DNA from: Syntrophus aciditrophicus | Lineage (GTDB): Bacteria > Desulfobacterota > Syntrophia > Syntrophales > UBA5619 | Direction: 5' to 3' | Length of the DNA: 52,350 bases | NCBI GenBank assembly: GCA_020726025.1 | Contig: DYTH01000004.1 | Location: 1-52,350, forward strand | Shown: positions 1-52,350 of the stretch, piece by piece | Layout of the letters: each line of letters begins with the position of its first letter | Position numbering within the stretch: position 1 is the stretch's first letter | Position numbers and translations under genes: made by a program | Notes under the pieces: model-generated | Seen by the model: only the letters and a program-made list of their open reading frames with translations | Database searches by the model: none | What the model was told of the DNA's origin: nothing

Positions 1-31
1 TAAAGCAGCAATTATCAAGATATACTTTCAT
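1..31 (-). CDS. PIN-domain protein, N-terminal end only (cut by window edge)
   Basis: Ten codons are visible, read from an ATG at 31 down to base 1: M-K-V-Y-L-D-N-C-C-F. This matches the first beta strand of a common PIN-domain family (VapC-like ribonuclease fold), whose proteins typically open with K-I/V-Y-L-D-N-C-C and place the first catalytic Asp in exactly this strand. It sits just beyond the attC-like site, in the same orientation as the DUF4160/DUF2442 cassette, so it would be the second cassette of the integron. PIN-domain toxins are frequent integron-cassette cargo. No strong ribosome-binding site is visible upstream. Only ten residues are seen, so the assignment rests on a short but characteristic motif. 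Confidence 0.45.
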   Translation of the reverse strand, partial: MKVYLDNCCF

Positions 32-66
32 TTCAATTTCACTGTGTTTTGTTGCTCCGGTTCTTC

Positions 67-138
67 ACCGAACGACCAAGCTCACCGGCGGCAATGGAGC
101 GCAGCGGAATTGCCGCCGGTGCAGTGCCTCGTTAGGGC
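67..138 (-). other. attC-like integron recombination site
   Basis: Read on the minus strand, the site starts with GCCCTAAC (138-131), which contains the TAA stop of the DUF2442 gene. It continues into a perfect 13-bp inverted repeat (83-95 with 109-121, CACCGGCGGCAAT and its complement, 13-base loop) and ends at GTTCGGT (73-67), one base away from the GTTRRRY core consensus. This imperfect-palindrome layout, with an inverse core at the cassette 3' end, is that of an attC (59-base element). The inverse core is exactly complementary to the GTTAGGGC at 673-666, as expected if this cassette was excised and inserted as a circle. Confidence 0.75.
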
Positions 139-380
139 ATTGCTTGACCGTGCCTCCACAATTCATATTCACTGATATCAATCTCGCTATTCCAGGCTAC
201 GGCATACCCACCTTGCTCGACTTTTACCGCCTTGAACAAAGCGGGATTATTCAATGGGGCGAACATGTCTTTATTCAGAAGCGGAGAGACATCATATTTT
301 TTCAGCTCGTTATTGTCGAACTCAATTATCAAAGTATGATTATCTATTGCTGATGCTGATTTAATTCCTGGATATTCCAT
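132..380 (-). CDS. DUF2442 family protein (cassette-borne, antitoxin-like partner)
   Basis: An 82-residue protein with the DUF2442 pattern: a short beta-rich domain with L-I-I-E-F-x-N-x-E near residues 17-25, a Y-D-V-S-P-L-L segment and a C-terminal W-N-S-x-I-D-I-S-E-Y-E-L-W. It starts three bases after the DUF4160 stop, with GGAG of its own ribosome site lying inside the end of the upstream gene, so the two are translationally linked. Its TAA stop lies inside the attC inverse core, which is typical for tightly packed cassettes. DUF4160/DUF2442 pairs recur in integrons and defence islands and look like toxin-antitoxin modules, but I know of no firm biochemical role. The function is therefore inferred from organisation only. 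Confidence 0.85.
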   Translation of the reverse strand: MEYPGIKSASAIDNHTLIIEFDNNELKKYDVSPLLNKDMFAPLNNPALFKAVKVEQGGYAVAWNSEIDISEYELWRHGQAMP

Positions 381-383
381 TGC

Positions 384-632
384 TTACTCCAAAGGCGGCA
401 ACTTGTGAAATTCTTGAACATCCCACATATTTTTCATTTCATCTTTATTGATCATTGCCCATTCGATAACCAATTCCTTTGCTCTCTTTGGTAGATCACC
501 TTCAATCATCTCAAGCGTGTCGATGTTGAACAAACCGACATATTCACCGTACACAGCATGGAAATGCGGTGGCGGATGAACGCCGAAGAACAGCTTTATT
601 ACGATTCCATAAAATCTTGCTATTTCTGGCAT
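384..632 (-). CDS. DUF4160 family protein (cassette-borne, toxin-like partner)
   Basis: An 82-residue protein matching DUF4160: it opens P-E-I-A-R-F-Y-G-I-V-I-K, has the hallmark H-P-P-P-H-F-H-A-x-Y-G-E-Y around residues 19-31, then L-E-M-I-E-G-D-L-P-K-R-A and E-W-A. The histidine-rich motif is the family signature. It is the first gene of the integron cassette, about 100 bases downstream of the Pc-like promoter and some 34 bases inside the core site. No good ribosome site precedes the ATG, as is common for cassette genes. It forms a two-gene unit with DUF2442. A toxin-antitoxin-like role is suggested by the pairing and location, not shown by the sequence. Confidence 0.85.
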   Translation of the reverse strand: MPEIARFYGIVIKLFFGVHPPPHFHAVYGEYVGLFNIDTLEMIEGDLPKRAKELVIEWAMINKDEMKNMWDVQEFHKLPPLE

Positions 633-665
633 ATCAGTGTCCGGTTTGATGTTCTGCCTTTCGCC

Positions 666-673
666 GCCCTAAC
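666..673 (-). other. attI-side core recombination site
   Basis: GTTAGGGC on the minus strand is a GTTRRR-type integron core site lying between the recombinase gene and the first cassette gene. It is the exact complement of the inverse core at the far end of the cassette (131-138). In integrons, crossover falls between the G and the TT, so the cassette would run from here to the attC. The flanking attI sequence toward 674-720 could not be delimited by eye. Confidence 0.6.
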
Positions 674-737
674 AGTATTAATAGGCCTGTCTTAACATTG
701 GAAGACCTGGCCGGTTGAAAATCAGTGAAGTTTTGGT

Positions 738-767
738 TTTATAAGCCGATGCGATTTCGGATGTCAA
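738..767 (-). promoter_or_regulatory. Pc-like cassette promoter
   Basis: On the minus strand a consensus -35 TTGACA (767-762) is followed by an 18-base spacer and a -10 TATAAA (743-738, 5 of 6 to TATAAT). It points away from the recombinase gene and toward the cassettes, with the core site about 65 bases downstream. That is the location of the integron cassette promoter Pc. Bases 633-894, which have no gene, hold this promoter, the core site and the leader of the recombinase gene. I see no LexA box. Confidence 0.7.
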
Positions 768-894
768 GTGAAATGTGACCGTGCATATTTCAACGTTTTC
801 AGTAAATTACGAATAACAATGCGAAGCTTAACGCCTTACTCCACAAAAAATAATAAGGCTTGAACTCCAAAATTGAATTTGTTATTTCTGCTGA

Positions 895-1788
895 ATGAAA
901 AAGTCAGAAGACAAAGTCGCCTCTGCTGCAAGCACCCCCGTCTCGTTTCACGGATGGCGGGAGGTTTTACAAGCGGAATGCACCGAACCTGCCGTGTTGC
1001 ACGCACGGGAAGGGGATATCTTTGCATGGCTTAAGTTCCTCAATGCCTCACACCGCCGAGCTTCGGTAGAAGCTGTCCTGGACTATCTGCACGCACTGGA
1101 GGAAGCGGGGGAAAATACGAACTCAGTACGTTCTTCCCTGCGGTGGTTTTTCAAAACCGCAGCCATCCAGAGAGGTGAAGAGAACACGGATTCCCCGGCG
1201 CCGCCGTTACAGGAACATATCATCGCTGTCGAGCGAGAGGACAAGGGAGGGCCGCCCTGGGAGCAGCTTCTGGTGACGGTCATTCGCAGGAGACATCTTC
1301 AGTGGCGCACCGAAGAGACATACCGGGGCTGGGCGCATCGCTTTGCCTCCTGGCTGCGGGGACGTCCCATTGAAGAGGCGCGGGCTGAGGATATCCGCGG
1401 CTTTCTCGACCATCTGGCTGTGGACAGAAAGGTCTCGGCCAGCACCCAGAAACAGGCCTTGAACGCGCTTGTATTTCTTCAAAAGGAGGCATTGGGCCGC
1501 GATCCCGGAGATTTTTCCGGCTACCGTCCCGGTCGCTCCAGTAAACGGATACCCACTGTTTTAAGCCAGAAGGAGTGCCAGGCGCTGTTTGCTCAACTAA
1601 CCGGCGCTAACCGGCTCATGGCGCAACTGATGTACGGCGCCGACCTGCGACTCATGGAATTGCTCCGACTGCGGGTGCAGGATGTTAATTTTGAACAGGG
1701 AATTCTGATTGTCCGCAGCGGCAAGGGTGGCAAGGATCGGGTGAGCGTGTTACCGGAAAGTCTGCGCAGCCCTCTGGACAGTTTGTAG
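895..1788 (+). pseudogene. intI: Integron integrase (tyrosine recombinase), C-terminally truncated
   Basis: The 297 residues contain an N-terminal extension (about 1-125), a SAM-like core-binding domain (about 125-210, with the integron-integrase signature L-A-V-D-R-K-V-x-A-S-T-Q followed by Q-A-L-N-A-L-V-F-L) and only the start of the catalytic domain. The first catalytic Arg is present in L-R-L-M-E-L-L-R-L-R-V-Q-D, and the G-K-G-G-K-D-R strand follows. The reading frame then stops at S-L-R-S-P-L-D-S-L. The H-x-x-R box, the second His/Trp and the nucleophilic Tyr are missing, so it cannot recombine DNA. The preceding Y-G-A-D-L-R also departs from the usual Y-G-T/S-G-L-R. Bases 1789-1943 hold no recognisable remainder of the domain. 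Integron origin is supported by the attC, core site and promoter on its 5' side. Confidence 0.8.
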
Positions 1789-1943
1789 ATTATTTAGGTG
1801 CACGATTGGCTTATGTTTTACCCCCTGACCCTTCGCTGTAAGGGGGAAAAATGAACGGGAATATCCCTTTTCAGATATTGCGGTATGGCGATCTCCTTCG
1901 TAATTGTGTATAGTCCCTCAAAAAATGGGGAAGGAGGTTCGGC

Positions 1944-2837
1944 ATGCCGCAGGCAGACTCCAACGGAATCAGGATAGAGTATGAACCATTCGGGAATCCT
2001 TCGGACAGACCGCTGCTTCTGATCATCGGTCTGGGCGGGCAGCTTTTGCAATGGGACGAGAACCTCTGCCGCGATCTCGCAGCCCGTGGGCATTACGTGA
2101 TCCGCTACGACAACCGCGATACGGGGCTTTCCACCCGGTTCGACGCGGCGGGAGAGCCGGACATCATGGCCGCGCTGGGGAAAATCATGGGTGGGGATAA
2201 AAGCGTCTCGTCCTACACGATGGAGGACATGGCCGACGACGCGGCAGGTCTTCTCGACGCGCTGAAAATTTCCGCGGCCCATATCTGCGGGATGTCGATG
2301 GGGGGAATGATTGCCCAGACGCTGGCGATCCGCCATCCTGCACGTGTGCTCAGCCTGATTTCCATCTACTCCACCACGGGAAATCCGCGACTGCCGCAGC
2401 CCAGGCCGGAGGCGCTGGAAGCGCTTCTTACCCCTCCCCCAGTCGAGAGAGAGGCGAGCATAGAACACATGCTGCGCATGTTCAGAATGATCGCCGGTCC
2501 CGGTTTTCCCCTTGATGAGGCGTGGACGCGCCGCACGGTTGCCGCAAGTTATGACCGCGGCTTTTACACCCCCGGGGTTGCCCGCCAGCTCCTCGCCATT
2601 CTGACGCAAAAAGACAGGACAGCGGCGCTTGCATCCGTAAAGGCGCCCACGCTTGTCGTCCATGGCACGGATGATCCCCTGGTACCGGCGGAGGCAGGAA
2701 AGGCAACGGCCGCCGCCATTCCCGGGGCAGAACTGATGCTGATCGAGGGAATGGGGCATGACCTCCCCCACGGCGGGGCCTGGCCAAAAATCGTCGAGGC
2801 CATCGCTGTCCACACCCAAAAGACGGCGCCGGTATAA
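1944..2837 (+). CDS. Alpha/beta-fold hydrolase
   Basis: A 297-residue soluble alpha/beta hydrolase. The oxyanion-hole strand is L-L-L-I-I-G-L-G-G (about 24-32), the nucleophile elbow is G-M-S-M-G-G with Ser118, the acid is in H-G-T-D-D-P-L-V-P (Asp243/244), and the catalytic His lies in G-M-G-H (His272). The R-Y-D-N-R-D-T-G-L-S segment after the oxyanion strand is typical of the haloperoxidase/esterase/3-oxoadipate enol-lactonase-like branch. The substrate cannot be told. The start is supported by AAGGAGG at 1931-1937, seven bases before the ATG. It appears monocistronic: the truncated integrase lies upstream and a decayed gene lies opposite its 3' end. Confidence 0.85.
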   Translation: MPQADSNGIRIEYEPFGNPSDRPLLLIIGLGGQLLQWDENLCRDLAARGHYVIRYDNRDTGLSTRFDAAGEPDIMAALGKIMGGDKSVSSYTMEDMADDAAGLLDALKISAAHICGMSMGGMIAQTLAIRHPARVLSLISIYSTTGNPRLPQPRPEALEALLTPPPVEREASIEHMLRMFRMIAGPGFPLDEAWTRRTVAASYDRGFYTPGVARQLLAILTQKDRTAALASVKAPTLVVHGTDDPLVPAEAGKATAAAIPGAELMLIEGMGHDLPHGGAWPKIVEAIAVHTQKTAPV

Positions 2838-3076
2838 AATACGAAGACGGTATCGCCGTTTTCCATGCAGGTTTTGAGAAAGCCGGTATAAATGGTAATC
2901 GTGTCGTCTTCAAGCTTGGTATCGAACGGATATATCTTTTTGACCCTCATCCCTTTCAGTATGCCTCCGGTCAGGTCGGAAGTCGGCTCGCCGTTGAGTT
3001 CCTTGATCCGCTCCGCGAACATCTCTGCATGGCGCATCTCGTCAAAGGAAATGCTGGCGCAGTGGTCACAGCGCTG
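2838..3076 (-). pseudogene. Bacterioferritin/ferritin-like gene remnant
   Basis: Reading minus-strand from just after an in-frame TGA (3079-3077) gives a stretch with C-A-S-I-S-F-D-E-M-R-H-A-E-M-F-A-E-R-I, then L-N-G-E-P, and later L-K-T-C-M-E-N-G-D-T-V. E-x-x-R-H-A-E is the di-iron ligand helix of bacterioferritin and related proteins, and C-x-E-N-G-D is the start of the next helix. There is no N-terminal part, because of the stop and the neighbouring synthetase gene, and after E-N-G-D-T-V the family similarity disappears at the hydrolase 3' end. It is therefore a fragment of perhaps half a gene. The remaining bases up to 3108 show nothing else. Confidence 0.65.
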
Positions 3077-3108
3077 TCACCACGGATCGACAAACGCGTG
3101 ATCGGTAT

Positions 3109-5262
3109 TCACTGTATGACGCGGGCAAGTACGATCAGGGCATCGACCACAACGGGGCTGGGGCCCGCCAGGATGATCGGGTTCAGGTCTATCTCGGCGA
3201 TCTCCGGGTGCAGCAGGGCGATGTTCCCTACCGCCTGCAGAATGGAGGCAAGGGCGGAGACGTCTGCCGCGGGCATCCCGCGAAAGGGGCCGAGAAGCTC
3301 TTTTGCCCGAATATCGTTCAGCATCTCGTCTGCTTCGACGCCCGAAAGAGGGGCGGCCCGGAAGGTGGTGTCCTTCAGCGCCTCGGTAAATACCCCACCC
3401 AGGCCGAACAGGACGCACGGGCCGAAACCGGGAAACCTCGTCATCCCCGCAACCAGCTCGCGAGAGCCGGAAACCATCTCCTGGATCAGAACATCGGCGC
3501 CGTTTCCGGTGGCCCGGACGGAACGAAAGGCGGCAAGCAGGGCTTCGCTGTTCCTTATATTGAGCTCGATCAATCCCTTGCCGGTTTTGTGCATGATCTC
3601 CCAGAAACACGCCTTGACGGCAACAGGATAGCCGATTGCGTTGGCCGCTTTCAGCGCCTCGTCTTCTGATCGGGCAATTTCCTCGCGGGTCGTCGGCACG
3701 CCGTACAAGGCCAGGAGTTGCTTGGCCTGGCGCTCGTCGAGCGCATTCTGACCTGCGTCAAGGGCGGTCTTTACAATCCTTGACGCTTCCGGCGAAACTT
3801 CCGGGAGCGCGGGCTTAACAATTGGTTTACGCTTACGTATCTTCAAATGGCTAAAGAGCGAGACCATCCCCCGCGCCGCCTTTTCCGGGGAATCAAAGAC
3901 GGGAATATCCCCGTCCATGTATTTCACCGTGTTGTCGTCAAGGCGGCCAAAAAAGGAGCTGATCGTCATCGGTATTCCGTATTTTCCCGGCAGCGCGATT
4001 GCCTCGGTCAGATCCTGGGCAAGCTGCCGGACGACATCCTCCTCGGGGATTCCCCCCGCCATCTCTTTCATATGATCGTAAACCATCTTCAGAAATCCCG
4101 ATCCCACCGACCCGTGTACGACAAGACCGTCAACCTCCCCGCTTTGCAGGATCATTTCAGGTATCTGCGTTGACAGAACGTTCATATCCCGGTGGTAGGT
4201 GAGATCGACCGGATTGGCGGCAGAGGCGTGGGGCGGTATCAGCTCCCGTATCTTTGCCTGCAGCGCGTCGGAAAAACGGGAAACGGTCATCCCACCCAAA
4301 TCGGCATTGTGCGATATCGCCGTCCCCGGCCCGCCAGAATTGGTGACAACCGCGAGCCTGTTTCCCCGCAGCGGCGGCTGGGTGGCGTGCGTCCAGCCGT
4401 GGGCGTAGAGATCCTCAATGGAGTGGCAGCGGATGACCCCGGCCTGTCTGAAGATGCCTTCGTAGAGAAAATCGGGGCCGGCAAGCGATCCGGTATGGCT
4501 GAGACCCGCCCGGGCGCCGGAGGCGGAACCTCCCACATACTGGGCAAGCACCGGCTTATGGGGGGTGATTTTCTGGGCTGTTTCGATGAAACGCCGGCCG
4601 TCCTTGATCCCCTCGATGTACATGATAATCGCCTTCGTCTGCTCGTCTTCGCCCAGGTATTCGAGGGCATCCACCATGTCGATATTGGCCTCGTTGCCGC
4701 AGCTTATCGCCTTGCTGAAACGTATGCCCCGCTCGTGCAGATAAGGCAGCGTCTGGGTGACGTAGGTGCCGCTCTGGGAGATCATGCCAAGCGACCCCGG
4801 CCTTTTGTCCATTTTTCCAATGGTCAGGTTGAGTGGAAGCGCGGTGTTGACGATCCCCATGCAGTTGGGACCAAGAAATCGCATCTTGTGCAGCCGGGCA
4901 ATTTCCTTGAGTCGCTCCTCCATGGCGGCCCCTTCCGGACCGACCTCCCGGAAGCCGGCGCTGATGATAATCGCCCGTTTCGTCCCGATTCCGGTAAAAT
5001 CCTCAACCATTGGAATAACCAGGCTGGTGGGCACGATCAAAAGAAGGAGGTCCGGCGCCTCCGGAAGAGCCTGCGCGGACGGGTAGGCCTTATGCCCGAG
5101 CACCGTCTTTTCGGTCGGGTGAATGGGGTAGAAACGCCCGGTAAAACCGTCCTTGATGACGGAGAGCGCCTGCAGGGTTCCCATCTTCTGCGGGTTGTTG
5201 CTGGCGCCGGCAACGGCAATGGATTGCGGATTGAGAAGCAGATGGAGCGGGTTTTCTTTCAT
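3109..5262 (-). CDS. ADP-forming acyl/acetyl-CoA synthetase, fused alpha-beta subunit
   Basis: A 717-residue fused acetate-CoA ligase (ADP-forming). The N-terminal CoA-binding Rossmann domain opens S-I-A-V-A-G-A-S-N-N-P. It is followed by two succinyl-CoA-ligase-like domains with the phosphorylated His in G-L-S-H-T-G-S-L-A-G (His256) and G-N-S-G-G-P-type loop T-N-S-G-G-P-G. The C-terminal part is an ATP-grasp domain (about 490-717) with Y-P-V-A-V-K-A and the metal-binding E-I-D-L-N-P-I near the end. Such enzymes make ATP from acyl-CoA, ADP and phosphate during fermentation, or activate acids in reverse. The ATG at 5262 is preferred over the GTG at 5292 because AAGGGG sits 8 bases upstream of it. 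It begins five bases after the stop of a truncated VOC gene, suggesting one transcript. Confidence 0.92.
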   Translation of the reverse strand: MKENPLHLLLNPQSIAVAGASNNPQKMGTLQALSVIKDGFTGRFYPIHPTEKTVLGHKAYPSAQALPEAPDLLLLIVPTSLVIPMVEDFTGIGTKRAIIISAGFREVGPEGAAMEERLKEIARLHKMRFLGPNCMGIVNTALPLNLTIGKMDKRPGSLGMISQSGTYVTQTLPYLHERGIRFSKAISCGNEANIDMVDALEYLGEDEQTKAIIMYIEGIKDGRRFIETAQKITPHKPVLAQYVGGSASGARAGLSHTGSLAGPDFLYEGIFRQAGVIRCHSIEDLYAHGWTHATQPPLRGNRLAVVTNSGGPGTAISHNADLGGMTVSRFSDALQAKIRELIPPHASAANPVDLTYHRDMNVLSTQIPEMILQSGEVDGLVVHGSVGSGFLKMVYDHMKEMAGGIPEEDVVRQLAQDLTEAIALPGKYGIPMTISSFFGRLDDNTVKYMDGDIPVFDSPEKAARGMVSLFSHLKIRKRKPIVKPALPEVSPEASRIVKTALDAGQNALDERQAKQLLALYGVPTTREEIARSEDEALKAANAIGYPVAVKACFWEIMHKTGKGLIELNIRNSEALLAAFRSVRATGNGADVLIQEMVSGSRELVAGMTRFPGFGPCVLFGLGGVFTEALKDTTFRAAPLSGVEADEMLNDIRAKELLGPFRGMPAADVSALASILQAVGNIALLHPEIAEIDLNPIILAGPSPVVVDALIVLARVIQ

Positions 5263-5267
5263 GGCGT

Positions 5268-5441
5268 CTATCCCCTTTGATTCGATGACCACCCGTTCAG
5301 ATCCACGTCGATCCTCGGCTTCCCATCCGGGCCGATACTTTCGATGATCTTCGCGTCAAACATCTTTTGATAGTAGCGGGCGGCGGCCTCCGGGTCGCGG
5401 CTCAAAATGTGGATGTGATCAAAATGATAAATAGCCGACAT
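5268..5441 (-). pseudogene. VOC/glyoxalase-family gene, truncated to its first half-domain
   Basis: The 57-codon frame opens M-S-A-I-Y-H-F-D-H-I-H-I-L-S-R-D-P-E-A-A-A-R-Y-Y, the first beta strand and helix of a vicinal-oxygen-chelate protein (methylmalonyl-CoA epimerase/glyoxalase type, with the metal-ligand His in strand one). It keeps similarity to about D-L-N-G, then reads W-S-S-N-Q-R-G-stop. Family members are about 130 residues, so more than half is missing. A small GGAGC before the ATG is its ribosome site. The deletion joined it directly to the acyl-CoA synthetase gene, so it may survive as a leader cistron. Confidence 0.65.
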
Positions 5442-5570
5442 GAAAGCTCCTTTTTCATTTTATAGTGCGTTCTTCCTTAGAGAAAGGCAGGGGCGGTGTC
5501 AAGCGGTAAATCATTTCCGGGCTCTTCGCGAACGGCCAAAAAATGACTTTACAAATTTAGCGGTTCGGGG

Positions 5571-5661
5571 TTAATACTCCGACCGCAACGTACGATAAGG
5601 CCGTCATACCGGCGGAAGCCGGATACGATTCGGCATAACCGTTTCGTTGCCGGAGTAATAA
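5571..5661. repeat. MITE-like inverted-repeat element (type D)
   Basis: Inverted ends TTAATACTCCG (5571-5581) and CGGAGTAATAA (5651-5661) match at 10 of 11 positions. The pairing resumes with GCAACG (5585-5590) and CGTTGC (5645-5650). The interior carries the GTCATACCGGCGGAAGCCGG hairpin core shared with the other dispersed repeats here. The rest of the 5442-5743 intergenic region holds only an AT-rich stretch before the thioredoxin reductase gene (TATAAT at 5703-5708, no convincing -35). Confidence 0.55.
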
Positions 5662-5743
5662 TAATTACCGCTGTGATCGATGGAGGCACAGAACCCTGAA
5701 TTTATAATGGTATGATAAAATATTGCTAAAAAAGGAGAAAAAA

Positions 5744-6700
5744 ATGGGTGAGATGACAAAAAAACAGTACGATGTTGCGATTGTCGGCGGCGGGCCGGCC
5801 GGCTTTACCGCGGGCATGTACGCGGTGCGGGCGGCGATGAAGGCGGTTCTGTTTGAGGGGGCTTCGACGGTAAGCCAGATCACGATGACCGACGCGATAG
5901 AAAACTATCCGGGCCTTGGCGGCGCCAACGGCCTTGATCTTGTCGACAACTTTAAACAGCAGGCGCTGGGTTTTGGCCTGGAAACCGTGGCCGACGATGT
6001 CTCGGAAATAAAGAGGATAAAGCTGGACGGGAAAGATGCGTGGGAAGTGATTGTCGGCGGTGAAAGCTACCAGGCGCTGACGGTCATTTTCGCGACCGGC
6101 GCCAACTGGCGTCATCTCGGCGTTGTCGGCGAGGAGAGGTTTATCGGCAGGGGCGTTTCGTTCTGCGCCACCTGCGACGCCCCCCTCTTCCGCAACAGGG
6201 ATGTCGCAGTGGTCGGCGGCGGAGATACGGCAATCCAGGAGGCGATCTACCTCACCAAATTCGCAAGCAAGGTCACGGTTATCCACCGGCGCGATCGACT
6301 GCGCGCCACCGCGATCCTCCAGCAGCGCGCCTTTTCCAACAACAAGATCGAGTTTCTCTGGGATTCGGTCGTTGAGAAGGTTGACGGCCTCGATCTTTTG
6401 CAGTGGGTGGAGGTTCACAACCTCAAAAGAGACGACTATACGCGCCTTTCCGTAAACGGCCTCTTCATCTTTGTCGGCCTCAATCCCAATACCGGGCTGC
6501 TGCATAAAATGGTTGACATGGATGAGGGCGGCTACATCAAGGTGAATGCCACTATGCAGACATCGGCCAATGGACTGTTTGCCGCCGGCGACTGCGTGGC
6601 CAAACAGCTCCGCCAGGTGGTCACCGCCTGCGGGGACGGTGCGAATGCGGCCTACTCCGCTCAGCTTTACGTGGAAGACCTGAAGGGGGAATCCTACTGA
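5744..6700 (+). CDS. Thioredoxin reductase-like NAD(P)H:FAD oxidoreductase
   Basis: A 318-residue low-molecular-weight thioredoxin reductase-type flavoprotein. It has an FAD-binding G-G-G-P-A-G at 15-20, a redox-active C-A-T-C at 141-144, an NAD(P)H fold V-V-G-G-G-D-T-A at 156-163, and H-R-R-D-R-L-R-A at 181-188, whose arginines usually indicate NADPH use. A-A-G-D-C-V near the C-terminus contacts FAD. Length and spacing fit TrxB, which keeps thioredoxin reduced. A related disulfide reductase of an alternative redox protein is possible. The ATG at 5744 is chosen over the upstream frame extension because GGAG lies six bases before it. The lgt GTG follows its stop by one base, so the two form an operon. 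Confidence 0.88.
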   Translation: MGEMTKKQYDVAIVGGGPAGFTAGMYAVRAAMKAVLFEGASTVSQITMTDAIENYPGLGGANGLDLVDNFKQQALGFGLETVADDVSEIKRIKLDGKDAWEVIVGGESYQALTVIFATGANWRHLGVVGEERFIGRGVSFCATCDAPLFRNRDVAVVGGGDTAIQEAIYLTKFASKVTVIHRRDRLRATAILQQRAFSNNKIEFLWDSVVEKVDGLDLLQWVEVHNLKRDDYTRLSVNGLFIFVGLNPNTGLLHKMVDMDEGGYIKVNATMQTSANGLFAAGDCVAKQLRQVVTACGDGANAAYSAQLYVEDLKGESY

Positions 6701-6701
6701 G

Positions 6702-7550
6702 GTGGAAAACCTGATCGCCGCCTGGAGGCACATTCCCTCCCACATCACCCCCTGGCTCTTTGAGCTGGGGGGATTTCAACTGCGCTACTACAGCCTGATG
6801 TATCTGGCCGCTTTTCTGTGCGTCTATCTGCTGGTGATGTTCCGGATTAAACGGGAGAATCTGCCCTACAGCGCCGCGCTTGTGCAGGATTTTTTCACCT
6901 GGGCGATTTTCGGGATTATTCTGGGCGGACGTCTCGGTTACGTCCTTTTTTACAATCCCGGCTATTATCTGCAGCATCCGCTGGAGATAATCCTGCCGTT
7001 TCAATTCGACGGCGGCATTCATTTTATTGGAATCAGCGGCATGTCGTACCACGGGGGCGTCATCGGCCCCCTTCTGGCAGGCATCATCTTCTGCTGGAAG
7101 AGAAAGATAGATTTCTGGGCGTTTGCCGATCTCTTCTTCTCGGCGGCGCCCCTTGGCTACACATTCGGACGCGTCGGCAATTTCATCAACGGCGAACTCT
7201 ACGGCAGGGCGACGGATGTCCCCTGGGGAATGGTTTTTCCGCTCGACCCCCAGCATCTGCTGCGTCACCCGTCACAGCTTTACGAGGCCTTTTTCGAAGG
7301 GATCGTGCTTTTTGTCATCCTCTGGACGATCCGTAAAAGGTTTTCCTTTACCGGCGCGATTTTTGCCCTGTACGTTGCCGGCTATGGCTTTATCCGTTTC
7401 TTTCTGGAATTTTTCCGCGAACCGGACAGCCACCTCGGGTTTGTGTTCGGTCCGTTCAGCATGGGGCAGCTCCTCTGCCTGGCGATGGTGGTCATCGGGG
7501 CGGCAATCTACCAGTTTCGCAAAAACAGCGTCAAAGGCGCCGTGCAATAG
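6702..7550 (+). CDS. lgt: Prolipoprotein diacylglyceryl transferase
   Basis: A 282-residue polytopic inner-membrane enzyme that moves diacylglycerol from phosphatidylglycerol to the lipobox Cys of prolipoproteins. Signature parts are Y-H-G-G-V-I-G with the essential His117, the Lgt motif G-R-V-G-N-F-I-N-G-E-L-Y-G-R at 156-169 and R-H-P-S-Q-L-Y-E at 188-195. About seven hydrophobic segments are visible. It starts at a GTG one base after the thioredoxin-reductase stop. The GAGG that could serve as ribosome site overlaps that stop, implying translational coupling. It would modify lipoproteins such as the T6SS TssJ encoded downstream, but that is the general pathway rather than a special link. 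Confidence 0.95.
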   Translation: MENLIAAWRHIPSHITPWLFELGGFQLRYYSLMYLAAFLCVYLLVMFRIKRENLPYSAALVQDFFTWAIFGIILGGRLGYVLFYNPGYYLQHPLEIILPFQFDGGIHFIGISGMSYHGGVIGPLLAGIIFCWKRKIDFWAFADLFFSAAPLGYTFGRVGNFINGELYGRATDVPWGMVFPLDPQHLLRHPSQLYEAFFEGIVLFVILWTIRKRFSFTGAIFALYVAGYGFIRFFLEFFREPDSHLGFVFGPFSMGQLLCLAMVVIGAAIYQFRKNSVKGAVQ

Positions 7551-7603
7551 TTCCCGATACACGGCCCTGCTGGATAACGGCGCCCCGAAGAATAAAAACG
7601 AAG

Positions 7604-7756
7604 GTAACTATTCAGCACTTAAAAAAGATTGTCATCCCCGAATGCTTCTATCGGGGATATGGCTTTAAAACCGGCGCCATATTCCCGATTACAACCTCGG
7701 GAATGACAGATTTTATTATCATAATGACAGATTTTATTATCATGCTGAATAGTTAC
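7604..7756. repeat. MITE-like inverted-repeat element (type C) with internal tandem
   Basis: Perfect 14-bp inverted ends GTAACTATTCAGCA (7604-7617) and its complement (7743-7756) bound 153 bases. Inside are two hairpin cores (GTCATCCCCGAATGC...ATCGGGGA and TTCCCGA...TCGGGAA) and an exact tandem repeat of a 21-base unit at 7702-7722 and 7723-7743. The same left end and core recur inverted at 10330-10399. The remaining bases 7757-7932 before the next gene show no clear feature apart from the ribosome site at 7921. Confidence 0.75.
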
Positions 7757-7932
7757 AAACGAAGTTTCATGTTTACAAAAAGCAGCGTACTGTTCATAAA
7801 ATAGACGATGCGCATGGACGGTTTCTTTGCCGGGGCGCTTTCGTGTGTTTGCCCGGATTGAGCCATTGCATCCTGCAGCGCGGTCATTTGCATCCATCGT
7901 TCATCACGACTTTACCCGGAAAGGAGAAGCAC

Positions 7933-9267
7933 ATGGGAAAGAATGTTGTTATCATAGGCGGCGGCGCCGGAGGGGCGTCCGCGGCGGCTGAGGCCAGGCG
8001 GGGCGATCCCTCGCTTTCCATCATCATGCTGGAGGAAGACGAGCAGGTTTCCTTTACCGCCTGTCCGATGCCCTACTTTATCAGCGATGCCATCAAGGAC
8101 CCGAAGCGCCTTATCGCCCGAACCCCGGAGAAATTTATCGAGACGGGCGTTGACGTCCGCATCAACCATCGCGTCGAGGAAATTGACGGCAAAAATGCCA
8201 GCGTCATTCTTTCCGGCGGCGAAAAAATTCCCTGGGACGTGCTCGTTTTCGGAACCGGAATGAACGTGCGCATGCCCGGTATCCCGGGAGAGGAGATGGA
8301 AGGGGTCTTTTCACTCCGGGAGTACAACGACTCCATCCGGATAAAAAACTGGTTGAAGGAGACAAACTGCCGCAAGGCCATCATTCTCGGCGCCGGTTTT
8401 ATCGCGCTTGAGATGAGCGAGTCCTTCAGAACCCTCGGAATAGAGACCAGCATGTACTACCGGGGAAATCTGCCGGCAAGCCGCTGGGATACCGAGTACT
8501 CGCAAATCATTCTTGACGAGATCACACGAAATGGCGTCACATTTGTTCCCCAGGCCAAACTGAAGGCCATCGAAAAGGGGAGCTCCTTGCGACTCCGTCT
8601 CGTGACAAGTGAAGGCGAAGAAGAGGCAGACGTCATCCTCCATGCCCTGGGCGTCACCCCCAACGTCAAACTCGCCTCGCAAATCGACGTCCCGCTCGGA
8701 AAAACGGGGGCGATCGGGGTCAATTTCTCCCAGAAGACGGCGCTTGAAGGCGTTTACGCCGTCGGCGACTGTTCAGAGACCTTCAACCGCGTCAGTCGGC
8801 GCTGGGTCAACCTGCCGCTCGGAGACATCGCCAACAAGCAGGGGCGCGTCGCCGGAAACAACATCGGCGGCGGGTCGCTCATCTTCCCCGGCGTTGTCGC
8901 CGCGCAGTCCTTCAAAATCTTTGATCTCGAAGTGGCCTCTGCCGGCATCGACGAAAAGGAGGCGCTCAAGGCGGGATTCCATCCGGTCAGCGCTAAACTC
9001 ACCGGAAACGCGATCGCCGCTTCGATGCCCGGAAACAAAAAACTCTCGCTGAAACTCATTGCCGACAAGGCGAGCGGGCGACTTCTCGGGGCGCAAGCCG
9101 TGGGCGAAAGAGGCGTCGTCAACCGGATCAACATCCTCTCGGCGGCCCTCTGGGGAAACATGACGCTCGACGATGTCGGCTATCTCGATCTGGCCTACGC
9201 GCCGCCCTTCAGCGGCGCCTGGGATCCGATCCACATTGCCGCGCAGACGCTCAAAAGGAAGCTGTAA
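7933..9267 (+). CDS. CoA-disulfide reductase/NADH oxidase-like flavoprotein
   Basis: A 444-residue member of the single-cysteine branch of the pyridine-nucleotide-disulfide oxidoreductases. It has an FAD fold V-V-I-I-G-G-G-A-G-G at the N-terminus and the redox Cys44 in S-F-T-A-C-P-M-P-Y-F, in the position of the CoA-disulfide-forming Cys. An NAD(P)H fold I-I-L-G-A-G-F-I-A-L-E lies near residue 155, Y-A-V-G-D-C near 280, and a C-terminal dimerisation domain follows. Relatives reduce CoA-disulfide, polysulfide or oxygen (NADH oxidase, Npsr). Which of these applies here cannot be read from sequence. The start at 7933 is fixed by AAGGAG at 7921-7926. Codons upstream in the same frame fall in repeat-rich DNA. 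The permease gene follows 23 bases downstream. Confidence 0.85.
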   Translation: MGKNVVIIGGGAGGASAAAEARRGDPSLSIIMLEEDEQVSFTACPMPYFISDAIKDPKRLIARTPEKFIETGVDVRINHRVEEIDGKNASVILSGGEKIPWDVLVFGTGMNVRMPGIPGEEMEGVFSLREYNDSIRIKNWLKETNCRKAIILGAGFIALEMSESFRTLGIETSMYYRGNLPASRWDTEYSQIILDEITRNGVTFVPQAKLKAIEKGSSLRLRLVTSEGEEEADVILHALGVTPNVKLASQIDVPLGKTGAIGVNFSQKTALEGVYAVGDCSETFNRVSRRWVNLPLGDIANKQGRVAGNNIGGGSLIFPGVVAAQSFKIFDLEVASAGIDEKEALKAGFHPVSAKLTGNAIAASMPGNKKLSLKLIADKASGRLLGAQAVGERGVVNRINILSAALWGNMTLDDVGYLDLAYAPPFSGAWDPIHIAAQTLKRKL

Positions 9268-9290
9268 AATAAACCTTTCCGGAGCGTACC

Positions 9291-10202
9291 GTGCCGCATC
9301 ATCTTGAAAAAACGCCAGGCAGAGCCGCCGTCCTGCAGGGCTACCTGTTTATCGTTGCCGCTGCCATTCTCTGGGGTGTCCTCGGCCCCTTTTCGCGCTA
9401 CGCCTTCAGCCACGGGGTAGGCCCGATGGAAGTCGCCTTCTGGCGGGCGACGCTGGCCTGGGGGCTGTTTGCCGCTCACGCCGCTCTGAACCATGAAACC
9501 CGTGTGGAGAGGCGCGACATCGGCCATCTGATTGTTTTTGCCCTGATGGGGGTGGCGGTTTTTTTCGGCAGCTACCAGGTGGCGGTCGAGCGCGGCGGGG
9601 CGGCCCTCGCCTCGGTGCTGCTTTACACCGCCCCGGCCTGGGTAACGGTTCTTGCGCGCCTGCTTTTCAACGAAAAACTGAGCCCCATCAAACTCCTGGC
9701 GCTGGGGCTGACCCTCTCGGGAGTGGTGGCGGTGGCACTCGGAGGAGGCAATAACGGCATGGGAGTCGAAAAGCTCAACCCCCTTGCCATTGGCGCCGGC
9801 CTGGCCTCCGGTTTCTGCTACTCCCTTTACTATCTATACGGGAAACATTTTTCAGGACGTTACAGCTCGCCCAACCTCTTCCTTTACCTTCTCCCGGTTG
9901 GGGCATTGGCGCTCTATCCGCTGGTGGATTTCAGCCATAAAACTTTGGATGTCTGGCTTGTTTTGATCGTCCTGGCCTTTTTCAGCACGTACGGGGCCTA
10001 CTTTTTCTATTATCTGGGGCTGCGCCGTCTTGAGGCTTCCCGGGCCTCCATTACCGCCACGCTGGAGCCGGTCGTTGCCGCTCTTGTCGCCTACTTCTGG
10101 TGGGGGGAGCGCTTCGGCATCATCGGCTATCTGGGAAGCGTTCTCATTATTACGGCGGTCATTCTGGTGGTATGGGACGGAGCGAAAAAGAAGCCAGCAT
10201 GA
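9291..10202 (+). CDS. EamA/DMT-family permease
   Basis: A 303-residue membrane protein with two EamA domains (about 17-145 and 165-298), each with five hydrophobic helices. It shows the usual internal duplication, with A-S-V-L-L-Y-T-A-P-A-W near the end of the first half and A-S-I-T-A-T-L-E-P-V-V-A-A-L-V near the end of the second. Members of this drug/metabolite transporter superfamily export amino acids and other metabolites. The substrate here is unknown. It likely starts at the GTG 9291, with a GGAG nine bases ahead. It may be cotranscribed with the flavoprotein upstream, although the spacing alone does not prove it. Confidence 0.88.
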   Translation: MPHHLEKTPGRAAVLQGYLFIVAAAILWGVLGPFSRYAFSHGVGPMEVAFWRATLAWGLFAAHAALNHETRVERRDIGHLIVFALMGVAVFFGSYQVAVERGGAALASVLLYTAPAWVTVLARLLFNEKLSPIKLLALGLTLSGVVAVALGGGNNGMGVEKLNPLAIGAGLASGFCYSLYYLYGKHFSGRYSSPNLFLYLLPVGALALYPLVDFSHKTLDVWLVLIVLAFFSTYGAYFFYYLGLRRLEASRASITATLEPVVAALVAYFWWGERFGIIGYLGSVLIITAVILVVWDGAKKKPA

Positions 10203-10229
10203 CAGGAAGGTTTGATTGCAACCATCAAG

Positions 10230-10399
10230 ACTGATGATCTCGTCAAAAGTCGATTTTGTCCCCTTTGGTCATTCCGTGCTTGACACGGAAAGCGAAGCTT
10301 AATGTTCATAATCCAGATTTTGACTTTATGGATCCCCGATAGAAACATTCGGGGATGACAGGCTTTTTTAATGTCCTGTTGATTATGCTGAATAGTTAC
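10230..10399. repeat. Chimeric dispersed repeat (type B end joined to type C end)
   Basis: Bases 10230-10251 are identical to the complement of 52314-52335. The following region to about 10315 also matches the complement of 52245-52313, sharing a core around GCGAAGCTTAATGTTCA. From about 10330 to 10399 the sequence instead matches, inverted, the left part of the type C element at 7604 and ends with TGCTGAATAGTTAC. It thus carries one end of each family and fills most of the 10203-10407 intergenic gap between convergent genes. Confidence 0.65.
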
Positions 10400-10407
10400 C
10401 CAATTTC

Positions 10408-11181
10408 TTAAAAGGAAATCACATGGGCGTCGAGTTCGTCCCCGTCGGGGTACGGACCGAAGAGAATCGTATCCGGCTCACCCTGGACGCGGACATAATA
10501 AGATGATGATGCGTCAAGCCTGTTCTGGATTCCCCAGGCGGTGATCTCTTTTTCTTCCAACATCATTTTTATCCCCTTTACCGGATATTCCAGCACCGCG
10601 CGTTCCGGGATGCTTCCCGCCGACCCCACGCCGTGGAAATCTATCTCCGCGTCGTGTACGCCGAAAAAGGCGCCGCTCCAGTCGACAGCCCCGGCGGGCC
10701 CGACCTCGAACCACAGACCGATGCCCGGCAGACCGTGAACGTAAAGGTGATATGGCGTCTCGACACCCTTAACAGGCATCCCGGAACGCGCCGCAATTTT
10801 AGCGCCCAGAACCGAAGCGTCAGCAACAGGCTTAATTTCAGCGTCTTTCAGAGCCATGGGCAGCAAAGAGGCGGAAAAATCCTTCTCCGTAAGGATCATT
10901 ATCGGAAATCCCCTGCCTTTTTTGAACTGTATCGAAAAGGCTATCATCGACAAACCGAAACGGATGGTCGGCGCGCTGAACTTCTCCGGCGATCCCATGA
11001 TAATCCACAAGGCGGTCTCTTTCGCCTGAAGCTTTTCCAGCGGGGCCGTCCATGACATTCTCTTGACGTCGTCCACCCAGAAATGACCTTCAGCCTCAAG
11101 GCCGTAAGACTGTATTACGGATGTCAGTTTCTGTACGGCCTCGAAATCCCTGTCGAGGGCGGTTATCCACACTTTTTTCAT
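10408..11181 (-). CDS. Unknown protein ending the T6SS locus; candidate effector (weak TIR-like N-terminus)
   Basis: A 257-residue protein that I do not recognise as a named family. The start at 11181 is set by AAAGGAT upstream; the longer frame overlaps the PAAR gene. The N-terminal half reads as an alternating alpha/beta domain: strand K-K-V-W-I-T-A-L, helix, W-V-D-D, then A-L-W-I-I-M-G-S, helix, and F-P-I-M-I-L-T. This spacing resembles a TIR/flavodoxin-like fold, but I see no certain catalytic Glu. The C-terminal half (about 145-257) is rich in Gly and aromatic residues and looks beta-rich. No signal peptide or membrane segment is visible. It lies 20 bases after the DUF4150 gene, the position where T6SS cargo or its helper is usually encoded. 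An accessory or immunity role is equally possible. Confidence 0.55.
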   Translation of the reverse strand: MKKVWITALDRDFEAVQKLTSVIQSYGLEAEGHFWVDDVKRMSWTAPLEKLQAKETALWIIMGSPEKFSAPTIRFGLSMIAFSIQFKKGRGFPIMILTEKDFSASLLPMALKDAEIKPVADASVLGAKIAARSGMPVKGVETPYHLYVHGLPGIGLWFEVGPAGAVDWSGAFFGVHDAEIDFHGVGSAGSIPERAVLEYPVKGIKMMLEEKEITAWGIQNRLDASSSYYVRVQGEPDTILFGPYPDGDELDAHVISF

Positions 11182-11201
11182 GATTTTATCCTTTCTTGCT
11201 A

Positions 11202-11606
11202 TTATCCCAGCGTCAAAACGGTCACCTGGCTCGGACAGATGGTCATCCCGGGCGCATTGGGCATCAAGCCAAGGGCGTTCTGGCCGGTAACGCTGGTCAG
11301 CCTTTGGGCGGGAACCCCATCCACGAGAATGGTGGCACACCCCACGACATAAAAATTCTGGCCGCAGTCCATCGGGTCAACAACGCCCAGTAAAAGCCCG
11401 GGATTGTCACCGAAGCTGACCAGTCCCCGGGAGAGCAAATTCAGGGAGGGCATGCAATCAACGAGAACATTGTAGGCTGCGGGCGCAGTTGTCGCCGACA
11501 TGTTGATATTGGGATAGGGGATCGGTACGGGACCGACGGGCGTCGGCGTGTTGCAGACGTCCGGGAAGCCCATGTTCATCCCTGCCCCCATCGATAACAT
11601 ATACAT
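11202..11606 (-). CDS. DUF4150/PAAR-like spike-tip protein
   Basis: A 134-residue DUF4150 (PAAR-like) protein: G-F-P-D-V-C-N-T-P-T-P-V-G-P-V-P-I-P-Y-P-N near residues 13-33, C-M-P-S-L-N-L-L-S-R-G, and D-N-P-G-L-L-L-G-V-V. PAAR-like proteins cap the VgrG spike and sharpen the T6SS tip. Many family members carry a toxin domain after the PAAR part, but this one stops right after it, so any cargo must be a separate protein. The start is supported by AAAGGAG eight bases upstream. It is spaced 13 bases from DUF3540 and 20 from the unknown last gene, all within one minus-strand operon. Confidence 0.88.
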   Translation of the reverse strand: MYMLSMGAGMNMGFPDVCNTPTPVGPVPIPYPNINMSATTAPAAYNVLVDCMPSLNLLSRGLVSFGDNPGLLLGVVDPMDCGQNFYVVGCATILVDGVPAQRLTSVTGQNALGLMPNAPGMTICPSQVTVLTLG

Positions 11607-11619
11607 CGTTTTTTCTCCT

Positions 11620-12276
11620 TTATCCCAAATGAATCTGTTCAGCGTTGACCGTCACGTTTTCCTCAGCCACGATCATCGTATTTTTTGCATGCATCGTCAT
11701 CAGATCCTCCACAAGAACACGTGCCGAACCGGCCTGGAGTTCATCCTGCTCCTTGACGAACCGGAAAGAGCTTTCCAGTCTTTGAGTCAGCCGACGGAAA
11801 ATCTGGTCGGCATGAACCGCCACCGTCTTGAGACGCTCGATCTGGACCTGCAGCAGGCGTCCCGTGTAGTCAACCCGGCTGATTTTAACAGTGCCGTCCT
11901 CGGCATGGATTTTCAGCTTTTCGGACGAGCAGCCCAGTACTCCCTGGGACGCCAGCGTCATATCCCCCTCCGCCGTCAAGGCCAGACAGCCTTTTTTCAC
12001 ATGGAGGTTAACCTGTCCGTCAAAATTGAGGTCGGTGACCGGATTTTCTTTCTGTCTCCTTTCGAGGATGGCCAGGATGTAATTTCTGCCCACCGAATCG
12101 ACGGAGGCGATGACGGTATCGCCCGGCCGCGGTTCCACCAGACAGCTCGCGGCCCTTGTCATCTTTATATCGCCTGAGGCGGTGTCAACCATAAACGCGC
12201 CTCCTGAACTGCACCGGATTTGCCCGTATTCCAGACAGGGCTGATTGAGCTGTTTTATTTCTGCCAATGCCTGCAT
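11620..12276 (-). CDS. DUF3540 T6SS-associated protein
   Basis: A 218-residue protein of the DUF3540 type. It begins with a small OB-like or beta domain (G-D-T-V-I-A-S-V-D-S-V-G-R-N-Y-I-L-A-I-L-E-R) and continues with a repetitive beta segment (L-H-V-K-K-G-C-L-A-L-T-A-E-G-D-M-T-L-A-S-Q-G), reminiscent of the VgrG spike. A helical stretch follows, then N-T-M-I-V-A-E-E-N-V-T-V-N-A near the end. DUF3540 genes regularly sit between DUF2169/pentapeptide and DUF4150 genes in T6SS loci and are thought to help assemble or load the tip. The mechanism is unknown. The start at 12276 is fixed by AGGGAGG just upstream. The 61-base gap before it contains no other gene. Confidence 0.82.
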   Translation of the reverse strand: MQALAEIKQLNQPCLEYGQIRCSSGGAFMVDTASGDIKMTRAASCLVEPRPGDTVIASVDSVGRNYILAILERRQKENPVTDLNFDGQVNLHVKKGCLALTAEGDMTLASQGVLGCSSEKLKIHAEDGTVKISRVDYTGRLLQVQIERLKTVAVHADQIFRRLTQRLESSFRFVKEQDELQAGSARVLVEDLMTMHAKNTMIVAEENVTVNAEQIHLG

Positions 12277-12337
12277 ATGAACCTCCCTGAACGTTGAAAC
12301 TATGAAACCGTGATAGTGAAAAAATTCTTCTGCCGCA

Positions 12338-13396
12338 TCAATCAGCCGGCGGCGACCAATTTTCCGCAGCGGCCATCTCCTTGTTAGTTCCCCGGATAAG
12401 AGCCTTTTTGGTCCCCTCCCAGATCGTTCCCTCTTCAATCGTAGCGTGCATACGGGCCATGAAGAGGCTTGCATTCCTGAAATCGGCGGCCGTAATATCC
12501 GCGTAAGAGAAATCGGCATAGCCGCAGTTGCAGTTCTGAAACCGGCAGGCCCGGCATTTTGCCTTGTCGAAGACGGCGTTGTAAAGATTCGCCCCGGAAA
12601 AATCGGCGTGGGAAAGATCCGCCTCGCCGAAGTAAGCCTGCATGAAATCGCTTCTCGTCAGGTTGGCCCTGAGGAGCTTTGCCCCCATGAACATCGTGTT
12701 TTGCCCCTTCACCCCTGCGAAGATGGCCCCGGCGAGGTCCGCATTCATGAAATTGGACATGGAGATATCGGAGCCTGTGAAATCGGCGCCTTTCAGATCG
12801 GAGCCCGAAAAATTGACCTGCTGAATGAACATTCCCCGGAAATCCTGGGTCCCCAGAATGCAGTTCTGCAGAAGGGTCTTGAAAAGCCGGGCCTCCTTGA
12901 AAACGGCGCCGGTAACATCCGCGTCGAGGAAAACGGCCTTGGTAAGCGTGGAACCGGTGAAATCGGTTTTTTTCAGCGAGGTGTGCAAAAAACTGTTTTT
13001 TTCGACCTTTGCCCCCCTGATCTTCGCTTCGTCAAGCAGCGCGTCCTGGAAAAGCGACCAGCCGATATTGGCCCCGGTCAGGTCGGCCCCGGTCAGATCA
13101 GCCCCGTTGAGAATGGTTTGAAAGAATTTTACGTTGCGTAAAGAGGCTTCTTTGAGGATCATCTTGCTCATGTTGACTTTGGACAGATCGGTTCCGTCCA
13201 GTTTCACCCCGGTGAAATCGCATTCCTTGAATCCGGTTTTGGCGATCGAAGCACCGGTCAGATCGGCGCCCCGGAACGAAACGAACTCGAAGCGGCCCCC
13301 GCTCAAATCAGCGCCGGACAGATCAACGCCGGAGAGATCCGCATGTTCAATCATCTGATGTCGCCGGATGCTTTCCTGCACTTCCTGCCGCGTCAT
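12338..13396 (-). CDS. Pentapeptide-repeat protein of the T6SS tip module
   Basis: A 352-residue protein made almost entirely of A-(D/N)-L-x-x pentapeptide repeats (about 20-330), predicted to fold as a right-handed quadrilateral beta-helix. It opens T-R-Q-E-V-Q-E-S-I and then D-L-S-G-V-D-L-S-G-A-D-L-S-G, a layout copied from the C-terminal part of the preceding DUF2169 protein, so one probably derives from the other by duplication. Its ATG overlaps that gene's stop by four bases (ATGA), and AAGGGAGG lies about ten bases ahead, so the two are translationally coupled. In T6SS loci such proteins accompany DUF2169 adaptors. A role as scaffold or cargo chaperone is inferred. Confidence 0.85.
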   Translation of the reverse strand: MTRQEVQESIRRHQMIEHADLSGVDLSGADLSGGRFEFVSFRGADLTGASIAKTGFKECDFTGVKLDGTDLSKVNMSKMILKEASLRNVKFFQTILNGADLTGADLTGANIGWSLFQDALLDEAKIRGAKVEKNSFLHTSLKKTDFTGSTLTKAVFLDADVTGAVFKEARLFKTLLQNCILGTQDFRGMFIQQVNFSGSDLKGADFTGSDISMSNFMNADLAGAIFAGVKGQNTMFMGAKLLRANLTRSDFMQAYFGEADLSHADFSGANLYNAVFDKAKCRACRFQNCNCGYADFSYADITAADFRNASLFMARMHATIEEGTIWEGTKKALIRGTNKEMAAAENWSPPAD

Positions 13397-16300
13397 TTCA
13401 GATAATCCTCCCTTTTGTCGAGCTGGGTCATCTTCAGATTGGCCCCGGTGGCGTCGGTATTGCCCACGGTAGCCTTGAACAAATCCACGCCGAACAGGTT
13501 GGCGCCCTGCAGATCCGCATTCACCAGCCGGGCTTTTCTCAGGGAACCCTGGAACATGTTGATTTCTTTCATCCTGGCGCCTTCGAGGTTTGTCTTCGTG
13601 AACCGCGTCTGTTTCGCGGAAATGCGCTGGAGATCGGCCTGTTGGAGATCACAGTCCTCGATAATCGATTCCTGAATGACCGCCCCACGGAACGACGCGC
13701 CCGCCAGATCGGATTCTCGGAAGCACCCGTGTTTCATTCGGATATTGCGAAAATCCGCTTCAGGAAAGGAGGCCTGCCCGCCCATCCGGGCCTTGTCCAT
13801 GTTGGCGCCGGCAAAGGTCACACGTTTTCCCTTTGCCCCGAAGAAAATCGTCGAATCGAGGGTGGCATTGGAGAAATCCCCATTGTCCAGGACGGCATTC
13901 ATAAAAACGCATTTCTTGAAGTTCCCGTCAGGAAACCGGGCGTTCGAGGCTTCCACCTCCGACAGGATGCACATGTTGGCATCCACTCCGGAAAGTTCTG
14001 TTTTTACAAGTTTAGCCTTCTGAAGAACCGACATGTTCAGTTTGACATCCCGCATATTGGCCTCGGTCAGATCCGCCTCCTGCAATATCGCGGAGTCGAA
14101 TTCAGCGGTTTGCAAGTCGGCCTTTTTAAAGAGCGCCTTGGTAAAGATTCCGCGCTCCGCCCGCGCTCCCCTGAGGCAAGCGCCGGAGAAATCAGCCTCC
14201 ATCGCGAGAATCTGGAAGAGTTTCGCCCCCTCGAGGTTCGTGTTGCAGAATTTTGTTTTCTGGCACTGGGCGGTGGAAAGATCAATGCCGCGAAGATCCA
14301 GATCGGACAGATCCACCTCCGCCAGAATCGCCCCGGACAGGGATTCGCCCTTTGAGTGCAGCTCTACGACTTCCTCCCTTGTGAGTTTTCTCACCTTTTC
14401 CGGATCGATCCCGGTTCCTTTGAACTGGGCCTTTATCGAGTCGGGAATCCCGCCTGACTTGGCGGAATCGATTTCTTTCTGCGCCGCAGCCAGTTTTGCC
14501 ATCCCCTCCGTGTAACGAATTTCCGCTTCCTCTCCCATCCGGGTTATCTTGGCGGCGGCGGCGTTCATTTTTACCTCCACCTCCGAGGTCAGCACTCCCT
14601 GAGCCCGGATCTTTTCCCGCTGGACAGCAACCTGATCGGCCATTTCCCTGGCCACCTGAGTGATGGACTTCTGCGGCTGAAGCGACAGCGCCTTGTCCGC
14701 ATCCATGCCGAGTTTTCCGAGAATATCCCTGGCATGATCCGTCATCTCCTTCTGGAGGGCATTGGCCGTATCAACATGGGGCTGTGCCGCCGCCTTGATT
14801 TCGTTCGTCAACGAAGCCACCAGCGCGGGTATGTCGGGTATGGCAAGGCCGAAGTCTGAAAAAGGCTTCTTGGCTGCCGGTTCACCGGGTTCCGGAAACT
14901 CCGGCCCGATTGCGTGTTTCCGGGCTAAATCCGGCGGCAGGGCCTCCATGATCCACTGGCGGAGATCGACCTTTTTCCCGACCGCATCGAGCACATCCTT
15001 TCCCCTGGGAAGCTCGATCCCGCGGGAGTTCGGATAAACGGACCGCCACTTCATTATTTTTGCCTCGGCCATCCCTTTTTCTGGAAAAACCACCAGCAGC
15101 GCCGGGGAGTCCTTCATCGCCTCCGCCGCATCTTTCGGAGGCTTCTCTCCGCTGTCTTTCAGGACAATGATCGAACAGGCATCGCCCGCCTCCTGCTCGA
15201 GGAGCAGCGCCTCCAGTTCGGTGGCCGCAACAATCCAGGGCGTGTCGTCATCCACGACCGCAGCCGGTAAGACGCGCGGCGACTCCTCCGAGCCTTCAAT
15301 CAGAGAGGATTCCATGGGGTCAATTTTCTCGCGGAAATCCGTGTTGCAGATCTCTATCCTGTTGAGATGCGCTTCCTGAAACCGTGGCACAACCAAGCCG
15401 GGCGGCAATCTCAGCGAAACGCTGCCGCCGTCTGCATCCTTTTTCTCTTCCAGACCCCACAGCGTCCGTTCTTCTGTCTTCTCTTCCAGATTGACGCCGA
15501 GCCACGCCCGTTCGATGGTTTTTCGCGTGAAACCCATCTGTTTGAGAAGTTCCGCCATTTCGCGATGCTCCTCAAGGCGCCTCCGGCGCTGAACCACGAA
15601 TGGAAACCCCCGATCGTGCCAGGGATTCGACGGCCTGCTGACCGCCGCAGGATTGTCGGGATCAATGCCTGACTTGGCCAGCACATTGGGTGGAATTCTC
15701 TCTTTGAGGCTGTTGGAGAGCCCCTTCTGGGCATCCGCGGCCTTTTGCCTGGCCTGCGCAACCTCCGCCATCGTCTTGTCCAGATGCCCGTCCGTTTTCG
15801 CCAGCTTGTCCCGGATGCCATCAAAATCAACACCCCTGATATTGACTATGTGGCTGTAGCGGGCCTGCATTTTCCCGGTCATCCCCTCCATATTGTTCAG
15901 AAGGACAGCAGACTCCGCAAGAACCTTCTTCGCTTGGGCGACTGTCTCTTCCGGCGTCTGCGGCATGAAAGGGGCTTTCCCGAGCACCCTGGCCTTGACC
16001 TGCTCGATCTCCTTGGGAAGGTTCTTGACGAGCAGCATGGCGTCGTGAATCTTCTTTTTAGCCGCTTCCAGCGGCGCCTGGTCAATGGGGACCATCCGGT
16101 TGAGAACCTTTTTCTGTTCTTCCAGGTAGTATTGGAGGGGCTTGGGCGTCTCATCCTCTTGCTCGCTGTCAAGGAAGATGCGCTGCACGTCGGCATACTC
16201 CTCATCGAGGATTTCGGCGGTTCCCCTGTGGATGATTACCCCCCTCATGACCGTGGGGAAAAGCCAGAGGGTGTCGATCCGCGTGGTGACTTCCTGGAAG

Positions 16301-17148
16301 ATTTCGTCGCTTTTCTGCCCTGGCTTCAGGGTGGTCTTTTTCGTGACGAAACAGCGCGGACGGAGGCGTGGGATGTGGGACTTGATCAGCGGCAGATCGG
16401 GGTGCATGTTCCCGATTTCGATGGGATCGCCGGCCTTGAAGAATCCCTCGCTGAGCTGGTCCTCCGGCGCCGCGTTGAAATACTCATAATTCATGTCCTG
16501 CGGAAAATTGGGCCAGTGCTCCTTGAGCCATTTATCGTCGTATGTCCCCGTCTTTCTCATCCGCTGCGGCCACATCATATCGAGGGGGCCAAATCCCGCC
16601 GGGTCGGGCCGGTCGGATGGTGAACCGATGAGGCGGTCGGGGAGTTCTACGTTGGGAAGATAGACACGGAACTCGCCGTCGGGCATCCGTGCCGGGTCTA
16701 TCCCTCTTCCAAGGGGGTTCTTCTCGAAATCCTTTCCGCCAAAGGCATTATTCCAGGTCAAAGGCGCCTCGCTGAATCCCTCCGGTTGACTGATGGCAGT
16801 AATTACCCCCCCTGTCTTTTTCCAGTAGCGATCACCGAAAATGTTCAAGGTCTTGCGTATGTTTCCGGCACGAAAAAAAACCTGAGACGCCGGGCGCGTC
16901 TGGCCGCGGGGGGAAAAGCACGAGCCCGTGACCAGCGCCTCCGCCCTTGGCTTGGCCATCCCCTGGTCAAACACGACGCCCTGTCCGAGCTGGGCCGGGA
17001 CAACCGACCAGAGTTCCTGTTCTTTCAAGGGCGCATCGGGATCGTTCAGATCGAAAAAGATCAGGACGGAGACGGCCAGATAAAGCTTGTCCGCGATCCC
17101 GAAAGACTTGATCAGAAGCGATTGTTCGTTCTTTTTAAATATCTTCAT
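13393..17148 (-). CDS. DUF2169 T6SS adaptor fused to long pentapeptide-repeat domain
   Basis: A 1251-residue, three-part protein. Residues 1 to about 290 form a DUF2169 domain with W-N-N-A-F-G-G-K-D, N-P-L-G-R-G, G-F-G-P-L-D-M-M-W-P-Q-R and N-A-A-P-E-D-Q; DUF2169 proteins act as loading adaptors for T6SS cargo. A helical, charged central part (about 300-900) contains likely coiled coil and a T-R-E-E-V helix. From about 920 to the end there are pentapeptide repeats (G-x-D-L-S-D-L-D-L-R-G and many A-x-L/F). Most DUF2169 proteins I know are much shorter, so the fusion is notable. It starts three bases after the vgrG1 stop and overlaps the next gene by four bases, so it should be made in step with VgrG. 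Confidence 0.88.
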   Translation of the reverse strand: MKIFKKNEQSLLIKSFGIADKLYLAVSVLIFFDLNDPDAPLKEQELWSVVPAQLGQGVVFDQGMAKPRAEALVTGSCFSPRGQTRPASQVFFRAGNIRKTLNIFGDRYWKKTGGVITAISQPEGFSEAPLTWNNAFGGKDFEKNPLGRGIDPARMPDGEFRVYLPNVELPDRLIGSPSDRPDPAGFGPLDMMWPQRMRKTGTYDDKWLKEHWPNFPQDMNYEYFNAAPEDQLSEGFFKAGDPIEIGNMHPDLPLIKSHIPRLRPRCFVTKKTTLKPGQKSDEIFQEVTTRIDTLWLFPTVMRGVIIHRGTAEILDEEYADVQRIFLDSEQEDETPKPLQYYLEEQKKVLNRMVPIDQAPLEAAKKKIHDAMLLVKNLPKEIEQVKARVLGKAPFMPQTPEETVAQAKKVLAESAVLLNNMEGMTGKMQARYSHIVNIRGVDFDGIRDKLAKTDGHLDKTMAEVAQARQKAADAQKGLSNSLKERIPPNVLAKSGIDPDNPAAVSRPSNPWHDRGFPFVVQRRRRLEEHREMAELLKQMGFTRKTIERAWLGVNLEEKTEERTLWGLEEKKDADGGSVSLRLPPGLVVPRFQEAHLNRIEICNTDFREKIDPMESSLIEGSEESPRVLPAAVVDDDTPWIVAATELEALLLEQEAGDACSIIVLKDSGEKPPKDAAEAMKDSPALLVVFPEKGMAEAKIMKWRSVYPNSRGIELPRGKDVLDAVGKKVDLRQWIMEALPPDLARKHAIGPEFPEPGEPAAKKPFSDFGLAIPDIPALVASLTNEIKAAAQPHVDTANALQKEMTDHARDILGKLGMDADKALSLQPQKSITQVAREMADQVAVQREKIRAQGVLTSEVEVKMNAAAAKITRMGEEAEIRYTEGMAKLAAAQKEIDSAKSGGIPDSIKAQFKGTGIDPEKVRKLTREEVVELHSKGESLSGAILAEVDLSDLDLRGIDLSTAQCQKTKFCNTNLEGAKLFQILAMEADFSGACLRGARAERGIFTKALFKKADLQTAEFDSAILQEADLTEANMRDVKLNMSVLQKAKLVKTELSGVDANMCILSEVEASNARFPDGNFKKCVFMNAVLDNGDFSNATLDSTIFFGAKGKRVTFAGANMDKARMGGQASFPEADFRNIRMKHGCFRESDLAGASFRGAVIQESIIEDCDLQQADLQRISAKQTRFTKTNLEGARMKEINMFQGSLRKARLVNADLQGANLFGVDLFKATVGNTDATGANLKMTQLDKREDYLK

Positions 17149-17151
17149 AGT

Positions 17152-19497
17152 CTATACTGTACAGGTAGTTCCCGATATGTGGAGATTAGTCGAGTTCACA
17201 CGCTGGACAGCGCCGCTCACCCTGGTGCTGGATCCGGAAACGGTCACGCTGCCGCCCTCAACTACTGTATCGTCGCCGGAGACAGTGGTGTCATCCCCTG
17301 CAACATCCGTGGCGTCGCCCTGGACTTCTGTCTCCTCGCCGGTGACGTCTGCCGCGAATCCCTGAATAACTGTATGGTTCCCCGTTATACGTTCGGCATT
17401 TCCCCGGACAACTGTTCTTACGCCGGTGACGTTTGTCGCATCTCCTTTTACCGTTGTGTGCTCTCCATGGACGGTAGTGGCATTTCCTTTGACCTTTGTC
17501 TTGCTTCCCGTTATGGTATTTACGGTACCCCGAATCTCGACGCTGTTGCTGCCCAGTTCCAGTTCCTGTTCCCCCAGATGAACAGTCTGCCCCCTGAATT
17601 CATGTTGATGGCTTTTGTATTCCTGGCTTCCTGCGATCTTCAGCTCCGTATCGAATCCAATGACTGTTTCCCAGCTTGCTCCCAGCACATTGAGGGAGTA
17701 AAGAACGACGACCGTCTCCGTTTCTTCCCCTAAAACAATCTTGTTTTCCGCTGCCGCCATGATATCGAGGTAGCCGCTGGTGGCCAGGTGGATACCAGCC
17801 TTGCCTTTCTCCTTCTTGCCGGTTTCCCAGTCGGAGATATAATCCCAGACGCCCTCTGCCGCGGATTTGATATAATCCCCGACGCCCTCTGCCGCGGATT
17901 TGATATATTTCCAGACTGTCTCGTCATAGTCGTCAAAAGGAAAAGGGTCGTTGGGCGCGCCGATGCGGATGAAGCTCTTCTGTTTTGGGGAGTGCATCAG
18001 AATACGCTCGCTTTCCTCCCTGTCCTCCATGTGAATCCGGTTGCCGCCGGACGAGGTAATCGCCGCCATCGTCTGGTTATCCGCCGTTACCGGCGAGGGG
18101 GTTTCCGGATTCGGAACGGCGCCCGCGATAATCGGGCGATCCGGGTCCCCGTCGATGAAAGTCAGAAGAACCTCCGTTCCCTTGTGAAGCGGAAAATGCA
18201 TTCCGTGACCGCTTCCCGCATACGGCTGGGCCATCCTTACCCACGCCGAGGCCTTCCCGTCCTTCCGGCCCGACAGATCGAACGGCAAAACCACCTTGTA
18301 CCGGCCATGCCCGTCCAGCTCCGCGTACTTGCCGCTTCCCGCCGCGTCTATCCGGGCTATGATCGTTCCGGCTATCCGTGGCCTTTGAGTCCTGCTCTCC
18401 GGACGAAACTGCACCGAAGCCGGTATAACCGTGAAATCGTTGCGGTAATAAACACGCCGCTCCGCCTCGGACAACTGCGACTGCAACCCCGCCATCAGAT
18501 AGCCCGCCTGACTCCCCTCATGCCGGATATCCGTCGCCAGATACCGCTGATTGAATTCCCCGCGGTAATGATCCTTCAGGTCAAACGTAAAGCCCGGCTC
18601 CATATAGGGAACCGAACTCTCCCCCCGAAACTCCTCCCGGCGGCACAAAATCGACTCCGCTCTTATTTGCGCCAGACGCGTCCCTTCCTCCGGTGTCTCG
18701 ATGTGACCCCCGTAATAGTAAAACTGCCCCCGCCCGCCCGCCGATACCGAGGCGCTCCCGCTTACCTCCAGGGAAGGCTTCATGTAGTTATAGTCCTTCA
18801 GAAAAATACTCCCCGGGGTAAGAGACCGGCGACAATTGAAGAAGGACACCACCTCCCCCATGTGCAGCGCGTCTAACCCCGACGGCGGCGAATAATGAAG
18901 CTCGCTTCCCTGCGGCATCTGTGTGTGGGCAATGGCCGTGTCCGTAAAGACGACCTTCTCCGCATCGCCGGACTGATCGAAGTAATAGTAGATTCCCTCC
19001 CGTTCGCACCAGCGCGAAATGAAGTCAAGATGGCTCTCCCCGTACTGGCAGACATAGTCCAGAAAACCATAGGAACCCCGCAGACGAAAATCGTAGTCCA
19101 CCGACGTCAGCCCGCCATCCTTCAATACCAGCTCCACAATCTCCGGGACCGATTTGTCCAGAAAGATCTGGTTGTGATGGGTCAAAGACAGCCACCACAG
19201 GCGCGGAACCAGGCAGGCACGGTAAAAACAGAGACCATCCGCCTCCTGCAACTGCTCAAAATGACGCAGAATACCGTGATACGCCACGTCGTTTTCATCA
19301 CCCCGGTGGATAATGAAACGGGCCGGATTCTGCAACACCTCCGCCAGATCAATCTCCAGATTATCCGAAACCAGCATCGCCTCAAACTGGTAAGTCCGGG
19401 ACAGTCCCTCCTCGCCCTGAAAACTGACAACCCCGAATGTATCAGGAGATAGCCCGTCCGATATGAATGAAAACCTGCTGTCCGTTAGTCCCTTCAT
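17152..19497 (-). CDS. vgrG: T6SS spike protein VgrG (copy 1)
   Basis: A 781-residue VgrG/TssI. Residues 1 to about 370 are the gp27-like base, with the conserved C-Q-Y-G-E-S-H-L-D-F-I-S-R-W and E-R-E-G-I-Y-Y-Y-F. About 375-480 is the gp5-like OB domain, including R-P-I-I-A-G-A-V-P-N-P and G-G-N-R-I-H-M-E-D. The rest is a needle. The first 518 residues are identical to copy 2; residues beyond are unique. They include an 11-residue repeat (Y-I-K-S-A-A-E-G-V-x-D) and, over roughly the last 110 residues, heptads T-x-V-x-G-x-x that should form the spike's beta-helix or beta-prism. The next gene (DUF2169) starts three bases after the stop. VgrG trimers cap the Hcp tube and carry the PAAR tip. Confidence 0.95.
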   Translation of the reverse strand: MKGLTDSRFSFISDGLSPDTFGVVSFQGEEGLSRTYQFEAMLVSDNLEIDLAEVLQNPARFIIHRGDENDVAYHGILRHFEQLQEADGLCFYRACLVPRLWWLSLTHHNQIFLDKSVPEIVELVLKDGGLTSVDYDFRLRGSYGFLDYVCQYGESHLDFISRWCEREGIYYYFDQSGDAEKVVFTDTAIAHTQMPQGSELHYSPPSGLDALHMGEVVSFFNCRRSLTPGSIFLKDYNYMKPSLEVSGSASVSAGGRGQFYYYGGHIETPEEGTRLAQIRAESILCRREEFRGESSVPYMEPGFTFDLKDHYRGEFNQRYLATDIRHEGSQAGYLMAGLQSQLSEAERRVYYRNDFTVIPASVQFRPESRTQRPRIAGTIIARIDAAGSGKYAELDGHGRYKVVLPFDLSGRKDGKASAWVRMAQPYAGSGHGMHFPLHKGTEVLLTFIDGDPDRPIIAGAVPNPETPSPVTADNQTMAAITSSGGNRIHMEDREESERILMHSPKQKSFIRIGAPNDPFPFDDYDETVWKYIKSAAEGVGDYIKSAAEGVWDYISDWETGKKEKGKAGIHLATSGYLDIMAAAENKIVLGEETETVVVLYSLNVLGASWETVIGFDTELKIAGSQEYKSHQHEFRGQTVHLGEQELELGSNSVEIRGTVNTITGSKTKVKGNATTVHGEHTTVKGDATNVTGVRTVVRGNAERITGNHTVIQGFAADVTGEETEVQGDATDVAGDDTTVSGDDTVVEGGSVTVSGSSTRVSGAVQRVNSTNLHISGTTCTV
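17836..17916 (-). repeat. 33-bp tandem repeat inside vgrG1
   Basis: Two 33-base units (17836-17868 and 17869-17901) differ at one base, and a partial third unit follows (17902-17916). They encode Y-I-K-S-A-A-E-G-V-G/W-D twice. The repeat lies directly after the end of the segment shared with vgrG2, in the linker before the spike, and is a probable slippage product that changes linker length without shifting frame. Confidence 0.8.
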
Positions 19498-19514
19498 GGT
19501 ACCCAGCTCATCAT
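17943..19514 (-). repeat. 1572-bp direct repeat, copy in vgrG1
   Basis: This block matches 20245-21816 with an offset of 2302 bases. Besides the vgrG frame, unrelated frames on both strands translate identically in the two copies, which means near-complete nucleotide identity rather than mere protein conservation. It runs from the leader just upstream of the start codon (through 19514) into codon 518. Confidence 0.92.
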
Positions 19515-21799
19515 ATTATCATGTCAACCACACCGGAAACATTCACATGAGCGGAGGTAATTTCCTGAACATCCGCGCTCACCGCCGTACCCTCTCCCTG
19601 GACTGTAACCGTGCCTCCCATAATATGGCTTCCTTGCCCGGAAACAGTGGTATGGCCTCCCGAAACCCTCAAGGCGTTTCCCTGAACCGATGTAAGGGTT
19701 CCCGATACCGTGGTCGCATGGCCGTTGACAATGGCGCCCTCCCCCGTAACGTTTTCTGCTTTTCCCAGCACCTCCGAATCCGACCCGACGACATTGGTGG
19801 CGCTTCCCTTGACGGTTGTACGGGCGCCCTCAACCGTTCCGACATTGCCTGTTACCCCCGTTTTGTTGCCGACAACCTCGGTGGCGGTCCCGACAAAGCG
19901 GATTTTACTGCCTTTGATCTTTATCACTTGACCGCCTACGGTGATTGTCTCGGGGTGAAAATCGTGTTTCAGGCTGTCAAAGGCTTTATGTACGGCCATA
20001 TGCAGTTCTCCGTCCAGGCCGATGACGGTATCCCAGCGCGCCCCGATAACGTTATGCGCGTAGCCGACAATAAAAGTTTCCGTCTCCTCGCCGAGTATCA
20101 GCTTGTTGGATGCCTCCGCCGTGATATCGAGAAGACCGTTGGTAGCAAGATGGATGCCGCTTCTTCCTTCGGTATGCTCATAGTGGCCATCTTTATCCTT
20201 CGTGCGGAAATGCCAACTATGGGGCCCCTCGTCATCGGCGACAGAAGGGTCGTTGGGCGCGCCGATGCGGATGAAGCTCTTCTGTTTTGGGGAGTGCATC
20301 AGAATACGCTCGCTTTCCTCCCTGTCCTCCATGTGAATCCGGTTGCCGCCGGACGAGGTAATCGCCGCCATCGTCTGGTTATCCGCCGTTACCGGCGAGG
20401 GGGTTTCCGGATTCGGAACGGCGCCCGCGATAATCGGGCGATCCGGGTCCCCGTCGATGAAAGTCAGAAGAACCTCCGTTCCCTTGTGAAGCGGAAAATG
20501 CATTCCGTGACCGCTTCCCGCATACGGCTGGGCCATCCTTACCCACGCCGAGGCCTTCCCGTCCTTCCGGCCCGACAGATCGAACGGCAAAACCACCTTG
20601 TACCGGCCATGCCCGTCCAGCTCCGCGTACTTGCCGCTTCCCGCCGCGTCTATCCGGGCTATGATCGTTCCGGCTATCCGTGGCCTTTGAGTCCTGCTCT
20701 CCGGACGAAACTGCACCGAAGCCGGTATAACCGTGAAATCGTTGCGGTAATAAACACGCCGCTCCGCCTCGGACAACTGCGACTGCAACCCCGCCATCAG
20801 ATAGCCCGCCTGACTCCCCTCATGCCGGATATCCGTCGCCAGATACCGCTGATTGAATTCCCCGCGGTAATGATCCTTCAGGTCAAACGTAAAGCCCGGC
20901 TCCATATAGGGAACCGAACTCTCCCCCCGAAACTCCTCCCGGCGGCACAAAATCGACTCCGCTCTTATTTGCGCCAGACGCGTCCCTTCCTCCGGTGTCT
21001 CGATGTGACCCCCGTAATAGTAAAACTGCCCCCGCCCGCCCGCCGATACCGAGGCGCTCCCGCTTACCTCCAGGGAAGGCTTCATGTAGTTATAGTCCTT
21101 CAGAAAAATACTCCCCGGGGTAAGAGACCGGCGACAATTGAAGAAGGACACCACCTCCCCCATGTGCAGCGCGTCTAACCCCGACGGCGGCGAATAATGA
21201 AGCTCGCTTCCCTGCGGCATCTGTGTGTGGGCAATGGCCGTGTCCGTAAAGACGACCTTCTCCGCATCGCCGGACTGATCGAAGTAATAGTAGATTCCCT
21301 CCCGTTCGCACCAGCGCGAAATGAAGTCAAGATGGCTCTCCCCGTACTGGCAGACATAGTCCAGAAAACCATAGGAACCCCGCAGACGAAAATCGTAGTC
21401 CACCGACGTCAGCCCGCCATCCTTCAATACCAGCTCCACAATCTCCGGGACCGATTTGTCCAGAAAGATCTGGTTGTGATGGGTCAAAGACAGCCACCAC
21501 AGGCGCGGAACCAGGCAGGCACGGTAAAAACAGAGACCATCCGCCTCCTGCAACTGCTCAAAATGACGCAGAATACCGTGATACGCCACGTCGTTTTCAT
21601 CACCCCGGTGGATAATGAAACGGGCCGGATTCTGCAACACCTCCGCCAGATCAATCTCCAGATTATCCGAAACCAGCATCGCCTCAAACTGGTAAGTCCG
21701 GGACAGTCCCTCCTCGCCCTGAAAACTGACAACCCCGAATGTATCAGGAGATAGCCCGTCCGATATGAATGAAAACCTGCTGTCCGTTAGTCCCTTCAT
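19511..21799 (-). CDS. vgrG: T6SS spike protein VgrG (copy 2)
   Basis: A 762-residue VgrG. The start at 21799 is the same ATG context as in copy 1; 22 extra codons upstream in frame are unlikely to be used. The gp27-like base and gp5-like OB domain (residues 1-518) are identical to copy 1. The remaining about 244 residues are different and end in a longer heptad-repeat needle (T-x-V-x-G-x-x) with M-G-G-T-V-T-V-Q-G-E-G-T-A-V near the end. The stop lies 13 bases before the start of vgrG1. Identical bases with different needles suggest that tip specificity is swapped while the shared part is kept uniform by recombination. Confidence 0.94.
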   Translation of the reverse strand: MKGLTDSRFSFISDGLSPDTFGVVSFQGEEGLSRTYQFEAMLVSDNLEIDLAEVLQNPARFIIHRGDENDVAYHGILRHFEQLQEADGLCFYRACLVPRLWWLSLTHHNQIFLDKSVPEIVELVLKDGGLTSVDYDFRLRGSYGFLDYVCQYGESHLDFISRWCEREGIYYYFDQSGDAEKVVFTDTAIAHTQMPQGSELHYSPPSGLDALHMGEVVSFFNCRRSLTPGSIFLKDYNYMKPSLEVSGSASVSAGGRGQFYYYGGHIETPEEGTRLAQIRAESILCRREEFRGESSVPYMEPGFTFDLKDHYRGEFNQRYLATDIRHEGSQAGYLMAGLQSQLSEAERRVYYRNDFTVIPASVQFRPESRTQRPRIAGTIIARIDAAGSGKYAELDGHGRYKVVLPFDLSGRKDGKASAWVRMAQPYAGSGHGMHFPLHKGTEVLLTFIDGDPDRPIIAGAVPNPETPSPVTADNQTMAAITSSGGNRIHMEDREESERILMHSPKQKSFIRIGAPNDPSVADDEGPHSWHFRTKDKDGHYEHTEGRSGIHLATNGLLDITAEASNKLILGEETETFIVGYAHNVIGARWDTVIGLDGELHMAVHKAFDSLKHDFHPETITVGGQVIKIKGSKIRFVGTATEVVGNKTGVTGNVGTVEGARTTVKGSATNVVGSDSEVLGKAENVTGEGAIVNGHATTVSGTLTSVQGNALRVSGGHTTVSGQGSHIMGGTVTVQGEGTAVSADVQEITSAHVNVSGVVDMII

Positions 21800-21816
21800 G
21801 GTACCCAGCTCATCAT
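20245..21816 (-). repeat. 1572-bp direct repeat, copy in vgrG2
   Basis: Partner of 17943-19514. The right boundary includes the 17 bases upstream of the start codon, where the sequence of the intergenic leader then diverges (G at 21817 against A at 19515). The left boundary lies at the same codon in both genes. This is a recent duplication or gene conversion of the vgrG 5' two-thirds. Confidence 0.92.
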
Positions 21817-21904
21817 GGTCTACGCCTTCAGAAACCTGCAAGCCTTGCTTCGGCTGTTTGTGCAAATAAAAGGGTTGTAGCCCGGATAATTAATCTCTCC
21901 CGTG

Positions 21905-24148
21905 TCATAGTCTTATCTCCTGTTCGGCCAGCACCACCGTTGAACCGGTTATATCCTGTACATTTCCACTTACAGTCGTGTTGTCCCCTGTAACTGTCAC
22001 TTCTCCGCCTGTCACTTGCGTGCTTTGTCCCGTTACTTTCGTACGTTGGCCGCTGATATTGGTCGCTTTTCCCCGCACCGTTGTACCGTTGCCGGTTACA
22101 TTCACGGCGTCCCCCTGCACTGTGGTCGATTCGCCTTCCACCACAGCGGCGTTGCCAAAGATCCTCGTATCCCTGCCGCTGACGGTCGTGGCGTCGCCCC
22201 TGACGGTCGTATGGTTTCCGGCAACATCCTGCGCCGTGCCGGAGATGGTCGTTTCCTCTCCTCCCACTGTGACGATGTCTCCGGTAACATGAACCCCGTC
22301 CCCCACTACTCTGATCGTTTCCTCTCCCAGATGTATCTCCTGAACATTGCACTCATGATGGATGGGGGCGAAAGCGAGTCTCCCACCTATTTTGAGAGCC
22401 CCTTCAAGGCCGATGACGGTTTCCCAATTTACCCCCAAAGTGTTATGGACGAGAAGCCCGACAACCGTCTCCGTCTCCTCGCCGAGGATAAGCTTGTTGG
22501 ATGTCTCCGCCGTAACATCCAGAAGTGAGCTGGTGGCCAGACGCACGCCGAAGTTTTCTTCGGTCTTTTCGTTCTTGCCTTCATCCGCTACAGAAGGGTC
22601 ATTGGGCGCGCCGACGCGGATGAAGCTTTTCTGTTTGGGAACATGCATCAGGATCCGCTCGCTTCCCTCCCGGTCCTCCATGTGGATCCGGTTGCCGCCG
22701 GACGAGGTAATCGCCGCCATCGTCTGGTTGTCCGCCGTCACCGGCGAGGGGTTTTCCGGATTCGGAACGGCGCCCGCGATAATCGGGCGATCCGGATCCC
22801 CGTCGATGAAGGTAAGAAGAACATCTGTACCTTTGTGCAGCGGAAGGTGCATCCCGTGGCCGCTTCCCGCATACGGCTGGGCCATCCTCACCCATGCCGA
22901 GGCCTTCCCATCCTTCCGGCCGGATTGATCGAACGGCAAAATCACCTTGTACCGGCCGTACCCGTCGAGTTCAGCGTACTTGCCGCTTCCGGAAGCGTCG
23001 ATTCTGGCGATGATAGTTCCATAAATCCTCGGTTTTTCAGCCCTGACCTCCGGTCGGAACTGAACATCGGCACGAATCGCCGTAAAGCTGTTCCGGTAGT
23101 AAACCTGCGCCTCTCTTTCCGACAGCCCTTCACGGATGCCGGCGATGAGATAACCCGTCTGGCTCCCCTCGTGGCTGATCCGTGCAGTCAGGTATTTCCG
23201 ATTCAGGCTCTTGCGGTAGTGGTCCTCGAGATCGCAGGTAAACCCGGGAGCCAGGCAGGGGACCGAACTCTCCCCATTAAACGTTTCCTGCCGGCAGAGG
23301 ATGCCCTCGGCACGGATCTTCGCCAGCCGTGCGCCCTCCTCGCTTGTCTGAAAACGTTCATCGTAATAGTAGGCCTGACCGCGGCCGTGTTGATCAACCA
23401 AGGCATTCCCGGTAATTTCGAGTGACGGTTTGAGATAGTTGTAATCCTTGAGAAACACGCTTCCGGGAACCGTTTCCCGGCGGCAATTGAAGGATTTTAC
23501 CACCTCTGTTTCGTGTAGCGCGTCCAGCCCCGAGGTGGGCGAGTAGTGAATGGTCTTCCCCCGGGGAAGATCAGCGTGGGCGATCGCCGTGTCGGTGAAG
23601 ACCACCCTCTCGCCGTTCGGCGTCTGCTCGAAGAAATAATAGACCCCCTCGCGTTCCAGCCACCGGGAGACAAAGTTCAGATGACTCTCGCCGTACTGAC
23701 AGACGTAGTCGAGCGGATCGTATGTTTCCTTGAGACGAAACTCAAAATCGAGGGTGGTAAGGCCGCCATCCTTGAGTACATCCGTTACAATGTCCGGCAG
23801 GGATTTGTTAAGGATGACCTGGTTGTGTCTGGCAAGCGAGAGCCACCAGAGCCTGGGCGCCAGAAACGCCCTGTAGAACACGTAGTTATCCACGGCGTGA
23901 AGCTGCTCGAAATGGGCGATGACGCCCTGATAAACGACGTCGTCTTCCCCCTCGCGATGGATGATCAGCCGGGCGGGATTTTGAACAATCCCCTTGAGAT
24001 CAATCCCTTTGTCGGTTGAAACAAGCATGATTTCAAATTCATAGGGAACCGATAGCGCCTCACTTCCCTGGAAGTGAACCACCCCGAATGTATCCGGTGC
24101 AAGCAGGCTGGAAATGAACGAGAATTTTTTTGACGTCAAATAATCCAT
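21905..24148 (-). CDS. vgrG: T6SS spike protein VgrG (copy 3)
   Basis: A 747-residue VgrG, clearly paralogous to copies 1 and 2 but diverged throughout. It has D-Y-V-C-Q-Y-G-E-S-H-L-N-F-V-S-R-W and E-R-E-G-V-Y-Y-F-F in the base, and R-P-I-I-A-G-A-V-P-N-P-E-N-P-S-P-V-T in the OB domain. The OB and linker region is closest to the other copies, notably around G-N-R-I-H-M-E-D-R. The C-terminal needle (about the last 140 residues) is again built of T-x-V-x-G-x-x heptads. It is the most clpV-proximal copy and probably the parent of the array. The 105-base gap to vgrG2 and the 106-base gap to clpV hold no genes that I can see. Confidence 0.94.
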   Translation of the reverse strand: MDYLTSKKFSFISSLLAPDTFGVVHFQGSEALSVPYEFEIMLVSTDKGIDLKGIVQNPARLIIHREGEDDVVYQGVIAHFEQLHAVDNYVFYRAFLAPRLWWLSLARHNQVILNKSLPDIVTDVLKDGGLTTLDFEFRLKETYDPLDYVCQYGESHLNFVSRWLEREGVYYFFEQTPNGERVVFTDTAIAHADLPRGKTIHYSPTSGLDALHETEVVKSFNCRRETVPGSVFLKDYNYLKPSLEITGNALVDQHGRGQAYYYDERFQTSEEGARLAKIRAEGILCRQETFNGESSVPCLAPGFTCDLEDHYRKSLNRKYLTARISHEGSQTGYLIAGIREGLSEREAQVYYRNSFTAIRADVQFRPEVRAEKPRIYGTIIARIDASGSGKYAELDGYGRYKVILPFDQSGRKDGKASAWVRMAQPYAGSGHGMHLPLHKGTDVLLTFIDGDPDRPIIAGAVPNPENPSPVTADNQTMAAITSSGGNRIHMEDREGSERILMHVPKQKSFIRVGAPNDPSVADEGKNEKTEENFGVRLATSSLLDVTAETSNKLILGEETETVVGLLVHNTLGVNWETVIGLEGALKIGGRLAFAPIHHECNVQEIHLGEETIRVVGDGVHVTGDIVTVGGEETTISGTAQDVAGNHTTVRGDATTVSGRDTRIFGNAAVVEGESTTVQGDAVNVTGNGTTVRGKATNISGQRTKVTGQSTQVTGGEVTVTGDNTTVSGNVQDITGSTVVLAEQEIRL

Positions 24149-24254
24149 GCCGATCTTTCTTTGATTAATGACAACAAACAGCCGTACAGTTCAGCACAAT
24201 AGATGTCCGCACCACTTCCAGATAATTGCCGGCAAGGGGTTCTTGATGGACGAG

Positions 24255-26882
24255 CTAATCAAACTTGAATGTAAACTCCCCGCCGTCATCCACATCGAGA
24301 TGGACATTCGTCGGCATGCCGCCTTCGGTGATATGGGAAAGTATAGTCATAGAGAGCCGTGGGAGGACGTTTCCGTTCAGGATGTACTCGATATTCCTCG
24401 CCCCCGTTTCGACCTCGGTGCACCTCTCGGTGATCCGGTCCACGACCGCTGGGGCATAACTCATCGCCATCCGGTTATTTTCCTGAAGCATACGCTGGAT
24501 TTTTCCCATTTTCAGTTCAACGACAAGACGCATCGCTTCGGCATTCAGGCTGTAAAAGGGAACAACATTCATCCGGGCAAGCAGCGCCGGTTTGAAATGG
24601 GCGGAGAGAATCGGACGAACCGCGCCCAAAACCGTTTCCAGCGCGGGAGGTTCATCTCCCGCAGTCATCTCCTGAATGACATCGGAGGCAAGGTTGCTTG
24701 TCAGAATCATGATCGTGTTCTTGAAACTGATCTCCTTCCCCTCGCCGTCGGTCAGAGTCCCCTTGTCGAATACCTGGTAGAAGAGATTCATCACGTCCAA
24801 ATGGGCCTTTTCGACCTCGTCGAGCAGCACCACCGAATAGGGCTTCTGCCGGACCGCCTCGGTCAGCATCCCCCCTTCGCCGTAGCCGACATATCCGGGA
24901 GGGGAGCCGATCAGGCGGCTTAACGTGTGGGCCTCCTGAAACTCGCTCATGTTTATCGTCACGGTATGCCGCTCGCTCCCGAAGAGGATGTCCGCCAGCG
25001 CAAGCCCTGATTCCGTCTTTCCCGTGCCGCTCGGACCGGCGAGCAGAAACACGCCGAGTGGCTGGTTGGGATTTTTGATTCCCGATTTGGCGGCCCGGAT
25101 CACCTCGGCCACCACCGCCAGCGCTTGATCCTGCCCCTTGATGCGCTCCTTCAGGCGTTCCTCAAGATTAAGGATCGTCCGCGCCTCGTCCTTGAGCACC
25201 TTGCCAAGCGGAATCCCTGTCCAGTCCGAAACCACCTGGGCGACCACATCCGGATTGACCTCGATCTGAATCAGCGGATGGTCTTTCTGGATGGCGGCAA
25301 GGGCCTGTTCCGCCTCGGCCATTTTTGCTTCTACCGATTCTTTCGTTTCCCCCGCTTTTTCGAGGAACCGGTAGCGCTCCTCCCGTATCTTGACAACCTC
25401 GGCCGCCGCTTCTTTTTCCCTGCGCCAGCTTTCCTCAAGTTTGTCGGCCTCAGCCGCGGCAATCTTTCTTTTCTCTATAAGGCCTTGGTACTTTTCGTCG
25501 TCAATTGTTGCTCCGCCGACGCGGTCGCGGTCTATCGCCTTGATCTCCCTGTCCAGGGCCTGAATCGTCCGCTGCTTGTCCTCCAGCGCCGCCGGTTTCG
25601 CGCTCAGGTTAACCTTCACGCGGGCGCAGCTCGTATCGAGAAGGTCTATCGCCTTGTCGGGAAGAAACCGGCCGGTTATGTAGCGGTCGGACAAAACCGC
25701 CGCCGCCTCGACGGCGTCGTCCCTGACGATGACGTTGTGGTCCTTTTCATAATTTGCCTTCAACCCGCGCAGCATGATCTTTGTCGTCTCGACGGAGGGC
25801 TCGTCGAGTTTGACGAGCTGGAAACGACGGGCCATTGCGGGGTCCTTTTCAAAATATTTTTTGTATTCCGTCCAGGTGGTCGCCGCCACCGTCCGCAATT
25901 CTCCCCGCGCCAAAGCCGGCTTGAGCAGATTCGCCGCGTCCGACCCTCCGGAAGGGCCGCCCGCGCCGATCAGGGTATGGGCCTCGTCAATAAAAAGTAT
26001 TATTGGGGTTTCCGAGGCCTTTATCTCATTGATAACCCCTTTGAGACGGTTCTCAAATTCTCCCTTGACCCCGGCCCCCGCTTCGAGAAGACCCATGTCG
26101 AGACCGAGGAGTTTTACATCTTTGAGCATGTCTGGAATATCGCCCTCAACGATTCTGAGGGCCAGACCCTCGACCACGGCGGTCTTGCCGACGCCCGGCT
26201 CGCCGACGCAGATGGGGTTGTTCTTGCGCCTGCGGGCGAGGATGTCTATCATCTGGCGTATCTCATTATCCCGTCCGAACACCGGGTCAATCCCGCCTGT
26301 CCGCGCCCTTTCGGTAAAATCGGCGCAGAAACGGGCAAGCGCTCCCCCTTCGGTTTTTCCCGGCGCCTGCTCGCCCTTTGCGCCCACGCCGGCGCCCACC
26401 GCGCTTTTTTCCATCGAAGGCTGCGTCAGGCTCCAAAACTCGTTTATCAGCGCCTCCCGGCCTATCTTCATGATAAGATCGGCATAGCGCCCCATCGAAA
26501 AAAACGTCGGCTTGTTCAAAAAAGACAGCAGAACAGCGCCGGAGCGGATTTTTGTCTCTCCAAGGTCAATAGAGGAGACAAGCCATGCGTCCTGAAGCAG
26601 CTCCATCACGAGCGGAGAGAATACCGGTTTGGCCGCATTGCCTGTCTTGAACTCTTCGAGTGTTTCCTCCAGCGCCTTTTGCACCCTCCCGACATCGAGG
26701 TCAAAACGGCGGAAAATCAACGGGATGTCCGAACGGGGTTCTTCGAGGAGCCTGGCAAGGAGATGCTCGACGGTTATCTCGTAATGGGTGCGGGAAACGC
26801 AGAGCCCCGCAGCATTCTGCAGCGCGCTTGTGCAAAAACCGTTTAAATGGAGAAGCAGCGACTTGATATCAACGGAAACCAT
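24255..26882 (-). CDS. tssH: T6SS sheath-recycling AAA+ ATPase ClpV
   Basis: An 875-residue ClpB-type double AAA+ ATPase that unfolds contracted TssB-TssC sheaths. The Clp N-domain spans about 1-160. The first Walker A is G-E-P-G-V-G-K-T at 227-234 and the first Walker B I-L-F-I-D-E-A-H at 295-302. A helical middle domain covers about 420-530. The second Walker A is G-P-S-G-T-G-K-T at 616-623, with pore loop G-Y-V-G-Y-G-E-G at 663-670 and Walker B V-V-L-L-D-E-V-E-K at 684-692. All motor motifs are intact. The ATG at 26882 follows a GGAAGGGTG. It lies between tssG (27 bases upstream) and vgrG3. Confidence 0.96.
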   Translation of the reverse strand: MVSVDIKSLLLHLNGFCTSALQNAAGLCVSRTHYEITVEHLLARLLEEPRSDIPLIFRRFDLDVGRVQKALEETLEEFKTGNAAKPVFSPLVMELLQDAWLVSSIDLGETKIRSGAVLLSFLNKPTFFSMGRYADLIMKIGREALINEFWSLTQPSMEKSAVGAGVGAKGEQAPGKTEGGALARFCADFTERARTGGIDPVFGRDNEIRQMIDILARRRKNNPICVGEPGVGKTAVVEGLALRIVEGDIPDMLKDVKLLGLDMGLLEAGAGVKGEFENRLKGVINEIKASETPIILFIDEAHTLIGAGGPSGGSDAANLLKPALARGELRTVAATTWTEYKKYFEKDPAMARRFQLVKLDEPSVETTKIMLRGLKANYEKDHNVIVRDDAVEAAAVLSDRYITGRFLPDKAIDLLDTSCARVKVNLSAKPAALEDKQRTIQALDREIKAIDRDRVGGATIDDEKYQGLIEKRKIAAAEADKLEESWRREKEAAAEVVKIREERYRFLEKAGETKESVEAKMAEAEQALAAIQKDHPLIQIEVNPDVVAQVVSDWTGIPLGKVLKDEARTILNLEERLKERIKGQDQALAVVAEVIRAAKSGIKNPNQPLGVFLLAGPSGTGKTESGLALADILFGSERHTVTINMSEFQEAHTLSRLIGSPPGYVGYGEGGMLTEAVRQKPYSVVLLDEVEKAHLDVMNLFYQVFDKGTLTDGEGKEISFKNTIMILTSNLASDVIQEMTAGDEPPALETVLGAVRPILSAHFKPALLARMNVVPFYSLNAEAMRLVVELKMGKIQRMLQENNRMAMSYAPAVVDRITERCTEVETGARNIEYILNGNVLPRLSMTILSHITEGGMPTNVHLDVDDGGEFTFKFD

Positions 26883-26909
26883 ATTTTCACCCTTCCATTA
26901 AATAAAATA

Positions 26910-27935
26910 TCAATTCATGGCTCCGATATCCAGAAGACGCACAGAGGCGTCTTCTGGCGGAAATCCCTCCGAGAAAAGCCAGGTATTCCAGCCAAGCCTG
27001 CACCACTGTTCATCGCCCAGCTTTGTCGTCCCTGTCTCCACTGGTTTCAACATCGCCTCCAGGTCCCAGGACAACGGCTGATCCAGATAAAAACCGATGA
27101 AGGTCTTCAATTCATGAAATGCGGGTTTATCGGGCAGGTAGAGGTTGAACTTTTCGATGTCAAGCGGGCCGACAGTGATTCTGAACTTACCGAGGAGGTC
27201 GGAAATTTCGTTTCCCAGGCAGGCATCCTTTCCCAGCGTATTTCCTGACAGACCCAGAACAAACCGCTGCTCCCGGGGAATTTTCACCGTCCTTTCAACG
27301 CACTGTACAACCCGGAGGGACTCTTCATCGAGAACGTCGGCCAGAAGCGACTGCAATCCGGCGGCGCTGCGGGGCAACTGCGTCATCAGCCCCGCGTAAC
27401 GGAGTTTCCCGTAATGATTTTCGACACCCTCGCGCAACCTTTCCCCGCCGAGACCGATCAGACAGTACAGCCTCTCCAGGACATCTTGATTCTGCTCCTC
27501 AATAAGGTTGAAGAATAACCGGCGCGAAGCCCATGCCTGGAAGTACAGGCTGTAAAGACGGGAGTTGAAAACATCCAGAAAATCCCTGCTTATGGTCTGC
27601 TCTTGCGATTGTTCCTCAAACAGGTCTTCGGTATAAAACGCCGGAAGGGGCGAAGAGGCGCCGTACAAGCCGAGGAATGTCGCAGTAATCAAAAAATGTT
27701 CCGGCGCATCCGGGGTTTCCTCAATGGAAATTACATCCGTTTCAGGAAAGGCAAAAGACAAATCGGGCCGGACCCTGATTTGTTTGAGCACATCGTGTTC
27801 CGGTGTGTCAGGGTTCATCTTTTTACGGAGAAGGAAGCGCAGGTAGCGATACGCCTGAATAAAGGTGTAGCGCCGTCCCTCTTCGAGCAATCGTTTTTTT
27901 AAAGCAGGGGTCTGCTCCCCATCCGTGCCGGCCAT
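26910..27935 (-). CDS. tssG: T6SS baseplate subunit TssG
   Basis: A 341-residue TssG (ImpH/VasB family) baseplate wedge protein. Family features seen are the N-terminal L-L-E-E-G-R-R-Y-T-F-I-Q-A-Y-R, then I-R-V-R-P-D-L-S-F-A-F-P, and F-L-G-L-Y-G-A-S-S-P-L-P-A-F-Y-T-E near residues 88-104. L-R-Y-A-G-L-M-T follows, and the C-terminal L-G-x-x-x-W-C-R-L-G-W-N-T-W-L closes the domain. It overlaps the 3' end of tssF by 37 bases, and GGGGAGA precedes its ATG, so the two partners, which bind each other in the wedge, are translated together. Confidence 0.93.
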   Translation of the reverse strand: MAGTDGEQTPALKKRLLEEGRRYTFIQAYRYLRFLLRKKMNPDTPEHDVLKQIRVRPDLSFAFPETDVISIEETPDAPEHFLITATFLGLYGASSPLPAFYTEDLFEEQSQEQTISRDFLDVFNSRLYSLYFQAWASRRLFFNLIEEQNQDVLERLYCLIGLGGERLREGVENHYGKLRYAGLMTQLPRSAAGLQSLLADVLDEESLRVVQCVERTVKIPREQRFVLGLSGNTLGKDACLGNEISDLLGKFRITVGPLDIEKFNLYLPDKPAFHELKTFIGFYLDQPLSWDLEAMLKPVETGTTKLGDEQWCRLGWNTWLFSEGFPPEDASVRLLDIGAMN

Positions 27936-29632
27936 GTGAATGTCTCCCCGGTTAAAGTGTCTTTAAGCCGGAATTGCGTGAAGGTGTTCATGCTGCTGTA
28001 AATGCCGAAAAAAATGTCCATCATTGCTCCGAACAGATAGAAGTCTCCCGTCCCGGCAAAATTATCCTGACGGGAGGTCATCTTGATACTCTGCCCTCTG
28101 ACCACCATTCCCCGCATCAGGCGGTCGGCAGGCTTGACCTGCAATTCGCTGACGCTGTCTATTCTCTTGAGAGAGGCGGCGACTGCCGCCCTGTCCCGCC
28201 TTTCTGGATACGTGTACAATCGCAGCAGCTCCTTGATATTTTCAGGATTGGCGATATTCAGATAATTCAACGACAGATGGGAGAGAAATTTCCACAACAG
28301 GTTCTCGCCCAGGGGGGGATCTATCGGCGAGGTCGGCGCAATGACATTCCTGAACGTCAAAAGTTGGGGCGAATCGGAGGTAGGCACGGAAATGTCGCCG
28401 ATACCGAGACGCTCGGGCAGCTCGCCGTTGGAACAGGTCATCGTTACGGAGATTGTTTCCTTCTGGGGCTCGGGGGCAAAAGAGGGGTAGGTAAGCGAAA
28501 GATAAATCTCCGGTCTGTCATCAACGGGCGATCGCATGTAATTGACCTGATAGACAGGGCGATCGCCGTCTTTGTGCTGGAAACGCTCCAGAGAAACGTA
28601 ATCCTTTCTTTCGAGGCTTCCCTGGAGATAACCGGTGACGCTGTCGATCGAATATATCCGGTAATGATTCTTATCCATGCCGGCGGGCCGGACGCGGATT
28701 TTTTCGAGACGGTGATCGAAGAAAAAGGGATCCGCCTCATGGGGAAAAAGATTTACAACGGGCGTTCCAAACAGCGAAAAAAGGCCCGGATTAATCTTTG
28801 GCATGGCGCTCGGCGGCGGCATCAGCTCGAAGATGATTTCAAATTTCTTGCCATTGCCCCGGTTTTGCCAGTTGTCCCAGCCATGCAGCTCGAAAAACAG
28901 AAACTTACGGGGCAAAACAAAATATTCCTGGAGGAGCTGGTAGCCGGAGAAGGACAACGAAGGGAAAGAAAACATGCTGTTTCCGGTGTCAAATCCAACC
29001 GGGATCAACGCCTCTTTCGGCAGTGTACAGGAGGCGCCACCTTCAGAAGGTTTAATGACGATCTGCCGCAGGTATCTTGAAAGCGCCATAAAAAGATCGG
29101 TAGCCTCTCTGTAGTCGCCGGTCAGACAAAAGGAAAGCTTCTCCGGATGCCATGCGGAAAGATCGGGGCCGGTCGTCTCCAGAACAATGCGTATCGCATC
29201 TGTTTTGCCGACCTGCCGGACAGTCTCGGCGGAAATGATGTTCAGAGGATGGACGTCAAGCTCAAAACAGGTACGAAAGACGCACGAGGCGCCGTCCATC
29301 GGAACCGACCCGAGGCTCGTTCCTTTAGGAACCCTGATGGTTTCCATCATTCCCGGTTTCGGAGCAAAAACAACAATCGAACACGACGGGATAGGCCTGA
29401 TGTAATGGGGAAAAATTATGTTTGTCAGGCTGTGGACGATCTCCGGAAAGTCATCTTCCAGTTTCTGATGCAAGAGTCCGGTGAGAAAAGCGACCCCTTC
29501 GAGCAGTCTCTCCACATCGGGATCGGAGGTCGGACCGCTCAGCAGAGGCGCGACGGACGGATGCTCTCTGGAAAACTCCACCGCGAGTTCCCGTAGATTC
29601 TGCAATTCCTGCTGATAGTGTTTGTTGAACAT
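27899..29632 (-). CDS. tssF: T6SS baseplate subunit TssF
   Basis: A 577-residue TssF (ImpG/VasA family). It has the family start F-N-K-H-Y-Q-Q-E-L-Q-N-L-R, then P-D-V-E-R-L-L-E-G-V-A-F-L and F-P-H-Y-I-R-P-I-P-S near residues 95-105. The middle reads L-I-P-V-G-F and later F-G-T-P-V-V-N-L-F-P, and G-E-N-L-L-W-K-F-L-S-H-L-S-L-N-Y comes near the C-terminus. Two TssF with one TssG form the wedge around the VgrG hub. Length is normal for the family. It is 15 bases downstream of tssE and overlaps tssG. Confidence 0.95.
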   Translation of the reverse strand: MFNKHYQQELQNLRELAVEFSREHPSVAPLLSGPTSDPDVERLLEGVAFLTGLLHQKLEDDFPEIVHSLTNIIFPHYIRPIPSCSIVVFAPKPGMMETIRVPKGTSLGSVPMDGASCVFRTCFELDVHPLNIISAETVRQVGKTDAIRIVLETTGPDLSAWHPEKLSFCLTGDYREATDLFMALSRYLRQIVIKPSEGGASCTLPKEALIPVGFDTGNSMFSFPSLSFSGYQLLQEYFVLPRKFLFFELHGWDNWQNRGNGKKFEIIFELMPPPSAMPKINPGLFSLFGTPVVNLFPHEADPFFFDHRLEKIRVRPAGMDKNHYRIYSIDSVTGYLQGSLERKDYVSLERFQHKDGDRPVYQVNYMRSPVDDRPEIYLSLTYPSFAPEPQKETISVTMTCSNGELPERLGIGDISVPTSDSPQLLTFRNVIAPTSPIDPPLGENLLWKFLSHLSLNYLNIANPENIKELLRLYTYPERRDRAAVAASLKRIDSVSELQVKPADRLMRGMVVRGQSIKMTSRQDNFAGTGDFYLFGAMMDIFFGIYSSMNTFTQFRLKDTLTGETFTWPARMGSRPLL

Positions 29633-29647
29633 TGGTGCAATCCGTGA

Positions 29648-30097
29648 TTAACTGTCTATGCGAACCTTTCCTTCGGTCGTCACGACGGTTTCAACCCCTA
29701 TCGGAACAGTTCTATCCCTGTTCAGAGGGTCAATCATCTGCGCTTCAAGCCTGAAGCGCAGGCTGTGCATATCACCCGGCGTCGGATCAAAATGAATACG
29801 AACCCCATGCAGACGGGGTTCGTATTTCCGTATCATACCGGCGATGATTTGTTCCATCTCCGCGGCCGTTTTTGATAAATCATCCACGGGAAAATTGGTA
29901 AAATCCGGCATCCCGTAATCGTCGGCAATCAGCACGCTTCCCTGCCGCGTGTTGAGCATGTTGCGGAGGTTCCTGATTACGGAACGGAGGCCCCCCGAAA
30001 CATCCCTTACGCCTCGTTGCGCGGTTCCTCTCTCCAGACACCGTATTTTCTCCAACAGACTCTCTTCATCCATAAAAGAACCAGAATAACCCCCCAT
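29648..30097 (-). CDS. tssE: T6SS baseplate subunit TssE (gp25-like)
   Basis: A 149-residue protein of the phage T4 gp25 type. It contains R-N-L-R-N-M-L-N-T-R-Q-G-S-V-L-I-A-D-D-Y-G-M-P-D (split here as family motifs N-M-L-N-T-R and Y-G-M-P-D) and the C-terminal Y-E-P-R-L-H-G-V-R-I. TssE joins the baseplate to the sheath and starts sheath polymerisation. Two starts are possible: the ATG at 30097 and a Met nine codons in (30073). Neither has a clear ribosome site. The 85-base gap to hcp contains no gene. Confidence 0.93.
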   Translation of the reverse strand: MGGYSGSFMDEESLLEKIRCLERGTAQRGVRDVSGGLRSVIRNLRNMLNTRQGSVLIADDYGMPDFTNFPVDDLSKTAAEMEQIIAGMIRKYEPRLHGVRIHFDPTPGDMHSLRFRLEAQMIDPLNRDRTVPIGVETVVTTEGKVRIDS

Positions 30098-30182
30098 GCC
30101 GGGGGCAATAACAAGCGCACCGAACGATGAAAATCGGCTTCAAAGTCGCTGGAACCCGCAAGAATACTGCAACGTAACGCTA

Positions 30183-30662
30183 TTACACCTTTCCCCAGGA
30201 ATCCTGGGCCTCGATGCCATCGGTCACGTATGTCCAGATAATGGCCGAATAAGTGAAGGAAAAATCATTCATGTGCCTGTATGGTTTGTTCTCTTCGATG
30301 AATGTAGGGGGAAACCACTCCCTCGCGTTCACGACGATGGCCTCCTTGAGTTTTATCGTAAAATATTTCTCTTCCTGACCCTTCTCATTGATCCAGTACA
30401 TGTCTATCTCCACATCCATCCGCTCCCCGGATGTGCAGGCCTGAAAGATTTTCGGGGTGTACTTGCCCATATGGGTGGTTACGGTGAGCGGCTTATGGAT
30501 CCGCTGGCCGGTTGGAAGCCCCGTATGGGTATCCCGGGGAATCTCTACATTGTGATCCATGCTGTAGCACGTGATCATCTTTTCGCGATCCTTTTGTGTG
30601 CAGTCGCCCTCAATACTCCCCTGGTTTTTTGCAAAGATTTTCAAGTAAATTGTCATTGCCAT
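30183..30662 (-). CDS. hcp: T6SS tube protein Hcp
   Basis: A 159-residue Hcp (TssD). It opens A-M-T-I-Y-L-K-I, has G-Q-R-I-H-K-P-L-T-V-T-T and the core strand K-Y-T-P-K-I-F-Q-A-C-T-S-G-E, and ends with the usual Y-S-A-I-I-W-T-Y near the C-terminus. Hcp hexamers stack into the tube that is propelled by the sheath and may carry small effectors in its lumen. There is no extra C-terminal toxin domain. Its AAAGGAG ribosome site is the strongest of the neighbourhood, in keeping with a high-copy structural part. Confidence 0.95.
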   Translation of the reverse strand: MAMTIYLKIFAKNQGSIEGDCTQKDREKMITCYSMDHNVEIPRDTHTGLPTGQRIHKPLTVTTHMGKYTPKIFQACTSGERMDVEIDMYWINEKGQEEKYFTIKLKEAIVVNAREWFPPTFIEENKPYRHMNDFSFTYSAIIWTYVTDGIEAQDSWGKV

Positions 30663-30777
30663 GGCGCTTTTCTCCTTTCATGAAAAAGCTGGTTCGTTCC
30701 ATCAACATAATCCTGCCGCACGACATTAAATGCCCATATTTTTAAAAAGCGATGAGTGTTTCCCTGTTTGTTTCCGC

Positions 30778-32262
30778 TTACTTCTTGTCCAGCTTGCCGG
30801 CAAGGGAAAGGGTAAAGGACGCGCCCATGTATTTGAAGTGGGGCTGCACCTGCAGCGAAACACGATACCAGCCCGGATCCCCTTCCACATCGGAAACCGT
30901 TATTTCCGCCTTTCTCAACGGGCGGCGGTTTCTCACCGCGGGAGACGGGTTGTCCATATCCGCGACATACTGGCGTATCCAGTTGTTCAGCTCCGTTTCC
31001 AGATCGCCCCGTTCCTTCCAGGTGCCGATGTTCTCCCGCTGGATAACCTTTATATAGTGGGCAAGACGGGCAATCACAAAATTATAGGGGAGCTGGGTGC
31101 CCAGCTTGTAGTTTGTCTCCGCCTGCTTCCCTTCGGGGGTGTTCGGAAAAGTCTTCGGTTTCTGAACGGAATTTGCCGAAAAGAAGGCCGCGTTGTCGCT
31201 TCCCTTACGCATCGTAAGCGCAATGAAGCCTTCCTCGGCCAGTTCAAATTCCCGGTGCTCAGAAATCAGGATCTCCGTCGGAATCTTGGTCTGGAGATCT
31301 CCCATTGCTTCGTACTGATATACGGGAAGATCATCCACGGCGCCTCCTCCCTGGGGCCCGATGACGTTGGCGGCCCACCGGTACTTGGCAAAGCTGTCGC
31401 TGACACGGGAAGCAAAGGCAAACGCCGCGTTCCCCCAGAGGAAACCCCCATTCCCCCCGGAGACGTCCTCCTGGTAAACAAAGCTTTTTGCCGGCTGGGA
31501 ATCCGGTCCATAAGGCAATCGCAGCAGAAAATGGGGGACGGTCAGCCCGACATTCCGGGAATCCTCCGACTCCCGGAATGACTGCCATTTGGTGTACTGC
31601 GGCATCTCGAAAATAGCCTTCAGATCCTTCAGGTTGGGAAGCCCTGAAAAATCATCCAGACCAAAAAAGGAAGAACCAGCCGCAGCAATAAACGGGGCAT
31701 GGGACATATTCGCCACGGCGGATACGTACTGGAGAAGACGTATGTCCTGTGCGCCCGCAGTGAACTCATAATTGCCGACCATCAGACCGTATGGTTTTCC
31801 TCCGAACTGTCCATACTCGCTCGTATAGGCGAGCTTGTAAAGCCCGGACTTGGTGATTTCCGGCGCGTCCGAGAAATCGTCCAGCAAATCATCCTTGTTG
31901 GCGTTGAGCAGCTCTATCTTGATGTTTTCCCTGAAATCCGTTTTATCAACGAGATACTTCGCGGACCGCCATGCCGATTCCAGCTTCTGAAATGTATCAT
32001 TGTGGAGGATCGCGTCCATCTGCGCGCTCAGTTTCTGATCCAGCCCGGCGATCATCTCGTCCACGGCGGCCTGGGTCACCCGCAGTTCCTTTCCCGGCTT
32101 AAGAAGTTCATCTATGAATGCCTGAACGCCCTGCCTGGTAATTGCATACCCTTCGTCCGCAGGTTTCATCCGGGTTGCCTGGACTATCTCATCGAGAAGG
32201 GAACCCCCTTCGGCCGCCTCCGGCGCCTTAGCCTCTTGAGCCTTTTTTTCTTCTTCTGCCAT
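30778..32262 (-). CDS. tssC: T6SS sheath large subunit TssC
   Basis: A 494-residue TssC (VipB). Family motifs: L-R-L-L-Q-Y-V-S-A-V-A-N-M-S-H-A-P-F-I for the sheath core (about 180-205), F-R-E-S-E-D-S-R-N-V-G-L-T-V-P-H-F-L-L-R-L-P-Y-G, a W-G-N-A-A-F-A-F segment, and Y-I-K-V-I-Q-R-E-N-I-G near the C-terminal handshake region. The ATG at 32262 is preferred to a TTG ten codons earlier because AGGAGG lies directly in front. With TssB it forms the contractile sheath. ClpV acts on the sheath after contraction. Confidence 0.96.
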   Translation of the reverse strand: MAEEEKKAQEAKAPEAAEGGSLLDEIVQATRMKPADEGYAITRQGVQAFIDELLKPGKELRVTQAAVDEMIAGLDQKLSAQMDAILHNDTFQKLESAWRSAKYLVDKTDFRENIKIELLNANKDDLLDDFSDAPEITKSGLYKLAYTSEYGQFGGKPYGLMVGNYEFTAGAQDIRLLQYVSAVANMSHAPFIAAAGSSFFGLDDFSGLPNLKDLKAIFEMPQYTKWQSFRESEDSRNVGLTVPHFLLRLPYGPDSQPAKSFVYQEDVSGGNGGFLWGNAAFAFASRVSDSFAKYRWAANVIGPQGGGAVDDLPVYQYEAMGDLQTKIPTEILISEHREFELAEEGFIALTMRKGSDNAAFFSANSVQKPKTFPNTPEGKQAETNYKLGTQLPYNFVIARLAHYIKVIQRENIGTWKERGDLETELNNWIRQYVADMDNPSPAVRNRRPLRKAEITVSDVEGDPGWYRVSLQVQPHFKYMGASFTLSLAGKLDKK

Positions 32263-32278
32263 ATCTCCCCCCTCCTTG

Positions 32279-32761
32279 CTATTCAATGCCAAGTTCTTTC
32301 AACAACCGGCTTTTTGTTCCCTCATCCGTTACAAGCGTCTGAATCTTCTTGCGGAATTCCGGAATGTTCCCCAAAGGGCCTTTCAGCGCCTTGAGTGCAT
32401 CCCGCAGTTCCATGAGCTTTTTCAACTCGGGCACCTTTTCCACAATCGCGTCGGGATCAAAATCCTTGATCCTCTTGAAATCCAGATTTATACTGAGCTG
32501 CGCATCGGGATCGTCCGCAAGCCGGTTGGGAACAACGGCCTGCATCTTTACATTGGACGCGCCCAGCACTTCATCGAAATTATCCTTGTCTATATTTACG
32601 GGGGCGCGGTCTTCAACAGGCCGGTCATCCTTGCTCTGCGTAAAATCGCCCATGACAAGGATCTTCAGGGGAAGTTCCACCTCTTCTTTCGCATCGCCCG
32701 TAGCTGGTCGATACACAATATTAACCCTTTCTTTCGGTGCAACTGAAGCCTCTTTCGCCAT
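32279..32761 (-). CDS. tssB: T6SS sheath small subunit TssB
   Basis: A 160-residue TssB (VipA) with the family V-N-I-V-Y start, L-P-L-K-I-L-V-M-G-D-F-T near residues 30-41, the R-x-P-V-x-I-D-K-D-N-F strand, and D-F-D-P-D-A-I-V-E-K-V-P-E-L followed by a helix L-R-D-A-L-K-A-L-K-G-P-L-G-N. AGGAGGTG before the ATG is a strong ribosome site. TssC follows after 16 bases. The 107 bases upstream carry a palindromic site and may contain an internal promoter for the sheath-tube part of the locus. Confidence 0.96.
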   Translation of the reverse strand: MAKEASVAPKERVNIVYRPATGDAKEEVELPLKILVMGDFTQSKDDRPVEDRAPVNIDKDNFDEVLGASNVKMQAVVPNRLADDPDAQLSINLDFKRIKDFDPDAIVEKVPELKKLMELRDALKALKGPLGNIPEFRKKIQTLVTDEGTKSRLLKELGIE

Positions 32762-32797
32762 TTTTCACCTCCTGTGATTATTTGTTGTTACACGAAA

Positions 32798-32818
32798 ACC
32801 ATATACCATATTTATGGT
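32798..32818 (-). promoter_or_regulatory. Palindromic site upstream of tssB
   Basis: ACCATAT occurs twice in tandem (32798-32804, 32805-32811). The second copy is part of a perfect palindrome ACCATA-TT-TATGGT (32805-32818) some 45 bases before the tssB start, in one of the few real gaps of the T6SS locus. It could be an operator or part of an internal promoter. No factor can be named from the sequence. Confidence 0.35.
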
Positions 32819-32868
32819 GCGTATCTCTAAATATCTTTTTTCTGATCACCCAAATGTTTAACGGTGGG

Positions 32869-34440
32869 CTAAAGCAGTGAAACAGCGCGGGCCGGGGACA
32901 GGATTGCAATCCTGTCCATGACGTTCGTTTCCAGTTCTTTGTCCTTTCCGTTCTCTTGGCTTCGCAACCCCGACAATACGGTTACAAGGGCATCAACAGC
33001 TAACAGAGGGTCCCATTCATCCAACTTGTAGATGTCAATCTTATCAATAAGCTCCTTTACATAAGGCCCGGAAATAGCCGCCTGTTTAGTCCGGAAAAGG
33101 AATTTGCAGAACTCCGTCTCCCGGATAAAAAACTCCCGTGCGGAAGACGCCCGATTCATTTTATCTCTGAAATCATTAAGGGCCTCGGGCAGCTTATCTT
33201 CCTTTACCAGCTCCAGAGCGGCGGCGGTCTCCTTCGCAAGAGTTTCCTGCAAATTATCGACAACATAACCGACGGAAAAACTCTGTTGCCGTTCTGTCCG
33301 GCTATCTAAACCTTTAAGCCACTCCCGCGTTTCGTCATCGGCGAAGGGGGTGCCGTCCGAAAAAGAGAGATACTCTATTCCGTTCAGACGCCCGACATAC
33401 AGGGATGTTTCCATGGCGACTGCCCTGGCGATATCGTTGAATCCCAATTTTTGGAGGGATTCGGCGGAAAAGCGGCTAATATCTATCCAGAAGAGGAACT
33501 CCGGCACCCTTGCTTCCGAAGCCTGGAGGAGTTCCTTCCAGCTTCCCGATTTGTACAGGTTCCTGAGGACAGTAATCACCTGCTCATCGGGGGGCGGGAT
33601 CAACGTTCTGCCCTCTGCGGTTTGGGGAAGGATGGTTACTGAAATCCACGCAACCGCGCGGTTCAGCCTGTAATAAAGAGAATCCGTGCTTTCCTGCCTT
33701 GCCAAAAGAGTCGCTGCGCTTCGCAGCGTGCCCAGACCACGGCGGAGAAGTCTGTCCGCGTCCATTTCAGTTGAAGATGCTTCTGAAAGCGCCTTTTCCC
33801 CCACCGGCGGCGGCGCCTGGCGAATCGGCGCTTTATCGGGGGGAGGATGCTGTTCGCCGACGGGGGATGGCTCCTCCCCCTGGGGTTTCTCAATCTGTGT
33901 CTCCCCGGAAATGATCAATGCAGACAAACTGTTTATCAGAGAAGCCAGCATCGGGGCGTCTTCCATTTTCTCCCCGAGAAAGGCATCGATGGCCTTCAAT
34001 TCGCCAAGAAATTTATCCCTTCTGTCTTTTGTCCACGATTCACCATGAATGCCGGAAATGTCAGAGTTTACTTTCTCAAGCCACCACTCCAGGGCATTCC
34101 TGCGGGCCTTCATTTTTTTTATGGATGGAAACATGTTTTCCCAGAATGTCTCCAGCAAATCGCGAAGGACGGTCGTTCCCTTTTCCAGGCCGGTCAATCC
34201 TTCGGTATGGAAGAGCCCGACGGACAAATAGCAGACCACAAGAAGATCCTTGGCCTTATCAGCCGTGATATCAAAAGAGGCGGAAACAATCTTCTTCCAA
34301 TCCACCCCGCCGGCCCCGGCAGGAGAGGACAATTTTTCTATCTCACTCGCCAGCATCTCGAAGGCCGGGTCATAACGGACGTCCTCCCCCGCGGGACTGG
34401 CTTGAGAAATCGGAATCTTGCCTATCTCCATCAATTGCAT
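32869..34440 (-). CDS. tssA: T6SS protein TssA
   Basis: A 523-residue TssA with the ImpA N-terminal domain at about 7-130 (G-E-D-V-R-Y-D-P-A-F-E, then V-C-Y-L-S-V-G-L-F-H-T-E-G-L-T-G-L-E-K-G and L-E-W-W-L-E-K). A proline-rich linker lies near 195-220. The C-terminal part (about 240-520) is helical, as in the VasJ-type long TssA. TssA proteins prime or cap sheath assembly at the baseplate or distal end. The start is internal to no other gene; tssM ends 20 bases upstream. Confidence 0.9.
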   Translation of the reverse strand: MQLMEIGKIPISQASPAGEDVRYDPAFEMLASEIEKLSSPAGAGGVDWKKIVSASFDITADKAKDLLVVCYLSVGLFHTEGLTGLEKGTTVLRDLLETFWENMFPSIKKMKARRNALEWWLEKVNSDISGIHGESWTKDRRDKFLGELKAIDAFLGEKMEDAPMLASLINSLSALIISGETQIEKPQGEEPSPVGEQHPPPDKAPIRQAPPPVGEKALSEASSTEMDADRLLRRGLGTLRSAATLLARQESTDSLYYRLNRAVAWISVTILPQTAEGRTLIPPPDEQVITVLRNLYKSGSWKELLQASEARVPEFLFWIDISRFSAESLQKLGFNDIARAVAMETSLYVGRLNGIEYLSFSDGTPFADDETREWLKGLDSRTERQQSFSVGYVVDNLQETLAKETAAALELVKEDKLPEALNDFRDKMNRASSAREFFIRETEFCKFLFRTKQAAISGPYVKELIDKIDIYKLDEWDPLLAVDALVTVLSGLRSQENGKDKELETNVMDRIAILSPARAVSLL

Positions 34441-34460
34441 ACAACACCACCAATCAGTGA

Positions 34461-37400
34461 TTATCGCAACAAGCAGGGCACTATCTCATCAGGCGCTTGC
34501 ACGGCCCTGCTTTTTAACAACTCGACAATTTCTTCCTTACCGGAAATCGAGTATGATAACCTGATCCAGGAAATTCCCATGTCGCTCAGGCGCTTCTTCT
34601 CGTCCGGGAACTCATCCGCCCTGAAAGTTCTTGTTCCATCCCCGAACTCCGACAAAAAAGACGGGAAAGCCATAGGCCCTTTGTATGTTTTTGTCAGCAC
34701 CAGATCGGGCAGAAATATCCTTACAATCACCCCGCCGCATTTATCTGGTTTCCAGTGAAATATTCTGCTCTGCGGATAATTGTAGTTTTCCAGGGACACC
34801 TCTTTGTCCGGGCAATTCAGCGAAATGACATTCCCGTAAGGTTTGATGTTCGCGCCGTTATTGACCGTAAGCGGCAGCGTCTCCATCGTTACCACGTAAT
34901 CGGAACGTAAAACCGCAATATTGCGCTCGCCGACGTTGAGAAAATCAAAAAAATCAGAGTTGAACGGGATCGTGAGGTCATGGCTTTTTCTGGCGATATA
35001 GCCTTTCTTGCTTTTCATGACAAATGGCTGCGCGGGGCCGGAGACAAACTTCCACACAATCCCGTCGGATTTGTTGAAAAGAACATCGGAGACTTTATCA
35101 CTTCCGGCGCTTTTAATCGTCCCTAAAATCTGCTCCTCCCATTTCTTCTGCAGTGTGCATTCGGCGTCCATGATGCCGTAATCCAGGAGAAAATTTAAGG
35201 GGCCAAGAACAATGTCCCATACGGCAATTGCATCGCCGTATTCCTGCGTCATACTTTTAAGTTTGAAAGCCTCATTATGCACATTAAGAAACGCGGGTAT
35301 TTTTTCGCCGGATTCCTGTTTGAAATAATCAGAAACCATGTTAAAACAAACCTCGTGCGAGGTTGTCGCGGGTAACAACTGCGCAAGCGCCTTTTCGTAA
35401 TTTTTCCAAACACCTGCAATTTCCAGCCTATTCTCGTATTCTTTCACATTCTTTTCGGCGCCGATCTCCCTGGTTTTTTCGACCAGTCTTTCCGTTACGT
35501 CTTCGAGTTTCCCCGTTAATTTGCCCTTAGCCTTTTCCGCTTCGACTTTGGCCGTATGCCTTATTTCTTTCAAAGACAACACAAGCGCCGCCCATGGCGG
35601 CAGTCGGCTCTTTTGGACATCCCGGGAGAATTCGTCGGACATCCTGTCAAGCAGGCGGAAATAGGGATTCTGGGATGTCGTCATCAGCGCCAGCATATAC
35701 TTTTTCGCGAATTCCTCGACCAGAAAGTCAATCCCGCTGTCGAACGACACGGTAAATTCCAGCCAGGACTCAAAGAATGTCGGCCAGTACCAATCCCAGA
35801 ATTTGTCGCTGACCTCGCCGCCAATCTCTTTGTTCAGGCCGATTTTATACATCAAGACAAGAAAATCCGTTATCCTTTTTCTACCCTCGGCGGTATAGGC
35901 CCGCGATACGTAAACAGACAGGTTTTGGGCATTCTCATCGGCGGCGCCCCATATATCATGCAGGTGGACATCTGGAACGTCGGCAATGGGTATTTCCACG
36001 AGCCATTCCAGGCTTTTTCCCTTCCTGTCCAGAAGCCTCTTCATCATCAACAGGGATTCTTCGCTGTTCAGCCGACAGTCGTTCTGGTCTTTATTCCAAA
36101 GCAGATACGCATAGTAAAGATCATCAAACCTGGATGCAATCCCCGGCAACATCTGGGGATATCTTTCCGAAATCAGCCTCGTGCATGCATCGTCGAATTG
36201 CGCGACACGGACAATTTTTTCTTTTTTCAGGGCCATCTGCTGCAGATGAATCCGGTTCGTCATATAGCTTGCATACAACGCCGCCTCACTGTCCGGGGTA
36301 TTCGGAGAGATCTTTTCAACCTGCTGAAAAAGCGAGGCATCGAACCGTTTAAGAGCCGCATCCTTGAACAAGGCAGTAAAGCTCTGTTTTATCTTCTGTT
36401 CGACCGTCAGACTGTCATGCAGGCCGAACCTCGGCAGCCACCAGTCCCTGTTTCCCTGTTCCAAATTCAGGATGTTGCTCCGGAGTTTGTCCAGAAGCAG
36501 CAGGTTTGTCGCCATATCGTCAGTTGGAACAGGCGCTGCCTGAAATTCTCTGGTTAAATTCCCGATGGCCAGCGAATTTCTGATAAATGAATAACTTAAA
36601 AGCCCGCAGAGGGAAAGCCAGATCAACACCCAGGCCAGCAGGCCGTGACTGCCCGTCAGAACGCGCCAACGGAGAAATTCCCGTATCGGGCGATAGAGAT
36701 ATCTGTCATCGGGAAGGACCTTTTTGAAGAGCTCCTGGAGAAAGATGCCGTCTTCGCCTGTACTTTTGTAATCGCCCGATGGCATCAATGCGGTGGCGCT
36801 GAGAAACTGCGATTGCGGACTGCCCTGCTGCCTGGCGCTGGAAAAATAGATACCTCTAAACAGCGGGGTCTCCTGGTAGATGTTCTCCTCGAAGATGGCC
36901 TGCGAAAATGTCTCCAAGCCTGGTTTTAGCCCTTCAAATTCGGTCGGGAAGAACAGGGCTCCCGGCGTCGGCTTGCCGTCATTGACCATTGCAAAACGCA
37001 GCTCCCGGAGCTTTTCCGTTATCCCGTTCAGCGAATGCTCCAGGAACTCGTTCCAGTAGGGATTCATCTTGTCGTTGATTGCGCCCATTGCCTGAGAAAG
37101 ATCGCCTCTGGAAATATAACGGGAGAAATCGACAAAACCGTGAACCAGATCCATCTTTGTCACAAGCAGGTAAACGGGAAACTTTGCCCCTGTCGTGCGC
37201 ATAAGTTGATCGATACGCAGTCTTACACGCACACCTTCTTCGGTAAGCTCGTTCTTATCCAGATTGAGCAGCTTATCGGTGGAAATCGTGACGATCACGC
37301 CGTTGAGCGGTTCGCGGCGGCGGTACTTTGCGAGCAGGACAAGAAACTTTTTCCATTCCTCCCTATCCGGCCCCTCATCTATAGGAATCGTGTAGCGTCC

Positions 37401-37916
37401 CGCCGTGTCGAGGACAATAGCCTCATCGAAAAACCACCAATCACAGTTACGGGTCGCCGCAAGAGTCGCAGCCGGACTGATGTCGGTAAATGGGGAATTC
37501 GCGTTGGCCTTGATTATGGCGGATGTTTTCCCAAACCCGGATTCGCCGATCACGACATACCACGGCAATGCATAGAGGGGATTCCCCCATCTGCGGAGAT
37601 TGGAACTGCTTAAACGCTCGATTGATTCCTTCCAGTTATCCTCGAGTTCCTGCAATCTCTGTCTTTCGTGAATCGGCGCTGACTTAATGGCCGCATCGTC
37701 CTGGGCGACTATCCTCTCAACGAATTTCTTCTCCCGACCCCTTTGCAAGTATCTCTTTATAAACAGAATCCCGATCCAGATGCCGATGAGGCCAACGAAC
37801 AGCGCGACGCCGACCCACCATGGCCATTTTCTGTAATGCACAAGCCATGCCGCTAATCCGGCGATAACCCCCAGGATCAGGATAATCAATGCAATTTTAA
37901 GAATCTTCTTCCACAT
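34461..37916 (-). CDS. tssM: T6SS membrane-complex protein TssM (IcmF-like)
   Basis: A 1151-residue TssM. Two N-terminal membrane helices (about 6-26 and 34-54) and one near 420-440 flank a cytoplasmic NTPase-like domain with an intact Walker A, G-E-S-G-F-G-K-T at 124-131, and D-T-A-G-R-Y-T-I-P. The large C-terminal periplasmic part includes the IcmF-related and the C-terminal beta domains (Y-K-G-P-M-A-F-P near the end) that bind TssJ and reach the outer membrane. An intact Walker A is not universal in the family, so ATP/GTP binding is plausible here. The gene lies between tssL (30 bases) and tssA (20 bases). Confidence 0.95.
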   Translation of the reverse strand: MWKKILKIALIILILGVIAGLAAWLVHYRKWPWWVGVALFVGLIGIWIGILFIKRYLQRGREKKFVERIVAQDDAAIKSAPIHERQRLQELEDNWKESIERLSSSNLRRWGNPLYALPWYVVIGESGFGKTSAIIKANANSPFTDISPAATLAATRNCDWWFFDEAIVLDTAGRYTIPIDEGPDREEWKKFLVLLAKYRRREPLNGVIVTISTDKLLNLDKNELTEEGVRVRLRIDQLMRTTGAKFPVYLLVTKMDLVHGFVDFSRYISRGDLSQAMGAINDKMNPYWNEFLEHSLNGITEKLRELRFAMVNDGKPTPGALFFPTEFEGLKPGLETFSQAIFEENIYQETPLFRGIYFSSARQQGSPQSQFLSATALMPSGDYKSTGEDGIFLQELFKKVLPDDRYLYRPIREFLRWRVLTGSHGLLAWVLIWLSLCGLLSYSFIRNSLAIGNLTREFQAAPVPTDDMATNLLLLDKLRSNILNLEQGNRDWWLPRFGLHDSLTVEQKIKQSFTALFKDAALKRFDASLFQQVEKISPNTPDSEAALYASYMTNRIHLQQMALKKEKIVRVAQFDDACTRLISERYPQMLPGIASRFDDLYYAYLLWNKDQNDCRLNSEESLLMMKRLLDRKGKSLEWLVEIPIADVPDVHLHDIWGAADENAQNLSVYVSRAYTAEGRKRITDFLVLMYKIGLNKEIGGEVSDKFWDWYWPTFFESWLEFTVSFDSGIDFLVEEFAKKYMLALMTTSQNPYFRLLDRMSDEFSRDVQKSRLPPWAALVLSLKEIRHTAKVEAEKAKGKLTGKLEDVTERLVEKTREIGAEKNVKEYENRLEIAGVWKNYEKALAQLLPATTSHEVCFNMVSDYFKQESGEKIPAFLNVHNEAFKLKSMTQEYGDAIAVWDIVLGPLNFLLDYGIMDAECTLQKKWEEQILGTIKSAGSDKVSDVLFNKSDGIVWKFVSGPAQPFVMKSKKGYIARKSHDLTIPFNSDFFDFLNVGERNIAVLRSDYVVTMETLPLTVNNGANIKPYGNVISLNCPDKEVSLENYNYPQSRIFHWKPDKCGGVIVRIFLPDLVLTKTYKGPMAFPSFLSEFGDGTRTFRADEFPDEKKRLSDMGISWIRLSYSISGKEEIVELLKSRAVQAPDEIVPCLLR

Positions 37917-37946
37917 TAAACGATTCCCTGTTGGGACAGCCCCTTT

Positions 37947-38621
37947 TCAGAAAGGGATCCCGATAAAACCTGCCGCCATTTTCTGCAACATATATCTATA
38001 GAGAAAAAAAAGAGCGATAAAACCAATGACCGGTATAAAAATAAAGGGAACCCTTGAAAAGGAAAAAAAACGGAACCATCTTTTTCCCCGCCCTTTTCTG
38101 ACTTTGTTGTCATACGCCCCCGGAAAAAGCTTCCCGGGAATTTCCGGTTCGGCAATTCCTTCAAGAAAACCAATGCTATCCATGCGGATCTTTTTCAACT
38201 CCTCCTCGTTTTCCACGCGGAAGAACCGGCCCTTGAATCCAAGGGCGAGGCAATACGCATATACCTCTCTTAAGTTTCCATCGTTTTCGTCCAAGCTCTC
38301 GAGCCGTTGGAAAAATTCTTCCCCGGCGCGCGTTGTGCCAAAATGGACACGCTGGAGAGGGGCGCAGGACCACTTTTCCCTCCCGGACCACTCGGAACAG
38401 AGGATGCTTTCGTCAATCCATGCGCAAACCGCAAAAAGGGCGGACTCCTCTTCTCTCTGTGAAAAACCGCCGTTTTTCACACATTCCCTGGAACGGGCAA
38501 GCAATCGTTCATACTGCTTCAGCGCATCGTCGCAGGAAAGCCGACCTGTATTCAACGTCGTCAGGAGATATTCAGTAAACGTGAACAGTTCCATGAAGCA
38601 ATCACTCAATCGCATAATCAT
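37947..38621 (-). CDS. tssL: T6SS membrane-complex protein TssL (DotU-like)
   Basis: A 224-residue TssL. The cytoplasmic DotU domain shows A-V-C-A-W-I-D-E-S-I-L, W-x-x-x-x-L-Q-R-V-H-F-G-T-T-R-A-G-E-E-F-F and a helical hook. A single hydrophobic segment (F-I-F-I-P-V-I-G-F-I-A-L-F-F-L-Y, about 193-210) follows near the C-terminus. There is no periplasmic peptidoglycan-binding (OmpA-like) extension, so anchoring to the cell wall must come from another protein or be absent. It starts one base after the tssK stop. Confidence 0.93.
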   Translation of the reverse strand: MIMRLSDCFMELFTFTEYLLTTLNTGRLSCDDALKQYERLLARSRECVKNGGFSQREEESALFAVCAWIDESILCSEWSGREKWSCAPLQRVHFGTTRAGEEFFQRLESLDENDGNLREVYAYCLALGFKGRFFRVENEEELKKIRMDSIGFLEGIAEPEIPGKLFPGAYDNKVRKGRGKRWFRFFSFSRVPFIFIPVIGFIALFFLYRYMLQKMAAGFIGIPF

Positions 38622-38622
38622 A

Positions 38623-40011
38623 TCACTTCTTCACAATGATTAATTCAATGGCGGCGTCTTCGCAGGCCTCATTCCATTGCACGCAGATATTCTGGGCCTT
38701 CTGAATTTCCATCCAGTCATTACAGGAGCGATCAATCCTGAAAGAAACAGAACCTGCCCGTTTCGGCAGCCCCGGTATCGGGGCTTCTCCGTGCAGAAGC
38801 GGGATTCCGGGGAGAGCCCTCTGGACAAGCGTCGGCATACGTTCTTCGCTGCTCACTTTCACCGTGTGCCTGAACATATTAAGAACCTGTTCCTGCTCGA
38901 TAGAGGCTCCTACTACAAGATAGAACGCGTTGCGGCTGTCGAAGGCGTTCAGCGGAATCGGCGCCTTGAAGCGCCCGTCGCTGCGATCGAGACGGATGAT
39001 ATTTTCTGCGCCGAGGGTGATTTCGTTTAGCAGCTCACCGATCAGCGTCCACGCTTCATGAAAACAGTCTCCGAGATTGTTGTGGTCGTAGTCCGGCAGC
39101 AGCTCCGTCCCATCCTTTATCCTTCCGAGGGCATCAACGCGCTCACTAAAAGCGCTGAGTTCACCGACAAGCTGCCTTAGCAATCCATAAGCCTGCCATG
39201 GGTGGACTTCCGCCCCGCTTTCCGTCAGATGATGCAGCAGCGGCACATATCTGTTCAACGAACGCAGCGCCAGAAGATACGTGATAAAATTCAACCCGAT
39301 GTCCTCAAACTGGGCTTCGCGAGGAAGTTTGTATTCCTCGAGCATATGGCAGCGCGCCGTTACCTGTTCCCGGATATTCTGCAGGGTCTTCGAGAGGATT
39401 TCGGAGGCAAAGAGCGATACGGCCGGGGGGACAAAGCTCCGGGACAATCTGATGTCGTCCATTTCCCGTTCCAGGCGGGCAACGTGGATCAGGTCATAAT
39501 CGCCGGCCCCCTCGATCTCATTCTCCCAGAAAATCTTCAGGCGATAACGTAGAAACTTTACCGCTGCGGGAGGCCCTTTGTAATAAACATCCTTGATTTC
39601 CTGGGGCGTGGCGTAAGAGATGAAACGGGCATCCGCATCGTATGCCGCATCGCCATCGTTCAAAACAGCGACATTTTCGCCTTCGGGGTTCCATTTGCGC
39701 AATCCCAGGTATATGTCAAACGGGTGTTCCTCCGACCATAAACCCTTGAACGACCGGGATTGCAGAATCGCGTTTTCCGGAAATGCCGCCAAGGATCCGT
39801 CGGGGAAAAGAAATTCGCCGGCGGATATCTCAAACATCCTGTTGTTCAAGGCGGACTCAAGAATGTCAATTTTGCATACGCCCCAGTAATGCGGCTGCAG
39901 ATACCCCTGAAAATGATGGAGAAGCGTTTGATAGTAAAGATCGTTCTGTTGAAAATGCTGGGGCTGAAGGAAAAGGCCCTGATGCCAGAAAATTGGGCGT
40001 CTTTGTTCCAT
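38623..40011 (-). CDS. tssK: T6SS baseplate-membrane connector TssK
   Basis: A 462-residue TssK. The start reads R-R-P-I-F-W-H-Q-G-L-F-L-Q-P-Q-H-F-Q-Q, a near-invariant opening of the family. A-G-E-F-L-F-P-D-G and P-L-L-H-H-L-T-E-S-G-A-E-V-H-P follow near the middle, and the C-terminal membrane-complex-binding domain begins around residue 330. TssK trimers link the wedge to TssL-TssM. The ATG shares its A with the TAA of tssJ (TAATG), so translation is coupled. Confidence 0.95.
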   Translation of the reverse strand: MEQRRPIFWHQGLFLQPQHFQQNDLYYQTLLHHFQGYLQPHYWGVCKIDILESALNNRMFEISAGEFLFPDGSLAAFPENAILQSRSFKGLWSEEHPFDIYLGLRKWNPEGENVAVLNDGDAAYDADARFISYATPQEIKDVYYKGPPAAVKFLRYRLKIFWENEIEGAGDYDLIHVARLEREMDDIRLSRSFVPPAVSLFASEILSKTLQNIREQVTARCHMLEEYKLPREAQFEDIGLNFITYLLALRSLNRYVPLLHHLTESGAEVHPWQAYGLLRQLVGELSAFSERVDALGRIKDGTELLPDYDHNNLGDCFHEAWTLIGELLNEITLGAENIIRLDRSDGRFKAPIPLNAFDSRNAFYLVVGASIEQEQVLNMFRHTVKVSSEERMPTLVQRALPGIPLLHGEAPIPGLPKRAGSVSFRIDRSCNDWMEIQKAQNICVQWNEACEDAAIELIIVKK

Positions 40012-40688
40012 TATTCGACTATCACCTCGCGTTCTTGCAGGGCGCTCGGCCCCAACAGCAGCTTAATGGTCATTTGACCAACCCGGGATTCCGTTGTTCT
40101 GAATCCATAAACGCCTTTCTTTCTTGTGATAAGGGGTATGCTGAACAACCGGTTCACCTGACCGGGAACCAAAGTGAAGTAACCTCCGACAATACCGATC
40201 CAGGTGGCATTTTCCGCGCGATTCAGAGCGACATTTTTGTCCTCGCCCGGTTGAACGATAATTTTGTCCATGCCAACCGCGCTCGCATCAAAATTCTGAA
40301 GCTTAAGAAGCGTCTTCAAACCCTCGCTATTCTTCGTCAAATTATTAAAAGCGTTGACGTTGCTTAACTGGTACACCGCCAGAATCAGTGTATGGGGTTC
40401 GTTGTCATAGACGTTCAACATCTTGTCGGCGGCATACTGAACCTGAATCCCCGCCGGCGCAAAAGACCGGACAGATTGTTCAGGCGCCCCCGAAACCGTC
40501 TTTGACGCGCTCTTCGATCCGCAGGAACTCAAAAACAAGGATGCGAAAAGCAAAAAAAACAAGGAAACTGCCGTGAGGAATGCACGCTGCCGCTTTACGG
40601 CGGAAAAAACATCTTTGCACTCCGTCGTTAGGGCGCCAGAAATTATGGAACTTCTGAATATCACGCTTTTTGCGTCAGTAAAAACCAT
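40011..40688 (-). CDS. tssJ: T6SS outer-membrane lipoprotein TssJ
   Basis: A TssJ-type lipoprotein. The hydrophobic helix L-T-A-V-S-L-F-F-L-L-F-A-S-L-F-L-S-S-C ends in a lipobox with the lipidated Cys encoded at 40523-40521. After it come a short linker and the beta-sandwich with V-Q-Y-A-A-D, L-I-L-A-V-Y-Q-L-S-N-V-N-A-F, V-Q-P-G-E-D-K and Y-F-T-L-V-P-G-Q-V-N-R. TssJ tethers TssM to the outer membrane. The start codon is uncertain: no candidate has a good ribosome site, and even the ATG at 40688 leaves an unusually long 55-residue leader. A GTG at 40661 or an ATG at 40712 are alternatives. It is the first gene of the T6SS locus. Confidence 0.82.
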   Translation of the reverse strand: MVFTDAKSVIFRSSIISGALTTECKDVFSAVKRQRAFLTAVSLFFLLFASLFLSSCGSKSASKTVSGAPEQSVRSFAPAGIQVQYAADKMLNVYDNEPHTLILAVYQLSNVNAFNNLTKNSEGLKTLLKLQNFDASAVGMDKIIVQPGEDKNVALNRAENATWIGIVGGYFTLVPGQVNRLFSIPLITRKKGVYGFRTTESRVGQMTIKLLLGPSALQEREVIVE

Positions 40689-40794
40689 GTTTTCTACACC
40701 AAAAATCGCCATTGCCCGCACTGTCGGCCATGCTGCAAGGGAAAAACCCGCAGCGAGCCCGACCCATTGCACCCATCCCCGCTTTGTCGCCAGT

Positions 40795-40819
40795 CAATGC
40801 CCCGGGAAACGGGGCATTG
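40795..40819. promoter_or_regulatory. Strong hairpin in the leader of the T6SS locus
   Basis: A perfect 10-bp stem CAATGCCCCG / CGGGGCATTG with a five-base loop lies about 100 bases upstream of tssJ. No T-run follows on either strand, so it is not a standard terminator. It could be an mRNA leader structure or an operator. The rest of 40773-41082 is AT-rich from 40850 to 40960, a likely promoter area for the T6SS operon. I could not identify a convincing -35/-10 or -24/-12 pair there. Confidence 0.4.
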
Positions 40820-41082
40820 TGTTCATAATGCCGTAAAGACAACGATTAAAAAGTGCCAAGACAGGACAACATACGCCCAACTCTTTCTTTCACGCTAACA
40901 TATAAAGAAAATCGCTGCAATATTCTTTTAAAAACTGCAAAATAAAATCTGGGGAGGAAATGGCGCCGTTTTCCGGATTACCACCTGACGATCTCTAACA
41001 GGCATGGTATAGCGGGTGTCCCCGAAATGTCTCGGCCATCTTCTGAAAACGCAATGGGGTATCGGTTACATAAAAACTGCTT

Positions 41083-41244
41083 TCCAGCGGCGAGCGAAGG
41101 CGGGTAGCTCTCTGCCGTCTTCTTCTGCAGAAACCCGGCATCCTGCTGCTCGCCGAGCCGACCAACCATCTCGACGCCGAATCGGTCGCCTGGCTGGAGC
41201 AGAAGCAGAACCGCCTGCGGCTGGAGGAAAAGGCGGAGACCTAA
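41083..41244 (+). pseudogene. ettA (ABC-F translation factor) remnant with internal deletion
   Basis: An open frame reads [16 protein letters not shown], then [24 protein letters not shown] and [13 protein letters not shown]-stop. The first part is the ABC signature (L-S-G-G-E) and Walker B of the first ATPase domain of EttA-type ABC-F proteins. The usual Asp of L-L-D-E-P is Ala. The second part matches the W-L-E-Q-K-x-x-R linker that normally comes about 60 residues later, so an in-frame deletion joined them. No 5' part and no second ATPase domain are present. Confidence 0.72.
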
Positions 41245-41375
41245 CGCCAGAAAAACTTCATTCGGCGTTCAATCTCCACCCCGAAGAGCCCGGCATCAAT
41301 CAAAATGGAGGCCTCGCCGTTTGAAATGTAGATCGAGTTCCCCCCGGCTGCCGCTGGCCAACGTGCAAACCTGTA
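41241..41375 (-). pseudogene. Metallo-beta-lactamase-fold hydrolase (YycJ/WalJ-like) N-terminal remnant
   Basis: The minus strand encodes N-S-I-Y-I-S-N-G-E-A-S-I-L-I-D-A-G-L and then F-G-V-E-I-E-R-R-M-K before a stop at 41241. This is the opening of a small MBL-fold hydrolase, where L-A-S-G-S-S/R-G-N precedes N-S-I-Y-I. That L-A-S-G-S-R-G part is still readable just upstream (about 41345-41365) but in another frame, beside a run of six C on the plus strand, so two frameshifts are present. The metal-binding H-x-H-x-D-H region is missing. Confidence 0.62.
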
Positions 41376-41400
41376 AGGCGTCGCCTTCAGGATTTTTTTG

Positions 41401-42246
41401 ATGGGGTTCAGGGATATGTCGGAACGCGGCGGCATGCTATATGCCCGTATGCCCGAACCCGCCGCTGTTCCTCTGGGAGGCATCAAGGTGGTCACCGTCA
41501 TGCCGGGTGCAGTCCGGAAAGGGGCAAGCACCGTATCCGCGATCTACCTGCTGCTCGATCGCGATACCGGAAAACCGCTGGCGATTCTTGACGGAGAGGC
41601 CCTCACCTTCCGCCGCACGGCGGCTGCATCGGCCCTCGCGGCCCGATATCTTGCCCGTCCTGACTCGCAAACGCTTTTACTGGTGGGAACCGGCGGGCTC
41701 GCTCCCTGGATGGCGCAAGCCCATGCAGAGCTGAATCCATCGATTAAAAGGATTCTGATCTGGGGGCGTTCCATCGATAAAGCCGAATCCGTCGCCCGGA
41801 AACTCACGCTGCGTATTGCCGCTGAACGCGCATTAAAAATTCTCTCGATTCCCGACGTCGAGGAAGCCGTCTTGCAATCCGACGTGATTTCCTGCGCAAC
41901 CACATCAAAAACGCCGATCATTCACGGGGTCTGGGTAAAGCCCGGGACACACATCGATCTGGTCGGCGGATTCCGCCCGGACATGCGCGAGGCGGACGAT
42001 GAAGCCGTTTTTCGTTCGCGTCTTTTCGTGGATACCCGCGCAGGGGCCCTCAGCGAAGCCGGCGATATTCTGGGGCCTGTCACGGCGGGGGTTATCGGCC
42101 TCAACCACGTCATGGGCGAACTGGCCGACCTCGTGCGGGGGACACGGACTGGACGAAAAGATACTTCGGATATTACCATGTTCAAATCGGTGGGAACGGC
42201 GCTGGAGGATCTTGCCGCCGCGGAAACGGTTCTGCGCTCTTCGTAA
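41401..42246 (+). CDS. Ornithine cyclodeaminase/mu-crystallin family protein, N-terminally short
   Basis: About 281 residues of the OCD/mu-crystallin family (NAD(P)H-dependent amino-acid or ketimine enzymes). It has the substrate-binding Lys in G-I-K-V-V-T-V-M-P-G, the Arg in F-R-R-T-A-A-A-S-A-L-A, a Rossmann loop L-L-V-G-T-G-G-L-A-P-W, and the catalytic-region Asp in H-I-D-L-V-G-G-F-R-P-D-M-R-E. The first about 40-50 residues normal for the family are absent. An in-frame TAA lies at 41374-41376 and upstream DNA is occupied by two other gene remnants, so the 5' end was probably lost. No ribosome site precedes the ATG (a TTG sits directly before it). It may be a recent pseudogene or a shortened but working enzyme. 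Confidence 0.7.
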   Translation: MGFRDMSERGGMLYARMPEPAAVPLGGIKVVTVMPGAVRKGASTVSAIYLLLDRDTGKPLAILDGEALTFRRTAAASALAARYLARPDSQTLLLVGTGGLAPWMAQAHAELNPSIKRILIWGRSIDKAESVARKLTLRIAAERALKILSIPDVEEAVLQSDVISCATTSKTPIIHGVWVKPGTHIDLVGGFRPDMREADDEAVFRSRLFVDTRAGALSEAGDILGPVTAGVIGLNHVMGELADLVRGTRTGRKDTSDITMFKSVGTALEDLAAAETVLRSS

Positions 42247-42348
42247 AAATTTGTCCGTTGCCGCCGGTTGTTTCATCCCGCAGGGGTTCTATCTCTCGAT
42301 TTTCCATGTTTATAGAAAATTCCTTGCCTTTTGGCCCGTAGGATGTTA

Positions 42349-42360
42349 CTGGTACACCAG
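42349..42360. promoter_or_regulatory. Candidate GntR operator 1
   Basis: CTGGT-AC-ACCAG is a perfect 5-bp-arm palindrome about 75 bases before the chosen start of the GntR gene. It closely resembles the site at 43289-43300 before livH. FCD-type GntR proteins commonly bind short T-G-G-T/A-C-C-A palindromes, so autoregulation is plausible. Confidence 0.45.
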
Positions 42361-42436
42361 AAGTATGTTTGAGGACATTCATCAAAAAACACCCTGCTGC
42401 GACCTCTTCACACGGCGGGGAAAAACGGGTTGCCTT

Positions 42437-43066
42437 ATGGATAATAAAATATACGATACAATCCGCCAGCGGATACTTTTTATGGAGTATCCGCCAGGGA
42501 CCATTCTCAACGAAAAGGTCCTGGCCGAGGAATTCGGCCTCAGTCGCTCGCCGATTCGCGACGTACTCAACGCCCTGGAAATATCCGGGCTGGTGCGGGT
42601 CATTCCCAGAACCGGAACGCTGGTATCGGAAATCGAATTTCACAAGATGATGGATGTTTACCGTGTGCGTCTGGAAATTGAGGCCCTGGTCGGGCATCTG
42701 GCAGCCGAACACATTACCGAGGATCATCTGCAGGAAATTCTGCAAATTGCCGGGGAATGCCGTGAGCTTTTCGCGGAGCGCGACCGCCGGAGGCTGATCA
42801 TGATCGATATGAAATTCAGGCAGGTGCTCTACGAGGCGGCCAACAATCCTACCCTGAAGGAGATATCCCAGCACCTGTACGATCAAACGGTGCGGATATG
42901 GTACAATTTTCTGGATCGCACCGACTGGAAAATCGAGATTCAGGGCATGCTTGATGAAATTCTTCAGACACACGAGATACTCTTTTCCCGCCAGCCGTCC
43001 GAAGCGTGGACGGTGCGCAAAGGCTTTCTGCAAAACTATCTGGATAGACTCAAGAAAAAATTTTAG
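42437..43066 (+). CDS. GntR-family transcriptional regulator (FadR/FCD subgroup)
   Basis: A 209-residue regulator. The winged helix-turn-helix occupies about 5-70, with L-A-E-E-F-G-L-S-R-S-P-I-R-D-V-L-N-A-L as recognition region and G-L-V-R-V-I-P-R-T-G as the wing. An all-helical FCD effector domain (about 80-205) follows, in which the acidic and His residues (E-I-E-A, H-E-I-L) would bind metal and an organic acid or amino acid. An ATG 24 codons earlier (42365) is possible; neither start has a strong ribosome site. It sits between an OCD-like gene and the liv importer on the same strand, so it likely controls uptake and use of the imported amino acid. Confidence 0.88.
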   Translation: MDNKIYDTIRQRILFMEYPPGTILNEKVLAEEFGLSRSPIRDVLNALEISGLVRVIPRTGTLVSEIEFHKMMDVYRVRLEIEALVGHLAAEHITEDHLQEILQIAGECRELFAERDRRRLIMIDMKFRQVLYEAANNPTLKEISQHLYDQTVRIWYNFLDRTDWKIEIQGMLDEILQTHEILFSRQPSEAWTVRKGFLQNYLDRLKKKF

Positions 43067-43071
43067 CTGTT

Positions 43072-43214
43072 GAGCCAATTGCAAAACCAGCTTATTTAAC
43101 TCACCCCGGCGAAAGCGAAGCTTCATGTTCATAAAGCCGGGGTCCAGAATATCTTGAAAATACTGGATACCGTCTTTCGACGGTATGACGCACAGGGACT
43201 TTTGCAATTGGCTC
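43072..43214. repeat. MITE-like inverted-repeat element (type A, copy 1)
   Basis: Perfect 15-bp inverted ends GAGCCAATTGCAAAA (43072-43086) and its complement (43200-43214) bound 143 bases. Inside are a hairpin ATACCGTC-TTTC-GACGGTAT (43167-43186) and the GCGAAGCTTCATGTTCA core found in other repeats here. It follows the GntR stop by five bases and separates the regulator from the liv operon. The rest of the 43067-43403 gap holds a TTGACA (43237-43242) with no good -10, and the second operator-like palindrome. Confidence 0.8.
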
Positions 43215-43288
43215 TGTTTCAAAAACTAAAAAATGCTTGACACATCTTTATACTTCAGGTAATTCACGGCCATATCTTAAATGTTTTA

Positions 43289-43300
43289 GTGGTATATCAG
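43289..43300. promoter_or_regulatory. Candidate GntR operator 2, before livH
   Basis: GTGGTATATCAG matches operator 1 (CTGGTACACCAG) at nine of 12 positions and keeps the TGGT-A-A-CAG pattern with one imperfect arm. It lies about 105 bases upstream of livH, a suitable place to control the importer operon. Confidence 0.4.
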
Positions 43301-43403
43301 TACGCAATTAAAAAAACACCATCTATCCTGATCAACTGCCAATGCCCGCGAAATGTGATAGCAGATTCTGGGATAGCCAACTGGAAAGGCGGGGGAAAAC
43401 CTT

Positions 43404-44282
43404 ATGTTCTGGCAACAGATAGTAAACGGGGTCTCTTTGGGCGCCATTTATGCCCTGATCACCATTGGCTACAGCATGGTTTACGGCATTATGAAGATGA
43501 TGAATTTCGCCCATGGCGACGTTTACATGTTCGGCACCTTTTTGACCTACACGCTGATGACGGCCTTTCATTTCAATATCTTCACCGCTGTCCTGGTTGG
43601 CCTGGCCGTCGGCGCCGCCCTGGCCGCGCTGGTGGAGATCGCCGCCTACCGGCCCCTCCGGAACGCCCCCCAGGGAAGAAACATCAGCATGATCACGGCG
43701 CTGGGCGCCGCCTACATCATTCAGAACGGCGAGGAAATTTTCTGGGGCGTCGAAGCGCGTCGGTTTCCTTCCATTGTCGGAGGCGATGTCGTCAGCATTC
43801 TGGGTTTGAGCATCTCCAAGGTGCAGATCATGACGCTTCTGTTGAGCGTCATGCTCCTGGTTCTGTTTCATTTTTTCCTTAAATACCACAAGGTCGGCAA
43901 GGCCATTCTCTGCCTTGCCCAGGATGTTGACACCTCATCCCTGATGGGAATCCCCATCAACCGAACCGCGAGCATCGTGTATGCGCTGGGCGGAATGCTG
44001 GGGGTTGCGGGCGGCATCCTCTACTGTTCAGCGTATAACGTCATCAGCATTGCCATGGGTTTTTCCGGTACGATCGTCGCCTTCACGGCCGCGGTTTTCG
44101 GCGGAATAGGCAGCCTGAGCGGCGCCCTTTTGGGAAGCCTGATCGTCGGGCTTGCCCAGAGCCTCGTCGGGGCCTATGTTTCAACAACATTCCGCGACGT
44201 CATTACTTTTGCCATTTTAATCATCCTTTTGCTCATCAGGCCGGAGGGTCTTCTGGGAAAAAGGACAAAAATCAAGGTGTAA
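43404..44282 (+). CDS. livH: Branched-chain amino acid ABC transporter permease LivH
   Basis: A 292-residue permease with eight or so hydrophobic helices and the LivH opening Q-Q-I-V-N-G-V-S-L-G-A-I-Y-A-L-I-T-I-G-Y (split motif) followed by M-V-Y-G-I-M-K-M-M-N-F-A-H-G-D. A-L-G-G-M-L-G-V-A-G-G-I-L-Y and A-A-V-F-G-G-I-G-S-L-S-G-A come near the C-terminus, in the loop that contacts the ATPases. It forms the membrane channel with LivM. GGGGG lies ahead of the ATG. livM begins three bases after its stop. Confidence 0.93.
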   Translation: MFWQQIVNGVSLGAIYALITIGYSMVYGIMKMMNFAHGDVYMFGTFLTYTLMTAFHFNIFTAVLVGLAVGAALAALVEIAAYRPLRNAPQGRNISMITALGAAYIIQNGEEIFWGVEARRFPSIVGGDVVSILGLSISKVQIMTLLLSVMLLVLFHFFLKYHKVGKAILCLAQDVDTSSLMGIPINRTASIVYALGGMLGVAGGILYCSAYNVISIAMGFSGTIVAFTAAVFGGIGSLSGALLGSLIVGLAQSLVGAYVSTTFRDVITFAILIILLLIRPEGLLGKRTKIKV

Positions 44283-44285
44283 ATC

Positions 44286-45245
44286 GTGGAAGCAATAAAA
44301 CTCGAACGCTTCAAGCCGTTGTTCATTGTGCTGGTTCTCATTTCCGCCTTTGCTCTGCCTCTGGCGGTCAAAAATGAGTACTTCCTCCGGGTGCTCGTCA
44401 TGATCTGGATTTATTCGATTCTCAGCATCAGCCTGAACTTCATCATCGGGTTCTCCAGCTCCCTGTCGTTCGGCCATCATGCCTTTTACGGGATCGGCGC
44501 CTACACGACGGCGCTCATGATGACCATGCTGGGCGCACCCTTTCTCTACGCCCTGGCGGCATCCATTGTCGTTACCTTTTTGTTCGGCGTTGCGGTGGGA
44601 ATCCCCGTCACAAGGGTGCGCGGCGACTATCTGGTTTTGCTGACGCTGGCCTTTGGCGAGATGTTCCGCCTGACCATGCAGGGATGGATCGATTTTACCG
44701 GCGGGCAGATGGGCGTGGTCGGCATCCCTGCCCCGGTGATATGGGGCTTCAAGATCAAAACAAACTTCCATTTTTATTATCTCGCCCTTGTCCTGCTGAT
44801 TCTGACCTATGTCACGCTGCATACGATAACCCGCTCCAGGATCGGCCGGGCGATGATCGCCATTCGGGAGGACGAACTTGCCGCATCGACAAGCGGAATC
44901 AATGCCGGTTTTTACAAACTTCTCAATTTTTCTTTGGGCTGCATGTACGCCGGCGTGGCCGGAAGCTTCATGGCGGTTTACATGACGGCCATCGCCCCTT
45001 CCAATTTCACGCTGAACGAAGGGGTGCTGATGATCGTCATGGTCATTGTCGGCGGCCTCGGCAGTTTCGCGGGGTCGATTATCGGCGCGGCCGTCATGCT
45101 CATCTCCACGGAGGCCTTCCGGTCGGTCTATCAGTACCGGCTCTTGATCATCGGCCTGATCATGGTGCTGGTGCTGCTCTGGCGACCCCAGGGTATCATG
45201 GGCGTGGGGGCATGGAAAAAGATATCCCAAAAAGGCGGGAATTGA
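44286..45245 (+). CDS. livM: Branched-chain amino acid ABC transporter permease LivM
   Basis: A 319-residue permease that pairs with LivH. It has the LivM signatures I-L-S-I-S-L-N-F-I-I-G-F-S-S-S-L-S-F-G-H (two adjoining motifs), A-F-Y-G-I-G-A-Y, and T-R-V-R-G-D-Y-L-V-L-L-T-L-A-F-G-E-M. In the cytoplasmic coupling region it has G-R-A-M-I-A-I-R-E-D-E-L-A-A and V-I-V-G-G-L-G-S-F-A-G. It starts at GTG 44286. livG follows one base after the stop, so the four-gene core of the importer is one transcript. Confidence 0.93.
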   Translation: MEAIKLERFKPLFIVLVLISAFALPLAVKNEYFLRVLVMIWIYSILSISLNFIIGFSSSLSFGHHAFYGIGAYTTALMMTMLGAPFLYALAASIVVTFLFGVAVGIPVTRVRGDYLVLLTLAFGEMFRLTMQGWIDFTGGQMGVVGIPAPVIWGFKIKTNFHFYYLALVLLILTYVTLHTITRSRIGRAMIAIREDELAASTSGINAGFYKLLNFSLGCMYAGVAGSFMAVYMTAIAPSNFTLNEGVLMIVMVIVGGLGSFAGSIIGAAVMLISTEAFRSVYQYRLLIIGLIMVLVLLWRPQGIMGVGAWKKISQKGGN

Positions 45246-45246
45246 C

Positions 45247-46026
45247 ATGCAGAGTTTATTGCAGCTTGATAATGTTACCGTAAGCTTCGGAGGCGTCACC
45301 GCCGTCGCGGCCATGTCGTTCGAAATCAATCAGGGGGAAATTGTCGGGCTGATCGGCCCGAACGGCTCCGGCAAGACGACCGTTCTCAACATCATATCCA
45401 AGATTTACACCCCGGATCGCGGACGTCTCCTTTTGAAGGGAAAGGACATTACCGGTTACCGCACCCACCAGATAACCTCTCACGGCATTGCCCGCACCTT
45501 TCAGAATTTGCGTATCTTCAAAAACATCACCTGCCTGGACAACGTCCTGATCGGTCAGCATACACTCCTGAAAAATAACATGTTTTCGATATTCTTCCGC
45601 CCCGTGAAGAGCCGACGCGAAGAAAGAGACGCCCGGAATCGCGCCCTGGAGCTGCTGAAACTGGTCGGTCTGGAAAATCAGGAGAATGTCCTGGCGCAGT
45701 CGCTTCCCTATGGGGCCCAGCGACGCCTCGAAATTGCCCGCGCTCTCTCGGCCAATCCGGAGCTTCTGCTTCTCGACGAACCCAATGCGGGCATGAACCC
45801 CATAGAAAGCCAGTCTCTTATTCACCTGATCGAAAAAATACGGGCAATGGGCAAGACCATCCTGATCATCGAACACAACATGAAGCTGATCATGAGCGTA
45901 TCCGACCGTATTGTGGTTTTGAATTCCGGAAACAAGCTCATGGAGGGAACGCCCGCCGAGGTTCAGGCCAGTTGCGAGGTGCAGGAAATATACCTGGGCA
46001 GCGATGAGGAGGACGGACTATGCTGA
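45247..46026 (+). CDS. livG: Branched-chain amino acid ABC transporter ATPase LivG
   Basis: A 259-residue ATP-binding subunit. Walker A is G-P-N-G-S-G-K-T-T (about 38-46), the Q loop follows in I-A-R-T-F-Q-N-L-R-I-F-K, the signature is the LivG-type L-P-Y-G-A-Q-R-R-L-E-I-A-R-A-L, Walker B is L-L-L-L-D-E-P-N-A-G-M, and the switch His lies in I-I-E-H-N-M-K. The C-terminal G-T-P-A-E-V is typical. Its 3' end overlaps livF by seven bases. Confidence 0.95.
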   Translation: MQSLLQLDNVTVSFGGVTAVAAMSFEINQGEIVGLIGPNGSGKTTVLNIISKIYTPDRGRLLLKGKDITGYRTHQITSHGIARTFQNLRIFKNITCLDNVLIGQHTLLKNNMFSIFFRPVKSRREERDARNRALELLKLVGLENQENVLAQSLPYGAQRRLEIARALSANPELLLLDEPNAGMNPIESQSLIHLIEKIRAMGKTILIIEHNMKLIMSVSDRIVVLNSGNKLMEGTPAEVQASCEVQEIYLGSDEEDGLC

Positions 46027-46724
46027 AAATAGAAGACCTGACCGCCCGCTACGGCAATATCGAGGTTCTGCACGGCATATCCATGGAGGTCGGCAAGGGA
46101 GAGATCGTCGCCCTGATCGGGGCCAACGGCGCCGGGAAAAGCACCCTGCTCAAGTCCATCATGGGGCTGGTTCCCCCCAGCAAGGGACGGATAGAGTTCG
46201 AGGGAAAGGCGATTGCCCAGCTTACCCCTGAAAAGGTGGTGCGCCTCGGGCTGGTTTTGTCGCCGGAGGGCCGGAATGTTTTTCCGCTGCATACGGTGGA
46301 AACGAATCTGCAAATGGGCGCGTACGTCCGGGGGGATCATGCCGGGATCCGGGAGGATATGGACAAATTCTACGAGATGTTTCCCCCACTGAAGCGGATG
46401 CGGAAAAAAAATGCCGGTCTTCTCTCGGGTGGCGAGCAGCAGATGCTGGCGATTGCCCGGGCCCTGATGTCCAGGCCGCGCTGCGTTTTGCTCGATGAGC
46501 CGTCCATGGGGCTTGCGCCCCTGCTGGTAAACGAGATTTTCCGCATCGTCAAATCTCTCCACGCGGACGGGCGCACAGTCCTTCTGGTGGAGCAAAACGC
46601 GAGGAAGGCCCTCGCCATCTCCGATCGGGCATATATGCTCGAAACAGGAAAGATCGTTTTAAGCGGCAACAGCAGGGAATTGCTCCACGATGAACGGGTG
46701 CGGCAATCCTACCTGGGCGAGTAA
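46020..46724 (+). CDS. livF: Branched-chain amino acid ABC transporter ATPase LivF
   Basis: A 234-residue ATP-binding subunit that forms a heterodimer with LivG. Walker A is G-A-N-G-A-G-K-S-T, the signature L-S-G-G-E-Q-Q-M-L-A-I-A-R, Walker B V-L-L-D-E-P-S-M-G-L-A-P, and the switch His position is occupied by Gln in L-V-E-Q-N, as is usual for LivF. GAGGAGG in the end of livG precedes the ATG. Confidence 0.95.
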   Translation: MLKIEDLTARYGNIEVLHGISMEVGKGEIVALIGANGAGKSTLLKSIMGLVPPSKGRIEFEGKAIAQLTPEKVVRLGLVLSPEGRNVFPLHTVETNLQMGAYVRGDHAGIREDMDKFYEMFPPLKRMRKKNAGLLSGGEQQMLAIARALMSRPRCVLLDEPSMGLAPLLVNEIFRIVKSLHADGRTVLLVEQNARKALAISDRAYMLETGKIVLSGNSRELLHDERVRQSYLGE

Positions 46725-46812
46725 CGAGAAGGGGGCAGGGCTTGAACGGGGTTATCCGGCAGGTTCTGTCGTAACAACTGTCTGTATCAAAATATTTTTC
46801 AAGGAGGGTTTT

Positions 46813-47967
46813 ATGAAAAAAGGTCTGGTTGTTCTTATGATGGCGCTGGTTCTCGCCATCGCGTTTGTCATGCCGGCAATGGCCGACAAGGGCGTCGATT
46901 CCAAGGGGAAGGTTATCAAGTTCGCCGCTGTCGGACCTCTTACCGGGGAGATGGCCGTTTATGGCGTCGATCAGAAAAAGGGCGTGGAAGCGGCCGTCGA
47001 TAACATAAACGCGGCGGGTGGTTTGAAGTCCGGCCCCTACAAGGGCTACAAGCTCGAGGCGATCTATTTTGACGACAAGGCGGACCCGAAAGAGTCGGCC
47101 AACATCGCCCAGCAGGTTGTCATCGGTAATTATTTCGCGGAGATAGGGCCGACGAACTCTTCGCCGGCAAGTTCCTCCGCCCCGATTTACGATCGCGCCG
47201 ACATGCCGATGATCCTGGTCTATGCCTCGGATACGCGCCTGACCCATTCCGGCTACACCAATGTTTTCCGTATTGTCGTAACCACCGACACCGAAGCGGA
47301 GAGCTACGCCCGTCATCTGGTGAAGACTCTGAAACACAAAAAAATCGTGGAAATCTGGGAAAACACCGCCTACGGGCAGGCGCTGCATAAATCGTTCGTC
47401 AAAAACCTGAAGGCGGCAGGCGGGGAACTGCTCCTTTCCGAGAGCATCGACGCCGCCAAGGATGTCGATTTCAAGGCCATTCTCACCAAGATGAAGTCTC
47501 TCAACCCGGATGTGCTGCAACTGAACGTCACCTACACCCCCGGCGGACTGATTGTCAGCCAGGCGCGCGGCATGGGCTTCAATGTTCCGATGCTCTCCGC
47601 AATCGGCTGCAACAACCCCAAGTTCATCGAGATGATGCCGGCAAATCCCGGAACCGTTTATCTGAGCCCCACCTTCAACCAGTTGTCGAAACAACCGGCC
47701 ATCGTAAACTTCATTTCGTCCTATAAGAAGAAGTTCAATGCCGAACCGAGCGAATCGGCGGCGCTGGCCTACGACGCGGTCAACGCGCTGAAGGGGGCGC
47801 TTGAGGCAGGCGCGGCAAAGCCGGCCGACGTCAAGACCTTCCTCCGCAAGGTTGATTTCAAGGGGGTAACCAACCGCATCCGTTTTGACGAATTCGGCGA
47901 TGTCTCCCAGCCGTCGCTGCCCCTGTGGAAACTCAACAAAAACAAGCAGTGGGAATCCGTCAATTAA
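46813..47967 (+). CDS. Periplasmic amino-acid-binding protein (LivJ/LivK-like)
   Basis: A 384-residue solute-binding protein of the leucine-binding type I fold. The signal peptide has n-region M-K-K, a hydrophobic core L-V-V-L-M-M-A-L-V-L-A-I-A-F-V-M and cleavage after A-M-A. The mature part has F-A-A-V-G-P-L-T-G-E-M-A-V-Y-G near its start and A-A-V-D-N-I-N-A-A-G-G-L. The ligand is unknown; relatives bind branched-chain or other amino acids, urea or aromatic acids. AAGGAGG (46801-46807) fixes the start. Placement last in the liv operon, after the ATPases, is common in this group of bacteria. Confidence 0.93.
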   Translation: MKKGLVVLMMALVLAIAFVMPAMADKGVDSKGKVIKFAAVGPLTGEMAVYGVDQKKGVEAAVDNINAAGGLKSGPYKGYKLEAIYFDDKADPKESANIAQQVVIGNYFAEIGPTNSSPASSSAPIYDRADMPMILVYASDTRLTHSGYTNVFRIVVTTDTEAESYARHLVKTLKHKKIVEIWENTAYGQALHKSFVKNLKAAGGELLLSESIDAAKDVDFKAILTKMKSLNPDVLQLNVTYTPGGLIVSQARGMGFNVPMLSAIGCNNPKFIEMMPANPGTVYLSPTFNQLSKQPAIVNFISSYKKKFNAEPSESAALAYDAVNALKGALEAGAAKPADVKTFLRKVDFKGVTNRIRFDEFGDVSQPSLPLWKLNKNKQWESVN

Positions 47968-47996
47968 TTGAATGCATGAATTAACTTTAAACCAAA

Positions 47997-48117
47997 GAGC
48001 CAATTGCAAAACCAAGCTAATCCGTCGCCCCGGCGAAAGCCGGGGCCCAGAAATGACTGAAAAGACTGGATTCCGGCTTTCGCCGGAATGACGAAGAAGG
48101 ACTTTTGCAATTGGCTC
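47997..48117. repeat. MITE-like inverted-repeat element (type A, copy 2)
   Basis: The same perfect 15-bp ends as copy 1 (47997-48011 and 48103-48117) bound 121 bases. The inside has two nested G+C hairpins built on CCCCGGCGAAAGCCGGGG and TTCCGGCTTTCGCCGGAA. It separates the binding-protein gene from the racemase-family gene, so the liv operon is flanked by copies of one element. Confidence 0.8.
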
Positions 48118-48187
48118 CAAAGGAAAGTGGGGGGGCATCCGTTCCCCCGTTTTCCTTTTAGACCATCCTGCTTGAGGAGGCGCCCCC

Positions 48188-48922
48188 ATGGTTTACCAGG
48201 CCGTTCAAAAACAGTACAGCGCCGGCGAGGCTGTCGGCATTCTCCTTCTTGACGCCCTTCTCCCGCTGCCGCCGGGGGATGTCGCAAACGCCACGACCTA
48301 TCCCTTTCCCGTCCGATACCAGGTGGTAAAAGCCGCCTCGATCGACAGACTGATCTACCAGCGCGACCCGGAGCTTCTTCAGCCTTTCATCGACGGCGCA
48401 TGGGAACTGGTGCATGCCGGCGTCAAGGCAATAACCAGCGACTGCGGCTTCATGGCCCTGTTTCAGGAAAGAATGGCCGATGAAATCCCCGTCCCGGTTT
48501 TTCTCTCCAGTCTTCTACAGGTTCCCTTCATCCACCGGACGCTGCGCAAGGGTGAAAAGGTGGGGATAATCGCCGCGGACAGCAGGCAGCTTACCGAACG
48601 CCACCTGCGGGCGGTCGGGGTAACGGAAGATATGCCGGTCAAGATTGTCGGGATGAATGAAAAAGAAGGGTTCAGCTCCGCCATTCTGGAGGAAAAGGGC
48701 TCTCTCGATTTTGAAAAGGTGGAGGCGGAGGTTGTTGAGCAGGCCCTGAAGCTCACCGAAAATGACGGCAAGGTTAAATCGATCCTGCTGGAGTGCTCGA
48801 ATCTGCCGCAATACGCGGCCGCCGTCCAGAAGGCGGTCAACCTTCCCGTGTACGACTTCAACACCATGATCGGACATGTCTATTCAGCGCTTGTCCGAAA
48901 ACCGTATCAGGGATTTGTATAA
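48188..48922 (+). CDS. Aspartate/glutamate racemase-family protein
   Basis: A 244-residue member of the Asp/Glu/hydantoin racemase superfamily. Two cysteines sit in the positions of the catalytic pair: S-D-C-G-F-M (about residue 91) and L-L-E-C-S-N-L-P (about 205). Strands V-G-I-L-L-L and V-G-I-I-A-A-D fit the pseudo-symmetric two-domain fold. Relatives racemise amino acids or act as maleate isomerase or arylmalonate decarboxylase-like enzymes. The substrate here is not evident. GAGGAGG precedes the ATG. Its place between an amino-acid importer and a D/N-substituted amino-acid oxidoreductase suggests it prepares the imported amino acid for oxidation. Confidence 0.78.
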   Translation: MVYQAVQKQYSAGEAVGILLLDALLPLPPGDVANATTYPFPVRYQVVKAASIDRLIYQRDPELLQPFIDGAWELVHAGVKAITSDCGFMALFQERMADEIPVPVFLSSLLQVPFIHRTLRKGEKVGIIAADSRQLTERHLRAVGVTEDMPVKIVGMNEKEGFSSAILEEKGSLDFEKVEAEVVEQALKLTENDGKVKSILLECSNLPQYAAAVQKAVNLPVYDFNTMIGHVYSALVRKPYQGFV

Positions 48923-48997
48923 AAATAGTTCCGGAAGATCAGAAGCAGACTCGATATTTTGATGAAGAAAGCAGTCTTTTAGAAAGGGTTTAGGACA

Positions 48998-50170
48998 ATG
49001 CAGCAGACAAACAGCGACGTTTTGATCATCGGCGGCGGCATCATGGGATCCTCCACCGCCTACCATCTGACAAAGGCGGACCCCACCCTGAAGATTTCCG
49101 TGGTGGAGAAGGATCCTTCCTACACCTATGCATCATCCGCGCTCAGCGCGACCAATGTCCGCGTACAGTTCAGCCTCCAGGAAAACATTCAGGCGTCGCA
49201 ATACACGCTTAAAATACTCGAAAATTTTGAAGACGAGATGGCCGTTGAGGGGGAAAAACCCGATATCGACTACCACGCTGAAGGCAATCTTTTTATTGTG
49301 GAAGAAAAAGGCAGGGAACTGGCGGAAAAGGCGCTTCAGTTGCAGCGGTCCCTTGACTGCGAGGTGGAGTGGTGGTCGCCGGAGAAGATCAGGGAGGCCT
49401 GTCCGCTTTACGAAACAGGCAATTACGCGGGAGGCGCCTTTGGGGCTAAAGACGGACGACTGGACGCCTACTCGCTGCTTATGGCATACAAAAACAAGGC
49501 CCGTTCCCAGGGGGCGGTTTACATAAAGGACGAGGCGGTTGAGATCCTGACAGAAAATGGATGCGCCACGGGGGCGCTCCTAGCCTCGGGAAACACGATC
49601 AAGGCCGGGCATGTGATCAACTGCGCCGGCCCATGGGCCGCCCGGCTTGCCCGGACTGCGGGCGTCGCGCTGCCGATTGAACCGATCAAACGGCAGATTT
49701 TCGTCATGACGCCGGCGGTAAAATTGGAGCGTCCGCTTCCCTTCACCATCCTGCCGTCAGGGTTTTACTTCCGGACGGAGCCGGGAGGCATGATTCTTAT
49801 GGGGAAATCGCTTCAGGAAGATCCGGTTGGCTTTGATTTCAGTTGGGACGACAAGAGATACTATGATCAGCTCTGGCCGGAGCTGGCGGAGCTGATTCCC
49901 GCTTTCGATACGGCCAAACTCAACAGAGGCTGGGCGGGGCTCTACGCCGTCAACACGCTTGACGAAAACGCCATTCTTGGTGAGTGGCCGAATTTAAAGA
50001 GATTTTTTCTGGCAAACGGCTTTTCCGGGCACGGCATGCAGCACGGCCCGGCGGTTGGGCGCTATATCGCGGAGATCGTTCTGGGGGTAAAACCGCACCT
50101 GGATCTTTCAAGGCTGGGCCCGGAGAGGATCCTGGAAAACAGACCCCTGCACGAAGACGGCATCGTTTGA
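48998..50170 (+). CDS. FAD-dependent amino-acid oxidoreductase (DAO family)
   Basis: A 390-residue DAO-type flavoprotein, related to D-amino-acid, sarcosine and glycine oxidases or dehydrogenases. The FAD-binding motif is [14 protein letters not shown] (about 7-20), and a family [10 protein letters not shown] lies in the middle. C-terminally it has G-W-A-G-L-Y-A-V, and [20 protein letters not shown] closes the FAD site. In an anaerobe it probably passes electrons to a carrier rather than oxygen. The product would be a 2-oxo acid or an aldehyde plus amine, which fits the aldehyde oxidoreductase encoded 30 bases downstream. Confidence 0.87.
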
Positions 50171-50200
50171 ACCAGACTATTATTCATAGAGGAGAAGAAA

Positions 50201-52039
50201 ATGTTTGGATGGAAAGGCAGTATCCTGAGGGTAAACCTCACGACGAAGACATTTCAAAAGGAGTCTTTCAGCGAGGCGTTCGCACAGAAATGGGTGGGCG
50301 GGCGCGGTTTCGCGGTGAAAACGCTCTGGGACGAGCTTAAGCCGAATATCGACCCGCTGGGACCGGAGAACAAGTTCATCGTGGCTCTTGGACCGATATC
50401 AGGAATTCCCGCCCCGAATACCGGCAAGGCGGTGGTCGCCGCCAAGTCGCCGATCACGGGCGGCTACGGAGACGGAAACATCGGGACAAAGGTTGCTGAA
50501 CATCTGCGCAGAGCCGGGTATGACGCCATGATTGTCGAGGGAAAAGCGTCGTCGCCACTTTATCTTTACATCAAAGACGACACGGTGGAGTTCCTGCCCG
50601 CAGACGCAATGTGGGGAAAGGGAACCTACTTTGCCAACGACTGGATTTACGCCAAATACGGGAAAAAAGTGGGTGTCCTCAACATCGGCCAGGCAGGCGA
50701 AAACATGGCGCTCTACGCCGTGGTGCGAAGCCTGGAGGGTAGGGCCGGCGGCAGAACCGGCATGGGGGCGGTCATGGGTTCCAAGCTCCTCAAGGCGATT
50801 GTCGTGGAAGGAACCGGCGATCTCGCCGCCGCCAACCCGGACGACATGCAGCAGACGGGGCGGGAAGACCTCAAAGTGGTGCGGGAAATGGATAAGGAGC
50901 AGGGCTGGACAATCCAGAGCACCAACGCCGTTCTCGGCTGGCTCAACGAGGTTGCCGCTCTTCCGGTGCACAATTTTCGCAAAACCAGCCATCCCGATGC
51001 CTGGAAAATCGACGGAGAAAGACTCAACGAAGCCAGAATCGCCACCTATGGCTGCCCCAACTGCACCATGCATTGCGGCATCGCGATACGCGATCACGAG
51101 GGGCGCGAGGCGGAGATGGACTACGAAAATATCGGCCTTCTCGGCTCCAATCTCGGCATCTTTGAACTCGACCAGATCGGCTCGCTCAACTACCTCTGCG
51201 ACGATTACGGACTCGATACCATGTCCGCCGGAGGCACTCTGGCATTTTACGCCGACGCCATTGAACACGGGCTTGTCGCTGGAGATTTCCGTTTTGGCGA
51301 CGCGGAAGAAGCCAAACGGCTCCTGGATGTTGCGGCCAGGCGGGAAGGCGAAATCGGCAACATGCTCGCCGACGGCTCGCTCCGCATGGCCAGAAAACTG
51401 GGCGGCAATTCCGAAGAGTACGCGATGCAGGTCAAGGGTCTGGAGGTTGCCGCGTACAACTGCAAGTTCATCCCGGGAATGGCGCTGGCCTTCGGCACAA
51501 GCCCGATCGGCGCCCACCACAAGGAGGCGTGGGTGATCTCCTATGAACTCAAGCAGACCGTCCGCGAATCCTACGGCCGGGAAAAGGCCGAGAAGGTGGT
51601 GGAACTCCAGCGTATCCGGGGCGGTCTGTTCGAGATGCTTGTCTCCTGCAGGTTTCCCTGGATCGAACTGGGCTGGGAGCTGGAGAATTATCCGAAATAC
51701 TTCAATCTCGCCACCGGCCTCACCTGGACTCTGGACGATTTCTGGAAGGCGAGCGACCGCATTTATGCGCTTATGAAATTTTTCTGGGTGCGCGAGATCC
51801 CCTCCTGGGACAGAACACGGGATTATCCGCCGCTGGCCTGGTTCGACAAAACCAACGCCGATACGGAAGGACCGATTGCGGGCCTGGCGCTCGACATGGA
51901 CAAGTACAACCAACTGCTGGATCATTACTACGACATCCGGGGCTGGGACAAACGCGGCATTCCCACCCGGAAAACGGCCGAGTCGCTCGGCCTCGATGAT
52001 GAAATAAAAGAGGTTGAAAAATTCACGGTGCTTGCATAA
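50201..52039 (+). CDS. Aldehyde:ferredoxin oxidoreductase (tungsten/molybdopterin)
   Basis: A 612-residue AOR-family enzyme, the normal length. It has the N-terminal pterin domain G-G-R-G-F (33-37) and G-P-I-S-G, then R-A-G-G-R-T-G-M-G-A-V-M-G-S-K at 181-195. The [4Fe-4S] ligands are Cys285, Cys288, Cys292 (C-P-N-C-T-M-H-C) and Cys483 (V-S-C-R-F-P-W). E-M-D-Y-E-N-I-G-L-L-G-S-N follows the cluster motif. These enzymes oxidise aldehydes to acids and reduce ferredoxin, usually with tungsten. GAGGAG precedes the ATG. No tungstate transporter or cofactor gene is in the window. As last gene of the amino-acid region it likely oxidises an aldehyde derived from the imported compound. Confidence 0.93.
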   Translation: MFGWKGSILRVNLTTKTFQKESFSEAFAQKWVGGRGFAVKTLWDELKPNIDPLGPENKFIVALGPISGIPAPNTGKAVVAAKSPITGGYGDGNIGTKVAEHLRRAGYDAMIVEGKASSPLYLYIKDDTVEFLPADAMWGKGTYFANDWIYAKYGKKVGVLNIGQAGENMALYAVVRSLEGRAGGRTGMGAVMGSKLLKAIVVEGTGDLAAANPDDMQQTGREDLKVVREMDKEQGWTIQSTNAVLGWLNEVAALPVHNFRKTSHPDAWKIDGERLNEARIATYGCPNCTMHCGIAIRDHEGREAEMDYENIGLLGSNLGIFELDQIGSLNYLCDDYGLDTMSAGGTLAFYADAIEHGLVAGDFRFGDAEEAKRLLDVAARREGEIGNMLADGSLRMARKLGGNSEEYAMQVKGLEVAAYNCKFIPGMALAFGTSPIGAHHKEAWVISYELKQTVRESYGREKAEKVVELQRIRGGLFEMLVSCRFPWIELGWELENYPKYFNLATGLTWTLDDFWKASDRIYALMKFFWVREIPSWDRTRDYPPLAWFDKTNADTEGPIAGLALDMDKYNQLLDHYYDIRGWDKRGIPTRKTAESLGLDDEIKEVEKFTVLA

Positions 52040-52049
52040 TGGCGCAAGG

Positions 52050-52140
52050 GAAAATTGCAAAATAAACCTGTCCGTCGCCCCGGCGAAAGTCGAAGCCTTA
52101 AACGGGTTAAAAAAAGTGGATTATGAACATGAAGCTCCGT
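52050..52140. repeat. Decayed type A repeat
   Basis: AATTGCAAAA followed by CCTGTCCGTCGCCCCGGCGA resembles the left half of the type A element (48002-48040). Further on, GAACATGAAGCTCCG (about 52126-52140) is the complement of the shared core. The right inverted end is not recognisable, so this is a fragment. It occupies the bases immediately after the AOR gene. Confidence 0.5.
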
Positions 52141-52184
52141 TTTAAAGACGTTAACCGGAATGGCGCGGAAGGAGTTTTGATACT

Positions 52185-52335
52185 CTCGTAAAAAGTCGTC
52201 ACACCGGTGAAAACCGGTGTCCAGCGTTTTTGTAACGCGTTGAAATCTCTGGATTGTGAACATTAAGCTTCGCTTTCCGGTTTTCACCGGAATGACGATT
52301 CCTGGACATTTTTGACTTTTGACGAGATCATCAGT
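52185..52335. repeat. MITE-like inverted-repeat element (type B)
   Basis: Inverted ends CTCGTAAAAAGTC (52185-52197) and GACTTTTGACGAG (52314-52326) match at 12 of 13 positions. The interior has the hairpin ACACCGGTGAAAACCGGTGT and the core AACATTAAGCTTCGC, complementary to that at 10290. Bases 52314-52335 are the exact complement of 10230-10251, so the repeated unit extends slightly beyond the inverted end. Confidence 0.65.
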
Positions 52336-52350
52336 TTTGTGTTTGGCGCG

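Follow-up and report, generated by a model that had tools for sequence, protein, structure and literature searches.

Three adjacent vgrG genes, called here A, B, and C, are carried in the window (i.e., the whole 52,350-bp stretch of Syntrophus aciditrophicus DNA that we analyzed), and the first 518 codons of A and B are identical at every nucleotide, whereas the needles that follow them are diverged. We consider it fairly probable that A, B, and C are resident paralogues of one T6SS, the cores of which were recently homogenized by recombination between neighbors. They offer a clean natural example of a T6SS spike hub homogenized at the DNA level with needles staying different, and the case separates two readings that are easily merged, i.e., that the tip moves and that the core moves.

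Organization of the three vgrG genes

The three genes are located on the minus strand, A at 17152..19497 (781 aa), B at 19511..21799 (762 aa), and C at 21905..24148 (747 aa), and each of them encodes the gp27-like hub and the gp5-like OB domain (PF05954 and PF04717) of a VgrG/TssI protein. VgrG B also matches TIGR03361 with 381.7 bits, for a cut-off of 186.35. Its open reading frame can be read from 21865 (TTG), and the ATG at 21799 is the start that matches that of A. The gene order begins with a complete T6SS core cluster (24255..40772, minus strand; ClpV, TssG, TssF, TssE, Hcp, TssC, TssB, TssA, TssM, TssL, TssK, and TssJ, assigned by Pfam) and continues with C, B, and A, then with the genes for TvpAB, TvpB, TvpC, and a PAAR-like protein. 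The stop of C and the start of B are separated by 105 nt, the stop of B and the start of A by 13 nt, and no effector, immunity, or adaptor gene is found in the gaps between C, B, and A.

An exact repeat covers the cores of A and B

Comparing the window with itself reveals one outstanding repeat. Positions 17943-19514 and 20245-21816 are 100.000% identical over 1,572 bp, with 0 mismatches and 0 gaps (blastn; repeat finding agrees). The two copies are in direct orientation, with a period of 2,302 bp, and each consists, on the minus strand, of a 17-nt leader and codons 1-518, of vgrG A for copy 1 (17943..19514) and of vgrG B for copy 2 (20245..21816). The identity starts 17 nt before each ATG (ATGATGAGCTGGGTACC-ATG on the minus strand) and ends one base past codon 518. 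The earlier note had described a near-identical block of 1572 bp including the 5′ leader. Its length and its reality are confirmed, but the block is exact, and the leader, which is indeed included, is merely 17 nt long. Upstream of A, this leader holds the TGA stop codon of B; upstream of B, where it is located 88 nt downstream of the stop of C, it has no such role. When the own genome is searched with the block, only these two places are found, plus gene C at 72%, and the 88-nt stretch upstream of the leader of B (21817-21904) has no further copy in the own genome beyond the 17-nt leader. Scanning for promoters and terminators gave matches no more numerous than in shuffles.

The silent sites are the most informative on the age of this identity. 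Between A and B, 0 of the ~251 four-fold sites differ in the block, against 49 of 73 in the adjacent needles (Fisher p ~3e-40), i.e., silent-site identity is confined to a tract lying between diverged flanks, as in gene conversion or concerted evolution. The 95% upper bound on divergence within the block is 0.19% over all sites and 1.2% over four-fold sites. These values agree with the DNA-level identity, due to a recent duplication or to gene conversion, that had been proposed for this block. They also leave next to no probability to an old duplication, the copies of which would have stayed identical through selection acting on protein or DNA. In its favor is the functional constraint on the VgrG core that is seen throughout the family. 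Against it, the many silent differences that the earlier note had named as the sign of an old duplication under protein constraint are absent, their count being 0, while C, in the same cluster, differs at 75 of 113 four-fold sites outside the patch described below. The silent sites have thus already refuted this explanation.

Both shared stretches stop at the core/needle border

The boundary of the block is sharp and had been placed exactly where the spike begins, which is supported to within ~12 residues. Indeed, residue 506 of B is the last one matched by the curated core model TIGR03361, so that the block stops at the family-wide border between VgrG core and needle. The solved structures of VgrG1 (4MTK) and VgrG (7Q5P) align to about residue 510. 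Because homology between the paralogues breaks off there, a conversion tract would stop at this border without any special process.

A second, older tract is found in vgrG C. The core of this gene shows 63% DNA identity to A/B up to codon 386 and 89-90% beyond it, as far as the core/needle border at which the A/B block also ends, the best two-rate breakpoint being located at codon 386 (patch at 22594..22991, minus strand, codons 386-518). Between B and C, four-fold sites differ at 15 of 63 positions in codons 388-518, versus 75 of 113 in codons 1-387 (Fisher p 6e-8). When B or C is compared with five outgroup VgrGs, silent differences do not fall in the patch (p 0.28-1, with a rise in the comparison of B with L020), so that simply slow silent evolution of this segment does not account for it. 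Such a patch is the trace left by an older transfer, involving C and the A/B lineage, which stopped at this border too.

Age and relationship of the needles

The needle prisms of A, B, and C, measured from the motif G-[IV]-[HR]-L-A-T to the end, contain 214, 215, and 214 residues, are aligned without internal gaps, and share 42-46% identity. The repeating V-x-G/T-x-V units of a beta-prism needle are seen directly in these prisms. What varies in length is the linker between core and prism, with 49 residues in A, 29 in B, and 15 in C; that of A contains a 33-bp tandem duplication (17836..17901, minus strand), the units of which are 97% identical. The "different needles" of the earlier note are therefore different in that their sequences have diverged, but they are not unrelated, being homologues of equal length. 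Their GC3 values (0.591, 0.596, and 0.600 for A, B, and C) are equal and hence give no compositional sign of a recent import.

A relative of needle A is found in a genome of the same order and of another family (G060), where a needle fragment of 180 residues, which covers the needle side only as the contig ends inside the needle, without core, shares 57-58% identity with needle A, against 37-39% with B and C. This fragment is directly followed by homologues of TvpAB (77% identity), TvpB (75%), TvpC (66%), and of the conserved gene beyond the PAAR position (63%). A needle tree including distant relatives had branches too long to be informative, and a four-sequence test was used instead. The quartet (A,G060)|(B,C) is recovered with UFBoot/SH-aLRT values of 86/84, a moderate likelihood support with long B and C branches, and in 1993 of 2000 distance bootstraps. 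It thus seems that needle A has belonged to this Tvp module for a long time. Diverged silent sites, equal length, equal GC3, and the needle-A homologue beside Tvp in G060 together point to the needles, which are diverged homologues, as old residents rather than recent swaps; the recent event would have concerned the core, which would be the part that moved.

These data bear on another explanation, in which a whole vgrG (leader, core, and needle) was recently duplicated in tandem and one of the two needles was then replaced by an incoming or distant one, i.e., by a true grafting of the tip. It has the merit of a precedent in V. cholerae, for which the exchange of needles while the VgrG core is conserved has been documented in vgrG-3 (PMC5361080), and it fits the fact that the repeated unit takes in the 5′ leader, with a clean junction at the stop codon of B. 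However, needles equal in prism length and GC3, and homologous to each other and to that of C, are what is expected of residents, the link of needle A with a homologous Tvp module already exists in G060, and a search of the own genome found no donor needle elsewhere. We consider this second explanation rather unlikely.

One Tvp module and one PAAR-like tip

Immediately after vgrG A, and likewise on the minus strand, comes the gene for TvpAB (13393..17148; 1251 aa), which combines DUF2169 (PF09937, 1.4e-80) and pentapeptide repeats (PF00805). It is followed by those for the pentapeptide repeat protein TvpB (12338..13396; 352 aa; PF00805), for the DUF3540 protein TvpC (11620..12519; PF12059, 1.5e-54), the true start of which is probably further downstream, and for a PAAR-like tip protein of the DUF4150/PIPY type (11202..11606; PF13665, 3.2e-30), which contains PIPYPN. 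No second tip protein was found beside the three vgrGs. Such a set downstream of vgrG (PF09937 with PF00805, PF00805, PF12059, and PF13665) is that of a class III Tvp module, the definition of which was taken from the Serratia marcescens system (PMC13373197). A two-step assembly, in the course of which VgrG takes the place of TvpC, is a further trait of this class. DUF2169 proteins serve PAAR-like (PIPY) tips as chaperones (PMC11883445). We found no convincing sequence similarity between TvpC and the needles. One vgrG occupies the position before TvpAB in each of 15 further Tvp loci that we inspected (L005, L006, L020, L022, L030-L039, and L042).

Beyond the PAAR-like gene, positions 10408-11184 (minus strand) encode a protein of ~258 aa that recurs in many class III Tvp loci, close to their PAAR/DUF3540 end. 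Its identity is 36-68% in 8 relatives, and it has no Pfam or NCBIfam match. Judging from its position, it may be an accessory or immunity protein, so far undescribed, of the Tvp system or the T6SS.

This organization also bears on the tip-swapping process, the footprint of which the earlier note saw in the block. The variable 3′ ends come without an effector, immunity, or adaptor gene of their own, and a single Tvp/PAAR set follows them; with needles that appear to be old residents, tip swapping is not shown and is partly supported at most.

Comparison with known systems

This kind of gene evolution is already known from Agrobacterium and Vibrio, and the twist here is that three adjacent genes share one class III module. 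In the survey that covers the Agrobacterium case, nearly identical VgrG paralogues were rare, with 4 of 48 genomes at >=95% protein identity (PMC6971182). As here, VgrG1/VgrG2 of Agrobacterium tumefaciens C58 and VgrGa-d of strain 1D1609 are near-identical paralogues with a divergent C-terminus and DUF2169 and DUF4150 partners (PMC6971182). However, the Agrobacterium genes occupy separate loci, each with its own associated genes, whereas those described here are back to back before one common module, which is of class III (pentapeptide proteins and DUF3540), and their core identity reaches 100% at the DNA level. In Vibrio cholerae, vgrG-3 and the displacement of effectors in aux-clusters likewise show a conserved vgrG 5′ part placed on different 3′ ends by homologous recombination (PMC5361080). 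Effector domains make up these 3′ ends, or effector/immunity pairs travel with them, and the ends differ between strains, while in our case both ends are present in one genome, as plain beta-prism needles with no paired immunity gene.

The class III Tvp system of Serratia marcescens (VgrG1-Paar1, TvpAB, TvpB, TvpC) has the same partner set as here, i.e., vgrG, DUF2169-pentapeptide, pentapeptide, DUF3540, and PAAR-like (PMC13373197), with one VgrG instead of three adjacent ones. Back-to-back vgrGs before one TvpAB are also found in Thiodictyon sp. (L008), where they number four. Unlike those of A and B, their cores are diverged (~0.4-0.75 aa identity over most of the length) and contain no identical block. 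We do not claim conversion in this array: the drop of silent differences in codons ~388-518 is weakly significant in T1/T2 (p 0.03) and T1/T3 (p 0.016), and there is none in T3/T4. Three of these four vgrGs (L008, 7342-18400) have nearly identical C-termini (RVATEVxEVATNVSVISxVIEMM), as if docking the same PAAR.

With their needles matched in length and a single class III Tvp module behind them, the three VgrGs constitute a concrete setting in which cap sharing or a mixed trimer can be tested. A, B, and C might be the subunits of an obligate hetero-trimeric spike, with a shared hub, three register-matched and equally long needles forming three prism faces, and one Tvp/PAAR cap, which we consider improbable. 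The equal length of the needles does not decide the question, since a shared cap predicts it just as a mixed trimer does. In Serratia, VgrG1 and VgrG2 apparently form no heterotrimers (PMC4924876). In Aeromonas, a single VgrG was insufficient, and this effect was traced to effectors, not to a heterotrimer requirement (PMC8668125).

Route, direction, and copy number

In the explanation that we favor, A, B, and C would be long-standing paralogous VgrG spikes that share a single class III Tvp module and a single PAAR-like tip for their loading. A recent homologous recombination would have overwritten the entire 518-codon core of A or B with that of the other, by gene conversion or by cycles of duplication and loop-out leading to the same result. 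An earlier and smaller event, involving C and the A/B lineage, would have had the same effect on codons 386-518, both tracts stopping where DNA homology stops, at the core/needle border. An identical core would keep the docking to Hcp and to the baseplate uniform, while separately evolving needles would persist. The leader argues against conversion: its 17 nt are outside the coding homology, so that a duplication carrying its leader explains their identity more directly, and conversion needs either an overshooting tract or leaders that were already alike. The same leader hints weakly at A as the donor and at a transfer from A to B, since the stop codon of B that it contains is needed upstream of A and purposeless upstream of B. 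A search of relatives found none with both the A and B genes, and the one same-genus genome searched (G001) has no such vgrG.

The block had also been expected to allow deletion or inversion by homologous recombination, and possibly to confuse assembly. Deletion is indeed possible, and amplification as well, but inversion between the copies is not: between direct repeats, the outcome of recombination would be the loss or the multiplication of the 2,302-bp unit. The expectation about assembly is right in a specific way, a short-read graph being unable to fix the number of units formed by the core and needle B. The window corresponds to an entire contig (G000:C47, 52,350 bp) in a MAG of 2.16 Mb and 149 contigs, 92% complete, and an exact repeat of 1572 bp is longer than ordinary short-read inserts, loops of the type X-R-Y-R-Z being resolved by rule or coverage. 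The path leader-core-needle B-leader-core-needle A could thus have been forced by the assembly or by a mixture of strains, with 0, 1, or several units of core and needle B in reality, or with needles coming from two strains. In two relatives as well, a contig break falls inside vgrG, at core residue 493 for G234 and within the needle for G060. However, the contig contains four different block junctions (C-spacer/core, core/needle B, needle B/leader, and core/needle A), each of which normally needs its own supporting reads. Together they are impossible from a single-copy locus in one strain, which makes a trivially duplicated single-copy locus unlikely, and the needle B/leader junction is intact in reading frame, stop codon, and spacing. 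We consider such an artefact quite unlikely as an explanation, the copy number of the 2,302-bp unit in this MAG contig being uncertain. As for the contigs ending inside vgrG in G234 (C40, L007) and G060 (C72, L025), the core is possibly repeated there too; these breaks are compatible with the same repeat but do not count as evidence of it.

Other observations

The T6SS is patchy in the order: TssK (PF05936) is present in 4 of 61 genomes searched, and it is absent from the same-genus genome. Near the start of the window, positions 895-1788 (plus strand) encode a tyrosine recombinase (PF13495 and a partial PF00589), which stops after position 75 of the 172 of the catalytic domain and looks like the product of a truncated gene of the integron-integrase type. 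Dispersed intergenic repeats are found at 10219-10317 and 52248-52345, at 7613-7658 and 10332-10378, and at 43133-43214 and 48036-48117; they are 46-100 bp long and 80-89% identical, with short palindromes inside (of the CCGGCTTTCGCCGG type).

Follow-up and report, generated by a model that had tools for sequence, protein, structure and literature searches.

Heptad-repeat needles on three VgrG spikes of a Syntrophus type VI secretion cluster and their predicted beta-roll fold

The needles of VgrG proteins are usually taken to be gp5-like prisms. Heptads are found in the beta-roll of the Lolium perenne ice-binding protein (3ULT), in which one coil comprises two heptads, and in the heads of trimeric autotransporters (Hep_Hag), which are trimeric and heptad-based. 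For the Tvp class III system of Serratia marcescens (VgrG1-TvpAB-TvpB-TvpC-Paar1), the accessible parts of the original report describe TvpC as a VgrG mimic that is loaded with PAAR by TvpAB and TvpB and then gives way to VgrG1 (PMC13373197, 2026). According to the same parts, the prisms of class III VgrGs are longer than those of VgrGs without Tvp proteins; the main text, as far as accessible, describes a beta-prism and contains neither 'heptad' nor 'octad' (PMC13373197).

We analysed a 52,350-nucleotide stretch of Syntrophus aciditrophicus DNA (assembly GCA_020726025.1, contig DYTH01000004.1), hereafter the window. Three vgrG genes sit there within a type VI secretion system (T6SS) gene cluster, as judged from family matches to a ClpV-type AAA protein, TssG, TssF, VipB, VipA, ImpA/VasJ, IcmF, DotU, VasE and SciN; VgrG C is preceded by ClpV, TssG, TssF and other T6SS genes. 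Behind VgrG A follow, in this order, genes for a DUF2169 protein with pentapeptide repeats, a pentapeptide-repeat protein, a DUF3540 protein and a PAAR-like protein:

21905..24148, minus strand: VgrG C, open reading frame of 747 aa; PF05954 1.6e-76, PF04717 3.8e-9
19511..21799, minus strand: VgrG B, 762 aa counted from the ATG (21799) common to VgrG A
17152..19497, minus strand: VgrG A, open reading frame of 781 aa with gp27-like hub, OB fold, octad stretch and heptad needle
13393..17148, minus strand: TvpAB-like protein, DUF2169 and pentapeptide repeats; PF09937 1.4e-80, PF00805 9.2e-37
12338..13396, minus strand: TvpB-like pentapeptide-repeat protein; PF00805 8.1e-54
11620..12519, minus strand: TvpC-like DUF3540 protein; PF12059 1.5e-54 at residues 104-299
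11202..11606, minus strand: PAAR-like protein, open reading frame of 134 aa; PF13665 4.7e-30 at 11274-11582

The gp27-like hub and OB fold (PF05954 and PF04717) are present in all three VgrGs, with E-values of 2.3e-78 and 1.5e-10 in VgrG A. TIGR03361 scores above its cut-off in both of the window VgrGs compared, VgrG A included, and PF05954 is well above its own. The longest reading frame of VgrG B (19511-21865) starts upstream of the ATG shared with VgrG A, and an internal ATG at 12276 in the TvpC-like gene would remove its overlap with TvpB. The class III gene set, as defined in the accessible part of its description (PMC13373197), consists of VgrG, DUF2169 with pentapeptide repeats, a free pentapeptide-repeat protein, DUF3540 and a DUF4150-type PAAR, all of which are found here. 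The set occupies 11202-24148 with its three vgrG genes, and the nearest named relatives of the genome's VgrGs are from Thermodesulfobacteriota. The ends of VgrG C (21905-21940) and of the DUF3540 protein (11620-11655) look alike by eye (V-x-AEQ-x(0,1)-I); this shared end is perhaps a PAAR-docking strand.

The C-terminal 126-133 residues of each window VgrG consist of heptads in which position 3 is V/I and position 5 is G, preceded in VgrG C by a regular octad stretch:

17164..17541, minus strand: heptad needle of VgrG A, 18 heptads; PF21300 36.9 bits (cut-off 30); 3ULT E=4.1e-8
19526..19903, minus strand: heptad needle of VgrG B, 18 heptads; PF21300 16.7 bits, under the cut-off
21917..22315, minus strand: heptad needle of VgrG C, 19 heptads; PF21300 35.1 bits, over the cut-off; 3ULT E=1.3e-7
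22386..22485, minus strand: octad stretch of VgrG C with [LIVM]G at 8-residue intervals, gp5-like prism; immediately before the needle

A preliminary description of this DNA had reported heptads in all three C-termini, and the repeat is real: V/I at 3 and G at 5 stand in register in 17 of 18 heptads of VgrG A (longest run 16), 15 of 18 in VgrG B (14) and 18 of 19 in VgrG C (18), and the best register in 5000 residue shuffles per needle never exceeded five heptads. The Fourier power of glycine at period 7 over the last 170 residues is 22.8, 14.2 and 20.8 in A, B and C, respectively, and at period 8 it is at most 0.1 in the needles. That description had also called T/A at position 1 fixed; we found this residue to be frequent rather than fixed, with the full combination of T/A, V/I and G occurring in 12 of 18, 8 of 18 and 11 of 19 heptads. 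It had further described needles differing in length and sequence. The sequences do differ (40-49% identity to the first row of the alignments), but the lengths are nearly equal.

As it had implied, the heptad is distinct from the octad. In VgrG C, [LIVM]G recurs in exact octads at residues 555, 563, 571, 579 and 587, and the heptads begin at 612; the octads of VgrG A and B are less regular. Relatives show period 8 in the matching stretch as well (L022, L018, L011, L009_b and L021). The gp5-type octad VxGxxxxx is absent from the needle, which has period 7, and is confined to the short stretch before it. Frameshifted or misread octads are ruled out by the high period-7 and near-zero period-8 power in the needle and by the true octads ahead of it. 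Because this shorter gp5-like stretch precedes them, most clearly in VgrG C, the heptads are a separate module: a gp5-like octad prism exists, though a short one, and the heptads come after it.

Alanine occupies heptad position 7 in alternate heptads only (15 of 15 in A, B and C), and the same one-parity rule holds for 19 of 19 when a fourth needle is added, that of a partial VgrG from another family of the same order (L056). Shuffles gave a p of 0.0001 pooled over the four needles, which is overstated because paralogues share ancestry; singly, the values were 0.03, 0.03, 0.03 and 0.08. Counting valine together with alanine weakened the pooled alternation (p 0.0015). K/R/Q at position 4 follow the same parity as the alanines (net difference 14/16, p 0.0016), mostly owing to VgrG A, and L056 alone does not show this parity (p 0.58). 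For VgrG A, none of 2000 shuffles reached the observed similarity of heptads two apart; the p-values were 0.04 for C and 0.22 for B. The alanine alternation suggests that the true repeat unit may be 14 residues, that is, two heptads per coil. Since gp5 itself alternates E/K over two units, according to the accessible part of its description (PMC4576200), the 14-residue alternation speaks for a two-strand coil without proving it.

Comparison of VgrG A and B by blastn and base by base revealed identical trunks, and VgrG A carries a short repeat where trunk and needle meet:

17943..19514, minus strand: trunk of VgrG A with 17 nt upstream, identical over 1572 nt to 20245-21816
20245..21816, minus strand: trunk of VgrG B with 17 nt upstream, identical to 17943-19514
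17836..17916, minus strand: 33-bp tandem repeat, 2.5 copies, at the trunk/needle junction of VgrG A only

The identity begins 17 nt ahead of the ATG and reaches codon 518. In its final 428-441 nt, the trunk of VgrG C is 89% identical to those of A and B. The point at which this similarity stops (17943, 20245 and 22594) agrees among the three genes to 13 nt or better, the C-B match extending 13 nt past the common end. Beyond it, protein identity among the three drops to 40-49%. Through the 33-bp repeat, VgrG A gains a duplicated, helix-like insert of 11 residues between its trunk and its needle. The simplest reading is that trunks bearing distinct tips were recently duplicated or underwent gene conversion; an assembly artefact is possible, as the genome looks fragmented (149 contigs).

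Several matches link the needles to beta-rolls. PF21300 (LbR_Ice_bind, the grass-antifreeze beta-roll) is above the Pfam cut-off in VgrG A and C and below it in B, and a profile of the three needles matches 3ULT with E=2.5e-12. Trimeric adhesin heads match weakly: the Hep_Hag head 3S6L with the three-needle profile (E 0.024), and 3S6L (0.0027) and BpaC 7O23 (0.0044) with needle C alone. No Hep_Hag family is listed for the window proteins at E up to 1 in Pfam, a search in which the HMMER filters drop many weak hits. Shuffles that preserve the heptad columns keep 25.7 of 35.1 bits against 3ULT for A, 16.1 of 25.1 for B and 26.5 of 29.7 for C, and full shuffles score nothing. The 3ULT match is therefore a match to the repeat pattern and may be convergent. 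PF21300 was accordingly rejected as proof of fold, also because it matches, at 3.4e-4 and below its cut-off, the heptads of an unrelated frame that reads as an efflux adaptor and should be helical (L036). This match indicates that the PF21300 model can pick up probable coiled coils. Ice binding as a function of the needle was likewise rejected, the repeat pattern being its sole support.

We ran AlphaFold2 on residues 486-747 of VgrG C as a single chain with three aligned sequences (A and B with C). The needle was modelled as a solenoid with 14 residues per turn and long strands at 140, 154, 168, 182 and 196, at a pLDDT of 85-96 over most of its length (the best ten-residue blocks reach 96). 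In that model, the octad stretch had a pLDDT of about 25-30, and the remaining four models averaged 43-47. AlphaFold2 is reported to give confident false beta-solenoids for perfect repeats, and methods to agree on the fold of natural families with diverged repeats, in the accessible part of a study on the subject (PMC11795689). The window needles count among the diverged natural repeats, like the families for which methods agree. The same method folded the heptads of a related VgrG (L008) not as a solenoid but as a single 159-residue helix, with pLDDT to 95. Foldseek found no significant match of the VgrG C model in the PDB (best E 0.056) or in BFVD (best 0.035). VIA-align of this model, whose first half is of low confidence, returned LpxD, autotransporter and tailspike solenoids with Z up to 11.1; neither 3ULT nor a YadA head was among the matches listed, which is no evidence against those folds. 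Together with the in-register heptads of the three paralogues and of L056, the model leads us to favour, with somewhat better than even confidence, a needle that is a trimeric beta-roll, shorter and thicker than the gp5 needle, on an otherwise ordinary VgrG.

When genome contigs were scanned with an alignment of the three proteins, eight loci were returned, mostly in metagenome genomes of Desulfobulbaceae, Desulfocapsa and Desulfovibrionaceae, and matches at 1e-80 occur in 10 of 155 genomes of the order, the own genome included. PF21300 is found in 1 of 21 genomes of the family and in 8 of 395 sampled genomes of the phylum, again including the own; none of the 15 non-window loci that we examined is a VgrG by the motif used. 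The three-needle profile matched 5 of the 395 phylum genomes at E 1e-6, in VgrGs of the own genome and of G193 (L008) and in non-VgrG proteins of G276, G254 and G430. In the order, it matched 4 of 155 genomes at 1e-4 (the own, G101, G136 and G139), all in VgrG frames. No needle relative turned up in viral contigs or in phages; on plasmids, the relatives were two Priestia proteins with a peptidase-G2 domain.

The heptad of the preliminary description recurs in near-identical kind in one other species of the order, in the partial VgrG L056. Most relatives with a homologous trunk carry other repeats at the needle position, among them T-x-L-x-G heptads that are related but look helical. In L021, T/S occupies 16 of 17 heptads, L 15 of 17 and G 17 of 17, with V mostly at position 7 and the 3-4 spacing of coiled coils. 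Its extremely regular T-K-L-x-G-E-V heptads (L021:938-3193) make it a candidate natural trimeric coil with a glycine in every heptad. L008 and L011 follow a similar pattern less strictly; L018-L020 and L022 have a plain-coil look with some G heptads, and L012, L023, L024, L027 and L028 bear other tails. Of the 68 Pfam families that L021 matches at E up to 1, the 25 listed are mostly coiled coils, and L008 and L011 weakly match both PF21300 (0.011 and 0.0041) and coiled-coil families. A DUF2169 relative follows VgrG in L008, L011, L009, L018-L022, L056 and, for its second VgrG, L007. In L007 (3023-5380), collagen-like G-x-x triplets lie between trunk and tip, another trimer-forming module at this place. 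Of 12 same-order loci read, L025, L026 and L029 had no frame with the sought motif and were unused. In a tree of trunks, from which the partial L056 was left out and to which L010 and L013 contributed as trunks only, A, B and C group with four coil-type VgrGs (support 96/94).

Two other folds have to be weighed against the roll. The needle may instead be an interwound triple-stranded beta-prism as in T4 gp5, with heptads V-x-G-x4 in place of octads V-x-G-x5, a possibility that we take seriously without expecting it to hold. Such a needle would be slender, about 85-90 Å long and continuous with the preceding octad prism, an outcome that is conceivable but doubtful. The needle does continue the octad prism directly, and the gp5 repeat VxGxxxxx, in the accessible part of its description (PMC4576200), differs by one residue. 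Weak matches to the solved VgrG tip 8GRA (E 0.016) and to the phage hub family phrog_694 (0.0016) favour a prism over a roll, and the long prisms reported for class III VgrGs in the accessible part of PMC13373197 fit a prism and count against the favoured roll, which is short. The 14-residue alternation is compatible with a prism as well, given the two-unit E/K alternation of gp5, but in the window it sets alanine against polar residues and forms no salt-bridge pair. Pfam Gp5_C, moreover, has no match in the three window VgrGs at E up to 1, and AlphaFold2 folds the heptads, and not the octads, as a self-contained roll.

A trimeric alpha-helical coiled coil, as inferred at the same place in relatives, seems very improbable for the window needles. 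The homologous trunks of L021, L008 and L011 do bear T-x-L-x-G heptads with hydrophobic residues spaced 3-4, L008 is predicted to be helical, L021 matches many coiled-coil families, and both L021 (1.8e-16) and L008 (as L050; 1.1e-11) are hit by the profile of the window needles, although such repeat matches do not prove common descent. The window needles, however, lack the 3-4 hydrophobic spacing: position 7 is hydrophobic in 6-8 of 17 heptads, and position 3 is V/I in 16-17 of 17. Helix formers make up 0.22-0.25 of their residues versus 0.40-0.52 in L006, L008, L011 and L021, and beta formers 0.37-0.41 versus 0.23-0.27, and AlphaFold2 builds strands from the window needle. Least credible is that the needle is an active part, such as an ice-, surface- or receptor-binding roll or a membrane-damaging tip, rather than a passive shaft. 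Its nearest solved sequence is an ice-binding roll (3ULT), and depolarisation of targets has been reported for a class III VgrG that has no toxin domain (PMC13373197, accessible part); yet the 3ULT likeness is one of repeat pattern, no binding or toxin feature was identified, and directly behind VgrG A lies no immunity-like gene but the DUF2169 gene.

If the beta-roll is right, the heptad may even have changed its fold. On a tentative and rather unlikely reading, one T-x-[V/L]-x-G heptad has crossed between a coiled coil in most relatives (L008, L021) and a beta-roll in the window species and L056, the switch lying at positions 3 and 7. The two needles would, if one ventures so far, sit at the same place on homologous trunks and both be trimeric. 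Position 3 would have changed from L to V/I and position 7 from hydrophobic in most heptads to alanine in alternate ones, which we suggest with equal hesitation; L008 and L011, weakly matching both kinds of family, might conceivably be intermediates. Such a crossing is kept as a possibility only, because repeat matches prove no descent and the three window trunks form one group with a support of just 72/78.

The favoured trimeric beta-roll would give the following picture of the T6SS spike. A short gp5-like octad prism is continued by a module of 18-19 heptads; two heptads would form one 14-residue coil, giving each chain about nine. Every chain would probably form a parallel beta-roll of its own, which by comparison with 3ULT would be left-handed. 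In the VgrG trimer, the three rolls may lie against one another in the manner of trimeric autotransporter adhesin heads. The result would be a stiff tip of about 40-45 Å, thicker than the gp5 prism. A needle that is perhaps thinner or metal-stabilised had been envisaged previously; neither property finds support, as a roll would be thicker and shorter than the gp5 prism and, on reading the sequence, no His/Cys/Asp ladder or other sign of a metal site is evident. The needle would serve as the shaft that seats the PAAR cap: the neighbouring TvpAB and TvpB would hold PAAR on the VgrG mimic TvpC and then pass it to VgrG. Because A and B have an identical trunk but a different tip, the tip appears to be the exchangeable part, and it probably sets which cargo or partner rides each spike.

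The heptad needle is real, looks ordered and lies outside the standard octad description of VgrG. The literature on VgrG repeats and needles that we consulted (listings, abstracts and passages, mostly from papers free of subscription) describes no heptad or beta-roll VgrG needle. With a probable beta-roll here and what seems to be a helical coil at the same place in close relatives, the working tip of the spike may be exchangeable between very different folds. By the textbook rise per residue, rather than from the model, 126 residues extend over about 40 Å as a roll, 90 Å as a prism and 190 Å as a coil. If one trunk can bear a beta-roll, a coiled coil or a prism as its tip, spikes can vary freely in length and width; this matters for how a spike fits in the closed membrane complex and for why class III systems need a set of loading chaperones. 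An alpha/beta pair on one heptad, if true, would be a natural fold change in a repeat, and A and B, with identical trunks and different tips, offer a clean natural experiment on what the needle decides.

Compared with known systems, the window needles share x-x-V-x-G heptads with LbR_Ice_bind and 3ULT, a plant secreted protein that often has Asn rather than Thr at position 1; there is no reason to expect its ice binding here. The Hep_Hag heads (3S6L and BpaC 7O23) differ in being surface adhesins without a VgrG trunk. With the triple-stranded beta-helix of T4 gp5, the needles have in common V and G at fixed places and their position at the end of a trimeric spike, but their period is 7 with a 14-residue sub-period instead of the 8 of VxGxxxxx (PMC4576200, accessible part). 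The T-x-L-x-G VgrGs L008, L011 and L021 resemble the window VgrGs in homologous trunk, needle position, T at 1, G at 5 and the adjacent DUF2169 gene, and differ in their coiled-coil spacing and in the helix predicted for L008, the only one folded. Tvp class III of Serratia marcescens has the same gene set and long VgrG tips (PMC13373197, accessible part), with the window distinguished by three vgrG genes. Hub, OB domains, short octad stretch and T6SS cluster mark the window proteins as VgrG (TssI), the gp27-gp5-like spike of the T6SS; unlike in the usual VgrG, their C-terminal extension is neither octads nor an effector domain but 18-19 heptads.
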